Shown here piece by piece: positions 1-30,822 of a DNA stretch of 30,822 nt (its first letter is position 1; every line of letters begins with the position of its first letter). The notes below the pieces were generated by a model. That model was not told the origin of the DNA and made no database searches. It was given only the letters and a program-made list of their open reading frames with translations. Source of the stretch: a virus; the IMG/VR virus record IMGVR_UViG_3300025438_000086, positions 1 to 30,822 of that record; one strand, 5' to 3'. The position numbers and the translations under genes are program-made.

Positions 1-2
1 AA

Positions 3-152
3 GACGGATCAGGTAGCCATGACGCCCACATTAATTTGAGTGGAAACAATACATCAATAACATTAACACAAGATAGTAGTACAGATCAAAACTACTATTT
101 GGAACAAAACTGTGTATCTGCTAGTTGTTCAGCTACAGTCACACAGAATTAA
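3..152 (+). CDS. C-terminal end of a curlin-repeat-like protein (5' partial)
   Basis: The reading frame is open from base 3 to a TAA at 150-152 and the start lies left of the window. The 49 visible residues are rich in Asn, Ser, Thr and Gln. They contain alternating beta-type stretches (INLSGNNTSITLTQD, then a cysteine-containing stretch, then SATVTQN) that resemble the strand-turn-strand repeat of curlin (CsgA/CsgB), where each repeat carries spaced Gln and Asn. Two cysteines (NCVSASCS) could form a disulfide outside the cytoplasm. The next gene starts 9 bases downstream behind a GGAGA ribosome site, so it is probably co-transcribed with the membrane genes that follow. What I see is one to two repeat-like units. 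The curlin assignment is an inference from that pattern. Other beta-solenoid or tail-fibre-like ends could look similar. Confidence 0.55.
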   Translation, partial: DGSGSHDAHINLSGNNTSITLTQDSSTDQNYYLEQNCVSASCSATVTQN

Positions 153-161
153 GGAGAAACT

Positions 162-533
162 ATGGAAATCAAAAAACTTATCACATGGGTACCAATATTA
201 GCTGCTGTTTTAGGTACGCTATATACAGGTATCAACACAATCATAAAACTAAACAACACAATTGAACAACACACTCTACAATTAAGAGAAATGACAAATA
301 CGGTAGCAGCTATTGATGAAAGATTTACAATAGAAGTAAAGAATTTAAATAGAGCATATACAGAAGGAAGAGAAGAATTTTTCCGAGAAATGACAAGTAC
401 GAAATCAGAAATATCTAGTGCTAGAGCAAAAGTAGAGGCATTAAATGACAGTTATTACAAAATGTCAAATACTGTTGAAGATTTAAAATACGATTTAAAA
501 GACTTTAAACGAGAAGTCACTGGAGACTACTAA
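162..533 (+). CDS. Membrane-anchored coiled-coil protein, N-terminal TM (i-spanin-like topology)
   Basis: This 123-residue protein has one hydrophobic segment near the N terminus (about residues 7-27, preceded by KK), predicting an inner-membrane anchor with the rest in the periplasm. Residues about 30-120 are polar, heptad-like and without proline, which suggests a long coiled coil. AAGGAGAAAC upstream is a good ribosome site. The topology matches the inner-membrane subunit of two-component spanins (Rz-type), which span the periplasm in the last step of lysis, but no family signature was recognised. A structural partner of the neighbouring exported protein or of the cyclase two genes downstream is equally possible. 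The gene ends one base before a decoy ATG (535) of the next gene. Confidence 0.75.
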   Translation: MEIKKLITWVPILAAVLGTLYTGINTIIKLNNTIEQHTLQLREMTNTVAAIDERFTIEVKNLNRAYTEGREEFFREMTSTKSEISSARAKVEALNDSYYKMSNTVEDLKYDLKDFKREVTGDY

Positions 534-536
534 CAT

Positions 537-542
537 GGAGGT
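537..542 (+). promoter_or_regulatory. Ribosome binding site deciding the start at 550
   Basis: GGAGGT lies 7 bases upstream of ATG 550. The longer in-frame ATG at 535 overlaps this element and has no good Shine-Dalgarno sequence of its own, so 550 is the better start. It also gives a cleaner signal peptide. Confidence 0.7.
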
Positions 543-549
543 ACTTCGG

Positions 550-963
550 ATGGCACCAAATAGATTTACATATCTGTTATTAGCGTTGCTTATTTTATTT
601 GCTATTTCAATAAGACCTGCTGACGCAAGAAACGATTACTTATCAAATGACAATCATTGTCAAGGACCTACTTTAGAACCTTACATGGAATATTCTAAAC
701 AAGATAATACAGGTACAGGTACATCTGGTAGTGGATATGAAGATGATAGAGGAACAATAGGTGTAAGATTAAGAATACCATTGACTACCACTTGTTCAAA
801 AGAATATAGAAAAGTGTTTAATGAAAACGCATTAATAAGACAACAATTAGAAATGTTAAAAATGTGTTCTCGTTATAAAAATTTAGAATTACCCGACCAG
901 TTTGCTGAAGTGAGAGAGAAGTGTGATGGTATAAAAAGAAAACCAGAGGCAGATGATAAGTAA
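550..963 (+). CDS. Exported protein with conserved-looking cysteines, unknown function
   Basis: From ATG 550 the product has 137 residues and begins with a classic signal peptide: a short basic start, a hydrophobic core (about residues 7-21) and a signal-peptidase-I-like end at PADA before RND. There is no lipobox. The mature part holds four cysteines (in NHCQG, TTCSK, MCSRY and EKCDG), a Gly/Thr/Ser-rich linker, and a strand-like GVRLRIPL segment of the kind seen in outer-membrane or periplasmic beta proteins. The C-terminal third looks helical and charged. I do not recognise the family. Its place between an N-anchored coiled coil and the CHASE2 cyclase suggests a periplasmic or outer-membrane role. 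The stop overlaps the cyclase start by 11 bases, implying coupled translation. Confidence 0.8.
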   Translation: MAPNRFTYLLLALLILFAISIRPADARNDYLSNDNHCQGPTLEPYMEYSKQDNTGTGTSGSGYEDDRGTIGVRLRIPLTTTCSKEYRKVFNENALIRQQLEMLKMCSRYKNLELPDQFAEVREKCDGIKRKPEADDK

Positions 964-2800
964 AATATTCACGCACTGGACAATTGCTTTTATAACTTTA
1001 TTTGTTCTTACATTTATAGGTTTTAAAGACCCACAAGTAAAAGAGATATTAAGACTAAAAGGGTTTGACTTACTACTTCAATCAGAACAAAAAGAGATTT
1101 CACAAAATATAGCAATAGTATCTATTGATGAAAAGGCCATAGAGAAGTATGGACAATGGCCTTGGAAAAGAGATGTACTTGCTAATGTAATAGTGCAATT
1201 AAGAGAACAAGGCGCTGGTGTTATAGTATTACCTATACTGTTTAGTGAGCCAGATAGACTTGGTGGTGATGACGCATTGACAAGTGTACTAGAACATGGT
1301 ATAATAATATCACAAACAGGAACAAATCAAATCAATAAAAACTCTGTACCTAGAGGCGTTGCCAAAATCAATGACCCACTACCTTTCTTATTTGAATGGG
1401 GTGGAATGTTAGGACCAATAGAGAAGTTTCATAACGCTAGTGGTGTTGGTGTAGCAAATACAATACCAGAAGTAGATGGAGTAGTTAGAAGAATACCTTT
1501 ACTTATGAAAATAGGTGAAGACATTTATCCAGCTATGGCAATAGAAGTTATTAGAGTTGCTGTAGGCGCACCTAGTTATCAAGTTAAGTCAGGTGACGCT
1601 GGTATCATAGCATTAAGAGTGCCAGGTTTCAATAAGATAGAAACAGATGCGAATAGTAGAATATGGTTAAGATGGAACAAAAGTTATCCTACAATATCAA
1701 TAGCAGATTTAGATACTAACGAAATTACTTTAGAGGGTAAGACAGTTATCATAGGTATGAACGCTGAAGGATTAAGTGGTATTATAGCAACACCAGTGGG
1801 TGAAAGATACGCATACGAACTTACAGCGTCAACATTAGATACAGTATTAGATGGAAAGAACATAAAGAGAATAGATATTAGTTTTCTAGCTGAACTAGCT
1901 ATATCTTTCGTATTAGGTTTAGTAATTATATTGATGGCAAGATTTGCGCCATATTGGGCGATTGGTTTAAAACTATTATCTTGGTATGTAATAGCTGTAT
2001 GGTTAAGTTATTACTTCTTTACAAAACACTTAATGCTTGTAGATGTAAGTTGGATTATAATTGTATTTACGATAGTAGGATTTCATAGCATATTCAATAG
2101 ATTTATTTTAGAGTTTAAATTAAAGCAACAAATACGAAAACAGTTTGAGAAATATTTAGATCCAAGACAAGTTGCTATACTTGTAAAGAATCCTGAGAAA
2201 TTAAAACTTGGTGGTGTTAGAAAACAGATGTCGTATATATTCATAGACATTGTAGGATTCACACCTATATCTGAATACTATAAAAACAAAGACGACCCAG
2301 AAGGATTAGTTGAATTAATAAACGAATTTCTAAATGAGATTAGTATGATAATATTAAACAATGGTGGAATGATAGATAAATTTATGGGAGATTGTGTAAT
2401 GGGAATATTTGGTGCTCCTTTAGATATGGACAACCACGCAGAGATGGCTGTTAAGTCTGCTAAAGAGATAGAAGAAAAAGTTAAAGAACTAAAAACAATT
2501 TACAAAGAACGAGGATTACCAGACATTAATGTTGGAACAGGTGTTAACACAGGAATAGCAATTGTTGGTAATATGGGTTCTAAAACAAGACTTGACTATT
2601 CAGTTGTTGGTGACGCTGTTAATTTAGCGGCAAGATTAGAAGCAACGGCTGGAAGACACGATCATATAGACAACAAGACTATATGGTCATCTTATACACA
2701 AGAACAATTACCAGATACATTTAAGACAAAAAGTATTGGTACAATCAAAGTTAAAGGAAAGGAAGAACTAATTAAGATTTTTACATTTCAATCAACATAG
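953..2800 (+). CDS. CHASE2-sensor class III adenylyl cyclase
   Basis: This 615-residue membrane protein should make cAMP from ATP under control of a periplasmic sensor. An N-terminal TM (about 8-24) is followed by a CHASE2 domain (about 30-305) with the typical IVSIDEKAI, GQWPWKRD and LFSEPDR blocks. Three TM segments (about 308-382) and a linker lead to the catalytic domain (about 425-605). The catalytic set looks complete: metal-binding D432 (FIDIVGFT) and D480 (KFMGD), adenine-selecting K476 and S550, and transition-state N557 and R561 (GDAVNLAARLE). K plus S/T at the selecting positions favours ATP over GTP. There is no frameshift or truncation. CHASE2 cyclases are common in bacteria but surprising among phage genes. 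The ligand is unknown. Domain calls rest on motifs read by eye. Confidence 0.95.
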   Translation: MISKIFTHWTIAFITLFVLTFIGFKDPQVKEILRLKGFDLLLQSEQKEISQNIAIVSIDEKAIEKYGQWPWKRDVLANVIVQLREQGAGVIVLPILFSEPDRLGGDDALTSVLEHGIIISQTGTNQINKNSVPRGVAKINDPLPFLFEWGGMLGPIEKFHNASGVGVANTIPEVDGVVRRIPLLMKIGEDIYPAMAIEVIRVAVGAPSYQVKSGDAGIIALRVPGFNKIETDANSRIWLRWNKSYPTISIADLDTNEITLEGKTVIIGMNAEGLSGIIATPVGERYAYELTASTLDTVLDGKNIKRIDISFLAELAISFVLGLVIILMARFAPYWAIGLKLLSWYVIAVWLSYYFFTKHLMLVDVSWIIIVFTIVGFHSIFNRFILEFKLKQQIRKQFEKYLDPRQVAILVKNPEKLKLGGVRKQMSYIFIDIVGFTPISEYYKNKDDPEGLVELINEFLNEISMIILNNGGMIDKFMGDCVMGIFGAPLDMDNHAEMAVKSAKEIEEKVKELKTIYKERGLPDINVGTGVNTGIAIVGNMGSKTRLDYSVVGDAVNLAARLEATAGRHDHIDNKTIWSSYTQEQLPDTFKTKSIGTIKVKGKEELIKIFTFQST

Positions 2801-3019
2801 ACGGAGGGTTATGACACTACTTCAACAAAAGAAGTTAAAGCTAATAGCAAAAAGGATAATACGAAATACTAAAAAACGAAAATTATATTTACTCAATTTA
2901 CGCTGGATTAAAATTAAGAAACAAAAATTACGAAGAAGAAGGAGAACTTTTATAAAGCTTTGGAAGCTACAAAGACTAAATACACTACAACGACATCAAT
3001 GGGTCGCTTAGTTATATAG
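2801..3019 (+). pseudogene. Possible frame-broken small gene, or small basic ORF 2811-3011
   Basis: A strong ribosome site (GGAGGG) precedes ATG 2811, which opens a 66-residue frame of almost only Lys, Arg, Leu, Ile and Gln, an unlikely protein. The other two frames instead contain pieces with normal phage-like composition: one reads GYDTTSTKEVKANSKKDN up to a stop at 2870, the second reads NENYIYSIYAGLKLRNKNY to a stop near 2957, and the first frame resumes as FYKALEATKTKYTTTTSMGR to TAG 3017-3019. Joined by two small indels they would give one coherent protein of about 65 residues. This suggests a decayed gene or indel errors in an A-rich stretch. The alternative is that the basic ORF is really translated. 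The function is unknown in either case. Confidence 0.3.
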
Positions 3020-3157
3020 ACTTTTTCATAAAAATAAATAATAAGGTAGTCAATTTATAAGATGGTGCTTTCTATGCACAAAATCCGATACGACTAGACT
3101 ATATTATACACGCCTTAACGGTAGATTATATTATGAAACAAAACAGGAACAAACACT

Positions 3158-3586
3158 ATGGCAGATACAACAGAAATTAAAGTAGATATAGAATCATTAA
3201 GAAAAGATATTGAGAATGTAAACAATATTAATGGTAGAATAGATACTGCCATTGATAAGTTAACAGATGTATCTTCATCTATTAAATCTATGTTAGCTGT
3301 ACACGAAGAAAAAATTACAAGACAAGAAAAGATAGACGAAGTTATTTTTGATAAACTCAAAGATAGAGCAGATGAAATATCTGATGTTTATAGAGAATTA
3401 AAGAGAGATATAGAAACAAGCGAGAAAAGACTACTCATTGAAATCAAAGGTTTAAAGATAGATATAGGTGGTAGAGTTGGCATGCTAGAGCGATATAAAT
3501 GGCTTATAATGGGTGGTGCGATAGTCCTAGGGTGGATACTATCAAAGAACTTTATGCCAATAGTACATATGATGGCCTCAAATTAG
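3158..3586 (+). CDS. Coiled-coil protein with C-terminal TM (XhlA-like layout)
   Basis: This 142-residue protein is charged and heptad-rich over about residues 5-110, then has the motif LERYKWLIMGGAIVLGWILS, a basic/aromatic junction running into one hydrophobic segment (about 113-132), and a short tail. Coil followed by a C-terminal membrane segment is the layout of XhlA-like phage proteins, which sit in the membrane next to lysis genes. It is the mirror image of the 162-533 product, whose anchor is N-terminal. AACAGGAACAAAC before the ATG supplies a modest ribosome site. Upstream, 3012-3157 holds no gene that I can support. Function is inferred from layout only; a scaffold for the neighbouring cyclase is another option. 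Confidence 0.8.
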   Translation: MADTTEIKVDIESLRKDIENVNNINGRIDTAIDKLTDVSSSIKSMLAVHEEKITRQEKIDEVIFDKLKDRADEISDVYRELKRDIETSEKRLLIEIKGLKIDIGGRVGMLERYKWLIMGGAIVLGWILSKNFMPIVHMMASN

Positions 3587-3588
3587 GG

Positions 3589-3617
3589 TTGACTTTTTTA
3601 CATAAGTATGGTATATT
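3589..3617 (+). promoter_or_regulatory. Sigma70-type promoter for the primase gene
   Basis: TTGACT (3589-3594), a 17-bp spacer and TATATT (3612-3617) form a good vegetative promoter directly after the stop of the preceding gene. Transcription should begin near 3624, only about 6 bases before the primase ATG, so the message may be nearly leaderless. Confidence 0.7.
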
Positions 3618-3629
3618 AGTATTTGTGTT

Positions 3630-4631
3630 ATGTCCAGTTATATTGATCTAAAATTTATATCCAATCTAAAAAGCAGGCTAAGTCAATTCAAACAAAAGAA
3701 TGACTACTTGTTTAATTTTCGTTGTCCACACTGTGGTGATTCGAAAAAATCAAAATTAAAATCTAGAGCATATTTGTATAGAGTAAAAAATGATATGTTC
3801 TTTAAGTGCCACAATTGTGGCCAGGGTCAAAACTTGGCAAATTTTATCAAGTCAATTGATCCAAAAATGTATTCTGAATATCTATTAGAAAGATATAAGA
3901 AGTCGGCTCCAGCGACACCGAAGCCCGATATGTTTGACTTCAAACCTGTGTTTGAAGAAACTAATATTATAACTGATTTGAAAAGTATTACGAAATTAGA
4001 TGATGAACACCCAGCCAAAAAATATTGTATCAACAGAAAGATACCTGTTGAATTTTTTGATAAGTTATACTTCTGTGATAAATTTGGTGAGTTAGTAAAC
4101 AAAGTTAAACCTAAGACTTTTAATACTAAACAAGATCACCCAAGATTAGTTATACCCTTTTACGACACTACAGGAAAAATATTTGCTTTCCAAGGTCGTG
4201 CTTTTGGCAAAGAACAACCAAAGTATCTAACGGTAAAATTAGATGAAAACAAACAAAAAGTTTATGGTTTGGAAAGAGTCAATTTTCAAAGACAGGTATA
4301 TATCGTTGAAGGTCCGATTGATAGTTTATTTGTTGATAATTGTCTGGCTGCTGCTGGCGCAGATTTAGTTTTAAAAAACAAAATTAAGAATGAAGAAGTC
4401 ACATATATATTTGACAACGAACCAAGAAACAAAGAAATTATAAAGCGTATGTATGATGTTGTTGAAAAAGATTACAACTTGGTAGTGTGGCCAGAAGATA
4501 TGCGACATAAAGACATTAACGATATGATTATAGCAGGGTTGACAAAGACGAAGTTATCTGATATTATACATACTAACACATTTTCAAAACTATCCGCATT
4601 AACAAAACTTAACGAATATAAAAAGATATAG
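3630..4631 (+). CDS. 61: DnaG-type DNA primase, T4 gp61-like
   Basis: The product should make RNA primers for lagging-strand synthesis together with the replicative helicase. At 333 residues it is close to T4 gp61. The N-terminal zinc-binding domain has C32-x2-C35 (CPHCGDS) and C60-x2-C63 (CHNCG). A middle part with FQGRAF leads to the Toprim core: glutamate E227 in YIVEGPIDSL, D262 in IFDNE and a later DIND motif near 295-298, all expected for metal-dependent primer synthesis. There is no helicase domain, so a separate helicase is needed; it is not in this window. The ATG has no clear Shine-Dalgarno sequence and sits just downstream of a predicted promoter. The gene is followed 7 bases later by nrdA. 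Confidence 0.92.
   Translation: MSSYIDLKFISNLKSRLSQFKQKNDYLFNFRCPHCGDSKKSKLKSRAYLYRVKNDMFFKCHNCGQGQNLANFIKSIDPKMYSEYLLERYKKSAPATPKPDMFDFKPVFEETNIITDLKSITKLDDEHPAKKYCINRKIPVEFFDKLYFCDKFGELVNKVKPKTFNTKQDHPRLVIPFYDTTGKIFAFQGRAFGKEQPKYLTVKLDENKQKVYGLERVNFQRQVYIVEGPIDSLFVDNCLAAAGADLVLKNKIKNEEVTYIFDNEPRNKEIIKRMYDVVEKDYNLVVWPEDMRHKDINDMIIAGLTKTKLSDIIHTNTFSKLSALTKLNEYKKI
4539..4567 (+). promoter_or_regulatory. Sigma70-type promoter inside the primase end, serving nrdA
   Basis: TTGACA (4539-4544), 17 bp, TATTAT (4562-4567). It lies in the last 100 bases of the primase gene and would start RNA near 4574, about 65 bases before the nrdA ATG. The -35 is preceded by AGGG, as in the promoters at 3589 and 21968. 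Confidence 0.6.
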
Positions 4632-4638
4632 GAGACCA

Positions 4639-6948
4639 ATGGCCGAGAATATAAATGTAATAAAAAGAGGTGAACGAGGCAAAGAGCCATTGAACATTGA
4701 GAAAATACACGAGATGGTAGAGTATGCTGTTGAAGGTATATCAGGTGTTTCATCATCTCAGGTGGAGATGAAAAGCGGTCTTCAATTTATAGATAATATT
4801 ACAACAGATGATATTCAACAAATCCTTATCAAATCAGCAGCAGACTTAATTGATTTAGATAATCCAAACTATCAATATGTTGCGGCAAGACTATTACTTT
4901 ATAGTTTAAGAAAAAAAGTTATTGGTAAACTTTGGGACCACCCACATTTGTTTAGCCATGTGACTTCAGCTGTTGAGAAAAAATTATACGACAAAGAACT
5001 AATAGAAAAATATCAAAAGAAAGATTTTGATAGAATGGAAAACTGGTTAAACCACGAGAGAGATTACACTTTCACATACGCTGGTTTAAGACAAGTAATT
5101 GACAAGTACCTAGTACAAGATAGAAGTAATGGCGAGATACATGAAACACCACAATTTATGTATATGATGATTGCCGCATCTGTCTTTATGAACTATCCAA
5201 AAGAAAAGAGAATGACTTATGTTAAAAAATACTATGACGCAATTTCACAATTTAAAATCAATATTCCAACACCAGTTATGGCGGGTGTCAGAACTCCTCT
5301 TAAACAGTATGCAAGTTGTGTTCTCGTTGATACTGATGATACTTTACCTAGCATTTTTTCTAGTGATATGGCTATTGGAAGGTATGTTGCGCAAAGGGCT
5401 GGCATTGGTATTAATGCTGGTAGAATACGAGGTATCAATGCGAGGATACGAGGAGGTGAAGTACAACACACCGGCGTTATTCCTTTCCTTAAAAAGTTTG
5501 AAGCAACAGTCAAGTGCTGTACTCAAAATGGAGTACGAGGTGGTTCGGCTACTGTTCACTTCCCTATTTGGCACCAAGAGATAGAAGACATTATTGTTTT
5601 AAAGAACAACAAAGGTAGTGAAGATAATAGAGTTAGAAAATTAGATTACTCTATACAAATTTCAAAACTATTTTATGAAAGATTTATCAACGAAGAAGAA
5701 ATAACTTTATTCTCACCACACGAAGTACCAGAGCTATATGAAGCTTGGGGTACACCAGAGTTTGATGATCTGTACTTAAAAGCAGAAAGAAAAATTAGTG
5801 TAAAGAAAAGAAAGATAGCAGCACAAGGATTATTTTTTGACATACTAAAAGAAAGAGCAGAAACAGGTAGAATTTATATTATGAATATAGACCACTGTAA
5901 TACTCACTCATCATTTAAAGATATAATTAGAATGTCAAATTTATGCCAAGAGATAACTTTACCAACAGATCCTATTCAACACATTGACGGAGAAGGCGAG
6001 ATTGCTTTATGTATTCTATCTGCTATCAATGTAGGTACAGTGGATAAAAGAGATGAACTAGAAGAACTATGCGAACTAGCAGTTAGAGGTTTAGATGAAA
6101 TTATTGACCATCAAAAGTATCCAGTTAAAGCAGCAGAGATTAGTACAAAAGCTAGAAGAAGTTTAGGTATAGGTTATATTGGTCTTGCTCACTATCTAGC
6201 TAAAAAAGGTTATTCATATGAACAAAAGATGGGTTGGAAACAAGTTGATAAACTTACTGAAGCATTTCAATATTATCTATTAAAGGCAAGTAATATTTTG
6301 GCTAAAGAAAAAGGCGCTTGTGAATACTTTAATAGAACAAAATATTCAGATGGTATCTTACCAATAGACACTTACAAGAAAGAGGTAGACGAGGTTGTGA
6401 CCAGAAGTCTAACTTATGATTGGGAGTGGTTAAGGAAAGAAATTAAAGAGCATGGATTAAGACATAGCACACTCTCTGCTCAAATGCCATCTGAATCTTC
6501 TAGTGTGGTTTCAAATGCTACTAACGGTATTGAACCACCTAGAGATTATTTAAGTATTAAGAAATCTAAAAAAGGTCCATTGAAACAAGTGGTACCAGAC
6601 TATAAGAAATTAAAAAATAACTATACTTTACTATGGGATATGAAATCAAACGAGGGTTATATCAATGTAGTAGCAGTAATGCAAAAGTATTTTGACCAAG
6701 CAATAAGTGGTAATTGGTCATACAATCCTGAACACTTTGAAGACAACCAAGTACCATTATCACAAATGGCACAAGATTTATTAACGACATATAGATTAGG
6801 TTGGAAAACATCTTATTATCAAAATACATATGATAGTAAAAAAGATATTGACGAGCCTGCACACCCAATAGGTTTCACAGATAATGTACCAGAAGGACCG
6901 GGCAACGAAGATGAGGATCCAGAGAACTGTGATTCTTGTACAATCTAA
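4639..6948 (+). CDS. nrdA: Class Ia ribonucleotide reductase, large subunit
   Basis: With NrdB this enzyme reduces ribonucleoside diphosphates to deoxy forms to feed phage DNA synthesis. At 769 residues it matches the bacterial family length. An N-terminal ATP-cone (about 1-95) suggests dATP feedback. The active-site set is present: C227 (YASC), the N434-x-C436-x-E438 motif in SNLCQE with the thiyl cysteine, C458 (LCILS), and the C-terminal redox pair C764/C767 (ENCDSCTI) that passes electrons from thioredoxin or glutaredoxin. No intein or split is seen, although T4-like phages often carry introns or inteins here. AGGAGACC precedes the ATG. nrdB follows 20 bases downstream, and a phage glutaredoxin at 24996 may be the electron donor. 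Confidence 0.97.
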   Translation: MAENINVIKRGERGKEPLNIEKIHEMVEYAVEGISGVSSSQVEMKSGLQFIDNITTDDIQQILIKSAADLIDLDNPNYQYVAARLLLYSLRKKVIGKLWDHPHLFSHVTSAVEKKLYDKELIEKYQKKDFDRMENWLNHERDYTFTYAGLRQVIDKYLVQDRSNGEIHETPQFMYMMIAASVFMNYPKEKRMTYVKKYYDAISQFKINIPTPVMAGVRTPLKQYASCVLVDTDDTLPSIFSSDMAIGRYVAQRAGIGINAGRIRGINARIRGGEVQHTGVIPFLKKFEATVKCCTQNGVRGGSATVHFPIWHQEIEDIIVLKNNKGSEDNRVRKLDYSIQISKLFYERFINEEEITLFSPHEVPELYEAWGTPEFDDLYLKAERKISVKKRKIAAQGLFFDILKERAETGRIYIMNIDHCNTHSSFKDIIRMSNLCQEITLPTDPIQHIDGEGEIALCILSAINVGTVDKRDELEELCELAVRGLDEIIDHQKYPVKAAEISTKARRSLGIGYIGLAHYLAKKGYSYEQKMGWKQVDKLTEAFQYYLLKASNILAKEKGACEYFNRTKYSDGILPIDTYKKEVDEVVTRSLTYDWEWLRKEIKEHGLRHSTLSAQMPSESSSVVSNATNGIEPPRDYLSIKKSKKGPLKQVVPDYKKLKNNYTLLWDMKSNEGYINVVAVMQKYFDQAISGNWSYNPEHFEDNQVPLSQMAQDLLTTYRLGWKTSYYQNTYDSKKDIDEPAHPIGFTDNVPEGPGNEDEDPENCDSCTI

Positions 6949-6953
6949 GGAAG

Positions 6954-6961
6954 TATAAATA
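6954..6961 (+). promoter_or_regulatory. TATAAATA box before nrdB (doubtful late promoter)
   Basis: TATAAATA is the exact T4 late-promoter core. Here it lies only 7 bases before the nrdB ATG and just after the GGAAG ribosome site, so a transcript from it would be leaderless. It may be a chance match in an AT-rich spacer. Confidence 0.2.
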
Positions 6962-6968
6962 AAACGCT

Positions 6969-8072
6969 ATGGCTAGATCAGTATTCAACAAAAGTAAAGA
7001 TGTCAGTTTTTTAAAGCAACCAATGTTCTTTGGAGAGGACTTGGCTGTACAAAGATATGATTCAATGAAGTATCCTATCTTTGATAAACTAACTCAACAA
7101 CAACTTGGTTTCTTTTGGAGACCTGAAGAAGTATCTTTACAAAAAGATAGAAACGATTACCAAGAATTAAGACCAGAACAGAAATCAATCTTTACATCTA
7201 ATTTAAAATATCAAACTATGTTAGATAGTGTACAAGGTCGTGGTCCATGTTTGGCATTCTTACCATTTGTATCATTACCAGAATTAGAGGGTTGTATAGT
7301 GACTTGGGACTTTATGGAAACAATCCATAGTAGGTCTTATACATACATCATTAAGAACTTATATTCTAATCCAAGTGATGTATTTGATACTATTCTCAAA
7401 GACGAGAAGATAGAAAAGAGAGCACAATCAGTCACAAAAAATTATGATGATTTAATTGCGATAGGTCACAGATGGCATTTAGATAGAACTAAAGTTGACG
7501 AGTATGAATTAAAGAAAAAGTTATGGAAAGCTTTAGTGACTGTAAATATATTAGAGGGTTTAAGATTTTATGTATCATTTGCTTGTAGTTTTGCTTTTGG
7601 TGAATTAAAACTATTAGAAGGTTCAGCAAAAATTATATCTTTTATTGCTAGAGATGAAAGTCAACATTTGGCCATATCTCAAAGAATAATAAACAATTAT
7701 AGAGATATTGAAAAAGATAAAGTAATGGACAAAGTAATTAAAGATACTGAAAAAGAAGTTTATACAATGTATGATGACGCAGTAGGAGAAGAAAAAAGAT
7801 GGGCAACTTATCTATTTTCTCAAGGTTCTATGATAGGACTATCAGAAAAGTTATTACATCAATTCGTAGAATACACAGCTAATAGAAGAATGAAAGCAAT
7901 TGGTTTAAAACCTGCTTATGACCAAAAGACTAATCCATTACCATGGACAGACCATTGGTTAAATAGTAGAAGCTCACAAAACGCACCACAAGAAACAGAG
8001 ATTGAATCATATGTTATTGGTGGTATCAACCAAGATGTGAAAAAAGACCAGTTTAAAAAATTTAAATTATAA
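6969..8072 (+). CDS. nrdB: Class Ia ribonucleotide reductase, small (radical) subunit
   Basis: This subunit carries the di-iron/tyrosyl radical that starts catalysis in NrdA. Its 367 residues align by eye along the whole length with the E. coli-type protein. Iron ligands and radical residues are all present: D86 (YQTMLDS), E117 and H120 with radical tyrosine Y124 (ETIHSRSY), E196 (ILEGLRF), E230 and H233 (ARDESQH). W50 of the electron path (FFWRPEE) is kept. The C-terminal tail, which docks on NrdA, ends in FKKFKL. It is coupled to nrdA by a 20-base spacer and overlaps the next small gene by one base (TAATG). The enzyme should be active. Confidence 0.97.
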   Translation: MARSVFNKSKDVSFLKQPMFFGEDLAVQRYDSMKYPIFDKLTQQQLGFFWRPEEVSLQKDRNDYQELRPEQKSIFTSNLKYQTMLDSVQGRGPCLAFLPFVSLPELEGCIVTWDFMETIHSRSYTYIIKNLYSNPSDVFDTILKDEKIEKRAQSVTKNYDDLIAIGHRWHLDRTKVDEYELKKKLWKALVTVNILEGLRFYVSFACSFAFGELKLLEGSAKIISFIARDESQHLAISQRIINNYRDIEKDKVMDKVIKDTEKEVYTMYDDAVGEEKRWATYLFSQGSMIGLSEKLLHQFVEYTANRRMKAIGLKPAYDQKTNPLPWTDHWLNSRSSQNAPQETEIESYVIGGINQDVKKDQFKKFKL

Positions 8073-8260
8073 TGATTGAAACAAGACAAAAGACCTGTTC
8101 TAGCTGCGAAACTAAATACTCTATACAATGGGACATTGAGGTACAAGACCTTGAGCCATTGACTTGTCCATTCTGTGGACACGAAGTAGAGGAAGTGACT
8201 AGTGATGATGGAGAAGAAACAATCTGGACAAACGAATCTGAAGACGATAGTTGGAATTGA
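8072..8260 (+). CDS. Small zinc-ribbon protein
   Basis: This 62-residue protein has two CxxC knuckles (TCSSCETKY and TCPFCGHE, about 22 residues apart), the pattern of a small zinc ribbon, followed by a very acidic tail. Such proteins often bind nucleic acid or act as protein adaptors. It starts on the last base of the nrdB stop and its final 56 bases are overlapped in another frame by the RuvC-like gene, so the three are translationally linked. I do not recognise a specific family. Because it sits between ribonucleotide reductase and a recombination nuclease, a role in DNA metabolism is a reasonable guess only. Confidence 0.75.
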   Translation: MIETRQKTCSSCETKYSIQWDIEVQDLEPLTCPFCGHEVEEVTSDDGEETIWTNESEDDSWN

Positions 8261-8795
8261 TTATAGTTTAACAAGTCCAGCAATTTGTATAACAAATGAT
8301 TTTGTATTTGAGAATAGTAAATTTTTCTATTTGACAAACAAGAAAAAATATATTGGTAAAATGAGTTATAATATTTTTGGTTTTGAACATATGGAATACG
8401 ATACACCTATTCGTAGATTTAGTCAAATATCTGATTGGACATTTGACACAATTAATCAAACAATAAATTCACACTTAAAAGTTTTCATTGAAGGCTACTC
8501 GTTTGGCTCTAAAGGTCAAGCAGTATTTCAAATTGCTGAGAACTGTGGTATACTTAAATATAAATTACAGACAATGGATATAGATTATGATACAGTTGTA
8601 CCAAGTGTAGTTAAGAAAGGCGCATCTGGAAAAGGAAACGCCGATAAAGAATTAATGTATGAATCGTTTAGTAAAGAAACTAATACCGATTTAAAAAAGA
8701 TATTTGATACAACAAAGATAGGTAATCCTGTATCAGATATAGTAGATAGTTATTATGTAGCAAAAGTTGGTTATGAAAATTCTAAAAGCAAATAA
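8205..8795 (+). CDS. RuvC-like (RNase H fold) Holliday junction nuclease
   Basis: The product of about 196 residues should cut branched DNA formed during phage recombination, replication and packaging. Seen motifs: a first strand with D19 (TIVGIDYSLTSPA), E96 at the end of the fourth strand (VFIEGYSFGSKG) and a C-terminal aspartate pair D178/D181 (DIVDSYYVA), which is the acidic set of RuvC-type resolvases. GxA/GN-rich KKGASGKGNADK in the middle matches the phage subgroup. Three start codons compete (GTG 8202, ATG 8205, ATG 8208) behind AGAGGAAG; I chose ATG 8205. T4 itself uses a different resolvase (gp49), so this would be a replacement common in marine relatives. It overlaps both neighbours. 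Confidence 0.8.
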   Translation: MMEKKQSGQTNLKTIVGIDYSLTSPAICITNDFVFENSKFFYLTNKKKYIGKMSYNIFGFEHMEYDTPIRRFSQISDWTFDTINQTINSHLKVFIEGYSFGSKGQAVFQIAENCGILKYKLQTMDIDYDTVVPSVVKKGASGKGNADKELMYESFSKETNTDLKKIFDTTKIGNPVSDIVDSYYVAKVGYENSKSK

Positions 8796-9066
8796 AACAA
8801 TTAAAGGTTATACTACACAATCGGTTAATGTAAATGACCTAGCATACGGACATAGTGTTATAGATGCATTAGGTTATGAAAAGCTTGTAGAAAGAATTGA
8901 GAAAGATGGTATGGTATGGCCATTGATAGTAAATGACAATTTAATTAAGTACGGAAACAAAAGACTACTATATGCCAGAGTATATGGATATGATTTAGTT
9001 GATTGTGTTTTTGAAACTAATATAAGTAGTTTAGATAAACTAGGTGATATGACAAGGATCAAATGA
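8773..9066 (+). CDS. ParB/sulfiredoxin-fold small protein
   Basis: From ATG 8773 (a TTG six bases earlier is possible) the product has 97 residues. The segment about 18-80 follows the N-terminal ParB pattern: a SVNVNDL strand, a helix with LVERIEKDG, then WPLIV, and a GNKRLLYARVYGYDLVDC block corresponding to the GxRRLxAA-G motif that in ParB-family proteins binds CTP or forms the nuclease-like core. There is no helix-turn-helix domain, so it is not a partition protein. Isolated ParB-fold proteins in phages are reported as nucleases, methylase partners or NTP-binding regulators; nothing here decides between these. It overlaps the RuvC-like gene by 23 bases and gmd by 4. Confidence 0.6.
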   Translation: MKILKANKTIKGYTTQSVNVNDLAYGHSVIDALGYEKLVERIEKDGMVWPLIVNDNLIKYGNKRLLYARVYGYDLVDCVFETNISSLDKLGDMTRIK

Positions 9067-10064
9067 AAAAGGCGATTATAACAGGAGTGACAGGACAAGA
9101 CGGTGGTTATCTAGCGAAACTACTACTTGATAAAGGATACAAGGTATACGGCGCTCAGAGGCGTAATACAGGTAATAGATATTGGCGTTTAGATGAACTA
9201 GGTATTACAGACAAGATTGAGTTTGTGGATATAGATTTAGGCGAACCATACAATATAGAGAAAGTTATTGAAAAAGTACAACCAGATGAATTTTATAATC
9301 TGGCAGCACAATCATTTGTAGGTTTATCATTTGAACAACCACAAGTCACTACTATAACAAACTCTCTAGGTGTACTAAACATATTAGAAGTAATAAGAAA
9401 TAAGTTTCCTAAAATAAAATTCTATCAAGCTTCAACATCAGAGATGTTTGGTAAGGTACAAGAAACACCACAAAAAGAAACAACAAGATTTCACCCTCGT
9501 AGTCCATACGGAGTTGCTAAAGCATATTCACATTACTTAACACAAAATTATAGAGAGAGTTATGGTCTCTTTGCTTGTAGTGGTATTTTATTTAACCACG
9601 AAAGTCCAATGAGAGGTGAAGAATTTGTCACTAGAAAAATTACAAAAGGTTTAGTAGAATATACAAAGAATGGTAAAGTATTAGAATTAGGTAATATAGA
9701 ATCATATAGAGATTGGGGTCACGCTGAAGATTATGTTGAAGCGATGTGGTTAATGCTACAACAAGATGAACCAGAAGATTTTGTTATATCAACAGGTAAG
9801 ACAATTCAAATAAAAGATTTTATAGTAAGATGTTTAGATGAACTACAAATAGCTTATGAATTTAATGGACATGAAGTAATAGATGTACATACTAGAGAAC
9901 ATATAATTAAAACAAATCCTAAATTTTTTAGACCAGCAGAAGTAGATTTACTTGTTGGTGATAGTACAAAAGCAAAAGAAAAGTTATTGTGGCGACCTAA
10001 ACATACACTAGAAACATTAGTTAGAGATATGATAAAAGAAGATTTGAGAAGATGGAAAAGTTAA
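9063..10064 (+). CDS. gmd: GDP-mannose 4,6-dehydratase
   Basis: The enzyme converts GDP-mannose to GDP-4-keto-6-deoxymannose, the precursor of GDP-fucose, GDP-rhamnose and GDP-perosamine. The 333-residue protein is a short-chain dehydrogenase of the extended type: NAD(P) loop GVTGQDG (8-14), the RR dinucleotide at about 33-34, then catalytic T125, E127 (STSEMFG) and Y149-x3-K153 (SPYGVAKAY). The NHESPMRGEEFVTRKI block is characteristic of GMD. It opens the glycan cassette and supplies the only nucleotide-sugar step seen in it, so the later steps must use host enzymes or the 4-keto sugar itself. AAGGATC upstream serves as ribosome site. It overlaps both neighbours. Confidence 0.93.
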   Translation: MKKAIITGVTGQDGGYLAKLLLDKGYKVYGAQRRNTGNRYWRLDELGITDKIEFVDIDLGEPYNIEKVIEKVQPDEFYNLAAQSFVGLSFEQPQVTTITNSLGVLNILEVIRNKFPKIKFYQASTSEMFGKVQETPQKETTRFHPRSPYGVAKAYSHYLTQNYRESYGLFACSGILFNHESPMRGEEFVTRKITKGLVEYTKNGKVLELGNIESYRDWGHAEDYVEAMWLMLQQDEPEDFVISTGKTIQIKDFIVRCLDELQIAYEFNGHEVIDVHTREHIIKTNPKFFRPAEVDLLVGDSTKAKEKLLWRPKHTLETLVRDMIKEDLRRWKS

Positions 10065-10792
10065 TCTGGACAGACGAAGATAAATTCTTCATCACTACAT
10101 TTAATAAAAGATTGTATGATGATTACGCATATAAGTTTTTACAAACATATGCTGAAACAAAACAAACAATCAAAATGATTTGTTATGTAGAAGAAGATTA
10201 TCAATATCCTAATTACGCTGGTATAACTTATGTAAATATACTAAAAGAGATGCCAGAACTAGTTGCGTTTAAAGAAAGACATAAAGACAAAGTATGGAAT
10301 GATGACAGTGACTTCTTACAAAACGCAGTAAGATTTTCACATAAAGTATTCGCACAATACCATGCAAGTAAACTAGGTAAAAAGTTTATGTGGTTAGACG
10401 CAGATAATATCTTTATGAAAGAGATACCAAATAATTTTATGGATACTTTTATTCCAGATGATAAGTTTATTACTTTTTATGGTAGAGATCATTATACTGA
10501 ATGTGGTGTTATAGGATTTAATTGTAAAGACGAAGATAGTAAACAATTCTTTGATTTATATTTAAGTCATTATACAGAAGACAAAATTTGGAACATGGTA
10601 AATAAAACTGATTGTCATGCTTTAGACAATACTAGAAACATGATTAAACCAAAAGAAAGAAACAAAGCTGATGGCCATGGGGGTCATATCATAGCTAGAG
10701 ATAAAGAAATTAACCCTTACATAGATCACAAAAAGGGTAAAAGAAAATACAAGGATAATAGTCCAGAATGGGTGAAACAAACAAATGATTAA
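10052..10792 (+). CDS. Putative glycosyltransferase, GT-A fold
   Basis: This 246-residue protein has a metal-binding DxD motif in KFMWLDADNIFMKEIP (about residues 111-126), the hallmark of GT-A nucleotide-sugar transferases, inside a pattern of short strands and helices. A later HYTECGVIGF stretch resembles the acceptor side of phage and capsule glycosyltransferases, and DGHGGHIIARD carries histidines that could bind metal. No signal peptide or membrane segment is seen, so it acts in the cytoplasm. The start overlaps gmd by 13 bases. Donor and acceptor sugars cannot be told from sequence. Confidence is good for the class and low for specificity. Confidence 0.75.
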   Translation: MEKLIWTDEDKFFITTFNKRLYDDYAYKFLQTYAETKQTIKMICYVEEDYQYPNYAGITYVNILKEMPELVAFKERHKDKVWNDDSDFLQNAVRFSHKVFAQYHASKLGKKFMWLDADNIFMKEIPNNFMDTFIPDDKFITFYGRDHYTECGVIGFNCKDEDSKQFFDLYLSHYTEDKIWNMVNKTDCHALDNTRNMIKPKERNKADGHGGHIIARDKEINPYIDHKKGKRKYKDNSPEWVKQTND

Positions 10793-11459
10793 TATTTTTA
10801 TAGGATACGATAGAAACGAAAAGATTGCGTACCATGTTCTATCACAAAGTATATTACGAAACGCAACAAGACCAATTAGAATAACACCACTCTATCAACC
10901 TAATATTAAATATGAATTTAGTAGAGAACGAAGTAAGATAGAATCAACTGAGTTTTCTTTCAGTAGATTTATTGTACCTAAACTTATGGACTATTCAGGT
11001 TGGGCATTGTTTATGGATTGTGATATGTTAATGAAAGCTGATATATCAGAACTATGGGCGTTAAGGGACGATAGATATGCGGTACAAGTAGCTAAACATG
11101 ATTATGTACCAAAAGAAAAGACAAAATTTTTAGGACAAGAACAAACAATATATCCTAGAAAGAATTGGTCTAGTTTTATGTTGATGAATTGTAGAAAGTG
11201 TACAACACTAACCAGTGACTTTGTAAATACATCAACAGGATCACAGCTACATCAATTTAAATGGATAGATGATGATAACTTAATAGGTGATATACCATTA
11301 GAATGGAATTGGTTAGTTGGTGAGTACGATAAAAAACCTGATGTAAAAAACTTACACTATACAAAAGGTGGCCCATATTTTAAACATTATAAAGATTGTG
11401 ATTATGCTGAAGATTGGTACGAAGAATATAACAATACTGTAAAGGTTGACATAGAATAA
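10785..11459 (+). CDS. Glycosyltransferase, GT8-like
   Basis: This 224-residue protein starts with INIFIGYDRNEKIAYHVLSQS, the first strand and helix common in GT8-type and LPS-type transferases. It carries the DxD motif in WALFMDCDMLMKADI (about residues 74-88) and a C-terminal NLHYTKGGPYF block in which histidine and glycine usually close the metal and donor site. It is probably a cytoplasmic, retaining nucleotide-sugar transferase. It overlaps its left neighbour by 8 bases and its right neighbour by 1. The donor is unknown. Similar genes occur in phages and in alphaproteobacterial surface-polysaccharide loci, which fits either capture from a host or long maintenance in the phage line. Confidence 0.82.
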   Translation: MINIFIGYDRNEKIAYHVLSQSILRNATRPIRITPLYQPNIKYEFSRERSKIESTEFSFSRFIVPKLMDYSGWALFMDCDMLMKADISELWALRDDRYAVQVAKHDYVPKEKTKFLGQEQTIYPRKNWSSFMLMNCRKCTTLTSDFVNTSTGSQLHQFKWIDDDNLIGDIPLEWNWLVGEYDKKPDVKNLHYTKGGPYFKHYKDCDYAEDWYEEYNNTVKVDIE

Positions 11460-12484
11460 TGGGTAGAAAGTATATAATAGACGAAACTGGACAATGGGAA
11501 CTGGAAACTGTTATGACTCCTCAACAAGCTAAAAGATATCAAGCTAGACAAAGAACTTTAACTGTTTGGTTAAAAACAACAAGTGCTGGTCCTAAGAGAG
11601 ACCTATTACAAGCGTTTGGTAAAGGTGCTGAGAAACATGATGTTAAAGTTAACTATTGTATGGAAGATCATACTGAAGTAGCACCAACAGATTATGATGT
11701 AGTCTTTGCTTTTAAATCAGATGGTATCAGCTCTCCAACACATAATTTAAGAGAAAAAGCCTCTGGAAGAAATACTAGTAAGCAAGTATTTTTCTTTGAT
11801 AGTAATGTTTTAAAATACTATGAAAAGATGACAAGATATTATAGAATACCATATAGGTCAATACACCCACAGCACGCAGACTATATGACACCAGAACCTC
11901 TTACATTTAAAAGAAAACCACAAGTGTTAAAAGATATGGGATTAGAATTAAAACCTTTAAGAACTGAAGGTAATCATATATTACTTTGTTTGAATAGAGG
12001 GTTTGGTGGATTCTCATCTTTTGGTAAAGGTTGTTATGAATGGGCTAAAGAAACTGTAGAAGAATTAAGAAAGCATACACAAAGACCAATAATAATTAGA
12101 TCACATAATCATGCTAAAGAAACATTAGAACTACAAGAAGACAGAAAGAATTTAGATTGGATATTAGAAAACCATAAAGACATAACTCATACAGCTTTAG
12201 GTAAAACTGATTTGTTAGATGATATGAAAAATGCTTGGGCAGTAGTATGTTATACCTCTACATCAGCTGCTGTTGCTTTGATTGAAGGTATACCTATGTT
12301 TTCTACACACGAGGGTTGTTTTGCTAGTAATTGGAGCTCTGGTAAGTTAGAAGATATAGAAAATCCTAAAGAGGTTAATAGACTACAATTTTTACATTAC
12401 TATATTAATTGCCATTGGACACAGGAAGAAGTAGAGAGTGGAATGTTTTGGAACAAATTTCAAAAATTCTATATAAAAAAATGA
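11459..12484 (+). CDS. GT-B-like glycosyltransferase, paralogue 1
   Basis: This 341-residue protein has two alpha/beta halves. The C-terminal half contains IIIRSHNHAK followed by NAWAVVCYTSTSAAVALIEG (about 258-277) and IPMFST, a motif also found in capsule and CDP-glycerol/Kdo-type transferases, where the Ser/Thr-Ala-Glu-Gly-IP segment holds the donor phosphate. The N-terminal half has VFFFDSNVLKYYEKMTRYYR, a motif shared with the next gene. Three more genes in this cassette (12481, 14443, 17662) carry the same C-terminal motif, so the four look like an expanded family. No DxD, signal peptide or TM is seen. The specific sugar is unknown. Confidence 0.75.
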   Translation: MGRKYIIDETGQWELETVMTPQQAKRYQARQRTLTVWLKTTSAGPKRDLLQAFGKGAEKHDVKVNYCMEDHTEVAPTDYDVVFAFKSDGISSPTHNLREKASGRNTSKQVFFFDSNVLKYYEKMTRYYRIPYRSIHPQHADYMTPEPLTFKRKPQVLKDMGLELKPLRTEGNHILLCLNRGFGGFSSFGKGCYEWAKETVEELRKHTQRPIIIRSHNHAKETLELQEDRKNLDWILENHKDITHTALGKTDLLDDMKNAWAVVCYTSTSAAVALIEGIPMFSTHEGCFASNWSSGKLEDIENPKEVNRLQFLHYYINCHWTQEEVESGMFWNKFQKFYIKK

Positions 12485-13422
12485 TAATCGGATTTGAAAC
12501 AGGTAAGGGATTTAACGATAGAGTTATACATGGCTTTGTAAATAGAGTAGATAACTGTGTCTTTCAAACATTTGAAAAAAAGCATGTACAAAAGCAATAC
12601 AAAGATGACATGATTGTACATAAAAATCCATTACCAAAAGATGTAGATCATAGATGGCAAGCGTTAGAAGAATTTAATAATCCACAATTACCTACAAGTG
12701 CATATGCTTTTTGGGGATTTTTAAGAAGTACACACAAGATATATCAAAAAGCAATAAAAGAGAAGATAGATTTTTACTTCTTTGATCAAGCATACTTTTA
12801 TCATAAGATACACGGAGCTAAAAAGTCTAGCCATGAGTTATTTAGAAATCCATATATTAGAGTTTGTAAGAACGAATTTAATAAAGAAACAATAGATGAT
12901 ATTAGAGAAACAGGTTTATTTAAATTAAAAAGACAAGGTTTAGAAGACTTTGAATTACACCCATGGAAAAAAGATGGCAAGAAAGTTTATATTATACCAC
13001 CATCGTTTCATATGTGTGAGTTTTTAGGGTTGACACACGCTGATGTTTTAAAAGATATGGTAGATCAAGTGAAAGCTAATACAGATAGAGAAATAGTTAT
13101 TAGGTATAAGAAACCAAATGGTCAGTATAATCCAAGACCAGTAGAAATAGATGCACAAGACGCTTGGGCTGTTGTATCTTTTCAATCAAATGCTGTTATT
13201 AGATTTATAATGCAGGGTGTTCCATCATTTACATATCTACCAAAACACTCTGTTGCAGTACCATTATCTTTACAAGACTTAACTAAAATAGATACACCAA
13301 TATATCCTGACAATAGATATGAATGGTTGTGTAATTTAGCAAATAATCAATTCCAGGAAAAAGATGTTTACTCTGGTAATGTATTAACTTATTTAGATAG
13401 GGACCCAAAAAAATGGACATAG
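12481..13422 (+). CDS. GT-B-like glycosyltransferase, paralogue 2
   Basis: The start ATG 12481 overlaps the stop of the previous gene (ATGA) and gives 313 residues; a longer frame from 12409 would run through the neighbour and is less likely. FYFFDQAYFYHKIHG near residues 98-112 corresponds to the FFFDSN block of paralogue 1. Near 228-250, DAWAVVSFQSNAVIRFIMQG plus VPSFTY corresponds to the donor-binding motif, although the usual Glu-Gly is replaced by Gln-Gly. EIVIRYKKPNG precedes it as in the others. It is probably a cytoplasmic transferase with a different acceptor. The Gln for Glu change may alter donor binding or activity. Confidence 0.7.
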   Translation: MIIGFETGKGFNDRVIHGFVNRVDNCVFQTFEKKHVQKQYKDDMIVHKNPLPKDVDHRWQALEEFNNPQLPTSAYAFWGFLRSTHKIYQKAIKEKIDFYFFDQAYFYHKIHGAKKSSHELFRNPYIRVCKNEFNKETIDDIRETGLFKLKRQGLEDFELHPWKKDGKKVYIIPPSFHMCEFLGLTHADVLKDMVDQVKANTDREIVIRYKKPNGQYNPRPVEIDAQDAWAVVSFQSNAVIRFIMQGVPSFTYLPKHSVAVPLSLQDLTKIDTPIYPDNRYEWLCNLANNQFQEKDVYSGNVLTYLDRDPKKWT

Positions 13423-13913
13423 AATTTGGTGGTGGAGAAACACCTCGTAAAAAAGATTATAGACAAGTAGATATAAGAAAGATTAGAGAAGATGATATTG
13501 TATGTGCTGCTTGGGAAGTAGAGAAACACATAGACCCAAACACAGTAGAGAACATTTACTCACGCCATTTCTTTGAACACTTAACACACGCACAAGCAGT
13601 AAAGACTTTAGATGCATGGTACAATATATGTAAACCAGGCGCAGAGATAACTATGTTAGTACCTAATATGAACTTACACTTATGGCAATGGAATAATTGG
13701 GATAAGTTAGATGAGAAACAAAAAGACCATTGTCGTGCTGGATTTTGGGGTTGGCAAAGAGAAGGTGATGAAAGTGCTTGGGATTTACATAAATCAGGTT
13801 ATGATTTTCCTAAACTAAAAGAACTAGTTGAACAACATAAATTTAAAAATATAAACAAGGTTATGTCAGATGGACCAACAGATAAACACTTGGCAGTAAA
13901 GTTTTACAAATGA
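13413..13913 (+). CDS. SAM-dependent methyltransferase-like protein (COG4627 type)
   Basis: This 166-residue protein begins with IEFGGGETPRKKDYRQVDIR, a degenerate SAM-binding loop (GGG in place of GxGxG) followed by an acidic strand end. NIYSRHFFEHLTHAQAVKTL and CKPGAEITMLVPN match the post-motif region of small predicted methyltransferases often found beside polysaccharide genes. The N terminus is very short before motif I, so the fold lacks the first helices of larger family members. It probably methylates a sugar or an intermediate of the cassette, but substrate and activity are inference. It overlaps the previous gene by 10 bases and the next by 4. Confidence 0.75.
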   Translation: MDIEFGGGETPRKKDYRQVDIRKIREDDIVCAAWEVEKHIDPNTVENIYSRHFFEHLTHAQAVKTLDAWYNICKPGAEITMLVPNMNLHLWQWNNWDKLDEKQKDHCRAGFWGWQREGDESAWDLHKSGYDFPKLKELVEQHKFKNINKVMSDGPTDKHLAVKFYK

Positions 13914-14446
13914 CAGTACCAGAACATTTAGGTGGACATCTTAATAGAACAAATACAGATGGACCACTATTACAATATATAAAAGAAAGATTTAAAACAA
14001 CATCTATGCTAGATATAGGTTGTGGACCAGGTGGTATGAGAGAAGTTGCCAATGGTATGGGTATAGATTGGTATGGTGTAGATGGCGATAAAACTGTTAT
14101 AGAGAATACTGATTACTCATTAGTACATGACTTTACACTAGGAGAAGCAACATTAGATAAGACTTTTGATTTAGTATGGTGTACAGAATTTTTAGAGCAT
14201 GTAGAAGAAAAGTATGTGCCTAACTATATGCCATTGTTTGAAAAGGGTACTATGGCTGTTGTGACTGCGGCACCTCCAGGTTGGCCAGGTCATCATCATG
14301 TTAATTGTAGAGATCAAAGTTATTGGATAGATGTATTTAAAGACTATGGATTAAGATATAACGAAGAACTTACAAATGAATTTAAGAGTTTATCTCAAAT
14401 GAGAAAGAACTTTTTTAAAAGAGCTGGTATGGTATTTTTAAAATGA
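13910..14446 (+). CDS. SAM-dependent methyltransferase, class I
   Basis: This 178-residue protein has a clear SAM-binding motif I, MLDIGCGPGGMREVA (about residues 33-47), an acidic post-I residue in WYGVDGDK, and motif-IV-like FDLVWCTEFLEHVEE (about 84-98). GHHHVNCRDQSYWIDVFKDYG near the C terminus resembles the substrate side of sugar O-methyltransferases. It is soluble. It overlaps the preceding methyltransferase-like gene and the following glycosyltransferase gene by 4 bases each, so the three are translated together. Two adjacent but unlike methyltransferases suggest modification at two positions or on two sugars. The substrate cannot be read from the sequence. Confidence 0.85.
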   Translation: MTVPEHLGGHLNRTNTDGPLLQYIKERFKTTSMLDIGCGPGGMREVANGMGIDWYGVDGDKTVIENTDYSLVHDFTLGEATLDKTFDLVWCTEFLEHVEEKYVPNYMPLFEKGTMAVVTAAPPGWPGHHHVNCRDQSYWIDVFKDYGLRYNEELTNEFKSLSQMRKNFFKRAGMVFLK

Positions 14447-15381
14447 TAGTTGGTATAGAAGGTAGTTTTAGAACAGAAATGGGTTGGGTATTTCCTACTC
14501 ACAAAGATTTTAAATTAGTATCCTTTGATGATGCTAAAAGACTAGACATGAAAGATATTGACGCATTTATTCAAACAAATGTGTTAGGTATATTTAAAAA
14601 CAAAATGACAGATCAGCATGAGTTTATGGATAGTACAGGTAAACCTAGAATAGTTATTGAACAAGCTGTCTTTAGAAAAAACATAGACTTTGATAAACCA
14701 GAAACTAATTATTACAAAGTAGGATTAAATCATTTTACATATAACAAGGGTATATTCTTTAATGAAAATAGTCCTAGTGATAGATGGGAAAGAATACAAA
14801 AAGAACAAGACATACAAATTAAGCCATGGAAGAATAATGATTATGATGATTCACAATACATTTTATTGCTATTACAAAATCCAATAGATACAAGTTTAAA
14901 TCCTTTGATTGAAAGAGGTGAGAAGTATGACGATTGGATTATTAAAACAATTAGACAAATTAGAAATATATCAAGTAAAAAGATTAGAGTTAGATTACAC
15001 CCTAGATTTTTAGATAGATTTAATAAAGAAAAACTTGTGGAAGAAAATGTAGAGATTAGTAATAACTATGCTGGTTGGAATAAATCAAATGGTGGCCAAA
15101 GTTTATATGATGATTTTAGTAAAGCTTGGGCATGTGTGACATTTTCTAGTAATGCTGCAACAGAAGCTGTGTGTGAAGGAATACCAGTTATCAATTTAGA
15201 TAACTCTAGTTTTTCTTGGCCAGTATCTTACCACAATTTAGATGTTCTAAATAATCTTAGTTTAGAATGTGACTTTGATAGAACACAATGGTTAAATGAT
15301 TGTGCTTATACACAATGGACATTAGAAGAATTAAATAAAGGTATAGTACATAAAAGATTATTAGATGGCGATAGAACTTAA
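14443..15381 (+). CDS. GT-B-like glycosyltransferase, paralogue 3
   Basis: This 312-residue protein carries the cassette's shared donor motif: KKIRVRLHPRF, then KAWACVTFSSNAATEAVCEG and IPVINLDNSS (about 185-260), here with the full Ala-Glu-x-x-x-Glu-Gly-IP pattern. A TQWTLEELNKGI block near the end matches the TQEEVESGM end of paralogue 1 and FTLQEIEDGV of paralogue 4. That shared ending supports common descent rather than chance. The N-terminal half differs and would set acceptor choice. No membrane segment is present. It overlaps the methyltransferase gene upstream by 4 bases and the sulfotransferase gene downstream by 17. Confidence 0.75.
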   Translation: MIVGIEGSFRTEMGWVFPTHKDFKLVSFDDAKRLDMKDIDAFIQTNVLGIFKNKMTDQHEFMDSTGKPRIVIEQAVFRKNIDFDKPETNYYKVGLNHFTYNKGIFFNENSPSDRWERIQKEQDIQIKPWKNNDYDDSQYILLLLQNPIDTSLNPLIERGEKYDDWIIKTIRQIRNISSKKIRVRLHPRFLDRFNKEKLVEENVEISNNYAGWNKSNGGQSLYDDFSKAWACVTFSSNAATEAVCEGIPVINLDNSSFSWPVSYHNLDVLNNLSLECDFDRTQWLNDCAYTQWTLEELNKGIVHKRLLDGDRT

Positions 15382-15973
15382 AAATTCATTATTCATACAC
15401 AATCCAAAGTGTGGTGGAAGAACTGTAAAACAAATGCTTAAGAAGTATGTAAGTAATTGTAAAGTATTAGGTGATGACATTTATGATAGTCACGCAACAC
15501 CAGACACAGGTAAACAAGTATTTGGTTTCATAAGACACCCAGCTACATTTGTACATAGTTTATGGACACATAGAAGTAAAAAGAAAGCTCATGGTAGTGA
15601 TTGGAATTGGCACCCAGATATTAGATTAGAACAAGAATGTAAATCACAAGATTACAATACCTTTGTAGAAAACATATTAGATAAAAAGAATATGGTATGG
15701 GATTATTATCAACATTATCTTGGCAAGTATCCTAATGTTCAATATTGTAAGATGGAACAACTACCAGATAGTTTAATCCAGGTATTAAAATTAAACAATG
15801 AAGACTTTGATGAAGAAGCTATTAGAAAAAACATTTATGTACACGGTGCCAATAACAAACAACTTGGTAAACCTATTAGTGTAAATGAAAGTATGACATA
15901 TAATCAACTTAAAAAATTAGTACAAGTATCAGAAAATGAACTATGTAGGAGATTTGATTACCATGCGTTTTGA
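15365..15973 (+). CDS. Sulfotransferase (PAPS-dependent type)
   Basis: This 202-residue protein opens with LFIHNPKCGGRTVKQMLK (about 9-26), the 5'-phosphosulfate loop of sulfotransferases, which normally reads PKxGGTS. Here Arg-Thr follows the glycines. The 3'-phosphate motif is GFIRHPATFVHSLW (about 54-67) with R57. The length matches small bacterial and phage carbohydrate sulfotransferases. It should transfer sulfate from PAPS to a sugar hydroxyl, so the host would have to supply PAPS. It lies between a glycosyltransferase and a dioxygenase, overlapping both. No signal peptide is seen, so modification is cytoplasmic. The donor assignment rests on family knowledge; the acceptor is unknown. 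Confidence 0.82.
   Translation: MAIELKNSLFIHNPKCGGRTVKQMLKKYVSNCKVLGDDIYDSHATPDTGKQVFGFIRHPATFVHSLWTHRSKKKAHGSDWNWHPDIRLEQECKSQDYNTFVENILDKKNMVWDYYQHYLGKYPNVQYCKMEQLPDSLIQVLKLNNEDFDEEAIRKNIYVHGANNKQLGKPISVNESMTYNQLKKLVQVSENELCRRFDYHAF
15946..15951 (+). promoter_or_regulatory. Ribosome binding site deciding the start at 15963
   Basis: TAGGAG lies 11 bases before ATG 15963. An upstream in-frame ATG at 15936 lacks such a site and would place this element inside the coding region, so 15963 is preferred. Confidence 0.6.
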
Positions 15974-16982
15974 TAATCCTATACATGACCACGGTTTTGT
16001 ATTTCCTGATATTGCTGATTTTCCAGATGTAATAAAAGAAGATAGATATATTGATAATGGTAGACAGGAAGCTGTGACTACTATGAAAGAAGGATTTAAA
16101 TACCAAGATTTAAAACTATTTGAAGAAGGCTATCAATGGTATATGTCAAAGAAACCTGACCCTAAATTATTTCAAAAGTTAAATGCTATGTTTCAATTTT
16201 ATAATAATTTTGAGTTAAGTAGAATAGGCAATGGCTTACCAACAAATGAAATATACGAAGATTTATTTGAAAATGGTATATCATATAGACATGCTAATAT
16301 AAAAGAACTACAAGATATATTAAAAGGTGAGATTACAAAATTACTTGATCAACCTGATTGGAACCCACCACCAGGAAAGTTTGATAGAGCAACTCAATTA
16401 GGTCCAGAGATAGTTAGATATGTAAATGATAAATTTAATACTATGGGTATATTACAAGCTGCCACAAAATACAATAGTTTCAAACCACTACAAGTTAAGA
16501 ATGTAGTATTACATATTGCTAAACCTACTGACCAAAACTATAAACAATTCTTATATGATTGTACAACTATCACAAAGACGACTAACTTACATATAGACCC
16601 TAAAGAAAATGTAATGAAAGCTATGATGTATCTAAATGCTATTACAGAAGACGATGGTCCATTTAGTTATGTAGAAAAATCTAATAGATGGGTACATGAT
16701 AAACTACAAAATGTATTTGGTAGAGCTATATCAACTGGTAGTTATTGTCATACACCAGAATCAAGAGCAGTTGTTTTTCAATTACCAAAACAATTAAGAG
16801 TATCGCATAACTTTGGTAGATGTTTATTAGATGGTACTAAAGAGCAAGAAAGAATATTAGAACAAGAGAAAACTTTTACTAGTGACAAAGGCAATCTATG
16901 TATCTTTGATCCTGCTGGTATGCACAGAGGAGGGATTTGTAAATCAGGTACTAGAATTGCTTTACAAATATTAATGAAATGA
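15963..16982 (+). CDS. PhyH-type Fe(II)/2-oxoglutarate dioxygenase
   Basis: The 339-residue product has the facial triad of non-haem iron dioxygenases: H210-x-D212 in TTNLHIDPKENVMKAMMYLN and H321 in FDPAGMHRGG, plus R331 in SGTRIALQ for 2-oxoglutarate. The MMYLNAITEDDGPFSYVEKS block is typical of the phytanoyl-CoA dioxygenase (PhyH) family, whose bacterial members hydroxylate small molecules, lipids or sugars. The N-terminal 180 residues are not recognised and could bind the substrate. It is cytoplasmic. It starts 11 bases before the sulfotransferase stop and ends overlapping an FkbM methyltransferase by 4 bases. Hydroxylation of a glycan or lipid carrier before sulfation or methylation is a plausible but unproven role. 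Confidence 0.85.
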   Translation: MRFDNPIHDHGFVFPDIADFPDVIKEDRYIDNGRQEAVTTMKEGFKYQDLKLFEEGYQWYMSKKPDPKLFQKLNAMFQFYNNFELSRIGNGLPTNEIYEDLFENGISYRHANIKELQDILKGEITKLLDQPDWNPPPGKFDRATQLGPEIVRYVNDKFNTMGILQAATKYNSFKPLQVKNVVLHIAKPTDQNYKQFLYDCTTITKTTNLHIDPKENVMKAMMYLNAITEDDGPFSYVEKSNRWVHDKLQNVFGRAISTGSYCHTPESRAVVFQLPKQLRVSHNFGRCLLDGTKEQERILEQEKTFTSDKGNLCIFDPAGMHRGGICKSGTRIALQILMK

Positions 16983-17665
16983 TTTTAAACGATAAAGTAT
17001 TACAAAAAAGAGTATTCAAACAACATATATTAGACTTACATTTAAAAGAGTTTATGATAGGACAAACTACACCTTATCTTAATAAATTTAAAAATACATT
17101 AGACATAGGTGCGGCAACTGGTATGTATGCTAGTCACTTTGCTGAACACTCAAAATCAGTAATATGTTTTGAGGCTGTAAAACCTGTGTATGAACAATTA
17201 GAAAAGATAAAACAAAAACATAATAATGTTATTACACATAACACAGCTGTTAGCAACTTTGAAGGTGTATCTGCTTTTTATGTAGATGACAAAAGATTAT
17301 CTAATTCTAGTTTTCAAAATTTAGTAAATGGTCAAAGAATAGAAGTAGATACAGTCACAATAGATAGTCTTAATCTAAATGATGTAGGATTTATCAAAGT
17401 AGATGTAGAAGGTGTAGAGTTAGATGTATTGGTTGGTGCCGCTGATACTATACTAGAATATAAACCAACTTGTATGGTTGAAGTATATGATAAGTTTAAC
17501 AAGTATGCAGTAGAAACAACATTTGAGTTTTTTTTCGTAAGAAATTATAGATGTTTCTATAACCATAGAGGACAAGGATTAAAACCTGTAAGAACTATTG
17601 AAGAAGGTATAGAAGCTACAAAGATACCAGAAATAACAGATGGTGATTTTTTATTTACAATATGA
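16979..17665 (+). CDS. FkbM-family methyltransferase
   Basis: This 228-residue protein carries motif I LDIGAATGMYASHFAE (about 41-56), motif II CFEAVKP, and the FkbM signature VDTVTIDSLNLNDVGFIKVD followed by VEGVELDVLVGA (about 122-155), where D and E lie near the SAM and acceptor. FkbM-type enzymes O-methylate sugars and polyketides and are common in glycan loci. It is the third methyltransferase of the cassette and unlike the two at 13413 and 13910. It is coupled to both neighbours by 4-base overlaps (ATGA). The likely acceptor is a sugar added by one of the nearby transferases. Confidence 0.9.
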   Translation: MILNDKVLQKRVFKQHILDLHLKEFMIGQTTPYLNKFKNTLDIGAATGMYASHFAEHSKSVICFEAVKPVYEQLEKIKQKHNNVITHNTAVSNFEGVSAFYVDDKRLSNSSFQNLVNGQRIEVDTVTIDSLNLNDVGFIKVDVEGVELDVLVGAADTILEYKPTCMVEVYDKFNKYAVETTFEFFFVRNYRCFYNHRGQGLKPVRTIEEGIEATKIPEITDGDFLFTI

Positions 17666-18474
17666 TTATAACTCATAAAATTGCTTGGGACAGTTGTCTA
17701 TCACACAAGATATGGCCTGTGATAGAAAAAGGTTGGAAAGATACACCAATGAAACCTATACATTTTTTTTGGGGTTTGGCTGGAAATAATATGAAACAGA
17801 TACAAGAGGTAATTGAAAAAGGTGAAGAATGGTGGTATGTAGATGTAGGTTATATTACAGAACAAATTACGAGATACCCAATACCAAGTATTAATGATTA
17901 TGATAAAACTTACTTTAGAATAGTAAAAGGTGGTATCCACATCTCTGGTGGAAATCCTAGAGATGGGTCACGCCATAGATATTTGCTACATCAAGGTATA
18001 GATGCAGAGTTTAAAGGTTGGAATCAAGGTGAATGCAATCATATATTACTAACACCATCGTCACAAACACTTACTATCTACAACAATCAAATGGGACAAG
18101 ATGATTGGATTAAAGAAGTTGGTGAAGAAATAAGAATATACACAGATAGACTTATTAGAATGAGAAACAAACCAAGACCTAACAATGAATGGTGGGGAAC
18201 AGATATAAAAGAATCCCTAAAAGACTGTCATTGTTTAGTGACTAGTATGAGTTTGGCAGCAGTTGATGCTGTGTTAAACAAAGTGCCAGTGGTGACACAC
18301 AGTAATAATGTATGTTATCCTTTATCAGGTAATATTGCGAACATAGAAAATAGAACTATGAAAAGTAGAGAAGATATGACAGTATGGTTAAGAACAGTAT
18401 CAAACAATCAATTTACTCTACAAGAAATAGAAGATGGTGTAGCGTTTGACATACTAAAGGAACAGTATGCTTAA
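17662..18474 (+). CDS. GT-B-like glycosyltransferase, paralogue 4 (diverged)
   Basis: This 270-residue protein is the shortest and most diverged of the four related proteins. It has IYTDRLIRMRNKPRP, then LKDCHCLVTSMSLAAVDAVL and NKVPVVTH (about 185-213) in place of the Trp-Ala-Val-Val...Glu-Gly-IP motif, and the shared FTLQEIEDGV ending. The glutamate before Gly-IP is replaced by Asn-Lys, so donor binding may differ or be weak. The N-terminal half contains HFFWGLAGNN and GGIHISGGNPRDGSRHRY, not matched in the others. It could be a transferase of changed specificity or a non-catalytic relative. It overlaps its neighbours by 4 and 8 bases. Confidence 0.65.
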   Translation: MIITHKIAWDSCLSHKIWPVIEKGWKDTPMKPIHFFWGLAGNNMKQIQEVIEKGEEWWYVDVGYITEQITRYPIPSINDYDKTYFRIVKGGIHISGGNPRDGSRHRYLLHQGIDAEFKGWNQGECNHILLTPSSQTLTIYNNQMGQDDWIKEVGEEIRIYTDRLIRMRNKPRPNNEWWGTDIKESLKDCHCLVTSMSLAAVDAVLNKVPVVTHSNNVCYPLSGNIANIENRTMKSREDMTVWLRTVSNNQFTLQEIEDGVAFDILKEQYA

Positions 18475-19168
18475 TTTCGCTTGTGTATTTTATGGCGACA
18501 AGTATTGTGTACCACCAAATGCGCCATGGTCTTATGTAAGAAATCTATACAATATGGTCAAAAGAAACTTGACTGTACCACATAGATTTATCTGTTTTAC
18601 CGATAACATAATCATACATAAACGAAAAGAATTTAAAGACACAAATATAGAATTTAAACCATTTAAAAGGCATGACTTCCATGGTTGGTTCAATAAACTC
18701 CAACTCTTCAGTCCAGATAGTCAATTAGAGGGTGATACTCTATATATGGATTTAGATATAGTAATTATGAAGAACATAGATGAACTGGCTACGATAGGGG
18801 AATCAAAGAACTTTGTAGGTATGAATGATTTTAACCCTACATCTGGTATATTCAATTCTAGTATAATGAGATTTAATAACAAATATCATAGTATCATATG
18901 GGAAGAGTATATAAAAAGACGAACAGAATTTACTAAATCTCACGGCGACCAAGAAATCATAACAAAACTAATCAAACCTCATAAAGACACAATCTCTTTT
19001 CCTGACGAATGGACACAATCATATAAATGGTTAAATCGTAAAGGTGAAAGATTCGGTAGGGCCTCATTTACATACGAACAAGACCCAAATGCTAAGGTTT
19101 GTGTGTTCCATGGCTCTCCAAATCCACACGAATCTACACAAGAATGGGTAAAAACCCACTGGAAATAG
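18467..19168 (+). CDS. Glycosyltransferase, GT-A fold with DxD
   Basis: This 233-residue protein has an N-terminal FACVFYGDKYCVPPNAPWSY strand-loop, HGWFNKLQLFSP (acceptor or metal helix, about 72-83), the DxD in LYMDLDIVIMKNID (about 92-105) and a C-terminal KVCVFHGSPNPHE block that closes the metal site in GT8- and GT32-like enzymes. This arrangement is frequent in phage and alphaproteobacterial genomes. It is cytoplasmic. It is the last gene of the glycan cassette; no coupled gene follows, and about 275 bases of mostly regulatory sequence come next. Donor and acceptor are unknown. Confidence 0.82.
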   Translation: MLNFACVFYGDKYCVPPNAPWSYVRNLYNMVKRNLTVPHRFICFTDNIIIHKRKEFKDTNIEFKPFKRHDFHGWFNKLQLFSPDSQLEGDTLYMDLDIVIMKNIDELATIGESKNFVGMNDFNPTSGIFNSSIMRFNNKYHSIIWEEYIKRRTEFTKSHGDQEIITKLIKPHKDTISFPDEWTQSYKWLNRKGERFGRASFTYEQDPNAKVCVFHGSPNPHESTQEWVKTHWK

Positions 19169-19184
19169 TCCAAAATACGAACAT

Positions 19185-19196
19185 CACGCAAAATAC
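19185..19196 (+). repeat. Intergenic 12-mer CACGCAAAATAC, copy 1
   Basis: The identical 12-mer occurs at 28802-28813. Both copies lie near a CCCxTATAAAA stretch in spacers upstream of TTGACA promoters. Confidence 0.4.
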
Positions 19197-19264
19197 CTTA
19201 AAAACCCCTATAAAACTAGCAAAATAATACTGTACTTATCAGCTGAACCTGATATTATAATAGT

Positions 19265-19456
19265 ATGAATAACAAAGAAAAAAAAATAAGACTACAATTG
19301 TTAATTAAAAGACTTGACAATGTTAATAAAGTAGTATATAATAACCCTACTATGTCAATGTTCAATCAGTCAAAATTAATTAAGAAGATGAATAAAGAAC
19401 AAAATTTAGATTATAATAACACTACAACAAAGGAGAACACTATATGTCAAAAGTAA
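19265..19456 (+). CDS. Doubtful small ORF overlapping a promoter
   Basis: This frame of 63 codons is Lys- and Asn-rich and has no ribosome binding site; its ATG follows directly on a TATTATAAT box. A perfect promoter (19314-19342) sits inside it and would start RNA around 19349, almost exactly at an in-frame ATG at 19352 that gives a 34-residue leaderless product. It overlaps the well-supported gene at 19444 by 13 bases. No family was recognised. It may be a real small gene from 19352, a leader peptide, or a chance frame. Confidence 0.3.
   Translation: MNNKEKKIRLQLLIKRLDNVNKVVYNNPTMSMFNQSKLIKKMNKEQNLDYNNTTTKENTICQK
19314..19342 (+). promoter_or_regulatory. Perfect consensus sigma70 promoter
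   Basis: TTGACA (19314-19319), 17-bp spacer, TATAAT (19337-19342). Both hexamers match the consensus fully. It should drive the small-gene run that starts at 19444 and is probably an early promoter used by host RNA polymerase. TAGTATATAAT around the -10 is repeated in the promoter at 24341. Confidence 0.9.
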
Positions 19457-19632
19457 AAGCATACATAGAAACATCAGTAGAAAACGCTGTTGATAAGATT
19501 GTCTTTAAACTAAAAGATGGTCAGATGGATTTAACAACTGCAGTTGCAGAAGTTAAGAAACTTGATAACCTAGAAATGGTAGGTATCACAGAAGACAATG
19601 TTGAAGAAGTATTACTTATGGAGAGCAAATAG
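19444..19632 (+). CDS. Small protein, unknown
   Basis: This 62-residue protein follows AAGGAGAACACT, a strong ribosome site, and is the first well-supported gene behind the perfect promoter at 19314. It is acidic and predicted mostly helical, with a KVKAYIETSVENAVDKIVFK amphipathic start. There are no cysteines, no signal peptide and no known motif. First genes behind strong early promoters in T4-like phages are often small host-takeover proteins; that is context only. It overlaps the next gene's GTG start by one base (TAGTG). Confidence 0.75.
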   Translation: MSKVKAYIETSVENAVDKIVFKLKDGQMDLTTAVAEVKKLDNLEMVGITEDNVEEVLLMESK

Positions 19633-20030
19633 TGAGTAAGACTTTCAATGTTTGTTATTTGAGAGAGTACATGGACCCAGAAATGTCTGGTGAGTATTTT
19701 TACGCTTATGAAACTGTGTATAGAAATGTACCAATTAAGTATAAGAAAAAATTTAGTACACAGAATATGAAGATGAAAGTTTTAAAATTCTGTGATTGGA
19801 ACTATAAAGAAACAGCTAAGAACTTTGAAAATGTGACCAAAGTAGAATTGATAGATGAGAAACAATACTACCAAACTTACGAAGATGCATTTGGTGAGTC
19901 AGCTGAGGGAGATAAAAATATGTTTAATGATTATGGTCAAAAATATGACAGACAATCATTAAGAAAAGATTTTAACAAAAGATTAACAAAAAGAAAAGTA
20001 TCAAGTTATAACGATAAGAGGATAAACTAA
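19632..20030 (+). CDS. Hypothetical phage protein
   Basis: This 132-residue product starts at GTG 19632, which overlaps the previous stop and has GGAGAG upstream. The N-terminal half is rich in Tyr and Phe (YLREYMDPEMSGEYFYAYET), with a CDWNYKETAKNF helix-like stretch; the tail is basic (RKDFNKRLTKRKVSSYNDKR) and could contact nucleic acid. No family was recognised. It is coupled on both sides by single-base overlaps, so it is probably made together with the DUF3310-like protein that follows. GTG is the only start in a suitable place. Confidence 0.7.
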   Translation: MSKTFNVCYLREYMDPEMSGEYFYAYETVYRNVPIKYKKKFSTQNMKMKVLKFCDWNYKETAKNFENVTKVELIDEKQYYQTYEDAFGESAEGDKNMFNDYGQKYDRQSLRKDFNKRLTKRKVSSYNDKRIN

Positions 20031-20290
20031 TGAAATACGGTGAAGACAAGATAGTAAAAGAAATACACGATTATATTAAATCAACTTATAGTGAACATTA
20101 TAGTACAACTAAAGATGGTTTTCAAGTACAAGATATGTTAAGACATTTAGGTATTGACAAAGACTTCTGTCAAGCCAACGCCATTAAGTATCTTGCTAGA
20201 TATGGTAAGAAAAATGGTAAGAATAGAAAAGATTTATTAAAAGCAATACACTACATTGTTTTATTGATGAGTAGTGAAGACAACAAATAG
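20030..20290 (+). CDS. DUF3310-like protein
   Basis: This 86-residue protein ends with a helix pair, FCQANAIKYLARYGKKNGKN followed by RKDLLKAIHYIVLLM (about 46-80). This matches the F-x-G/A-NxIKYLxRxxxKG...DLxKAxxY pattern of DUF3310 (SaV-like) proteins, which occur in many phages. Their biochemical role is unsettled; some relatives are annotated as nucleotide kinases without firm proof. The N terminus here (VKEIHDYIKSTYSEHYSTTK) is less typical. AGAGGATAAAC before the ATG is the ribosome site. Overlap with the previous gene is one base (TAATG). Confidence 0.65.
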   Translation: MKYGEDKIVKEIHDYIKSTYSEHYSTTKDGFQVQDMLRHLGIDKDFCQANAIKYLARYGKKNGKNRKDLLKAIHYIVLLMSSEDNK

Positions 20291-20298
20291 GAGAAAAT

Positions 20299-20691
20299 AT
20301 GGACACACAAACAGATATAGTTTTAGTAAAAGAAGATTTGAATAAAAATCTATACAGAAAGAAAACTTATTACACACTTTGTATTGAGCAAGATGTGTTG
20401 GCAGATAACAAAGATGACGCTGATAAAAAATTAAGTGATAACGGTATCAACCACTCAAATATAAATGCAGAGATCACAGAAGAAAAAGATGGTGTTTTAA
20501 CTTATATGGTTGACGCCAATTATTCAGATTCAGATACAACAGAATACCTTGGTAAAGTATCTTATACAGATGATGAGTATGCTGAAGAAAATGGTGATGT
20601 AGAAATTGATCAATATGCTGATGAGGTTGATGTACCACAAGATGTAGATGTACAATTAAATTTAGAAGCAGAAAACCAGAGAGGTAAATAA
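20299..20691 (+). CDS. Acidic hypothetical protein
   Basis: This 130-residue, strongly acidic protein follows an AGGAGAAAAT ribosome site. Residues about 20-50 read KKTYYTLCIEQDVLADNKDD, a strand plus charged helix, and the last 50 residues are an Asp/Glu-rich tail (YADEVDVPQDVDVQLNLEAE) with few positive charges. Acidic tails like this occur in DNA-mimic or inhibitor proteins of phages, but no family was recognised and the composition alone proves nothing. It is single-base coupled to the next gene. Confidence 0.7.
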   Translation: MDTQTDIVLVKEDLNKNLYRKKTYYTLCIEQDVLADNKDDADKKLSDNGINHSNINAEITEEKDGVLTYMVDANYSDSDTTEYLGKVSYTDDEYAEENGDVEIDQYADEVDVPQDVDVQLNLEAENQRGK

Positions 20692-20909
20692 TGAGTATAG
20701 ATGTATTAGGATATTCTTCACACGATTGGCGTAAAAATACAGATGACGCTGTTGTTGTAGATGAACATAGAACAGTTATTAGAAAAGTTAATGCTTGTAG
20801 TGTGATATTTAAACACCCTAAAAGTCTTAAAGAAACAGAAGTTGATTTATCTAGGTTGATAAGAGTATTTGTTAACAATAGTGAGAGTCACAAAAGGAGT
20901 GTAAAATAA
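20691..20909 (+). CDS. Small hypothetical protein
   Basis: This 72-residue protein starts on the last base of the preceding stop (TAATG) with GAGAGG as ribosome site. The visible pattern is beta-rich: DVLGYSSHDWRK, AVVVDEHRTVIRKV, NACSVIFKHPKS, then VDLSRLIRVFV, which suggests a small barrel such as an SH3- or OB-like fold. No motif allows a functional call. It overlaps the next gene by one base. Confidence 0.65.
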   Translation: MSIDVLGYSSHDWRKNTDDAVVVDEHRTVIRKVNACSVIFKHPKSLKETEVDLSRLIRVFVNNSESHKRSVK

Positions 20910-21154
20910 TGATGCATGATTTACAAAGACCACTAGAAGATTTAAAAGAGATTAAGAAACTAGTAGAAGACCAAAAACCAAGATACCTTATTGTAGATAC
21001 AATTGATACTAAAATTAGTGAGTATGAAACTGATATAGAATCAGTAGAAGAATACCTAAGAAATAATCCACCAATGTTTAGTGAGGGTTCTATAAATGAA
21101 GATACTATTAAAGACGGTGTAGTAATGGGTGTCACAGGATTAGATAATGAGTAA
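20909..21154 (+). CDS. Small helical hypothetical protein
   Basis: This 81-residue acidic protein has a long predicted helix (LQRPLEDLKEIKKLVEDQKP) and a second charged segment (SEYETDIESVEEYLRNN), likely forming a helical hairpin, then a Gly-rich end. AAAGGAG lies 9 bases before the ATG. No family was recognised and there is no signal or membrane segment. It is coupled to both neighbours (one base upstream, 8 bases downstream). Confidence 0.65.
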   Translation: MMHDLQRPLEDLKEIKKLVEDQKPRYLIVDTIDTKISEYETDIESVEEYLRNNPPMFSEGSINEDTIKDGVVMGVTGLDNE

Positions 21155-21407
21155 AATAATAGTAGAACTAAACAAGAAAACAGTACAAGAAGTTTACAAT
21201 CAAGTTGGTATGTTAAACGATATGGGATTTCCTAACTTTCAAAAAGGTGAACCAATTAATAACCTGATGAGAGAAATTAAAAGAGATTTAAAGAAACAAA
21301 AGAAAGCAGAGAAGTTAGGTTGGAAAGAATTTTTAGAGTTTTGGCCTATGTCTATTGTAGTACCAGGTATGTTAATATTAATCTTATGGGGAGCAGCGAC
21401 ACAGTAA
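21147..21407 (+). CDS. Small protein with C-terminal membrane anchor
   Basis: This 86-residue protein has a soluble charged part (about 1-66, including MREIKRDLKKQKKAEKLGWK) and a single hydrophobic segment near the end (FWPMSIVVPGMLILILWG, about 66-83). This suggests a tail-anchored inner-membrane protein facing the cytoplasm. In a phage, small tail-anchored proteins can act in superinfection exclusion, inhibition of host membrane enzymes or lysis control; none of these is shown here. It overlaps both neighbours. Confidence 0.7.
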   Translation: MSKIIVELNKKTVQEVYNQVGMLNDMGFPNFQKGEPINNLMREIKRDLKKQKKAEKLGWKEFLEFWPMSIVVPGMLILILWGAATQ

Positions 21408-21658
21408 TGCCATTTGGACCAACGACATTAAGAAATAAGAGGGAAGAGTTTGTATTACAAAAGATAGAGTATTACAAAGTTAATGAATACATGGGTAGGT
21501 CTAATTGGAAAAGACATTACTTTGATACTTACAAAGAAGCTGTAAAGATGTTTAAAAAACTAAAAGAAGACAAAAGAAAGATATTAATATATGCTTGTAG
21601 AAATGACGAGTTAGGTGAAATTTCAACAGGACTAAATGATAGGTTTATAAATGAGTAA
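21407..21658 (+). CDS. Small basic hypothetical protein
   Basis: Start ATG 21407 overlaps the previous stop (TAATG) and gives 83 residues; a longer frame from 21320 runs through the neighbour's coding region and is rejected. The protein is basic, with VLQKIEYYKVNEYMGRSNWK, then HYFDTYKEAVKMFKKLKEDK (a possible DNA- or RNA-binding helix pair) and RKILIYACRNDELGEIS. The pattern of a strand after a Lys-rich helix is common among small T4-like phage proteins whose function is unknown. It overlaps the next gene by 8 bases. Confidence 0.65.
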   Translation: MPFGPTTLRNKREEFVLQKIEYYKVNEYMGRSNWKRHYFDTYKEAVKMFKKLKEDKRKILIYACRNDELGEISTGLNDRFINE

Positions 21659-21863
21659 TCAAAGACCAGCAAAGATAGAAAAGAAATTAGATAGAAATGG
21701 TGACATGCAAGTCTTCAAGTTTTTTAAGACTGCGGCCAAACTATTAAAAGATGAGGGTAAAGAAGACGAGGCATTTTATATGGAACAAATGGTTGACTGG
21801 TTGAGTAGTGGTAAACCTTTGCCCAACAGTGAAGAACAAATAACAAAGGCTTTAGGTCTATAA
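21651..21863 (+). CDS. Small helical hypothetical protein
   Basis: This 70-residue protein is largely helical by eye: MQVFKFFKTAAKLLKDEGKE and EAFYMEQMVDWLSSGKPLPN resemble a tetratricopeptide-like helix pair. No cysteines or signal peptide are present. It overlaps the previous gene by 8 bases and meets a possible 47-residue ORF at TAATG. The function is unknown. Confidence 0.65.
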   Translation: MSNQRPAKIEKKLDRNGDMQVFKFFKTAAKLLKDEGKEDEAFYMEQMVDWLSSGKPLPNSEEQITKALGL

Positions 21864-22006
21864 TGGCGCATTTTAGGGGGGTATGTAGTATCGAATCGTG
21901 TACGAAATACCAATATATGGGTCGCTCAGCGGCACAAAACCTAGTAAAATCAACGATTATTAGGGGGTTGACATTTAAATCAATTCCTGATACAATTAAG
22001 AGATAA
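21863..22006 (+). CDS. Possible 47-residue ORF with Cys pair
   Basis: ATG 21863 is joined to the previous stop as TAATG and the frame runs to TAA 22004-22006. The product begins MAHFRGVCSIESCTKYQYMG and is basic towards the end. The two cysteines are four residues apart. Codons AGG and GGG, rare elsewhere in this window, appear twice, once where the promoter at 21968 overlaps. The frame may be real and end inside the promoter, or the sequence may be structured non-coding DNA; a weak stem between GGTAT (21880-21884) and ATACC (21907-21911) is present. Confidence 0.35.
   Translation: MAHFRGVCSIESCTKYQYMGRSAAQNLVKSTIIRGLTFKSIPDTIKR
21968..21996 (+). promoter_or_regulatory. Sigma70-type promoter before the 22032 gene
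   Basis: TTGACA (21968-21973), 17 bp, TACAAT (21991-21996), one mismatch in the -10. It is preceded by AGGGGG, unusual in this AT-rich sequence. RNA should begin near 22003, leaving a leader of about 29 bases to ATG 22032. Confidence 0.8.
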
Positions 22007-22031
22007 TAACATAACAAAAGGACAATACTAT

Positions 22032-22382
22032 ATGATGTACACAAAAGAAATACTTTTTAATGAGTTTAAAGATGTCACTAAAAAAGATCAATCAAAGAAT
22101 AAAGAAACTTATACACACAGAATCGCATATCTTACCGCACTTAAAGAAGATATGATACAAGTACCTAGAAACTTTAGTAATATGTCAATCAAACCAGAAC
22201 AACTACAGAACTTGATTGATGATTGGTCCGCTCCTAATCCGAGAGATGCCACTTATATGAGAGTTTTTGGTATGACTTACGCTGAGAAGAAACAAGAAGA
22301 AGAAGCTGAGTATTTTGATTTGACTAAAGGTAAAAAAGTCTATATGAAAAAGAAAAAAGAAGATACAGATACAGTACACTAA
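22032..22382 (+). CDS. Hypothetical phage protein
   Basis: This 116-residue protein (a second ATG directly follows the first) is charged and probably helical, with FNEFKDVTKKDQSKNKETYT, a central KPEQLQNLIDDW segment and a Lys-rich end (KGKKVYMKKKKEDTDT). It has its own promoter (21968-21996) with AAAAGGAC as ribosome site, so it opens a new transcription unit that would continue through the genes at 22382-23249. No family was recognised. The tail could be unstructured and bind nucleic acid. Confidence 0.7.
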   Translation: MMYTKEILFNEFKDVTKKDQSKNKETYTHRIAYLTALKEDMIQVPRNFSNMSIKPEQLQNLIDDWSAPNPRDATYMRVFGMTYAEKKQEEEAEYFDLTKGKKVYMKKKKEDTDTVH

Positions 22383-22669
22383 TGAGTAAAAAACAAAGAT
22401 TAAAAGAGTTGAGAGAAACCTACGACAATTGGTGTAGGTCACTTGGGGTCAATATTGATTCCGAGTATAACTCTTTTGGTGGTTATGATATGCCAAATTA
22501 CAAGTGTCGGCCAAGTGTTCCGACTAGTGATAGAATAGTAGGTAATACTAAAAAACGAGTTTACACCACACAGGTACCTACTGGTAAAACAATTAGTGTG
22601 GCGTATAACAAAGGTCCTTATATGTTAGTTGATGTTGAGGATTTTAAAACTATGGGAAAAAAAGTATGA
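22382..22669 (+). CDS. Conserved-looking phage protein with AYNKGPY motif
   Basis: This 95-residue protein has a charged helical start (KKQRLKELRETYDNWCRSLG) and a beta-rich second half with RPSVPTSDRIVGNTKKR, TTQVPTGKTISVAYNKGPYM and LVDVEDFKTMGKK. I recall small proteins in T4-like marine phages ending in a very similar AYNKGxYxxI...IG block; I know no function for them. It is joined to the previous gene by TAATG and to the next by ATGA, so it is made as part of a coupled set. Confidence 0.7.
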   Translation: MSKKQRLKELRETYDNWCRSLGVNIDSEYNSFGGYDMPNYKCRPSVPTSDRIVGNTKKRVYTTQVPTGKTISVAYNKGPYMLVDVEDFKTMGKKV

Positions 22670-22791
22670 GAAAACTAAAGACATTTTTAGTAAAAATTAT
22701 ATACCATTATTCAACTTATTTAACAAGTTGGTCTTGGCAGAAATTATATAAAGATAAAAATAGTTTAGGTTATAAAAAAGGAGAGAAATAA
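22666..22791 (+). CDS. 41-residue basic peptide, unknown
   Basis: ATG 22666 overlaps the previous stop (ATGA), and the frame of 41 codons ends one base before the next gene's ATG. The product starts with KLKTFLVKIIYHYSTYLTSW, an aromatic and basic amphipathic stretch that could lie on a membrane, and ends in a Lys-rich tail. The AAGGAGAG ribosome site for the following gene is within its last codons, so it fills the gap exactly as a real coupled gene would. Confidence 0.55.
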   Translation: MRKLKTFLVKIIYHYSTYLTSWSWQKLYKDKNSLGYKKGEK

Positions 22792-22792
22792 T

Positions 22793-23047
22793 ATGAAAAC
22801 AATGATGATGATTACTGTTGCTGTCTTATTGACAATGACAATGGTTAAGAGTGATGAGAAGACTTATACTATTACTGAAGTTGCTACGAGTGTTGTAGCA
22901 GTACCAGGTAAAGTAAAAGACCATTTGACTAATGAATGGGAAGAAACGAAGGAGTTTCAAGCTAAAAGTTTTGCTGAAGCAAAAACAAAATGGCCTTGGA
23001 ATAAAATTTTTAAAACGGAAAAACAAACGGAAGAACAAAATGATTAA
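22793..23047 (+). CDS. Small exported protein
   Basis: This 84-residue product has a Met-rich signal peptide (about residues 1-20, hydrophobic core VAVLLTMTMV, likely cut after VKS or nearby) and a mature part of about 64 residues with WEETKEFQAKSFAEAKTKWP, a charged helix, and an acidic end. It probably resides in the periplasm. AAGGAGAGAAAT gives a strong ribosome site. No family was recognised. It begins the group of exported products that runs to 25018. Confidence 0.75.
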   Translation: MKTMMMITVAVLLTMTMVKSDEKTYTITEVATSVVAVPGKVKDHLTNEWEETKEFQAKSFAEAKTKWPWNKIFKTEKQTEEQND

Positions 23048-23249
23048 TGGTGACTTTGTATGTACTAGTGCGAATGACGGTACAACTTTGTTTAGACCTG
23101 TGACTGCCAGAGGACATACTTTCTGGCAATCGCAAAACTTTAATCAATATGTAATAGATAACACAGAAGAATATTACATAGTAAAAAGTGTAGATAGTGA
23201 AAATATTTGTAATGAAATTAGAAAAAATAATTTGGATTTTACTAGTTAG
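23040..23249 (+). CDS. Small hypothetical protein
   Basis: ATG 23040, 8 bases before the preceding stop and behind GGAAG, gives 69 residues. A longer frame from 22932 would be an improbable Lys/Arg-rich extension and is rejected. The protein is beta-rich: DFVCTSANDGTTLFRPVTAR, HTFWQSQNFNQYVID and EYYIVKSVDSENICNEI. No signal peptide is seen. It overlaps the lipoprotein gene that follows by 38 bases, a long overlap that suggests strict coupling. Confidence 0.65.
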   Translation: MINGDFVCTSANDGTTLFRPVTARGHTFWQSQNFNQYVIDNTEEYYIVKSVDSENICNEIRKNNLDFTS

Positions 23250-23703
23250 TTTATTTCTAACTAATTGTACTGCGACTCGTAGTAATGTTGGTGCCACACT
23301 TGGCGCAACAACAACTACTGGCTCATGTGTAGCTATGGGTATTGAAAATCCATATGCGATTGCGGCTTGTGCTGTGACTGGCGCATTTGTTGGCGCAGAG
23401 GTAATGTATAATTCAGACTATGATGTACACAATGCGACATTTGTAGACCATTTAAACAATGCACCAGGAACATCTTCATATACAAACTGGTATAATTCAA
23501 AAACTGGTAATAGTGGTATAATAAAAACTACTTCTAGTTATTTGAAAGGTCCTATTAAATGTAAAGATTATAATGCCACAGTAGATATTACTAACAATTG
23601 GCCTTTGATTGGCGTTGGTGGTGTAAATAGAAACACAGTTTTTGGTGTTGCCTGTCAAATGCCTGATGGCAGATGGGTAGAATGGAAAGGTGAAAATGAA
23701 TAA
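23212..23703 (+). CDS. Lipoprotein with glycine-zipper, 17 kDa-surface-antigen-like
   Basis: Start ATG 23212 gives 163 residues with a lipoprotein signal peptide ending in lipobox LTNC (about residues 14-17); a GTG at 23197 is a less likely start. After Cys comes a Gly/Ala/Thr-rich hydrophobic stretch (NVGATLGATTTTGSC and AIAACAVTGAFVGAEVM) like the glycine zipper of 17 kDa surface antigens. The end, FGVACQMPDGRWVEW, matches the ACRQPDGxW ending of that family. It is probably anchored in the outer membrane. Such antigens are typical of alphaproteobacteria, so a host origin is plausible. It overlaps both neighbours. What it does for the phage is unknown. Confidence 0.7.
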   Translation: MKLEKIIWILLVSLFLTNCTATRSNVGATLGATTTTGSCVAMGIENPYAIAACAVTGAFVGAEVMYNSDYDVHNATFVDHLNNAPGTSSYTNWYNSKTGNSGIIKTTSSYLKGPIKCKDYNATVDITNNWPLIGVGGVNRNTVFGVACQMPDGRWVEWKGENE

Positions 23704-24250
23704 AGTATTTTTAGTAATTGTATTATTAGTCTTAACTAGTATAGGTGTAAACAAACTATTTGCACAAGAAGTTGAGGGGTTAACAGATGACTTATCTGGT
23801 AAAACAGCTAAAGTAATTGCTGTTGTAGAAGGCGATACAATATATTTTGAAGATGGTACGAGTATTAAAGAAAGTGAGTTTACAGAAACAGTAAGTAAGA
23901 CTGAAGAAGTATTAGACAAGTTAGAGAAAATAGAACTAGCTAAAGGCAAAATTAAGTATGACAAAATTAAGATTATATCACCTGAACGAAATAGTGGAAC
24001 AGATCAATACTGTTTTGTTAAAGTAGTAATTAAACAAAAAGGGGATACTATTATTAAAGAAGAAATTTTGGAGTGTGCTGATGGCCGTAAGACATTTGAT
24101 GGCCCTAGTTATTGGGAATTATTTGCTCAATTCTATTACCGTGATGTGTCTGCTCCTGAATACTGCCGATGGTATAGTCGGGCAAAACATGCTTTCAAAA
24201 CGCCAGGGAAGACTTGTTTAAAAGTGAATGGCGAATGGGAAGTTAGATAA
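23696..24250 (+). CDS. Exported protein, unknown
   Basis: From ATG 23696 the product has 184 residues with a clean signal peptide (VFLVIVLLVLTSIGVNKLFA, cut before QEVEG). The mature part has AKVIAVVEGDTIYFEDGTSI, a helical region (TEEVLDKLEKIELAKGK) and a cysteine-bearing C-terminal domain: YCFVKVVIKQ, EEILECADGRKTF, YCRWYSRAKHAF and PGKTCLKVNGEWEV. The last part echoes the ending of the 23212 lipoprotein (PDGRW), so the two may share a fold or be partners. Four cysteines could form two periplasmic disulfides. GGAAAGGTG is the ribosome site. It overlaps the lipoprotein gene by 8 bases. Confidence 0.75.
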   Translation: MNKVFLVIVLLVLTSIGVNKLFAQEVEGLTDDLSGKTAKVIAVVEGDTIYFEDGTSIKESEFTETVSKTEEVLDKLEKIELAKGKIKYDKIKIISPERNSGTDQYCFVKVVIKQKGDTIIKEEILECADGRKTFDGPSYWELFAQFYYRDVSAPEYCRWYSRAKHAFKTPGKTCLKVNGEWEVR

Positions 24251-24390
24251 TGATAAGAAACATAATAATACTTGTACTATTGTCAGTAATTGTCTTTGAT
24301 ATATCAGGGGCAGAGTTTTTAGACTATATTAGCTTAGGACTTGACAAAGCGCAAGATTTAGTATATAATGTAAAAAGTGAGGTTAAATAA
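24250..24390 (+). CDS. 46-residue single-TM peptide
   Basis: ATG 24250 shares a base with the previous stop (TAATG). The frame of 46 codons ends at 24390, one base before the next gene. The start RNIIILVLLSVIVFDISGA is a signal anchor or signal peptide, followed by a short amphipathic helix (EFLDYISLGLDKAQDLVYNV). The perfect promoter at 24341 lies within its 3' end. The tight fit between neighbours and the clear hydrophobic segment support a real gene despite its size. Confidence 0.6.
   Translation: MIRNIIILVLLSVIVFDISGAEFLDYISLGLDKAQDLVYNVKSEVK
24341..24369 (+). promoter_or_regulatory. Perfect consensus sigma70 promoter for the LPP20-like lipoprotein gene
   Basis: TTGACA (24341-24346), 17 bp, TATAAT (24364-24369). 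It is embedded in the 3' end of the 46-residue gene and would start RNA near 24376, about 16 bases before ATG 24392. Confidence 0.9.
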
Positions 24391-24391
24391 T

Positions 24392-25018
24392 ATGAATAAA
24401 ATGATGAAGATAGTATCAGTTGTCGCAGCAGGTCTTTTAATGGCCCAATGTTCGGCGACTTATAAGATGAAAAGTGAGAAAGGAAAAGTATTGAATCAAG
24501 TACCCAAATGGTACATGGCAGACTTTTCTGAAAAGAAAGCTTGTGATACACCTAGATTTGGTAAAGACAAAGAAAAAATGTGTATCTTTGGTGTAGGTAC
24601 AGCAGTTAGTCCTGATTTACAATTAGCAATAGAAAAAGGTATGATGATTGCTAAGGCAGAATTGGCTGATATAATCAAAGGCGAAATGAATAAATCGTCT
24701 AAACAATTTATCACAGAACTTGGTAAAAATGAGAACAAGACGACAGTATCAGAAGTTGAGTCAACGATTGTTAACTTAATTAAAGAAACACCTGTCAGAG
24801 GTTATGAAATCTTTGCTAAAGATGTGACAATCACTAAAAACAAATACTACAGAGTATGGATTGGTTTAAGATTACCAATGGGTGAATTTAACAAAATGTA
24901 TCATTACACAATCGCAGAAGCTGTTGACGCATACAATGTCAAAGAGAAAGCTCAGGTTGCGTATGATGAGTTAATGAAAACGAAAGATAATACAAATGCA
25001 AATAACGATATACAGTAA
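24392..25018 (+). CDS. LPP20-family-like lipoprotein
   Basis: ATG 24392 follows GAGG and gives 208 residues; the GTG at 24377 lies at the predicted transcription start and is unlikely. The signal peptide ends in lipobox MAQC (about 17-20). The mature protein has VPKWYMADF, then CIFGVGTAVSPDLQLAIEKG, AKAELADII and a late strand pair (RGYEIFAKDVTITKNKYYRV then WIGLRLPM). This is the layout of LPP20-type lipoproteins: a PxW start, GVG, an AxxxAxxxLA helix and a YRVW-L end. Such proteins are found beside flagellar and curli-type assembly genes in bacteria. Its own perfect promoter implies strong expression. Its role in the phage is unknown. Confidence 0.72.
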   Translation: MNKMMKIVSVVAAGLLMAQCSATYKMKSEKGKVLNQVPKWYMADFSEKKACDTPRFGKDKEKMCIFGVGTAVSPDLQLAIEKGMMIAKAELADIIKGEMNKSSKQFITELGKNENKTTVSEVESTIVNLIKETPVRGYEIFAKDVTITKNKYYRVWIGLRLPMGEFNKMYHYTIAEAVDAYNVKEKAQVAYDELMKTKDNTNANNDIQ

Positions 25019-25265
25019 GAACAATTGTACATTTTGTAATAAGGCGAAGCACATGATAAAAACGCTTGGCCTTACCTACGAAGAAAAGAAGATGGAAGAC
25101 TTTGATAGTCCTCAGGCGATGCTAGAAGACATTGGTAAACCTGTAAGAACTATGCCACAAATTAAGATTGATGATAAGTTAGTCGGTGGTTATAATCAAC
25201 TTATAGAATACTTTGCTGATAAAGGCTTAGTAAACTTTAAAGGTGAAGTAATTGAAAAAAAATAA
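24996..25265 (+). CDS. Glutaredoxin
   Basis: This 89-residue protein has a thioredoxin fold with the active site C11-T-F-C14 (NNCTFCNKAK), the cis-proline loop TMP54QI and the glutathione-binding VGGYN turn (63-67). It should reduce disulfides with glutathione, and the natural phage target is the C-terminal CxxC of NrdA (T4 uses NrdC in this role). The start overlaps the lipoprotein gene by 23 bases and so shares its strong promoter at 24341. The extra C-terminal tail (about 75-89) is charged and extended. It stands far from nrdAB, which is common in T4-like genomes. Confidence 0.92.
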   Translation: MQITIYSKNNCTFCNKAKHMIKTLGLTYEEKKMEDFDSPQAMLEDIGKPVRTMPQIKIDDKLVGGYNQLIEYFADKGLVNFKGEVIEKK

Positions 25266-25731
25266 CGATAATATTATTTTGTTTCCTACAAATAGAGTTG
25301 TAGAGAAATCAACTACTGGACCTGTCAAAGATGACAAGTTTGCGAAAAAGTTGAAAGAAGAACAAACAAGACAATTTATTGAAACTTCAGTAGATGATAT
25401 TAGTATAAATTTGTTAAGAAGTTTTTACAATTTGGCTATTAAAACAAATAAAGAAAGTTTTACAAAAGATTTAGCTATGGTTGTTGATATGATGAGAGGA
25501 TTGGTGTATAGAGATTTTGGTGTTAAACACCCAGCACAATCACTATCAGACAAGTTAGTTGAGTTAAAGACACTTAAAGATGGCTCACAGAACGCTAAGA
25601 TAGATTATACAAGTATTATGAATACAAAAGTTAAACAACACAAACCATTTAGTCCAGACATTAAAGACGAGCTTAGAGATATAAACGATTCAGCTGGTAT
25701 GTTTGAGGGAGACCCACTAGATGATAAGTAA
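25252..25731 (+). CDS. Hypothetical phage protein
   Basis: This 159-residue product starts at TTG 25252 with AAGGTGAAG 5 bases upstream, overlapping the glutaredoxin gene by 14 bases; no ATG is well placed. It begins NNDNIILFPTNRVVEK, an N-terminal I-x-FP-T/P strand seen in many T4-like small proteins, then a helical core (DDISINLLRSFYNLAIKTNK and KDLAMVVDMMRGLVYRDFG) and a disordered acidic tail. I recall similar proteins in marine T4-like phages, without a function. The TTG start may keep expression low compared with glutaredoxin. Confidence 0.75.
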   Translation: MKKNNDNIILFPTNRVVEKSTTGPVKDDKFAKKLKEEQTRQFIETSVDDISINLLRSFYNLAIKTNKESFTKDLAMVVDMMRGLVYRDFGVKHPAQSLSDKLVELKTLKDGSQNAKIDYTSIMNTKVKQHKPFSPDIKDELRDINDSAGMFEGDPLDDK

Positions 25732-25798
25732 ACAAAATTCGTTAAGAATCGCCATCGCTGGTTGTAAAATAGTTAAATTAACAACTGAAAATATATAG
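25721..25798 (+). CDS. Possible 25-residue leader peptide
   Basis: ATG 25721 overlaps the preceding stop by 11 bases and opens a 25-codon frame (starts MISKQNSLRIAIAGCKIVKL) ending at 25798, 12 bases before the winged-helix gene. GAGGGAG lies upstream. It may be a leader peptide or chance; it covers the inverted repeat at 25761-25785. Confidence 0.25.
   Translation: MISKQNSLRIAIAGCKIVKLTTENI
25761..25785. promoter_or_regulatory. Nested inverted repeats upstream of the winged-helix gene (candidate operator)
   Basis: Outer arms GTTGT (25761-25765) and ACAAC (25781-25785) enclose a smaller palindrome GTTAA-A-TTAAC (25772-25782). A DNA-binding protein gene begins 26 bases downstream, so autoregulation is conceivable. 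AT-rich palindromes also arise by chance. Confidence 0.3.
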
Positions 25799-25810
25799 GA
25801 GTATATTAAT

Positions 25811-26200
25811 ATGTTAAATACAATAAAAAACCTTTTCGGTAAAGATGAGCTAGTAAAAGTTAAAACAGTAAAAAGAGTTGCTGTTGAAACTAGAGGCAGA
25901 AAGTCTTTATCTAAAAAACAAAAAATTCTAAATTTATTATCAAAAGGTAATAATGTTGCTTGGACTTCAATCCAAAAAACTTTTGATTTAGAATCACCAA
26001 GATCAATGATTGACACTTTAAGAGCTGAAGGTCATATGATTTATGGTAATAGAGTTGCTGGTAAAAAATACTACAGAATGGGTGTTCCTACAAGAGCAAT
26101 CGTTGCTGCAGGTATTAAAGCGTTATACGGAACTAAATTCAAGTATAACAACCACAGTGTTTCTGTAAAGAAAGCAGACCTAATCGCACTTGATGCGTAG
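25811..26200 (+). CDS. Winged-helix-like DNA-binding protein
   Basis: This 129-residue basic protein follows a good ribosome site (TAGGAG). Residues about 35-92 (SLSKKQKILNLLSKGNNVAW, SIQKTFDLESPRSMIDTLRA, EGHMIYGNRVAGKKYYRMG) look like a winged helix: two helices, a recognition helix with PRSMIDTLR, and a beta wing. The C-terminal part ends in a KKADLIALDA helix. It is bounded on the right by the strongest terminator of the window, so it can be expressed as a separate short message. Likely a transcription regulator or abundant DNA-binding protein; the targets are unknown. Codon use is somewhat richer in C/G than in neighbours, consistent with high expression. Confidence 0.75.
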   Translation: MLNTIKNLFGKDELVKVKTVKRVAVETRGRKSLSKKQKILNLLSKGNNVAWTSIQKTFDLESPRSMIDTLRAEGHMIYGNRVAGKKYYRMGVPTRAIVAAGIKALYGTKFKYNNHSVSVKKADLIALDA

Positions 26201-26215
26201 TTAGAAAGCTAGATG

Positions 26216-26238
26216 GGGCGCTTCGGCGCCCTTTCTTA
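26216..26238 (+). terminator. Intrinsic terminator with UUCG loop
   Basis: GGGCGC, loop TTCG, GCGCCC (26216-26231) followed by TTTCTT. A flanking GAAAG/CTTTC pair can extend the stem. It lies 15 bases after the winged-helix stop and is the only GC-rich hairpin in a very AT-rich window. Confidence 0.92.
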
Positions 26239-26240
26239 TT

Positions 26241-26396
26241 ATGACACTATTACATGGAATTGGTCTTGGCTTATTTGGTACCACATTTACAATCGTTGGT
26301 TTACTACTTGCCTATATAATATATGAAAGATATAGAAAAGACATTGAAAGAATTACAAAAGATAAAGAAAAAAAGACACCTTATGACTTTAAGTAA
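26241..26396 (+). CDS. 51-residue single-TM protein
   Basis: ATG 26241 lies three bases after the terminator tail; the frame of 51 codons ends at 26396. Residues about 3-28 are hydrophobic (HGIGLGLFGTTFTIVGLLLA), followed by a charged helix (YERYRKDIERITKDKEKK). This is the layout of many small phage inner-membrane proteins. No Shine-Dalgarno site is present, because the terminator occupies its place. Translation may depend on readthrough RNA or on a transcript starting nearby. Composition and the neat fit with the next ATG two bases downstream support it. Confidence 0.55.
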   Translation: MTLLHGIGLGLFGTTFTIVGLLLAYIIYERYRKDIERITKDKEKKTPYDFK

Positions 26397-26397
26397 A

Positions 26398-26553
26398 ATG
26401 AAATCACAAAAGATATTGAAAGTAGATAGAACTGAATACCAAGAAACTGCTGATGTTATTAGAAGTGATCAAGTACCAGCTGCTGTCATAGTAGAATATT
26501 TTAGTGACAAACATTTTTACAAATGGTACAAAAAGAAATATTTAAATGATTGA
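26398..26553 (+). CDS. Small hypothetical protein
   Basis: ATG 26398 gives 51 residues; a longer frame from 26323 would overlap the TM-protein gene completely and is rejected. The protein reads as one small domain: KILKVDRTEYQETADVIRSD, QVPAAVIVEYFSD and KHFYKWYKKKYLND, with a basic aromatic end. No family was recognised. The start is 2 bases after the previous stop with only a weak AAG ribosome site. It overlaps the PP-loop gene by 8 bases. Confidence 0.55.
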   Translation: MKSQKILKVDRTEYQETADVIRSDQVPAAVIVEYFSDKHFYKWYKKKYLND

Positions 26554-27361
26554 TAAGTTAATACAAGACGAGATAGTACAACAAACTAGCGACAAGGAAG
26601 TCGCTGTTTTGCTTTCTGGTGGTGTTGATAGTTTATCAGTTGCATTCGCAGCAAATAGATTAGGTAAAAAGATAACAGCATATACATTTCATTTAGAAGA
26701 CAACCCATCATATGACGCTATAAAGGCCGCTGAAGTGGCAAAACTATTTGGTTGGGACTGTAATATCATAGTAGTACCTACATACAATATACAAAACGAT
26801 TTTCAAAGATTAGTAAAAGAAGTAAGATGTAAAAAGAAAACACATTTTGAATGTTGTTTTCCTTTCTTATATGTGTACCCAGAGATCAAAGAAGAAGTTG
26901 TATTGAGTGGGTGGGCTGCTGATGGATATTATGGAATAAGCAAGAAAGCAATGATACATTATGGTCCAGGCAAACCAAAAGAAAAATTTGATGAGTTTAG
27001 AGATAACTATTTTGACATAAACAATCAAGCAGGTTATCTATGGCATGAATTGATTGCTAGAAACAATAAGAAACAATTGATTACACCATACCTATCATTA
27101 ATAGTAAAAGATTTTTTCTACAACATGACTTGGGAAGAGTTAAATAAACCATTTCAAAAACACCATGTAGTGACAGCATTTGATGAATTTAAAAGATTTA
27201 AATTTAAGAAACATATCAACTTACAGTTAGGTGCTGGTGTGGACAAATTATTTGAAACCCTAATTGATGATAAGTTTATTAACTTTAAATTCAGAAAGAG
27301 AGTTATGGATATTTGTAGAGATTGGTCAAAGATGTCAGATGACATTGGGGTATTACAGTAA
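26546..27361 (+). CDS. Asparagine-synthetase-like PP-loop ATPase without glutaminase domain
   Basis: This 271-residue protein starts with a P-loop of the PP family, VAVLLSGGVDSLSVAFA (19-35), which binds ATP pyrophosphate for adenylation. LSGWAADGYYGI (120-131) corresponds to the SGxGADExFGGY block of the asparagine synthetase C-terminal domain. The N-terminal glutaminase domain of AsnB is absent, so it would use free ammonia or another amine, or a different substrate. HFECCFPFL carries two cysteines near the site. QueC- or TilS-type enzymes share only the first motif. The product is unknown; it could be asparagine, an amidated small molecule or a modified protein. It is joined to RNase H by TAATG. 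Confidence 0.75.
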   Translation: MIDKLIQDEIVQQTSDKEVAVLLSGGVDSLSVAFAANRLGKKITAYTFHLEDNPSYDAIKAAEVAKLFGWDCNIIVVPTYNIQNDFQRLVKEVRCKKKTHFECCFPFLYVYPEIKEEVVLSGWAADGYYGISKKAMIHYGPGKPKEKFDEFRDNYFDINNQAGYLWHELIARNNKKQLITPYLSLIVKDFFYNMTWEELNKPFQKHHVVTAFDEFKRFKFKKHINLQLGAGVDKLFETLIDDKFINFKFRKRVMDICRDWSKMSDDIGVLQ

Positions 27362-28206
27362 TGATATTAGTAGATTTAAACCAAGTTTTAATTTCAAATC
27401 TAATGGCACAAACAAGAGGTGCAGTAGATGAACTACCAGATAAGAGTATGTTAAGACATATGGTATTGAACTCATTAAGAGGATACAACTTAAAATTTAA
27501 AGATGAATATGGTCTAGCTGTATTATGTGCTGATGGTGCTAATCCTTGGAGACGAGATATATTTCCAAATTATAAATTTAAAAGAAAGAAGAACAGAGAT
27601 GAATCTGGTATAGATTGGTCTGCATTGTTTTCTATGATAAGTGAAATAAGAGAAGAACTTACACAAAACTTCCCATACATAACTTTACACATAGATGGTG
27701 TAGAAGCTGACGATATAATCGCTGTACTTGTTAAAGAAAATTATACTAAAGAAAAGATAATGATTGTTTCTGGTGACAAAGATTTTATACAATTACACAA
27801 ATACAAAGGTGTAAAACAATATGCACCTATTCAAAAGAAATTTGTAGAGAGTGACGACCCAATTAATTACTTACACGAACAAGTAATTAAAGGAGACAGA
27901 TCAGATGGAGTACCAAACATATTGAGTGCTGATGATGTATTTGTGACTGGTACCAAACAAAGACCTATAAATAAAAAGAGATTAGAGGAATGGGCAGACA
28001 TTGAGAACATACCTCTAGGTTCAGAAACTAAAAAGTATTATGAACGAAATAAGAAACTAATAGATTTGGACGAGATTCCTGATCTTATATATAATGATAT
28101 AAAAGAAAAATATATAAACTATAAAGTAAAAGACAGGACGCTGTTGTTAACTTACTTTATAGAAAACAAACTGAAGTCATTGATTGAAAATATAAATGAT
28201 TTTTGA
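27361..28206 (+). CDS. rnh: RNase H/5'-3' exonuclease, T4 Rnh-like
   Basis: The 281-residue enzyme of the FEN/5'-nuclease family removes RNA primers from lagging-strand fragments. Metal-binding acids are in the expected order: D5 (LVDLN), D57 with the basic RR63-64 and KFKR helix (CADG, then FPNYKFKR), E114/D116/D117 (VEADDII), D138/D140 (SGDKDF) and D178/D181 (KGDRSDGVPN). T4 RNase H is about 305 residues, so the C-terminal part is slightly shorter here. It works with the primase at 3630. It starts on the last base of the previous stop. The assignment is firm at family level. Confidence 0.93.
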   Translation: MILVDLNQVLISNLMAQTRGAVDELPDKSMLRHMVLNSLRGYNLKFKDEYGLAVLCADGANPWRRDIFPNYKFKRKKNRDESGIDWSALFSMISEIREELTQNFPYITLHIDGVEADDIIAVLVKENYTKEKIMIVSGDKDFIQLHKYKGVKQYAPIQKKFVESDDPINYLHEQVIKGDRSDGVPNILSADDVFVTGTKQRPINKKRLEEWADIENIPLGSETKKYYERNKKLIDLDEIPDLIYNDIKEKYINYKVKDRTLLLTYFIENKLKSLIENINDF

Positions 28207-28227
28207 TAACATGCATGGAGAAATATA

Positions 28228-28731
28228 ATGGCAGACAATCCTAATCTAATATCTAAAAAGGCAATGGAAGCGATGGCAAATACATCAGGTTCTTCTTATC
28301 CTTTGATGAGTGAGATTTTTTTAAAAGTAAACAACGCAAAAGATAAACCTAAAAAGATAGAAATTTTAAGACAGTACAACAAGCCGTCTATAAGACAAAT
28401 CTTAAAAGGTTGCTTTGATCCTAAAGTAGAATGGGAATTACCTGAGGGTACTCCACCATACATTGAGAATGATGTACCAGCAGGTACAGAACATACTCTA
28501 CTAATGTCACAAGCACAAAAACTATGGCACTTTGTAAAAGGAGCTGATATGGCTACGAGTAGAATACAAAAAGAAACTATGTTTATTCAAATGTTAGAAG
28601 GTTTACATAAAGACGAAGCAAAAGTTTTACTAGATATGAAAAACGGAACGCTGAATAAGACTTATAAAGGTCTAACAGCAGAGACAGTAAAAGAAGCATT
28701 CAATTGGAATGATAATTTTACAACAAAGTAA
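28228..28731 (+). CDS. DUF6433-type phage protein
   Basis: This 167-residue protein has the features I associate with this T4-like marine phage family: a helical start (MSEIFLKVNNAKDKPKKIEI), LRQYNKPSIRQILKGCFDPK, VEWELPEGTPPY, EHTLLMSQAQKLWHFVKG, QKETMFIQMLEGLHKDEA and an end with YKGLTAETVKEAF. The family is widespread in cyanophages and pelagiphages, with no established function. GGAGAAATATA is the ribosome site. It is the last gene before a terminator-like hairpin. Family assignment is from memory of the pattern. Confidence 0.8.
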   Translation: MADNPNLISKKAMEAMANTSGSSYPLMSEIFLKVNNAKDKPKKIEILRQYNKPSIRQILKGCFDPKVEWELPEGTPPYIENDVPAGTEHTLLMSQAQKLWHFVKGADMATSRIQKETMFIQMLEGLHKDEAKVLLDMKNGTLNKTYKGLTAETVKEAFNWNDNFTTK

Positions 28732-28746
28732 AGAATCACTACAAAT

Positions 28747-28776
28747 AAAGGGTGCGACACTTGTTGTTCACCCTTT
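28747..28776 (+). terminator. Terminator-like hairpin
   Basis: AAAGGGTG (28747-28754) and CACCCTTT (28769-28776) form a perfect 8-bp stem with a 14-base loop, 16 bases after a stop codon. The T tract is short (CCCTTTGTT), so termination may be partial. It ends the unit that includes rnh and the DUF6433 gene. Confidence 0.6.
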
Positions 28777-28801
28777 GTTCCCCCTAAATCCCTTATAAAA
28801 A

Positions 28802-28813
28802 CACGCAAAATAC
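28802..28813 (+). repeat. Intergenic 12-mer CACGCAAAATAC, copy 2
   Basis: Identical to 19185-19196. It lies 3 bases before the -35 of the promoter at 28817 and 9 bases after a CCCTTATAAAA stretch that also resembles the spacer at 19205-19216. Confidence 0.4.
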
Positions 28814-28816
28814 TTG

Positions 28817-28845
28817 TTGACAATCCCTCTATTATATGTTATTAT
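28817..28845 (+). promoter_or_regulatory. Sigma70-type promoter
   Basis: TTGACA (28817-28822), 17 bp, TATTAT (28840-28845). RNA should begin near 28852, 20 bases before ATG 28872. It drives the exported-protein, SprT and glucosaminidase genes. Confidence 0.82.
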
Positions 28846-28852
28846 ATAAATA
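28845..28852 (+). promoter_or_regulatory. T4-late-type TATAAATA box overlapping the sigma70 promoter
   Basis: TATAAATA is the T4 late-promoter core and shares a base with the -10 above. A late start would fall near 28858, still upstream of the GAGAGG ribosome site. The two elements could give early and late expression of the same genes. Confidence 0.45.
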
Positions 28853-28871
28853 TGAAAGAGAGGAATATATA

Positions 28872-29219
28872 ATGAAAACATTGATAGTATTTTTAACGAT
28901 ATTATGGTTTGGTTTAAACGCCTTAAATAATTCAGTTAAAGCAGACGAGTATAACACAGCCGTGATTGGTCATGTTGTATCAGAAACAATTAAAGGTACC
29001 AACATGGACCACCAGAAATTGTTAGAGGCAGAAATGAGTAAAATGGCACATACATTTGGTTTACAATTAGTCAATGTATTACAACAACATCTACCTTACA
29101 TTATGGATTCCGTAATGACACAGTTAAGACTTGACCTTGATAAGAAACACAAATGCTTATTATTAAAAGATTCTAAAATCGGGGATAAAGAATGCCAAGA
29201 CAAAAAAACACAGCAGTGA
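28872..29219 (+). CDS. Small exported protein
   Basis: ATG 28872 is chosen over 28836 because the earlier ATG lies before the predicted RNA start, and GAGAGGAATAT precedes 28872. The product has 115 residues: a signal peptide (TLIVFLTILWFGLNALNNSV, cut after VKA) and a helical mature part with a DHQKLLEAEMSKMAHTFGLQ stretch, then LVNVLQQHLPYIMDSVMTQL, and a Lys- and Cys-containing end (KHKCLLLKD and KECQDKK). No family was recognised. It is periplasmic and sits beside the glucosaminidase, so a role in lysis or the envelope is possible. It overlaps the SprT-like gene by 28 bases. Confidence 0.78.
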   Translation: MKTLIVFLTILWFGLNALNNSVKADEYNTAVIGHVVSETIKGTNMDHQKLLEAEMSKMAHTFGLQLVNVLQQHLPYIMDSVMTQLRLDLDKKHKCLLLKDSKIGDKECQDKKTQQ

Positions 29220-29608
29220 TAAAAAAAGTATTAAGACGAGAACTTGTAAGTAATCGTAAATACAAGACTACTTACAAAGACATCAAAAAGTTTTTTAAGA
29301 TTATTAACAAGGCTGTATTCAATAATTTATTATCGCCTTTTAATGAAATCTTAATTAAAAAGATTTATGACTCTAACGAAATGAAATGTTATGGTCAAGT
29401 AATAGCGTGGGAATGGAAAAGAAAAGGTACCAGAGTTTATCATTTAGAAATGCTACCTTATTATAGAAATAAAAAAGATTTTGTTGACACTTTAGGACAC
29501 GAAATGGTACACCTATACCAAATGGCCAATGTAGGTGATACTGGAAATCATAACAAACTATTTTATAGTTTTAGGCCCAAATTAAACAGAATAGGTTTAG
29601 ACCTATAA
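29192..29608 (+). CDS. SprT-like zinc metalloprotease
   Basis: This 138-residue protein has the zinc-binding HExxH motif, H103-E104-x2-H107 in TLGHEMVHLYQ, and a third likely ligand, H120, in GDTGNHNKLFYSF, the order of SprT/SprTN-type proteases. The C-terminal zinc ribbon of bacterial SprT is missing, so this is the minimal phage form. The N-terminal part (KDIKKFFKIINKAVFNNLLS) is helical. SprT-like proteins in eukaryotes cleave DNA-protein crosslinks; the phage role is not established. It lies in a cluster with envelope and lysis genes. GGGGAT is the ribosome site. Confidence 0.82.
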   Translation: MPRQKNTAVIKKVLRRELVSNRKYKTTYKDIKKFFKIINKAVFNNLLSPFNEILIKKIYDSNEMKCYGQVIAWEWKRKGTRVYHLEMLPYYRNKKDFVDTLGHEMVHLYQMANVGDTGNHNKLFYSFRPKLNRIGLDL

Positions 29609-29626
29609 AAAAGAAAGAAATATATT

Positions 29627-29938
29627 ATGTCAGAAGTGAGAAGACGAAGCAAAGAGATAGACCATTTTGTTAAACAAAATATAGGAGAAGCTCTAATCCA
29701 ACTACGAGAACTTGTAAAGCCATCAAATAGGTCAGGTACAAGTAGAGTATATTACACTGGTAATTGGGTAAATGACATCTACAACAACTACACAGACAAA
29801 CAAGCTCAAAAGATATTCAATAGTGCTAGACAATATATGGATAGATTAGATTTTGTTCAGGTTAAATTAAGAGATACCTATGAAGACTACAACGAAAAAA
29901 CACTACAAGCCTACGAATATGTTGCGAGGGTTAAATAA
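29627..29938 (+). CDS. Hypothetical phage protein
   Basis: This 103-residue protein, preceded by AAAGAAAG, begins with a charged helix (RRRSKEIDHFVKQNIGEALI) followed by QLRELVKPSNRSGTSRVYYT, an aromatic segment GNWVNDIYNNYTDKQAQKIF and a helix MDRLDFVQVKLRDTYEDY. No signal peptide, membrane segment or known motif is present. It ends one base before the glucosaminidase start and carries that gene's ribosome site (GAGGG) in its final codons. The function is unknown. Confidence 0.68.
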   Translation: MSEVRRRSKEIDHFVKQNIGEALIQLRELVKPSNRSGTSRVYYTGNWVNDIYNNYTDKQAQKIFNSARQYMDRLDFVQVKLRDTYEDYNEKTLQAYEYVARVK

Positions 29939-29939
29939 T

Positions 29940-30602
29940 ATGGGTAAAAAGGTTGATTGGGATAGTGTAATGAATAAGGCGTGGTTGTACACAAAGATAT
30001 TTTTTGTATCGGGTATTGTATTTGCTGCGGCGTTTGCTTGGGGTACTTGGTATCCTAATAAATGGTCAACGGCAAAAGTAAATGCACAACTAGAAACCTT
30101 TTACCTAGAAAAGATTAAAGATTTAGATTTAAGAGAACCTGAATTTACATATGAGAACGATATACAATTCGTTAGAGCAATGCACAAATGTATTGACTAT
30201 GTTAACTTCACAACACCTAAAGACAAAAGAGTACCTTGGGAAATGATTATTGGACAAGCGGCACTAGAGTCTGGTTGGGGTAAGAGTAGATTTGCTAAAG
30301 AAGGTAATAACTTATTTGGTATTAGAACATTTAGTGAAAAGGTACCACACTTAAAACCAGTTGGTGTAGAGGAGTGGCCAGGTTGGGGTGTAAGAGTGTT
30401 TGCTAGTAAGTGTGATAGTGTAAAAGAATATATTAGATTATTGAATGAACACAATGCATATGCTGAGTTTAGAGAGAAAAGAAAGTCAACATTTGACCCA
30501 ATTTCTTTAATAAAAACATTAGATAAGTTTTCTACAACAGATGACTATGATAAAAGAGTTATAAGAATGATTAAAAAAATTAGAAAATTAGAAACTAATT
30601 AA
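29940..30602 (+). CDS. Membrane-anchored glucosaminidase (Bax/FlgJ-like endolysin)
   Basis: ATG 29940 follows GAGGG; the in-frame ATG at 29880 is inside the previous gene and is rejected. The 220-residue protein has one TM near the N terminus (about 16-37) that places the rest in the periplasm. The domain at about 75-215 has IIGQAALESGWGKSRFAKEG with catalytic E110, and NNLFGIRTF, the signature of endo-beta-N-acetylglucosaminidases related to Bax and FlgJ. It should cut peptidoglycan between sugars. With a signal anchor it may be a SAR-type endolysin, secreted without a holin pore and activated on release. It could also be a host-wall-remodelling enzyme. Confidence 0.88.
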   Translation: MGKKVDWDSVMNKAWLYTKIFFVSGIVFAAAFAWGTWYPNKWSTAKVNAQLETFYLEKIKDLDLREPEFTYENDIQFVRAMHKCIDYVNFTTPKDKRVPWEMIIGQAALESGWGKSRFAKEGNNLFGIRTFSEKVPHLKPVGVEEWPGWGVRVFASKCDSVKEYIRLLNEHNAYAEFREKRKSTFDPISLIKTLDKFSTTDDYDKRVIRMIKKIRKLETN

Positions 30603-30822
30603 ATGAAAACTGAAAAAACAATAATATTTGGTTTACCAATTTATATAATTAAAGTAGACCCTAACAGTTATGATAAACAATCTTTACTAAAAACAATTGA
30701 AAGTAATTATTCTAAAGATAGTTATAGAAATAAATTTGATGATGATGAAAGTAATTTACACCACTCTTATTCAGATGAATTGAACCCAAAATTTGAAAAA
30801 GTAGATTATGATAAAGTAGGGT
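30603..30822 (+). CDS. N-terminal part of a putative 2OG-Fe(II) oxygenase (3' partial)
   Basis: ATG 30603 directly follows the previous stop, and the frame is open to the window end (73 codons). The start IIFGLPIYIIKVDPNSYDKQ followed by SNLHHSYSDELNPKFEKVDY resembles the N terminus of the phage-type 2OG-Fe(II) oxygenases (2OG-FeII_Oxy_5), which begin with a LFxxPIY strand and later carry a SxxH motif. The iron-binding HxD...H residues would lie beyond the window, so the call is provisional. These enzymes are frequent in T4-like marine phages, and their targets are mostly unknown. Confidence 0.65.
   Translation, partial: MKTEKTIIFGLPIYIIKVDPNSYDKQSLLKTIESNYSKDSYRNKFDDDESNLHHSYSDELNPKFEKVDYDKVG

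Follow-up and report, generated by a model that had tools for sequence, protein, structure and literature searches.

The locus at the left end of this virus record poses the question of why a phage should carry a whole membrane receptor for making cAMP, what that receptor would sense and what in the infected cell would read its product. The window, meaning the entire 30,822-base stretch of the IMG/VR virus record analysed here, had been interpreted in a sequence-only reading as encoding a complete CHASE2-sensor adenylyl cyclase with six intact catalytic positions and four transmembrane (TM) segments. The protein is as described: the open reading frame is exact, and both Pfam domains score above their curated cut-offs (CHASE2, 152.3 bits against 26.3; Guanylate_cyc, PF00211, E=8.1e-17, 61.8 bits against 21.9). 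By alignment D432, K476, D480, S550, N557 and R561 all stand at the residue numbers claimed, and they include the metal-binding Asp pair (D432, D480) and the transition-state Asn and Arg (N557, R561). Coordinates are collected in Table 1.

Table 1. Features of the cyclase locus and its flanks; positions are those of the window and residues those of the cyclase.
Feature	Position	Strand	Basis or remark
Curlin-repeat protein, C-terminal end, truncated at the left edge of the record; upstream cassette neighbour	1..152	+	Matches HTVC008M gp018 C-terminus
Small protein, N-terminal hydrophobic segment and coiled coil, between curlin and cyclase	162..533	+	
Small protein, signal-peptide-like N-terminus, overlaps cyclase start	535..963	+	
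CHASE2-class III adenylyl cyclase	953..2800	+	ATG start, 615 aa
TM helix, N-terminal, residues 9-25	977..1027	+	AlphaFold2 helix
CHASE2 sensor domain, residues 17-323	1001..1921	+	Pfam PF05226, E=2.4e-44
Three TM helices, the last extending as signalling helix, residues 310-398	1880..2146	+	AlphaFold2 helices
Changeover between sensor and cyclase histories, approximate, residues ~380-430	2090..2242	+	Sliding identities
Class III cyclase catalytic domain, residues 425-607, exchanged part	2225..2773	+	Pfam, alignments, structure match
DUF7201 coiled-coil protein, C-terminal hydrophobic segment; phage neighbour, outside cassette	3158..3586	+	Pfam, E=1e-15
Phage DNA primase, anchors cyclase in phage DNA	3630..4631	+	PHROG 47, E=8.5e-83; 68% to phage Mosig

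The AlphaFold2 model (38 sequences, mean pLDDT 86) runs from the N-terminal helix through a mixed alpha/beta extracytoplasmic domain and helices 310-331, 334-359 and 366-398 to a cyclase fold, and so agrees with four TM segments, one before and three after the CHASE2 domain. Its cyclase part overlays on Pseudomonas aeruginosa CyaB (3r5g) with a TM score of 0.90 by target length and an rmsd of 1.8 A, and also matches Spirulina platensis CyaC (1wc1). These class IIIb adenylyl cyclases resemble the window cyclase in catalytic fold and residues, although they were solved as catalytic fragments without CHASE2 and have Thr at the adenine-reading position where the window protein has Ser. ATP specificity is predicted because K476/S550 aligns with the K/T pair of CyaB and CyaC, whereas the guanylyl cyclase Cya2 has E/G there; reading Ser for Thr as conservative is a guess. 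The same pair disfavours a guanylyl cyclase, and the window protein should, judging from its residues, make cAMP.

That the gene belongs to a phage, as had been claimed, is confirmed by 294 relatives in IMG/VR and by its orthologues in two cultured phages, HTVC008M and Melnitz. The record carries a T4-like primase, NrdA and NrdB, a RuvC-like resolvase and an exonuclease, and a homologue of its DUF7201 protein adjoins the primase of phage Mosig. A SAR11 host is likely, since the primase and NrdA are nearest to those of Pelagibacter phages (NrdA, 81% to Mosig and 78% to HTVC008M). The cyclase is 59% identical over its whole length to HTVC008M gp019 (YP_007517885.1), already annotated as an adenylate/guanylyl cyclase, and 49% identical to Melnitz gp104. 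CHASE2 is common in Alphaproteobacteria (138/289 genomes), which would lend some credit to host DNA joined by misassembly, the danger named in the sequence-only reading, or to a decaying passenger gene. However, isolate genomes and the 294 IMG/VR stretches carry the gene, its context is identical in three assemblies (the gene itself is identical in L001 and L002, and the surrounding 8.8 kb are 100% identical), dN/dS is low and bacterial homologues are merely 24-35% identical; misassembly is ruled out, and the probability of this explanation as a whole is next to negligible. Mosig has no match to the cyclase and holds a different set of secreted-looking proteins at the corresponding place; the cassette to which the cyclase belongs is therefore an accessory island. 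Elsewhere, the window contains a long island of sugar and surface-modification genes (9063-19168; GDP-mannose dehydratase, glycosyltransferases, methyltransferases, sulfotransferase-like and PhyH-like proteins), an asparagine-synthase/QueC-like ATP pyrophosphatase gene (26546-27361) and a candidate lysin, a glucosaminidase whose N-terminus has a hydrophobic segment (29880-30602).

The window cyclase is the last gene of a phage curli (type VIII secretion)/FecR cassette that has already been published. The pelagiphage curli cassette was described by Zaragoza-Solas et al. 2020 (PMC7029224) and Buchholz et al. 2022 (PMC9004378); Wittmers et al. 2022 (PMC9599517) added FecR and adenylate cyclase to it and argued that it originated in Alphaproteobacteria and has moved among phage families. 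The published cassette, represented by HTVC008M gp019, shares with the window a protein alike over its whole length, the cassette seen in the relatives and the phage group, but of the cassette the window contains just the end of a curlin gene and the cyclase, separated by two additional small genes. Gene and cassette are thus known, and what is added here is the exchange of the cyclase domain and the missing cAMP receiver, neither of which is mentioned in the available portions of the literature on the pelagiphage cassette.

In HTVC008M and Melnitz the operon reads csgF-csgG-curlin-FecR-curlin-cyclase, an order that recurs in viral loci as far as the contigs reach, with few rearranged (L055, for example); podophage-like contigs keep this order as well. 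The left end of the window corresponds to the final 50 codons of the second of the two curlin genes and is 96.7-97.4% identical in DNA to curlin genes in L003 and L005; its Curlin_rpt match is weak and below the cut-off (E=0.0079). This gene would be directly upstream of the cyclase but for the two small genes. Relatives such as L005, L061 and L100 carry csgF, csgG and FecR upstream, and those of the window phage would accordingly sit beyond the left end of its record; in L061, which has the additional gene pair too, FecR and curlin are found upstream. The pair (162-963), of small envelope type, is absent from this place in L003 and L005, where the first 73 bases of the 535-963 gene alone are matched between curlin and cyclase. 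The 162-533 gene is common to L001, L002, L061 and L062; the pair is present in L061 and sits upstream of csgF in L040. The pair is thus mobile and, going by a weak PHROG match (E=0.011), perhaps spanin-like.

Other observations concern the cassette more widely. No CsgG-CHASE2 pair within 10 kb was found in alphaproteobacterial chromosomes among the matches listed. A candidate late promoter, TATAAATA, occurs at chance level, and the search for a riboswitch near the cyclase returned nothing beyond the known Melnitz tmRNA and glutamine riboswitch. In the podophage-like cassettes L118 (622-1190) and L119 (8211-8555) the genes before csgF are ORFs of 93-115 aa that combine a hydrophobic segment with a coiled coil, and Pfam finds no kinase domain in them; Wittmers et al. 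(PMC9599517) report histidine kinases before csgF in those authors' own genomes. The second curlin protein of HTVC008M (L100, 10638-11963) has a PA14 domain that may serve as an adhesive head binding glycans. Five phage curli-cyclase contigs (L081, L082, L083, L118, L119) occur within MAG bins labelled Flavobacteriaceae, Pirellulales and SAR11 family, and those in the Flavobacteriaceae and Pirellulales bins look like mis-binned phage DNA.

Selection has kept the enzyme. D432, K476 and D480 occur in every viral copy (86/86), the full set of six in 83/86, and dN/dS in pairs with usable divergence is mostly 0.03-0.19, for sensor and cyclase alike, a pattern that indicates purifying selection. One of the three exceptions, L068, is cut by a contig end; the others, Melnitz and L083, carry a different cyclase domain, with D for S550 and S for N557. 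Loss of catalytic residues in related phages, named beforehand as a refutation of the sequence-only reading, is therefore seen in part, in these two. Melnitz gp104 (MZ577097.1; PMC9004378) has the same sensor as the window protein (61% identity) and the same cassette order, but its cyclase domain differs from that of the window (34%) and its C-terminal tail resembles the bacterial L084, L091 and L096 proteins. In the Melnitz-type genes (L101, 8998-11046; L083, 2037-4085), where Ser replaces the transition-state Asn and the tail ends in a WxGxxxATxK-like motif, cyclase activity may be reduced.

The two halves of the protein have separate histories. Compared with the window, L003 is 98% identical in the sensor and 66% in the cyclase, while L005 (73% and 94%) and L055 (58% and 88%) show the opposite; L004 and L005 match L061 at 97% in the sensor and at 47-48% in the cyclase. 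In nucleotide comparisons, L003 is 98-100% identical to the window across most of the sensor; the figure falls to 60-67% within the cyclase domain and is 92-97% for the greater part of the DNA beyond base 3500. The comparison with L005 reverses this pattern. The cyclases fall into four types whose mean mutual identity is 34-66%, and these are joined to sensors of several types. Type-1 cyclases form one group on the cyclase tree (support 96) yet require 7 changes, no fewer than 5 of them forced, on the sensor tree, where holding them together is rejected with an AU p=2.6e-7 that is indicative, the group having been named after the identities were seen. An assembly chimera is an unlikely cause of the mosaic, as the difference is limited to the cyclase part between two matching flanks, and more than one data set shows the combinations. 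The cyclase half has been swapped between phages independently of the sensor. Whether selection on the cyclase drove this is nearly an even question: the exchange may be ordinary T4-like mosaicism, for which the highly conserved linker near residues 380-420 would offer a crossover site, and some neighbouring genes vary too. Against such neutral exchange, cyclase-domain identity tracks that of neighbouring genes far less (Spearman 0.08-0.29) than sensor identity tracks that of primase, NrdA and NrdB (0.61-0.71).

What would read the cAMP was sought in the presumed host. The survey covered 60 genomes from the family of G213, a 1.2-Mb alphaproteobacterial genome (31% GC over an 18-kb sample), which we take to be SAR11 by its 441R probe sequence; OM43, the host clade of Melnitz, lies outside the sample. 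CRP and class I cyclases were found in none of the 60, and neither was a chromosomal class III cyclase: the class III cyclases detected, in 2/60, are both CHASE2 cyclases inside phage csgF-csgG-curlin-FecR cassettes, one of them adjoining a terminase gene. Cyclic-nucleotide-binding domains (cNMP_binding) also occur in 2/60, as one FNR-like protein and, in the oversized bin G302, as long ORFs that are not CRP. RecA was recovered from 58/60, so these absences are not due to poor genomes. Furthermore, the domain is absent from the complete phages HTVC008M and Melnitz and from the window, so that the phages yielded no cAMP receptor either, and a literature search on cAMP and CRP in SAR11 gave nothing specific. 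Because the presumed host family and the phages encode no CRP, the receiver is probably something else, and a non-canonical host or phage target would be needed.

The signal side is approached through FecR. Among bacterial CHASE2 cyclases, those of L085, L097 and L099 have FecR immediately upstream, and a further case, L088, falls just below the cut-off; in L099 FecR is fused to an outer-membrane barrel; many bacterial CHASE2 loci have no FecR match nearby. Phage FecR proteins start with signal-peptide-like sequences, and a C-terminal N-x5-Q end, with the spacing of curlin repeats, occurs in 36/36 distinct phage FecR against 3/929 other viral ORFs. In a profile search the tail does not match curlins significantly (best E=1.4), and the phage FecR structure model is too poor to give a fold (pLDDT 46). 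In Sinorhizobium meliloti the CHASE2 cyclases CyaD1, CyaD2 and CyaK raise cAMP, acting downstream of the outer-membrane barrel protein NsrA (PMC13001267); unlike the phage gene they are chromosomal, and their output passes through the CRP-family regulator Clr, for which no counterpart was found in the presumed phage host. The Burkholderia BiofilmReg operon (PMC5192318), linked to biofilm, sets a LysM-FecR gene next to a CHASE2 sensor as the phages do, but there the output is a histidine kinase and the operon is not phage-borne. Since FecR precedes some bacterial CHASE2 cyclases and phage FecR ends in a curlin-like manner, curli or the state of the envelope is suggested as the signal.

The reading we lean towards, at somewhat better than even probability, is a one-piece receptor that reports envelope or curli state, via FecR, as cAMP. 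It would combine a periplasmic CHASE2 sensor and four membrane helices with a cytoplasmic class IIIb adenylyl cyclase working as a homodimer, and would report whether the curli/CsgG system made by the phage is being assembled or engaged during infection. The co-encoded periplasmic FecR would sense the state of curlin or pore and gate the cyclase, so that the state of the envelope would be turned into cAMP inside the cell. A different output had been proposed from the sequence, namely that cAMP would rewire host catabolite or stress regulation through a CRP-type regulator. The cyclase is intact and CRP-cAMP is the standard bacterial route, but the lack of CRP and class I cyclases in the surveyed family, with RecA nearly always present, leaves that proposal unsupported and distinctly unlikely.

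The cyclase might instead time lysis or control an outer-membrane pore, with a CsgG/CsgF signal or envelope damage raising cAMP or draining ATP and so triggering late events, which would extend the pinholin proposal made for Melnitz CsgGF (PMC9004378). Linkage to csgG and csgF fits this idea, as do the small membrane and coiled-coil genes inserted beside the cyclase, but no lysis gene is fixed in the cassette, and the curlin and FecR genes that have been retained would be superfluous for a bare pore; we regard it as unlikely. The repeated replacement of the cytoplasmic half resembles change driven by host factors, as might be expected of a counter-defence product competing, for instance, with the cyclic-nucleotide signals of host defence. 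Such a product would need neither a four-helix periplasmic sensor nor linkage to curli, making this very unlikely.

Pelagiphages prey on one of the most abundant groups of ocean bacteria, and a conserved, apparently intact cyclase in cells where no cAMP receptor is known suggests that a cyclic-nucleotide target is still to be discovered or that the phage brings the entire messenger system with it. The exchange described here shows a receptor enzyme evolving in nature by swapping of its output domain, and the natural sensor/cyclase chimeras, together with the cultured pair HTVC008M/HTCC1062, make the question testable. It is even conceivable, though less likely than not, that the virus installs a complete second-messenger line from envelope to cytoplasm in cells otherwise devoid of cAMP signalling, whose message would be read by a phage or host receptor and whose cyclase half would have been replaced repeatedly under selection from the host cytoplasm.
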